The notes beneath the pieces were generated by a model, which did not search any database, was not told where the DNA came from, and saw only the letters and a program-made list of their open reading frames with translations. A DNA stretch of 14,924 nucleotides from Pseudomonadota bacterium (lineage in GTDB: Bacteria; Pseudomonadota; Alphaproteobacteria; Reyranellales; Reyranellaceae). A program made the translations under genes and the position numbers. Where the stretch lies: contig JAEZHS010000439.1 in NCBI GenBank assembly GCA_023436825.1, positions 1 to 14,924 of the forward strand, written 5' to 3'. This document shows, in pieces, positions 1 to 14,924 of the stretch (positions are counted from its first letter, which is position 1; the number at the start of each line of letters is the position of its first letter).

Positions 1-254
1 CTTGCTCAAGCGGGCTCGCGACGCGGCCCTGGCGACTGTTCGGGTTCACAGCAACGACGGAGGGGCGACCTTGCTGAGGAACGGGCTCGAGCGCCCTAGG
101 GTGAGACGATCTCCCCTCCGACACCGCGGCCGGTACTCTAACCCGACCCGATCGCGATGACTTACAAGGATGAGGTTACGGTGCCGGCGCAGCGAAGTTT
201 GACGCCTCCCGCGAGCTGTGGTCGGAATGCCGGTCTTCCAGGATGGAGCGTCAA

Positions 255-1544
255 GTGAGCGACAAGACCTACGGCTTCGAGACCCTGTCCGTGCATGCCG
301 GCGCCGCCCCCGATCCGGCGACGGGCGCACGGGCGCTGCCGATCTATCAGACCACGGCGTACGTCTTCGAGGATGCCGACCAGGCCGCCGCGCTGTTCAA
401 CCTGCAGACCGTGGGCTTCATCTACTCGCGCCTCACCAACCCGACCAACGCCGCCCTCGAGACCAGGCTCGCCACGCTGGAAGGCGGCCGTGGCTGCACC
501 GTCGCGTCGTCGGGCCATGCCGCTCAGGTGCTGGCGCTCTTCCCGCTGATGTCTCCCGGCGCAGAGATCGTCGCCTCCTCGCGCCTCTATGGCGGCTCGC
601 TGCAGCAGATGCGCAACACCTATCCGAAGTTCGGCTGGGCGGCGAAGGTCGTCGACGCCGACGACCCGGAGAATTTCCAGCACGCCGTCACGCCCAACAC
701 GAAAGCCTTCTTCATCGAAAGCCTGGCCAATCCCGGCGGCGTCATCAGCGACATCGAGGCCATCGCCCGCATCGCCGAGGCGGCAGGCGTGCCGCTCCTG
801 GTCGACAACACGCTGGCCACGCCGTGGCTGTGCAAGCCGATCGACTACGGCGCCACGCTGGTCGTGCATTCGACGACCAAGTTCCTGAGCGGCACCGGCA
901 CCTCGATGGGCGGCGCGGTCGTCGATTCGGGCAAGTTCGACTGGGCCAAGAGCGGCAAGTTCCCGAGCCTCGCCGGTCCCGAACCCGCCTATCACGGCCT
1001 CAACTTCTTCGAGAGCTTCGGCGACATGGCCTACACCTTCCACAGCCACGCCGTCGGCCTGCGCGACCTCGGTCCCAGCCAGGCGCCGTTCAACGCCTGG
1101 CTCACCATGCTGGGCATCGAGACCCTGGGTTTGCGCATGGAGCGCCACTGCGCCAACGCCCAGAAGGTCGCGGAATATCTCGCCAAGCACCCGGCGGTGG
1201 CCTGGGTCAACTACGCCGGCCTGCCGGACAACAAGTATCATCAGCTCGCCAGGAAATACCTGCCCAAGGGCGCAGGCTCGATCTTCACCTTCGGCGTCAA
1301 GGGCGGCTACGACGTCGGCATCAAGGTGGTCGACAGCGTCGAGCTGTTCTCCCACCTCGCCAATATCGGTGACGCCAAAAGCCTGATCATCCATCCCGCC
1401 TCGACCACCCATCGCCAGCTCTCCGACGAGCAGCGGATCGCCGCCGGCGCCGGTCCCGACGTGCTGCGCCTGTCGATAGGGATCGAAACGGTCGACGACA
1501 TCATCGCCGATCTGGCGCAAGCTCTCGAGAAAGCGACATCCTGA
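255..1544 (+). CDS. O-acetylhomoserine sulfhydrylase-type PLP enzyme
   Basis: This is a Cys/Met-metabolism PLP enzyme of the O-acetylhomoserine aminocarboxypropyltransferase (MetY-like) type, which forms homocysteine from O-acetylhomoserine and sulfide in the cytoplasm. Numbering from the GTG at 255 gives 429 residues, typical for the family. The PLP lysine sits in HSTTKFLSGTG (about Lys209), the PLP-pyridine aspartate in LVDNTLATP (about Asp184), and the phosphate-binding Tyr/Arg in IYSRLTNPT (about 57-59). I prefer GTG 255 over the ATG at 243 because GGAG (245-248) lies six bases before the GTG, whereas the ATG has no usable ribosome site; the protein then begins MSDKTYG, as relatives do. 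The stop overlaps the next start (TGATG, 1542-1546), so it heads an operon. MetY and other gamma-family members are hard to separate, so the exact substrate is inferred. Confidence 0.93.
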   Translation: MSDKTYGFETLSVHAGAAPDPATGARALPIYQTTAYVFEDADQAAALFNLQTVGFIYSRLTNPTNAALETRLATLEGGRGCTVASSGHAAQVLALFPLMSPGAEIVASSRLYGGSLQQMRNTYPKFGWAAKVVDADDPENFQHAVTPNTKAFFIESLANPGGVISDIEAIARIAEAAGVPLLVDNTLATPWLCKPIDYGATLVVHSTTKFLSGTGTSMGGAVVDSGKFDWAKSGKFPSLAGPEPAYHGLNFFESFGDMAYTFHSHAVGLRDLGPSQAPFNAWLTMLGIETLGLRMERHCANAQKVAEYLAKHPAVAWVNYAGLPDNKYHQLARKYLPKGAGSIFTFGVKGGYDVGIKVVDSVELFSHLANIGDAKSLIIHPASTTHRQLSDEQRIAAGAGPDVLRLSIGIETVDDIIADLAQALEKATS

Positions 1545-2878
1545 TGCTGAGCAAAGCCGACAACGAGTTCCTGACCCGAAGCGGTCCGGGCACGCCAATG
1601 GGCGACCTGCTGCGCCGCTTCTGGATGCCTGCCCTCCTGAGCGAAGAGCTGCCCGAGCGCGATGGGCCGCCGAAGAAAATCCGGATACTGGGCGAAGACC
1701 TGCTCGCCTTTCGGTCAACCGACGGTCGCGTCGGCATCGTCGAGCCGCACTGCCCGCATCGCGGCGCCAATCTCTACTTCGGCCGCAACGAGGAGTGTGG
1801 CATTCGCTGCGCCTTCCACGGCTGGAAGTTCGACGTCGACGGCAACTGCGTCGACCTGCCGACCTCGCCGCCGGAATCGACCTACAAGGACGCGATCAAG
1901 CTGCTCGCCTATCCCGCGCGCGAATGGGGCGACATGATCTGGGTCTACATGGGCCCACGCGAAAAGATGCCCGAGCTGCCGCAGATCGAGCTGGGCCTCG
2001 TGCCGGCGGGCAATCGCTACGTCAGCAAGAAATGGCAGGACTGCAACTGGGTGCAGAGCGTCGAGGGTGCGCTGGATACCTCGCACTTCTCCTTCCTGCA
2101 CATGGTGCTGAGCAAGAACGACGCCACCGCCCGCGCCGCGATGGCCAAGGCCGCGATCGCCGACCAGTCCAAGCCCGACGACCGTATCCGCTGGGTGCAG
2201 AACGATCCGCGGCCGAAGTTCCAGGTGATCGGCCACGACACCGGCCTGGTGATCGGCGGCGCGCGCAAGACCGACGGGCCCGACCTCTATTGGCGCATCT
2301 CGCAGTTCCTGATGCCCAACCACGCCTACACGCCGACCGCCTTCCCGGGCGAGATCTACTACGGCCAATGCTGGGTGCCGGTCGATGACGTCACCTGCTG
2401 GATCTATACATACAGCTGGCATCCGGACCGACCGTTCACGAACTCCGAGCGCGCCAAGTTCGACGGTGGCTTCAACGTCCATGCCGAGGTCGACGACGAC
2501 TACCTGCCGCTGCGCAACCTGCGCAACGAGTACCTGATCGACCGCAAGGCGCAGAAGCACGACACCTTCACCGGCATCGCCGGCGTGTCGGAGCAGGACG
2601 CGGCCATCCAGGACAGCCAGGGCCCGATCCAGGACCGCACCAGGGAGCATCTCGGCCCGACGGACATCGGCGTGGTCGAGTTCCGCAAGCTCCTCATGGG
2701 TTCGGCCCGCGCGCTGGCCAAGGGCGACGAGCCGCGCGCGGCACAGGCCGCCCGCCGCTACGCCGTGCGCTCGGGCGGCTGGGTCACCGATCCCGCCAAG
2801 GGCCTCGCCGAGGTGATGACCGAGCGCTTCGGCCACCGCCATGGCTATGTCGGCAATCAATATGGTCTGGGGGACTGA
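1544..2878 (+). CDS. Rieske aromatic ring-hydroxylating oxygenase, alpha subunit (intact copy)
   Basis: This is a 444-residue Rieske non-heme iron oxygenase of the phthalate 4,5-dioxygenase/LigXa-like group, which hydroxylates or O-demethylates an aromatic or related ring using electrons from a separate reductase. The N-terminal Rieske domain (about 25-135) has both [2Fe-2S] ligand pairs: Cys70-x-His72 in EPHCPHRG and Cys89-x2-His92 in RCAFHGWKF. The catalytic domain carries the iron-binding His181 and His186 in DTSHFSFLH, with Asp352 in GVSEQDAAIQD the likely third ligand. Its start ATG overlaps the stop of the PLP enzyme and its stop overlaps the start of a second oxygenase (TGATG both times), so translation is probably coupled. 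No reductase gene is visible in the window. The substrate cannot be told from the sequence. Confidence 0.93.
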   Translation: MLSKADNEFLTRSGPGTPMGDLLRRFWMPALLSEELPERDGPPKKIRILGEDLLAFRSTDGRVGIVEPHCPHRGANLYFGRNEECGIRCAFHGWKFDVDGNCVDLPTSPPESTYKDAIKLLAYPAREWGDMIWVYMGPREKMPELPQIELGLVPAGNRYVSKKWQDCNWVQSVEGALDTSHFSFLHMVLSKNDATARAAMAKAAIADQSKPDDRIRWVQNDPRPKFQVIGHDTGLVIGGARKTDGPDLYWRISQFLMPNHAYTPTAFPGEIYYGQCWVPVDDVTCWIYTYSWHPDRPFTNSERAKFDGGFNVHAEVDDDYLPLRNLRNEYLIDRKAQKHDTFTGIAGVSEQDAAIQDSQGPIQDRTREHLGPTDIGVVEFRKLLMGSARALAKGDEPRAAQAARRYAVRSGGWVTDPAKGLAEVMTERFGHRHGYVGNQYGLGD

Positions 2879-3384
2879 TGCTCAGTCGCGAGGACAACGA
2901 GTTCCTGACCCGAAGTGGTCCGGGTACGCCGATGGGCGACCTGCTACGCCGCTTCTGGATGCCAGCCCTCCTGAGCGAAGAGCTGCCCGAGCGCGACGGG
3001 CCACCCAAGAAAATGAGGATCCTGGGCGAGGATCTGCTCGCCTTTCGATCGACCGATGGCCGTGTCGGCATCGTCGAGCCGCACTGCCCGCATCGCGGCG
3101 CCAATCTCTACTTCGGCCGCAACGAGGAGTGTGGCATTCGCTGCGCCTTCCACGGCTGGAAGTTCGACGTCGACGGCAACTGCGTTGACCTGCCGACCTC
3201 GCCGCCCGAATCTTCGTACAAGGACGCGATCAAGCTGCTCGCCTATCCCACGCGCGAATGGGGCGACATGATCTGGGTCTACATGGGCCCGCGCGAAAAG
3301 ATGCCGGAACTGCCGCAGCTCGAGATGGGGCTGGTCCCCTCCTCGCAGCGCTACGTCAGCAAGAAATGGCAGGACTGCAACTGA
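2878..3384 (+). pseudogene. Second Rieske oxygenase, 5' half (interrupted gene)
   Basis: These are the first 168 codons of a tandem paralogue of the preceding oxygenase, ending at ...KKWQDCN. The Rieske domain is complete, with Cys70/His72 and Cys89/His92 in the same motifs as the intact copy. By eye about 158 of 168 residues match that copy. The stop codon TGA at 3382-3384 is made of TG from the gene plus A from foreign DNA, exactly where the intact copy reads TGG (Trp). The remaining 277 codons resume at 13340, so the gene was split by an insertion. A 168-residue Rieske domain could still be translated, since the start and the TGATG coupling are intact, but it has no catalytic iron site. 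Confidence 0.92.
3376..3383 (+). repeat. Target-site duplication, left copy
   Basis: TGCAACTG lies at the last base shared with the Rieske gene and recurs at 13334-13341, where the gene resumes. The intact paralogue has this sequence once. The duplication is 7 bp (GCAACTG) or 8 bp depending on how one T at the right end is assigned. Confidence 0.75.
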
Positions 3385-3422
3385 AAGCTCAGCTATGGGG
3401 AAATCAAAGGCTTGGCGAGAAA

Positions 3423-3462
3423 GGACGGCCCGAAGTTTCCAATTCCGTCCGTCCAGCCGTCC
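3423..3462. repeat. GGACGG/CCGTCC cluster at the left end of the insert
   Basis: One GGACGG (3423-3428) is followed by CCGTCC at 3445, 3449 (overlapping) and 3457. The first can pair with any of the others as a hairpin. The 12-bp step from 3445 to 3457 is also seen at the right end of the insert. The cluster lies in the roughly 150 bp upstream of the hydrolase gene. Its role as protein-binding sites or as a structural repeat is unproven. Confidence 0.4.
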
Positions 3463-3537
3463 GCCAGGTTGGCCTCTTGTTCTAGTCCGCCTGCGGGTTT
3501 GAGCCCTCCCCTTTTCTGATCTCAAAGGAGGCGCTAC

Positions 3538-4356
3538 ATGGAACGGTTGCCGGTCAACGGCGGGGAGCTCGAGTTCGAGACGAAGGGCAGCGGTGAACCC
3601 CTCGTCCTCATCCACGGCAGCATCACGGGCGAAGCGTTCGACTGCCTCCTGGACCAGCCGGCGCTCACGGACCGCTACCAGGTCACTCACTACCACCGTC
3701 GGGGTTTCCTCGGAAGCACTCGCCACACGGGGCCCTTCAGTATCGCCAAGCAGGCGCAGGATGCGCTGGCGGTTGTCCAACGCGTAGCCGGCGGGCGGGC
3801 GCACGTTGCCGGTCATTCCTACGGCGGCGCAACCGCGCTGCAGCTCGCGCTGGGCGCTCCGGATGCCGTGCACTCGCTTGCGCTCCTTGAGCCGCCGCTT
3901 GCTGTAGCCAGCGCTGAATCATTCGTTGCTCGCATGGGACCCTCCGGTCAGGCTTATGAATCCGGAGACGGTCCAGGCGCCGTCAGGGAATTCCTTAACG
4001 TTGTCCTCGGTGAGAACTACGACGTCGCTGTTGGCGCCAATCTGCCGGACGGTTGGTTCGACCGTGCCGTCGCGGATATCGACACCCTTTTCCAGGTCGA
4101 GCTGCCGGCGCTGAACGAATGGCATTTCACGGAGGACCTTGCCCGGCGAATCTCGCAGCCGGTGCTCTCGGTGGTCGGCGCGAACTCAGACCCGTTCTTC
4201 GTCGAAGGCCATGCGTTGTTGCAGGCATGGCTCCCGCAGGCAGAAGCATTCGTCCTTTCGGGCGCTACTCACGGCCTTCAATACATGAACCCCACGGGCA
4301 TGGCCGAAGCCCTCGCGGCATTCCTGGCGCGCCACCCGATGCCCTCTATTGTCTAA
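3538..4356 (+). CDS. Alpha/beta-fold hydrolase
   Basis: This 272-residue protein has the single-domain alpha/beta hydrolase layout. The oxyanion-hole segment is LVLIHGS (about 23-28), the nucleophile elbow is GHSYGG with Ser94, the acid is probably Asp218 in GANSDPF, and the base is His245 in SGATHGLQ, so the Ser-Asp-His triad is complete. It should be a cytoplasmic esterase, lactonase or C-C bond hydrolase; the substrate is not predictable. The start is firm: AAAGGAGG at 3524-3531 lies six bases before the ATG. It is the first gene inside the insertion and is followed directly by a creatininase scrap. It appears intact. Confidence 0.9.
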   Translation: MERLPVNGGELEFETKGSGEPLVLIHGSITGEAFDCLLDQPALTDRYQVTHYHRRGFLGSTRHTGPFSIAKQAQDALAVVQRVAGGRAHVAGHSYGGATALQLALGAPDAVHSLALLEPPLAVASAESFVARMGPSGQAYESGDGPGAVREFLNVVLGENYDVAVGANLPDGWFDRAVADIDTLFQVELPALNEWHFTEDLARRISQPVLSVVGANSDPFFVEGHALLQAWLPQAEAFVLSGATHGLQYMNPTGMAEALAAFLARHPMPSIV

Positions 4357-4461
4357 TCGAATTTTGAAACGGAGGTGAAGCAGGCGCTCGCCGACGGCAA
4401 GACAACGGCCCTCTTCTACACGGGCGGCACCGAGCAGCGTGGGCCGCAGAATGTCAAGTAA
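4357..4461 (+). pseudogene. Creatininase-family fragment
   Basis: The frame starting just after the hydrolase stop reads about 34 residues containing LFYTGGTEQRGPQNV and then stops at TAA 4459. GGTEQRGPQ resembles the N-terminal metal-binding signature of creatininase-family amidohydrolases (G-[ST]-x-E-[QL]-[HR]-G-P). A full family member is about 240-260 residues, so only an N-terminal scrap survives, and the following DNA is unrelated in this frame. There is no convincing start codon of its own. This is a call from one motif. Confidence 0.5.
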
Positions 4462-4562
4462 GAGAGGGTAAGACCCTCCTGGCTCAAGCCGCGACACCCG
4501 ATGGCATCGTTCGCATCAGCAAGGATCATCCAAACAATCGTTTCCTCGCCCTTAGTGCCGAG

Positions 4563-4790
4563 ATGATGGCGGTTCGGCTTGAAGGTGATAAGCAAGCCGA
4601 AGCGCTCTTGGCGCCTCTTGCCGCGTACGATTTTGACTGTGGTGCGAAAACTGCTGAGAGAAATCGCCAAGCGCTGATACGTTGTCGCGACTATTTTGTC
4701 TCGATGGACGGCACCATCATGGACATTCAAACGTCGCTACGGTTCTTTGGTGGACTCGAACAACGAGAAGCTCACGAGACTGATCTCTGA
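4563..4790 (+). CDS. Hypothetical protein, possible 5' part of a frameshifted gene
   Basis: This is a 75-residue ORF beginning MMAVRLEGDK with no family I recognise. The frame stays open upstream to before 4458 with sensible protein-like sequence (KTLLAQAATPDGIVRISKD), so the true start may have been lost when the creatininase scrap was joined here. Residues up to about SMDGTIMDIQTSL look structured. The end overlaps another ORF in a different frame (4696-5028), and reading across the two with one frameshift near 4740-4750 gives a plausible continuous protein. No good ribosome site precedes 4563. Base composition is visibly less GC-rich than in the metabolic operon. Confidence 0.35.
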   Translation: MMAVRLEGDKQAEALLAPLAAYDFDCGAKTAERNRQALIRCRDYFVSMDGTIMDIQTSLRFFGGLEQREAHETDL

Positions 4791-5028
4791 AGCGGCCAAG
4801 CGCTATCGCTTCTCGGACCCAAGCCTGATGCAAGGCGTAGAACGCGGTGCAGCCAAGGCGATGCGCGACGTAGAAACGCTATCGAAGCAGTACTTGACGT
4901 CTTTCGCCCAGTTGAACAAAGCCTGCATAGCCTGGTTCTCCTTTCTGATCGAAAACTCCGATAGCTACGAGGTGGCTGATAAGAGGATTTTGTGGACTGA
5001 TAGCGCGAAACACCGCGTTTCGAGCTAG
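4696..5028 (+). CDS. Hypothetical protein, possible 3' part of a frameshifted gene
   Basis: This is a 110-residue ORF from a TTG at 4696; a GTG at 4750 is an alternative that gives about 92 residues. From about residue 19 onward (VDSNNEKLTRLISEAAKRY) it is helical, charged and amphipathic, with no cysteine pairs or known motif; before that it reads like out-of-frame sequence. This suggests that the 95-bp overlap with the upstream ORF marks a frameshift in one original gene. The C-terminal part (EVADKRILWTDSAKHRVSS) ends normally. I do not recognise a family, and neither start has a clear ribosome site. Confidence 0.35.
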   Translation: MSRWTAPSWTFKRRYGSLVDSNNEKLTRLISEAAKRYRFSDPSLMQGVERGAAKAMRDVETLSKQYLTSFAQLNKACIAWFSFLIENSDSYEVADKRILWTDSAKHRVSS

Positions 5029-5076
5029 CCTGAGGCCGTGGAGGCGGTTGTCGAACGGCCTCGCGCAGCTCGCGAT

Positions 5077-5092
5077 GTAGGACGTCACCTAC
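5077..5092. promoter_or_regulatory. Possible operator dyad upstream of the XRE gene pair
   Basis: GTAGG (5077-5081) and CCTAC (5088-5092) form an inverted repeat around ACGTCA, about 50 bp before the TTG start of the gene at 5143. The two-gene unit ends in a helix-turn-helix protein, so an autoregulatory operator here is reasonable but speculative. Confidence 0.25.
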
Positions 5093-5142
5093 GCGCCTCG
5101 CGCCGCCTCCCATCAAATCATCGTTGTCGATAGGAGGACGAT

Positions 5143-5625
5143 TTGAAGAAGATCGACGGCCAGGAGGTCGTGAACGCGGCGACCGGGCTGCGGCTGACCG
5201 TGACATCGGCCGACATCGCCAAAGGCGCGCCCAAGAATCCCAACGCCTGCGCCCTAGCCCTCGCTGCGGTGCGCCAGATCAAAGGCGCCACCGCGGCCAG
5301 GGTTCATCTCAGCTGCATCTATGTGAACGTGCACCGTCAGTGGAAGCGCTGGCGCACGCCCGAATACGCCACGCGCGATATCGTCGCCTTCGATCGCGGC
5401 GGCCGCTTCGTGCCCGGCGAATACGATCTGCTGCCGATCCCGGTGTCGCAGCTGACGCGCCGCGTCGCCCAGATCAGGAACGGCGGCGTGCCTGTCTCAG
5501 CGGCCCGGCGCCGGCCCGCCAAGCCGCGGCCTCGCCACCACACCGCCGACGTGCGCGAGAGCGCTCACGCTGATCAGCCGCCCGGGCTCAGGGTGATCCG
5601 CGGCGGAAAGGCAGCAGCCGCATGA
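5143..5625 (+). CDS. Hypothetical protein, first gene of the XRE pair
   Basis: This 160-residue protein starts at TTG 5143, supported by AGGAGG at 5131-5136. Residues 1-110 are a compact alpha/beta-looking domain (VTSADIAKGAPKNPNACALA, then a Trp-rich QWKRWRTPEYATRD). Residues 120-160 are a basic, proline-rich tail (ARRRPAKPRPRHH) that may bind nucleic acid. Its last codons overlap the next gene by four bases (ATGA), so the two are co-translated. Small proteins of this style occur in alphaproteobacterial prophage-like regions, but I cannot name the family. Confidence 0.7.
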   Translation: MKKIDGQEVVNAATGLRLTVTSADIAKGAPKNPNACALALAAVRQIKGATAARVHLSCIYVNVHRQWKRWRTPEYATRDIVAFDRGGRFVPGEYDLLPIPVSQLTRRVAQIRNGGVPVSAARRRPAKPRPRHHTADVRESAHADQPPGLRVIRGGKAAAA

Positions 5626-6098
5626 GCACCCAAAAATCCCAAGCACCAAGCGATGCGGTGCGCCTGATCGAAAGCCAGATCAGCGAATTGCAGGAGCGGC
5701 TCAAGGTCGAGCACGAGCGCGATGCCTGCCGCGCGAGGTTGATTCGCTTCCTGCACGACCATCCCATACTAGGCCGCCGCGACGTGCTGATCGCCATGGA
5801 CATCGCCACGCCCAAGGCCAAGCGCGGCAAGCGGCCGGTGACATCACGGCGCGCGCACCTCGCCTCGCGCGTCGGCAAGGCCAAGGACAAAGGCAAGCTG
5901 AAACCCGCCGTGGGACCGATCGGCAAGGCGGTGCGGGCGGCGCGCGAGGCGGCCGGGCTCACGATATCCGAGCTGGCCGAGAAACTTCATGTCGCCCACG
6001 CCTCGATCGCCGGCTGGGAGCAGGGCAAATGGAAACCCAGCAAGGCCAAGGCGACAGCGCTCGGCAGGGCGCTGAACAAGCCCGCGAGGCAGTCATGA
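5622..6098 (+). CDS. XRE-family helix-turn-helix DNA-binding protein
   Basis: This 158-residue protein has a C-terminal XRE/Cro-type helix-turn-helix at about residues 105-155 (AVRAAREAAGLTISELAEKL, then VAHASIAGWEQGKWKPS). The N-terminal third (about 10-45) is a charged coiled-coil candidate rich in Glu/Gln/Arg, and the middle is a lysine/arginine-rich linker (PKAKRGKRPVTSRRAH). It should be a transcriptional regulator or nucleoid-associated DNA binder. The ATG overlaps the stop of the upstream gene by four bases. Unlike phage Cro proteins of about 70 residues it has a long N-terminal extension, perhaps for oligomerisation. Confidence 0.8.
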   Translation: MSTQKSQAPSDAVRLIESQISELQERLKVEHERDACRARLIRFLHDHPILGRRDVLIAMDIATPKAKRGKRPVTSRRAHLASRVGKAKDKGKLKPAVGPIGKAVRAAREAAGLTISELAEKLHVAHASIAGWEQGKWKPSKAKATALGRALNKPARQS

Positions 6099-6184
6099 GC
6101 GGCGCGGCGTGATGGACAATCTCTAGACCCGCGTGTCGGTGGTCGAAATCCTACATCGGCCACATCCATGAGAATGTGGCAGGA

Positions 6185-6208
6185 CGGAACGGCGTCGTCG
6201 CCGTTCCG
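6185..6208 (+). terminator. Hairpin, possible weak terminator after the XRE gene
   Basis: A perfect 10-bp stem, CGGAACGGCG with CGCCGTTCCG around a TCGT loop, lies about 90 bp past the XRE stop. Only three T follow it, so intrinsic termination would be weak. It sits between the XRE pair and the histidine kinase. Confidence 0.45.
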
Positions 6209-6351
6209 TTTATGCGCCAGAAGGACCCGTCCAATCTGGCGGCTGGGCGGAGCTATTGACTGGCATTCACAACTCCGTCGCTTGGGAAGTATGGCCGCAG
6301 CGAATATTGTTCTATCTTCGAAGTCCGCGGCCCGCTTGGGGGGTAGCAGCT

Positions 6352-7323
6352 ATGGACCTTGAAGATCTGTACCGTCTCCTGCGCACGAGCCACGTTCAGG
6401 CGCAGTGGATCGTCGACAACATCGACACGCCGGTGGCCGTGCTCGACGAGCACTTTCGCGTGCTTGATGTAAATGCCGCCTTCACGAACACTTTTCGTAG
6501 CTCGCGAGACGACTGCATCAGCCGGTCACTCTTTGACCTTGGAAACGGACAGTGGAACGTCCCGGAACTCAAGCGATTGCTGAATGATGTCATTCCAAAA
6601 GCGGTCGCGGTCGTGGGGTACGAGATTTCTCATGAATTCCCTCAGGTCGGTAAACGCACCATCTTGGTCAGTGCGCGTCGCATACGCGGACCTCAGAGCA
6701 CCACCATCATGGTGCAATTCGAGGATGTTACCGATCGCCGACGCGACGATGCCGCGCGCGATATGGTGCTGGCCGAGACGCGCCACCGCGCTCGCAACCT
6801 GATGGCAATGGCTCGCGCGCTCGCCACGCAGACGGAGACAGAAGGCCGCTCGGCAGCCGAATACCGCGATGCGTTCCTTCGCCGATTTGAAGCTTTGCTG
6901 GCCGCGCAGGACGTTTCGGATGCCGCCGCAGCGGATTTGGGCCTGCTCGTTAGCCGCATCCTTGGACCGTTCGACGGCCAACGTGTTCTTATCAGTGCTG
7001 GCGCGAGTGTCGTGCTCGATCGTCCTCAAATTTTGCCGATTGCCTTGATCCTCCACGAACTGATGACAAATGCCGCCAAGTACGGCGCCTTATCCAGGAA
7101 AAGTGGCATCGTGAAGCTGGCGTGGGAGGTCGACCCGGGCCCCGAAGGCAAGGTGCTCAAGCTGGTTTGGAGTGAAGAAGGAGGCCCGAAAGTTGACCAG
7201 CCTGCCCGGAAAGGCTTTGGAACCCGGCTAATTGAATTTAGTGCCAAGGAGCTTCGCGGAGCGGCGGACCTAAAATTCGAACCTGCTGGTCTGCACGCAA
7301 CGCTACGCTTGCCATCGGCGTAG
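6352..7323 (+). CDS. PAS-domain HWE-family sensor histidine kinase
   Basis: This is a 323-residue soluble kinase with no membrane segment. The N-terminal PAS-type sensor domain spans about 12-130 (IVDNIDTPVAVLDEHFRVLD, ending in VQFEDVTDRR). The phosphoacceptor is His145 in ETRHRARNLMAMARA, the HWE/HisKA_2 H-box. The ATP-binding domain has the N-box HELMTNAAKYGAL (Asn240 region) and the diagnostic W-x-E at Trp273/Glu275 in LVWSEEGGP, followed by GFGTRLIEF. I start at ATG 6352 because the upstream extension to the TTG at 6256 has no family character. A receiver-only response regulator lies 31 bp downstream and is the likely partner. The signal sensed is unknown. Confidence 0.88.
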   Translation: MDLEDLYRLLRTSHVQAQWIVDNIDTPVAVLDEHFRVLDVNAAFTNTFRSSRDDCISRSLFDLGNGQWNVPELKRLLNDVIPKAVAVVGYEISHEFPQVGKRTILVSARRIRGPQSTTIMVQFEDVTDRRRDDAARDMVLAETRHRARNLMAMARALATQTETEGRSAAEYRDAFLRRFEALLAAQDVSDAAAADLGLLVSRILGPFDGQRVLISAGASVVLDRPQILPIALILHELMTNAAKYGALSRKSGIVKLAWEVDPGPEGKVLKLVWSEEGGPKVDQPARKGFGTRLIEFSAKELRGAADLKFEPAGLHATLRLPSA

Positions 7324-7354
7324 AAGGATATCGAGTTGTTGTGCGCAGGTCCTA

Positions 7355-7720
7355 GTGAATCGGTTAGTCCGCATCCTCGTAGTGGAGGACGAGTTCCTGA
7401 TCGCCATGGAGCTTGCGGCGATACTCGAGTTGCACGGGTTCGAGGTGGTAGGCCCCGTCGGAAGTGTAGATGAGGCCCGCGAAATTCTACAGCGGGAGAG
7501 GCCGGAGGCGGTGGTTCTTGACTTGAACCTGCGCGGCGCCTCGGCAATACCCGTTGCGCAGCTACTGCGGGAACTAGAGCTGCCCTTTGTAATTGCGAGC
7601 GCGTATTCACGTGAGGATCTGCCGCCGGATGAAGCGCTGCGCGGTGCCGTGAACATTGGCAAGCCCACTCGTAGCGAGACGCTGATCAATGTGTTGCGCC
7701 GCATCACAAACTCCCGTTGA
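7355..7720 (+). CDS. Single-domain response regulator (receiver only)
   Basis: This 121-residue protein is one complete receiver domain with no output domain. The acidic pocket is Glu11/Asp12, the phosphoacceptor is Asp56 in VVLDLNLRG, the conserved Ser/Thr position is Ser82 in FVIASAYS, and the lysine is Lys103 in IGKPT. The K-P-x motif and the ending resemble the stand-alone receivers that accompany HWE kinases in alphaproteobacteria (the FATGUY-like group), although the usual T-G-Y is replaced by S-A-Y. It starts at GTG 7355 with only a weak ribosome site. It probably takes phosphate from the kinase upstream and may act as a phosphate shuttle or sink. Confidence 0.88.
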   Translation: MNRLVRILVVEDEFLIAMELAAILELHGFEVVGPVGSVDEAREILQRERPEAVVLDLNLRGASAIPVAQLLRELELPFVIASAYSREDLPPDEALRGAVNIGKPTRSETLINVLRRITNSR

Positions 7721-8249
7721 CGGGATTAGCCGAGGCCAATCCTTTGGCGTGTCAGGTGCACGTGGTTTTGTCCGTGCTCACATCGTCGCCGGTGTTGGAG
7801 AGGCGAGTTGCTACGAAAGCATCGAGGCCATGATCTGCGCCCGTGAATCCCCTTGCGGTGGCCGGCAACAGCGCTGAGCCCAGCTGAGCCTGCCCGAGTT
7901 TCCCGTGAAACAAGCGCCACCGTTTCACGGGGACCGCCGCCGCCTGAGGGTGCTCCTATCCCCTTGGGCGGCGGTTGGCCGCCCTCACCCGCGGGCCCCG
8001 ACGCCACCGCCCCTTCCCTGGCCCCGGCCGCCGCTAGGCCGGAAAACTTGGCCACGTCGCGATATTGGCCCGCAGACGGCACCGGCAGCTCTGCCGCCTG
8101 GCAGCCCCCCGCGTGGGCCCCAAAACCCGGTTCTTTAACCGCCCCCACGGAGTCCGAGTCTAAGACATGCATTTCTGCATCGCCATATTTTGACGCGGAC
8201 CCTGCTAATATCGCGTCTGACCAGGGGCCTGTAGCTAGGTGCGTCGCTT
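7721..8249. other. Non-coding interval with a parS-like palindrome
   Basis: This stretch of about 530 bp has no credible gene. ORFs on both strands are Pro/Ala/Gly-rich and look like chance products of a GC-rich region. It contains GTTTCCCGTGAAAC at 7898-7911 and a second partial copy at 7922. The last 30 bases before the AraC gene have only a weak ribosome site. Confidence 0.6.
7898..7935. promoter_or_regulatory. parS-like ParB-binding palindrome and degenerate second copy
   Basis: GTTTCCCGTGAAAC (7898-7911) differs at one base from the conserved ParB site GTTTCACGTGAAAC. A second copy at 7922-7935 keeps GTTTCACG but has three changes in its right half. CCGTGAAAC (7903-7911) and GTTTCACGG (7922-7930) also form a perfect 9-bp inverted repeat. 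In this frame the DNA would encode VSRET, as in the parS sites overlapping rsmG/mnmG in alphaproteobacteria, but no such gene surrounds it here. ParB binding is not shown. Confidence 0.45.
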
Positions 8250-9263
8250 ATGACCCCAACCACGTTGACGACAGTTTCCCTACCTGCAGCCCAGCAGTTC
8301 GAGGCGTGGTGCGCATGGTACTCGACGGTTTTCGCCATGGCGCAGCCGCGGGGGGCAGGCGAAGGCTTTTCTGCAACTGCCGAGGCTTGGACTTTCCAGG
8401 GGGTCGGACTGAGTCGCGCGGTCACCCCGCCACTTGCGATCAAGCGGAATCGCCCCCTCACCCGCCGCGATATGGTGGATCACTGGTGCATCACCATCGG
8501 CAAGAGCAGCCCAGCAACCCACGTCGTCGACAACAAAGCTCAGGTGGTGGCTGCAGGTGTGCCGTACATATTCTCTTTGCGCCAGGAGATGTACAGCGAA
8601 CGAACACGTTCTCGTGTCCAGTTATACTTGGCACGTGACCGCTTCAGGTCGCTTGAGCCGTTGCTCGATGGTGCATGCGGTAAGGCGTTCGACACCCGAA
8701 CAGGGCATCTGCTTGCAGAGTACGTAGGCTTGCTTGAGCGACACGCTTCGAAAGTTGCCGCTGTAAAGGGGGCCAACCTGGCTACCGCCATTGAAGCCAT
8801 GGTCAATGCTTGTCTCGCACCCTCCGCCAGCCGGTTCGCGCAAGCGCAAGTGCAGATGGACGTCATCCTCTTGGAAAGGGTGCGGCGTGCAGTTTTGGGG
8901 AACCTGAGGTCGCCTTCACTCGGGGTCGAAAAGATATGCAGAGAGGTCGCGATCTCGCGCACTCGTCTGTATCGTCTGCTCGACGGTGAAGGCGGTGTAG
9001 TGCACTACATCCAGAGCCAACGGCTTTCCGAAGCGTTTTCGATTCTCTCTGATCCCGCCAACGACATGCCGATAGGCGAAGTATCCGAGATGCTTTGCTT
9101 CTCTGATCCTTCAACTTTCAGCCGAGCCTTCCGCCGCCACTTCGGGCAAAGTCCCAAGGACGTAAAGGGGCTTGCCATTAAAGAGAAACACCACGCTATT
9201 TCGGCCACCAATGAATCAAGCCTGGACATCGGCGGCTTCGCCAAGTGCCTCCAAGGCCTCTGA
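8250..9263 (+). CDS. AraC-family transcriptional regulator
   Basis: This 337-residue regulator has an N-terminal ligand-binding or dimerisation domain (about 1-200) of the AraC_binding_2 type and a C-terminal double helix-turn-helix (about 220-310). The second helix-turn-helix shows the usual signature, with GEVSEMLCFSDPSTFSRAFR followed by RHFGQSPKDVK; the first lies around EKICREVAISRTRLYRLLDG. The length is typical of the family. It follows a long non-coding region and converges with the minus-strand phage genes, so no regulated operon is adjacent. The ATG at 8250 has a weak ribosome site. The effector is unknown. Confidence 0.9.
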   Translation: MTPTTLTTVSLPAAQQFEAWCAWYSTVFAMAQPRGAGEGFSATAEAWTFQGVGLSRAVTPPLAIKRNRPLTRRDMVDHWCITIGKSSPATHVVDNKAQVVAAGVPYIFSLRQEMYSERTRSRVQLYLARDRFRSLEPLLDGACGKAFDTRTGHLLAEYVGLLERHASKVAAVKGANLATAIEAMVNACLAPSASRFAQAQVQMDVILLERVRRAVLGNLRSPSLGVEKICREVAISRTRLYRLLDGEGGVVHYIQSQRLSEAFSILSDPANDMPIGEVSEMLCFSDPSTFSRAFRRHFGQSPKDVKGLAIKEKHHAISATNESSLDIGGFAKCLQGL

Positions 9264-9294
9264 CCAGCCAAGGTTGTGCCCAGTAGACGACCTC

Positions 9295-9735
9295 TCAAAA
9301 GCCCGAGCGCGATCCTTTGGCATCGATGGTGAACGTCTGCAGACGCGGCACCGCAAGGCCAAGATGTACCCATGTCCCGAACTCATGGATGAGCTGGTCG
9401 ATCGCTAGCGCCGCGACATGCGGCTCCAGCCAGCGGCAGATTTCAAGCGGTGTGCCGAAGGCCGGCGCGATGAAATCGACGGCCGCCCCGCTGAGATGGG
9501 CGCTGGCCTGCGCGCCGCCGACCGCCTGGTTGACGGCCGGCGCGCGATAGCCCGACGTGACATGGATCGGTGCGTTGTCGAGCAGGTGGCGGACGTGCTC
9601 CATCGTCTCGGCGAGCCGCTTGAGGTTGGCGAGCGCGGCGGCATCGGGCGTGTTGTCGAGGCCGCGGAGCGCTGCTTCCTCCGAGATCGTCAGCTCTTCG
9701 AGCGTGAAGTGCTTGGTGAGCTGGATCGAGGGCAT
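9295..9735 (-). CDS. M15-family peptidoglycan peptidase (phage endolysin-like)
   Basis: This 146-residue protein matches the peptidase M15A (D-Ala-D-Ala carboxypeptidase/endolysin) fold. It starts with MPSIQLTKHFTLEEL, typical of phage M15 lysins. Zinc ligands are visible as His80 and Asp87 in SAHLSGAAVDF and His124 in TWVHLGL, with SGYR (61-64) before them. I use the ATG at 9735 because it directly follows the TGA of the lipoprotein gene (one base between) and the family start fits; the longer frame to 9846 lies inside that gene. It should cut cell-wall peptides during lysis. It is the last gene of the minus-strand phage cluster, and no signal peptide is seen. Confidence 0.85.
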   Translation of the reverse strand: MPSIQLTKHFTLEELTISEEAALRGLDNTPDAAALANLKRLAETMEHVRHLLDNAPIHVTSGYRAPAVNQAVGGAQASAHLSGAAVDFIAPAFGTPLEICRWLEPHVAALAIDQLIHEFGTWVHLGLAVPRLQTFTIDAKGSRSGF

Positions 9736-9736
9736 G

Positions 9737-10051
9737 TCAGGGCCCAGCCACGAACCAGCCGTTGATCGGCACATTGTCGAGCATCGGCGGCGGGGACATC
9801 TCTTGCGGAAAGGCGCGCGGGCCGCGCGGCTGCGGCACCACCGCACAGATCCGCTCGGCGATGTCGGCGGCGTTGGTCCAGTTGGGATGGACGTTCAGGA
9901 GCGCCAGGATCGCCTTGATGGTGGGCACGTAGCTGCACTTGCGGATGACGGCCTGCTGGATCGAATCGACGAAGCTGAGATCGGGCATGTGCTCGCAGCT
10001 CGCGAGCAACATGACGCCCGCGAGCGGGCCGAAGAGACGACGTGTCATCAT
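9737..10051 (-). CDS. Small lipoprotein in the phage lysis cluster
   Basis: This 104-residue protein has a lipoprotein signal: positive MMTRR, a hydrophobic stretch, and a lipobox LLAS-Cys at about Cys19. The mature part is helical, with an AVIRKCSYVPTIKAILALL segment and two further cysteines (RKC, ERIC). Translation from ATG 10051 is supported by GAGGAGGGAG just upstream on the minus strand. Its place between a small membrane protein and an endolysin is where phages often keep a spanin-like lipoprotein, but it is longer than typical Rz1 and the assignment is inferred. Confidence 0.72.
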   Translation of the reverse strand: MMTRRLFGPLAGVMLLASCEHMPDLSFVDSIQQAVIRKCSYVPTIKAILALLNVHPNWTNAADIAERICAVVPQPRGPRAFPQEMSPPPMLDNVPINGWFVAGP

Positions 10052-10061
10052 GACTCCCTCC

Positions 10062-10277
10062 TCAATTGGGCTTGCTGGGAAAGCGCGAGAACGCCAGCGC
10101 CACCGCCATGACCTCGGCGAACAGGTCGCGCAGCGGCTCGTAGACGTTGCATTGGCTGACGTTGTTCAGGATGCAGCCGACCATCGTCGCGATGATCGCG
10201 ATGGCGTGCAGGCCGAGCACGCCGGCGACGAGCAGGAAGGCGCCGCGTGCCGTGTCGAAGGGTGGCCGCTCGCTCAC
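10062..10277 (-). CDS. Small membrane protein, holin candidate
   Basis: This 71-residue protein has one strong hydrophobic segment at about 12-37 (GAFLLVAGVLGLHAIAIIAT) and a short charged start, MSERPPFD. It begins at GTG 10277, which overlaps the TGA of the tail-collar gene (GTGA), and lies upstream of the lipoprotein and endolysin genes. Size and position suit a holin or holin-like protein, but sequence alone does not prove the function. Confidence 0.65.
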   Translation of the reverse strand: MSERPPFDTARGAFLLVAGVLGLHAIAIIATMVGCILNNVSQCNVYEPLRDLFAEVMAVALAFSRFPSKPN

Positions 10278-11250
10278 AGAGCGATCGCGTAGTTGGCGAT
10301 GATGGTCGGCGGCATGTTGGTGCGGATGTCGGTCGCGCCGCTGATCGCGCCACCGGCCGTCCAGCCGGTGATGCCGCCGCTGCCGTCGACGGTCGCGTTG
10401 CCGTTCACGTTGCCCCAGATGTCGACGTAGTGGCTGTGGTACTGCGCCGCCGCTGTGAAGCCGCCACCGCCCTGGCCCTGCTGGTTGGCGTCGGGCTGTC
10501 CGGTGTTGCCCCAGACGTGCACGCCCAGCCCGTGCACATAGGCGGTGCCGCCGATATAGGCCGAGCCGCTGACGGCCTGCGAGGGCGCCGAGCCGGTGAT
10601 CAGGAACTGCTGCATCTCCTGGCCGCCCCAGGAGCCGAGCGTGCCCGCGATCGATGCGCCGAGGCGGCCGGCACCGAGATCGGTGCCGGCGACGGTGCGG
10701 CCGCGCAGGTCGGGCAGGTTGAAGGTGGTCGAGCCGTTGCCCTGGCCGTAGGCCGTGCCGAAGGCGGCGAACAGACCGGCATACTCGGTACGGCTGACCG
10801 CTTGGCCGAGGCCCAGGATGGTGCCGACGCGCGCCGCAGCGCGGCCGGTCGGGATGTAGTCGCCGGTCGTGTCCTTCCAGTCGGTGAGGCGATAGGCGTC
10901 AGTGCCGGCGTCATAGGCGACGGCGTGAATCTCGTTGGGCCCGACCAGTCCGGGCGGCACCGGGCGCCAGGCGCCGACCGAGTAGTAGTGGATCGGCTTC
11001 GGACCCAGCGCGTTGACGTTGAGCGTGGCGAGCGCGCCATTGAGCACATGGAATTCGACGAGGTGCGTCATGCCATCGGCAAGTGCGCCGGGCTGGCGAA
11101 TGTAAGTAACGGTGTATGCCGTCGCCGTGTTCTGGGTCAGGATCGGCGCCGACCATTGCCGCCAGCCGGCGATGGTGAGGTAGGTCTCGTCAAGATCGGT
11201 GATGCCGAGATAGAGCTTGTTCAGCGCCTCGAACGTACTGGGATCGAGAG
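10274..11250 (-). pseudogene. Phage tail-collar fibre protein, N-terminus missing
   Basis: The C-terminal domain contains the tail-collar signature: AVSRTEYAGLFAAFGTAYGQ, then GSTTFNLPDLRGR and VAGTDLG. A Gly/Ala/Asn-rich tip follows and ends MPPTIIANYAIAL, as phage receptor-binding fibres do. An internal ATG at 11071 gives 265 residues, but protein-like sequence (FSLDPSTFEALNKLYLGITD) continues in frame upstream to about 11250. There it meets a fragment of an unrelated enzyme on the other strand. The gene has therefore lost its 5' end and promoter. Downstream it overlaps the small membrane protein (GTGA). An annotation starting at 11071 would miss about 60 residues of genuine sequence. Confidence 0.75.
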
Positions 11251-11514
11251 AAAATTGTCTCGATGTTAGGCGAGCATAAGCCCTACACGCGAATCGCGGA
11301 CTCTGGACGAAAAGTCACTTTACACTTCTGCCCGACATGCGGCGTCACGGTGTTCTGGTACCCTGAGTTGCTTCCCGACAGGGTTGGTGTCGCCGTCGGC
11401 TGTTTCGATGATCTCGATTTTCCACGGCCAGTCAGGGCAGCCTTCAGCCGCAGCAAATTTGCTTGGGTCAATTTCGCGGGTGACGTAGCGGAGTCACGGC
11501 AGCCATCGAGCTGA
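11251..11514 (+). pseudogene. GFA-family (Mss4-like fold) enzyme, C-terminal fragment
   Basis: About 85 residues match the C-terminal half of glutathione-dependent formaldehyde-activating (GFA) family proteins: GEHKPYTRIADSGRKVTLHF, then CPTCGVTVFW with the second zinc Cys pair, then GVAVGCFDDLDFPRP and FAWVNF. The N-terminal half with the first zinc site (CxC and CHC motifs) is absent. A full member is about 115-140 residues. The ATG at 11263 is internal; family-like sequence begins a few codons before it, at the junction with the broken phage tail gene. The fragment is probably non-functional. Confidence 0.78.
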
Positions 11515-11903
11515 TCTATGGTGAGTCTGCTTCGGGTCAGTAGGCGACATTCAGAGGTCGTCGCCGCATGTCTGCTTTACCCTCGAGAGCGGACATGCCT
11601 TGGCATCCAAGTGGTTGTCAGCTTTGGGCCAATAGCCGACATCGCCACAGTCTCGATCCCGGTCAGCACCGCCACAGCGAAACCGGCCATGACGCCCCGG
11701 GCGAGGTGATGTCGGTCAGCAGATCCTTTTCCGCTGACCGGCGGGGACTGCACTGCCGGTGCACGGCGCCCTCCCATCGGGAAGTGCCCGTTTGCGGTCC
11801 GCGGTGCCTGATCGTACCATCGCCCCTCGGGCGTTGGGGGACGCTGTGTCTCCCTTGCGTACCGAACCACCCGGATGCCGGGACAAAATGAGGGGAGATA
11901 CAC
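11515..11903. other. Gene-free stretch holding the first 99-bp repeat
   Basis: Between the GFA fragment and the OmpA-type lipoprotein I see no credible gene. The interval holds repeat copy 1 (11534-11632), about 270 bp of unassigned DNA, and the lipoprotein ribosome site. The promoter for that gene should lie here but I cannot place it. Confidence 0.6.
11534..11632. repeat. 99-bp direct repeat, copy 1
   Basis: It runs from GGGTCAGTAGGCGACATT to GCTTTGGGCCAA and recurs at 12630-12728 in the same orientation with three mismatches. It contains a hairpin at 11567-11597 with arms CATGTCTGCTTT and AGAGCGGACATG. It resembles dispersed intergenic repeats of rhizobia, but copies outside this window cannot be checked here. 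Confidence 0.85.
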
Positions 11904-12521
11904 ATGCTGAAGAAGTTCCTGATCGCGTCGGCGGTCGGACTGCTGCTGGCGGCTTGCGAACAGCAGCCGCAGATGGCCAGCCCGCCGCCCACGCAGGTGA
12001 GACAGTTGTTCGTCGTGTACTTCAACACCGGTCAATCGGACATATTGCCTGATGGGCAGGCGACGATTGCCCAGGCCTCCGCAACCTTCAAGCAGGGCGG
12101 CACCAACGTGCTCGTGAAAGGCCATGCCGACCGCGTCGGCGATCAGGGGATGAACCTGCGGCTTTCCATGGCGCGCACGGCGGCCGTGAAGGCCGCGCTG
12201 ATGCGCGCCGGCGTGCCGGAGTCTGCGATCCGGTCGGGCAGCCTGGGTGAGGAAAGCCTGCCGGTCCCCACCGCCGACCAGGTCCCCGACCGGCTTAACC
12301 GCAGTGTTCACATCACGGTCATTGGGCGGCCGGTCATGAGCGACAAGGACTATTGCGCCGCGCTTGCCAGGAAGTGGCGTTCGTATTCCCGGACGGGCGC
12401 ACAGGGTCCGGCGCCGCAGGCGATCGCCCAGTGCGATTCCGGAAATTACGACGCGGGCATCACGGTGCTGGAGCAGATACTGACGGACGACAGGGTTGTG
12501 TTGCCGTCGCGCTACTTGTAG
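11904..12521 (+). CDS. OmpA/Pal-type outer-membrane lipoprotein
   Basis: This 205-residue lipoprotein has the signal MLKKFLIASAVGLLLAAC, with the lipidated Cys18 followed by Glu19, so outer-membrane sorting is likely. An OmpA C-terminal domain (about 34-142) follows: VYFNTGQSDILPDG, GHADRVGDQGMNLRLSMART and RLNRSVHITV. Asp76 and Arg91 occupy the positions that bind diaminopimelate in peptidoglycan. The last 60 residues (about 145-205) are an extra domain with two cysteines (YCAALARKW, AIAQCDSGNYD). GGGGAGA lies seven bases before the ATG. It is monocistronic, ends in a strong terminator and is bracketed by two 99-bp repeats. It probably tethers the outer membrane to the wall. Confidence 0.9.
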   Translation: MLKKFLIASAVGLLLAACEQQPQMASPPPTQVRQLFVVYFNTGQSDILPDGQATIAQASATFKQGGTNVLVKGHADRVGDQGMNLRLSMARTAAVKAALMRAGVPESAIRSGSLGEESLPVPTADQVPDRLNRSVHITVIGRPVMSDKDYCAALARKWRSYSRTGAQGPAPQAIAQCDSGNYDAGITVLEQILTDDRVVLPSRYL

Positions 12522-12548
12522 CCCGATCCGGCTCGAGTAGACTGTAGA

Positions 12549-12581
12549 AGGCGGTCCTCCTGCGAGGGCCGCCTTTTTTTT
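12549..12581 (+). terminator. Rho-independent terminator of the OmpA-type lipoprotein gene
   Basis: An 11-bp stem pairs AGGCGGTCCTC with GAGGGCCGCCT (one T-G wobble) around a four-base loop and is followed by eight T. It lies 28 bp after the stop codon. Confidence 0.92.
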
Positions 12582-12629
12582 GCGCTTCGATGGAGACCGA
12601 ACTCCTCAGGGCGTCGCAAATGACGCAAT

Positions 12630-12728
12630 GGGTCAGTAGGCGACATTCAGAGGTCGTCGCCGCATGTCTGCTTTACCCTCGAAAGCGGACATGCCTTGGC
12701 ATCCAAGTGATTGTCGGCTTTGGGCCAA
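12630..12728. repeat. 99-bp direct repeat, copy 2
   Basis: This is the second copy of the element at 11534-11632, with three mismatches. Its hairpin (12663-12693) is the better formed: CATGTCTGCTTT pairs with GAAAGCGGACATG around a short loop with one wobble. It lies just after the terminator of the lipoprotein gene. Confidence 0.85.
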
Positions 12729-12768
12729 AAACGGTCAGCCGCGACAGGCAGCGCTCGGATCGATACCC

Positions 12769-13005
12769 TCAGTCACCTCCTCGCCTGGCTGAGCACCACT
12801 CAAAACCCTCAAGCTCGGTGTCGGGCAGGTCGGTAGACACGTAGACGACGGTCACCCTCCAGCGGTTCGGGCCAAAGCGGCCTTGGGTGCTGATCGGAGC
12901 AGCAAATTCGCTCAGGCGTTTCAGTCCGGTCTGGTGATCCCACCAGTCGGCGGCGGCCTTCGCAGCCTCTGCTCGGTTGGAGCCAGCGAACGTCTTTATC
13001 TCCAT
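12769..13005 (-). CDS. Small hypothetical protein
   Basis: This 78-residue ORF reads MEIKTFAGSNRAEAAKAAAD, then WWDHQTGLKRLSEF and RWRVTVVYV. The pattern is beta strand, helix with a WW pair, loop, then a final strand, which suggests a compact single domain like the small conserved hypotheticals common in rhizobia. I do not know a function. The ribosome site is weak. The coding case rests on protein-like composition and the conserved-looking WW and RWRVTVVY segments. Confidence 0.6.
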   Translation of the reverse strand: MEIKTFAGSNRAEAAKAAADWWDHQTGLKRLSEFAAPISTQGRFGPNRWRVTVVYVSTDLPDTELEGFEWCSARRGGD

Positions 13006-13318
13006 GTCTAGTCGAACGCGCCCTACTCATCGCCGTTCCGCGCTGCAGCCGGGAACCCTAGGCCCCGTCTCAAGCCTATTCGGTGGCGCGGAGGGTCCAC
13101 TGGCATCAAGGTCTTGGGGAATGCCCGTGGCGGTGCCGCTGAATTTAGTTCCGCTTTCGGTGGCACAGCGGACATGGCCGGATTTGCTGCTGGCTCGACC
13201 CGGTCGCGAATGACCCAGCTCGGACTTCCCTGAGACCGCCCAGTCCGTCCTAGAATCCGTCCATAATCCGTCCTTGCGCAGCATCACCTCGCTAAGGGCC
13301 TGACTCGTTGGAGGAATT
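13006..13318. other. Gene-free right end of the insert
   Basis: About 310 bp with no credible ORF. It contains three CCGTCC copies at 13245, 13257 and 13268 and ends with a GGAGGA motif at 13310-13315 just before the resumed Rieske frame. No tRNA or integrase site was recognised. Confidence 0.6.
13245..13273. repeat. CCGTCC triplet at the right end of the insert
   Basis: CCGTCC occurs at 13245, 13257 and 13268 (steps of 12 and 11 bp), in the same orientation as the cluster at the left end, which also shows a 12-bp step. The arrangement could mark protein-binding sites near the element ends, but this is unproven. Confidence 0.4.
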
Positions 13319-14173
13319 TTGGACGCTGAGGTTTGCAACTGGGTGCAGAGCCTCGAAGGCGGCATCGACACCGCGCACTTCTCCTTCCTGCACGCCGTGC
13401 TGACCAAGGACGAGCAGGAGGCGCTTGCGATCTACAGCCGCTCGGCGGCACTCGGCGATCAGTCCAAGCCCGACGACCGCGTGCGGTGGATCCGCAATGA
13501 TCCGCGACCGAAGTTCAGCATCATCGGCCACGATGCCGGCCTGGTGATCGGCGGCGCGCGCAAGACCGACGGGCCCGAGCTCTACTGGCGCATCGCCCAG
13601 TTCCTGATGCCCAACCACGCCTTCGCGCCAGCGGCGATGCCGGGCGAGGTCTATTACGGCCAGGCCTGGGTGCCGGTGAGCGACACCAGCTGCTGGATCT
13701 ACACCTACAGCTGGCGGCCAGACCGCGCCTTCACGAACTCGGAGCGCGCACAGTTCGACGGCGGCTTCGGCGTACACTCCCATGTCGACGACGACTACAT
13801 GCCGCTGCGCAACCTGAGGAACGAGTACCTGATCGATCGCGCGGCCCAAAAGCATACGAGCTTCACCGGCATCACCGGTGTCAGCGAACAGGACTCGGCG
13901 ATCCAGGACAGTCAGGGCCCGATCCAGGACCGCACCAGGGAGCATCTCGGCCCGACCGACCTCGGCATCATCGAGTTCCGCAAGCTCGTCATGGGTGCGG
14001 CGCGCGCGCTCGCCCGAGGCAGCGAGCCGAAATCGGCACGGGCGGCGAAGAAATACGCCGTGCGCTCTGGCGCCTGGGTCGCCGATCCGAACAAGGATCT
14101 CGTTGCAGTCATGACCGAGCGTTTCGGTCATCGGCACGGCTATGTCGGAAACGAGTATGGGCTGGGAGAATAG
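13319..14173 (+). pseudogene. Second Rieske oxygenase, 3' half (interrupted gene)
   Basis: From Cys-Asn at 13334 onward this is the catalytic domain missing from the fragment at 2878-3384. It carries the iron ligands His/His in DTAHFSFLH and the Asp in GVSEQDSAIQD, and ends like the intact copy (GYVGNEYGLGE). Roughly three quarters of its 277 residues match that copy. The frame extends five codons into the insert to a TTG at 13319, with GGAGGA at 13310-13315, so a stand-alone product MDAEVCNWVQ... could be made. Without the Rieske cluster it could not receive electrons in the usual way. It was once continuous with the 5' half in the operon before the GST gene. Confidence 0.9.
13334..13341 (+). 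repeat. Target-site duplication, right copy
   Basis: This is the second TGCAACTG, matching 3376-3383, at the point where the Rieske gene resumes. The first T could belong to the insert terminus, which would make the duplication 7 bp. Confidence 0.75.
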
Positions 14174-14240
14174 TTAGACCAACTGCGCTTGCTGCTTTAT
14201 CGTTTCCGCCGTCAAAAATCGGGACTCAGGGGACTGCACA

Positions 14241-14849
14241 GTGACCGTCAAAATCTATGGGCCCACTGCTTCACGTGCGGCACGCGCGCTGTGGATCGTG
14301 CACGAGCTCGGCATTCCGTTCGAGCACGTCGCGATGGAGATGAAGGATCTCAAGAACGCCGACTACCTGAAGATCAATCCCAACGGCAAGGTGCCTGCCC
14401 TGGTCGACGGCGACTTCAAGCTCTTCGAATCGATGGCGATCAATCTCTATCTCGCCGCCAAGCACGGCAAGGACGGCTTCTTCCCCGCGAGCCTCGAGGA
14501 TCAGGCGATCTGCCATCAGTGGAGCTTCTGGGGCATGACCGAGGTCGAGAAGCCCCTGCTCACCATCCTGATCGACATGTTCATGACGGCGCCCGACAAG
14601 CGCAAGCCCGAGGCCGTGGCCGAGGCCCAGAAGGCGCTGCCCAAGCCGTTCGGCGTGCTGAACGGCGCGCTGCAGGGGCGTGACTATCTTCTCGGTTCGA
14701 AGTTCACCGTCGCCGATCTGAACCTGGCGTCGATCTGCAGCTGGGCCAAGCCGATCAAGTTCGACTTCAGCCCCTTCCCCAATGCAGGTGCCTGGCTCGA
14801 CCGCTGCCTGTCGCGCCCGGCCTACAAGGCGGCGCGGACGGCGAAGTAG
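14241..14849 (+). CDS. Glutathione S-transferase family protein
   Basis: This 202-residue cytosolic GST has an N-terminal thioredoxin-like domain (about 1-75) with TASRAARAL (Ser11 is a candidate catalytic residue), the cis-proline segment NPNGKVPAL (Pro52) and the glutathione-binding Glu63-Ser64. The helical C-terminal domain has FTVADLNLAS, the N-capping/hydrophobic-staple region. GTG 14241 is the start, with AGGGGA about seven bases upstream. It lies 67 bp after the Rieske stop on the same strand. GSTs in aromatic-degradation operons open rings, dehalogenate or detoxify intermediates; which applies here is unknown. It appears intact. Confidence 0.9.
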   Translation: MTVKIYGPTASRAARALWIVHELGIPFEHVAMEMKDLKNADYLKINPNGKVPALVDGDFKLFESMAINLYLAAKHGKDGFFPASLEDQAICHQWSFWGMTEVEKPLLTILIDMFMTAPDKRKPEAVAEAQKALPKPFGVLNGALQGRDYLLGSKFTVADLNLASICSWAKPIKFDFSPFPNAGAWLDRCLSRPAYKAARTAK

Positions 14850-14924
14850 CTCCGGAGCGCCGATCTCCAGGTCCGCTCATGCTCTTCGTCTTCCGGACCG
14901 CGCGCGTCCCGCGCGCTCATAATC

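Follow-up and report, generated by a model that had tools for sequence, protein, structure and literature searches.

In a soil bacterium related to Reyranella, one of two adjacent oxygenase genes contains a block of about 10,000 bases, a mixture of phage and other genes. How did this block come to lie there, and through what agent? We analyzed the locus in a window of 14,924 nucleotides, the whole stretch of DNA under study (Table 1). The original prediction held that a Rieske oxygenase gene had been split by about 9.95 kb of DNA in one transposition event that left a 7-8 bp duplication.

Table 1. Features of the window
Feature	Position	Strand	Evidence or remark
PLP enzyme (Cys/Met metabolism), first operon gene	243..1544	+	Pfam PF01053, E 1.2e-127
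Rieske oxygenase, tandem copy 1, intact, 444 aa	1544..2878	+	Pfam Rieske + LigXa_C
Rieske copy 2, first half, 168 aa, C-terminus WQDCN	2878..3384	+	stop TGA includes first insert base
Direct repeat TGCAACTG (8 bp), left copy	3376..3383	.	8-base overlap with L001, L002
Insert, 9950 bp	3384..13333	.	empty-site overlap; alternatively 3384-13334, repeat taken as 7 bp
Left terminal arm AAAGCTCAGC	3384..3393	+	inverted match to right arm, 9/10
Three-CCGTCC cluster, arm-site-like	3445..3462	+	
Alpha/beta hydrolase piece (gene 3538-4356)	3521..4457	+	99.1% identity to piece in other context, G001
31-codon stub, weakly creatininase-start-like	4366..4461	+	Pfam PF02633, E 0.057, below cut-off
Phage-type protein, function unknown, phrog_19191	5143..5625	+	relatives (68%, 52%) in viral contigs L122, L123
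XRE-type helix-turn-helix regulator	5622..6098	+	Pfam HTH_3
PAS + HWE histidine kinase	6352..7323	+	scanned from 6355
Response regulator receiver	7355..7720	+	
AraC-type regulator	8250..9263	+	
Phage tail-lysis block	9295..11233	-	tail collar (5' end lacking), 71-aa ORF, 104-aa ORF, M15 endolysin
GFA-family gene fragment, without N-terminus	11263..11514	+	PF04828 positions 54-113 of 115
Dispersed repeat, first copy	11534..11641	+	94% to 12630-12737
OmpA-family gene piece (gene 11904-12521)	11617..12635	+	99.0% identity to piece in other context, G004
Dispersed repeat, second copy	12630..12737	+	
Dispersed 90-bp repeat	13139..13228	+	6/75 family genomes; 8 plasmid records
Second three-CCGTCC cluster, arm-site-like	13245..13273	+	
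Right terminal arm GCTGAGGTTT	13325..13334	+	
Rieske copy 2, second half	13334..14173	+	
Direct repeat, right copy	13334..13341	.	
Glutathione S-transferase, last operon gene	14241..14849	+	

As had been proposed, the uninterrupted operon was sought in relatives, and it was present in two related MAGs (L001 and L002), in which the second Rieske gene runs on unbroken at the insertion site. L002 8652-11853 aligned with window 197-3383 (90.0% identity) and L002 11846-13359 with window 13334-14848 (91.0%); the two alignments overlapped by exactly 8 bases, TGCAACTG, and the empty site of L001 gave the identical 8-base overlap (L001 11833-11840). These empty sites confirm the predicted split, and, with two relatives that carry the whole gene, the insertion looks real. 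The octamer occurs at both edges of the insert and once in copy 1 (position 2042), as originally described. Joined at the octamer, the halves give 1338 nt, or 445 amino acids and a stop, against 444 amino acids in copy 1, in line with the predicted lengths, and the uninterrupted copy 2 of L002 also has 1338 nt. The stop that ends the first half is indeed made by the first base of the insert: TGA at 3382-3384 consists of target TG and insert A.

None of 161 first-half matches, drawn from 153 loci with some genomes counted twice, was interrupted at the insertion site. In 158 the sequence continues as DCNW across the site, and the remaining three end at the locus edge and are unreadable there; halves standing as separate genes in unrelated contexts were not seen among them. 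Both halves in the window are still open reading frames, and no relaxed constraint was seen: their dN/dS, 0.068 in the comparison with L002 and 0.091 in that with L001, did not exceed that of the intact copy (0.124 and 0.096, respectively). The insertion therefore looks young. Copy 2 has been lost through it, and copy 1 and the glutathione S-transferase gene remain intact.

We then considered the ends. Aligning the terminal arms shrinks the shared word to 7 bases, GCAACTG, so that the insert spans 3384-13334. When joined as in a circle, the ends read GCTGAGGTTT-GCAACTG-AAAGCTCAGC, in which 10-base inverted arms (9/10) flank the 7 bases; the inverted match ends after these 10 bases. An arm match of this quality was reached by 0.00015 of 200000 random site pairs, and a shared 3+3 hexamer, as in the CCGTCC clusters that have the same orientation at both ends, in 20 of 20000 random draws, both statistics being computed after the ends had been inspected. 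Among the five GCAACTG words listed for L002, the one at the insertion site best fits the element arms (9/20; the others, 3-5), a weak fit that 3.9% of all L002 positions attain. A fourth copy of TGCAACTG lies inside the insert at position 8372. In the window, nothing matched Rfam at gathering score and there is no tRNA, and hence no tRNA attachment site; the idea of a tRNA-like target was dropped, as the 7-base word and the loop do not line up.

Two papers describe tyrosine recombinase sites as inverted repeats flanking a 6-8 bp identical core, with extra integrase sites in attP (PMC4111918, PMC8371274). Here, a core of that length is identical at both ends and single in the empty site, and the circle junction has inverted core arms, which are common to the transposon reading. 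Target duplication and terminal inverted repeats (10 bp, 9 matches), as in DDE transposons, are likewise present. An att site of a tyrosine recombinase accounts for this end structure no less well than a transposon with short terminal repeats does.

The cargo is mosaic: it comprises a phage tail-lysis block that is truncated, regulators and two roughly 1-kb pieces with 99% identity to sequence lying in different contexts in two relatives. These two pieces were found in G001 and G004 when the insert was sought elsewhere, as originally suggested; no second copy of the ends turned up in the collections searched. In G001, the creatininase-like stub is cut at nearly the same place. Viral contig L118 matches the tail-lysis block with 77% DNA identity across 9323-11231, and its tail gene begins about 210 bp further upstream. 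The 104-aa ORF of this block has a lipoprotein-like start, judged by eye. The tail collar and GFA fragments abut between about 11233 and 11263. Among 75 family genomes, insert 4440-8250 was matched in one (67-77%), and among plasmids, insert 3500-8250 was matched in two records, over 43-72 bases of the kinase or response regulator. The OmpA stretch had no match in plasmids, the hydrolase piece had none at 1e-30 in 385 class genomes, and the hydrolase was confirmed in no viral contig. The eight plasmid records with the 90-bp repeat are from Ensifer, Rhizobium and Bradyrhizobium.

Six-frame Pfam (E 0.1) and PHROGs (E 0.01) scans detected neither a transposase nor an integrase, in agreement with the earlier remark that no transposase was recognizable, and the insert thus encodes the characteristic enzyme of neither a DDE transposon nor a tyrosine-recombinase element. 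Nor does it form a composite transposon, as none of the repeats listed (20 direct families, 25 inverted pairs) joins the two ends and there is no transposase. A complete prophage with head, packaging, tail and integration genes was not found; the only phage-family matches of that kind were the tail collar, the endolysin, the phrog_19191 protein and the regulators. The original prediction is thus supported in part. The two empty sites show one insertion flanked by a 7-8 bp direct repeat, whereas a transposase is only a candidate agent: none is listed in six frames, the searches for the ends described below gave no further copy, and the ends fit a tyrosine recombinase equally.

We regard the block as a genomic island of an ordinary kind that lacks its insertion enzyme. 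We give nearly even chances to its being a cryptic island that came as a circle through a tyrosine-type recombinase, its integrase having been lost or having acted in trans. A ready-made 9.95 kb mosaic would have entered the second of the two tandem Rieske genes in one young event, the recombinase crossing over within GCAACTG and binding the 10-bp inverted arms and probably also the CCGTCC clusters that lie within both ends. A phage, as a larger ancestor of the present element, may have carried this enzyme, which has since been lost, in which case the tail-lysis block and the phrog_19191-HTH pair would be remnants of the phage; alternatively, another element may have supplied the enzyme. The cryptic-island reading gains from one viral contig, L122, in which a phrog_19191 homologue and endolysin-like DNA occur together with a tyrosine integrase. 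We dropped the L122 integrase as donor enzyme for want of a matching att sequence: in the 12759 of 18397 bases examined, GCAACTG does not occur and the integrase is not preceded by a CCGTCC cluster. Relatives of this integrase occur in 8/75 family genomes, at just 32-41% identity. The missing integrase, the weak target-arm fit and the searches described below, in which neither a second copy of the ends nor convincing half-sites were found, speak against the cryptic island, and the inverted arms support a transposon equally.

A non-autonomous or decayed transposon with 10-bp TIRs and a 7-8 bp duplication is unlikely but deserves real weight; its DDE transposase would have acted in trans or have been deleted since. 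Such a repeat length and inverted ends are typical of many transposons (insertion sequences), and the 9/10 arms and the ordinary coding sequence of the target agree with this. Against it stand, besides the missing transposase and end-joining repeat, the inverted match, which ends after 10 bases, and the searches for further copies of the left end. The left end (3376-3525) had no match in 75 family genomes or in 385 class genomes (at most two candidates scored per genome), in searches that had no positive control and scored few candidates per genome for long queries, so that weak matches may be missed; it had none in plasmids or phages either. The right end matched family genomes and plasmids via the dispersed repeat only. 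Exact patterns for the left end, the right-end hexamer cluster and the circle junction each gave 0 matches in viral contigs. With one mismatch allowed, the right half-site pattern matched 0/75 genomes and the left 3/75 (control matches, 2); the latter three were judged chance from their sequence context (two with ORFs listed) and rejected as element copies. One of them lies, by eye, inside a resolvase-type gene. Overall, the same ends were found at no other target, the left end having been sought in family and class genomes, plasmids and phages and the right end in family genomes and plasmids, again without a positive control.

The 9.95 kb might instead record several events, a smaller element with these ends having inserted first and grown by later accretion. 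The two pieces shared at 99% with other contexts in two genomes, the abutting gene fragments (tail collar, GFA) and the right-hand 1.8 kb with its three dispersed repeats would accord with this, but the undecayed Rieske halves leave little time for it, a weak objection since their divergence may mostly predate the insertion; we consider this history improbable. Foreign DNA might also have been captured at a double-strand break with staggered ends, whose overhangs were then filled in to give the 8 bases. Such capture would account for the mosaic cargo and the lack of a mobility gene, but it does not predict inverted arms or CCGTCC clusters at both ends, and we regard it as quite improbable. An assembly join of unrelated contigs is very improbable indeed: two joins would be needed on one octamer of one gene, and L002 matches the 308 and 300 bases beside the junctions at 93% and 92% identity.

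Tyrosine-integrase islands, integrative mobilizable elements and decayed prophages resemble the cryptic island in the core-length direct repeat, the inverted circle-junction arms, the phage-type cargo and the disruption of one gene, and perhaps in the repeats inside each end. By contrast, the present island lacks an integrase gene, and its target is inside a coding gene with a weak arm fit. Non-autonomous transposons and cassettes moved in trans have a 7-8 bp duplication, short inverted ends and cargo without a transposase. The island shares these features, but it is known as a single copy, and the searches turned up no relative in which such ends accompany a transposase. Salmonella genomic island 1 (PMC2297512) can use a secondary attachment site, its usual site being the 3' end of thdF; an island away from its usual site is thus possible, whereas the present one has no known primary site and no recombinase. 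A topic search confined to Reyranella islands returned nothing relevant among titles and the opening lines of abstracts.

The locus shows a seemingly young insertion both before and after the event, in a soil genus that has received little study, and the core and arms now defined can guide a search for the agent. The roughly 1-kb pieces that are common, at 99% identity, to Reyranella-type genomes whose Rieske genes are 10-15% apart help to judge gene flow. The split gene also cautions against annotating two halves as two genes.

One further, rather doubtful idea is that a family of integrase-less islands, mobilized in trans and collecting single-gene pieces, has attached repeatedly, and in more than one species, at the octamer in the Reyranella Rieske gene. 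Second-half proteins starting with VQS or MQS (e.g. P0126, P0141, P0171 and P0175) were dropped as interrupted copies, because other truncated matches also begin at internal start codons. The hint behind the idea is a Reyranella protein of 168 aa (P0001), 96% identical and encoded on a contig of 3275 bases, which has the same last residue as the first half, is not labelled partial and is the only CN-ending protein among 240 listed. However, one nonsense change in the following codon, or the end of a contig, would look no different.

The operon in the window, which comes from an alphaproteobacterium close to Reyranella, has the gene order PLP enzyme, Rieske, Rieske, GST. In the closest loci found, L001 (MAG RBC080) and L002 (MAG Dino_bin47), with 92% protein identity for the intact first Rieske gene (copy 1), the second gene (copy 2) is uninterrupted at the site where that of the window is split. 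L002 matched the window on both sides of the insert, with 90.0% identity on the left and 91.0% on the right, and the two matches overlapped by exactly 8 bases, TGCAACTG; L001 yielded the same octamer. This overlap with the empty sites defines the limits of the insert. Among 153 loci, 158 of 161 matches to the first half of copy 2 continued through the site and 3 stopped at a locus edge (some genomes counted twice). When 78 loci retrieved with copy 1 as query were compared by blastn (1e-5), no match lay entirely inside window 3360-13360. These comparisons with related genomes confirm and sharpen the original prediction that an insert splits a Rieske gene.

Coordinates of the insert, its parts and the loci compared
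Sequence	Position	Feature	Counterpart
Window	197-3383	Left match	L002 8652-11853
Window	1544-3383	Tandem Rieske pair	L001 10001-11838
Window	3384-13333	Insert	
Window	3445, 3449, 3457	CCGTCC, left end	
Window	13245, 13257, 13268	CCGTCC, right end	
Window	3521-4457	Alpha/beta hydrolase piece	G001, 937 bp
Window	4366-4461	Weakly creatininase-like stub	G001 (L080)
Window	9323-11231	Tail collar, two small ORFs, endolysin	Viral contig L118
Window	11617-12635	OmpA-family piece	G004, 1019 bp
Window	11534-11641, 12630-12737	Direct repeats flanking OmpA piece	
Window	13139-13228	90-bp dispersed repeat	
Window	13334-14848	Right match	L002 11846-13359
L001	11833-11840	Octamer at empty site	
L001	12640-13186	Replaced copy 2 end	

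We next consider the ends. With the repeat taken as GCAACTG, the left end begins AAAGCTCAGC and the right end, reversed, AAACCTCAGC; they match at 9 of 10 positions, with no run of matches past base 10. Such a match was reached by 0.00015 of 200000 random pairs (best of three offsets; computed after the ends had been inspected). CCGTCC occurs three times near each end and otherwise on the same strand only at 6227 and 10357, and its reverse form GGACGG lies at 3423 and six other places. Pairs of random 150-bp stretches shared a hexamer occurring three times in each in 20 of 20000 draws, likewise computed after inspection. As described in passages of two papers (PMC4111918, PMC8371274), tyrosine recombinase sites have a 6-8 bp identical core flanked by inverted repeats, and attP has extra integrase sites. 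The insert resembles an integrated island whose junction is of the att type; the inverted arms would suit a transposon with 10-bp ends equally well. Six-frame scans of the insert (stops as X) against Pfam (E 0.1) and PHROGs (E 0.01) listed regulators, a hydrolase, a kinase, OmpA, GFA, tail collar, endolysin and some families of unknown function; transposases, integrases and resolvases were all missing from the lists, as had been predicted for the transposase. The proposed transposition is supported in part: the empty sites establish a single insertion with a direct repeat, but not that a transposase was the agent. The defining enzyme was looked for without success, and for that reason we assigned the insert to no element family.

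For the phage part of the insert, viral contig L122 points to the type of parent rather than to the parent itself. It carries a 68% relative of the protein at 5143-5625, endolysin-like DNA and a tyrosine integrase (phrog_1, E 2e-24); neither GCAACTG nor a CCGTCC cluster ahead of the integrase was found in the 12759 bases of L122 examined.

The insertion looks young from sequence comparison. The halves of copy 2 contain no stop or frameshift except the junction stop. Against L002, dN/dS was 0.068 (dS 0.40) for copy 2 and 0.124 (dS 0.36) for copy 1, and against L001 the values were similar (0.091 and 0.096, respectively); since pairwise dN/dS covers mostly pre-insertion time, only the absence of long decay afterwards is demonstrated.

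A hint of a possible second interrupted case came from P0001, a 168-aa protein on a 3275-base contig of a Reyranella MAG. It shares 96% identity with the first half of copy 2, has the same last residue and, alone among 240 proteins listed, ends in CN; its name lacks 'partial'. In the uninterrupted copies of L001 and L002, however, the next codon is TGG, which a single change would turn into a stop, and P0035 (170 aa, ending WV), likewise not labelled partial, is a short form that stops close by.

Judged by its matches, the cargo is a mosaic. The hydrolase piece is 99.1% identical to a stretch of G001, the genome of L001, against 89% for the operons of the two, and the OmpA piece is 99.0% identical to a stretch of G004, to which the Reyranella soli locus L009 belongs; in both cases the surroundings differ. 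The hydrolase piece ends with the same short, weakly creatininase-like stub in both G001 and the window, as though it had moved as one already truncated unit. The right edge of the OmpA piece recurs in genome G053 (L155). OmpA-family relatives (84-97%) are present in other genomes without that edge, so the gene itself is common, and recent movement is indicated only by the shared edges and the stretch of 99% identity. The tail-to-endolysin segment is 77% identical to L118; its tail gene lacks about 210 bp present there and adjoins a GFA fragment whose start is missing. In a genus-level set built around G001 and including G004, a 10-kb query was matched at 1e-10 in 30 of 65 genomes (65-99% identity; 4 candidates scored per genome), mostly in the OmpA, tail or AraC regions. 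The stretch 4440-8250 was matched in 1 of 75 genomes.

Several repeats were also observed. G053 has OmpA-family copies 93-97% identical to that of the window at the ends of four contigs (L154-L157), as multi-copy sequence does, and in G004 (L079) the piece is bordered by imperfect inverted repeats (about 75 bp, by eye). In the window it is flanked by two direct copies of a dispersed repeat, whose reading frames resemble MSALPxKAD words, a frequent prediction in alphaproteobacterial intergenic repeats. Another repeat, of 90 bp, is matched at 79-87% by 6 of 75 family genomes; whole or partial matches of 83-90% occur in eight plasmid records (Ensifer, Rhizobium, Bradyrhizobium).

In all 24 tandem Rieske pairs pickable by script from L001-L058, the first half (Rieske domain) was more alike than the second. 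The L001 pair shows no difference at gene positions 51-450, against 78% identity in the second half. Repeated gene conversion confined to the Rieske domain would give such a pattern and appears to be its cause. Separately, the 3' end of L001 copy 2 has been replaced, in another event affecting this gene, by about 545 bp with an antibiotic-biosynthesis-monooxygenase-like gene.
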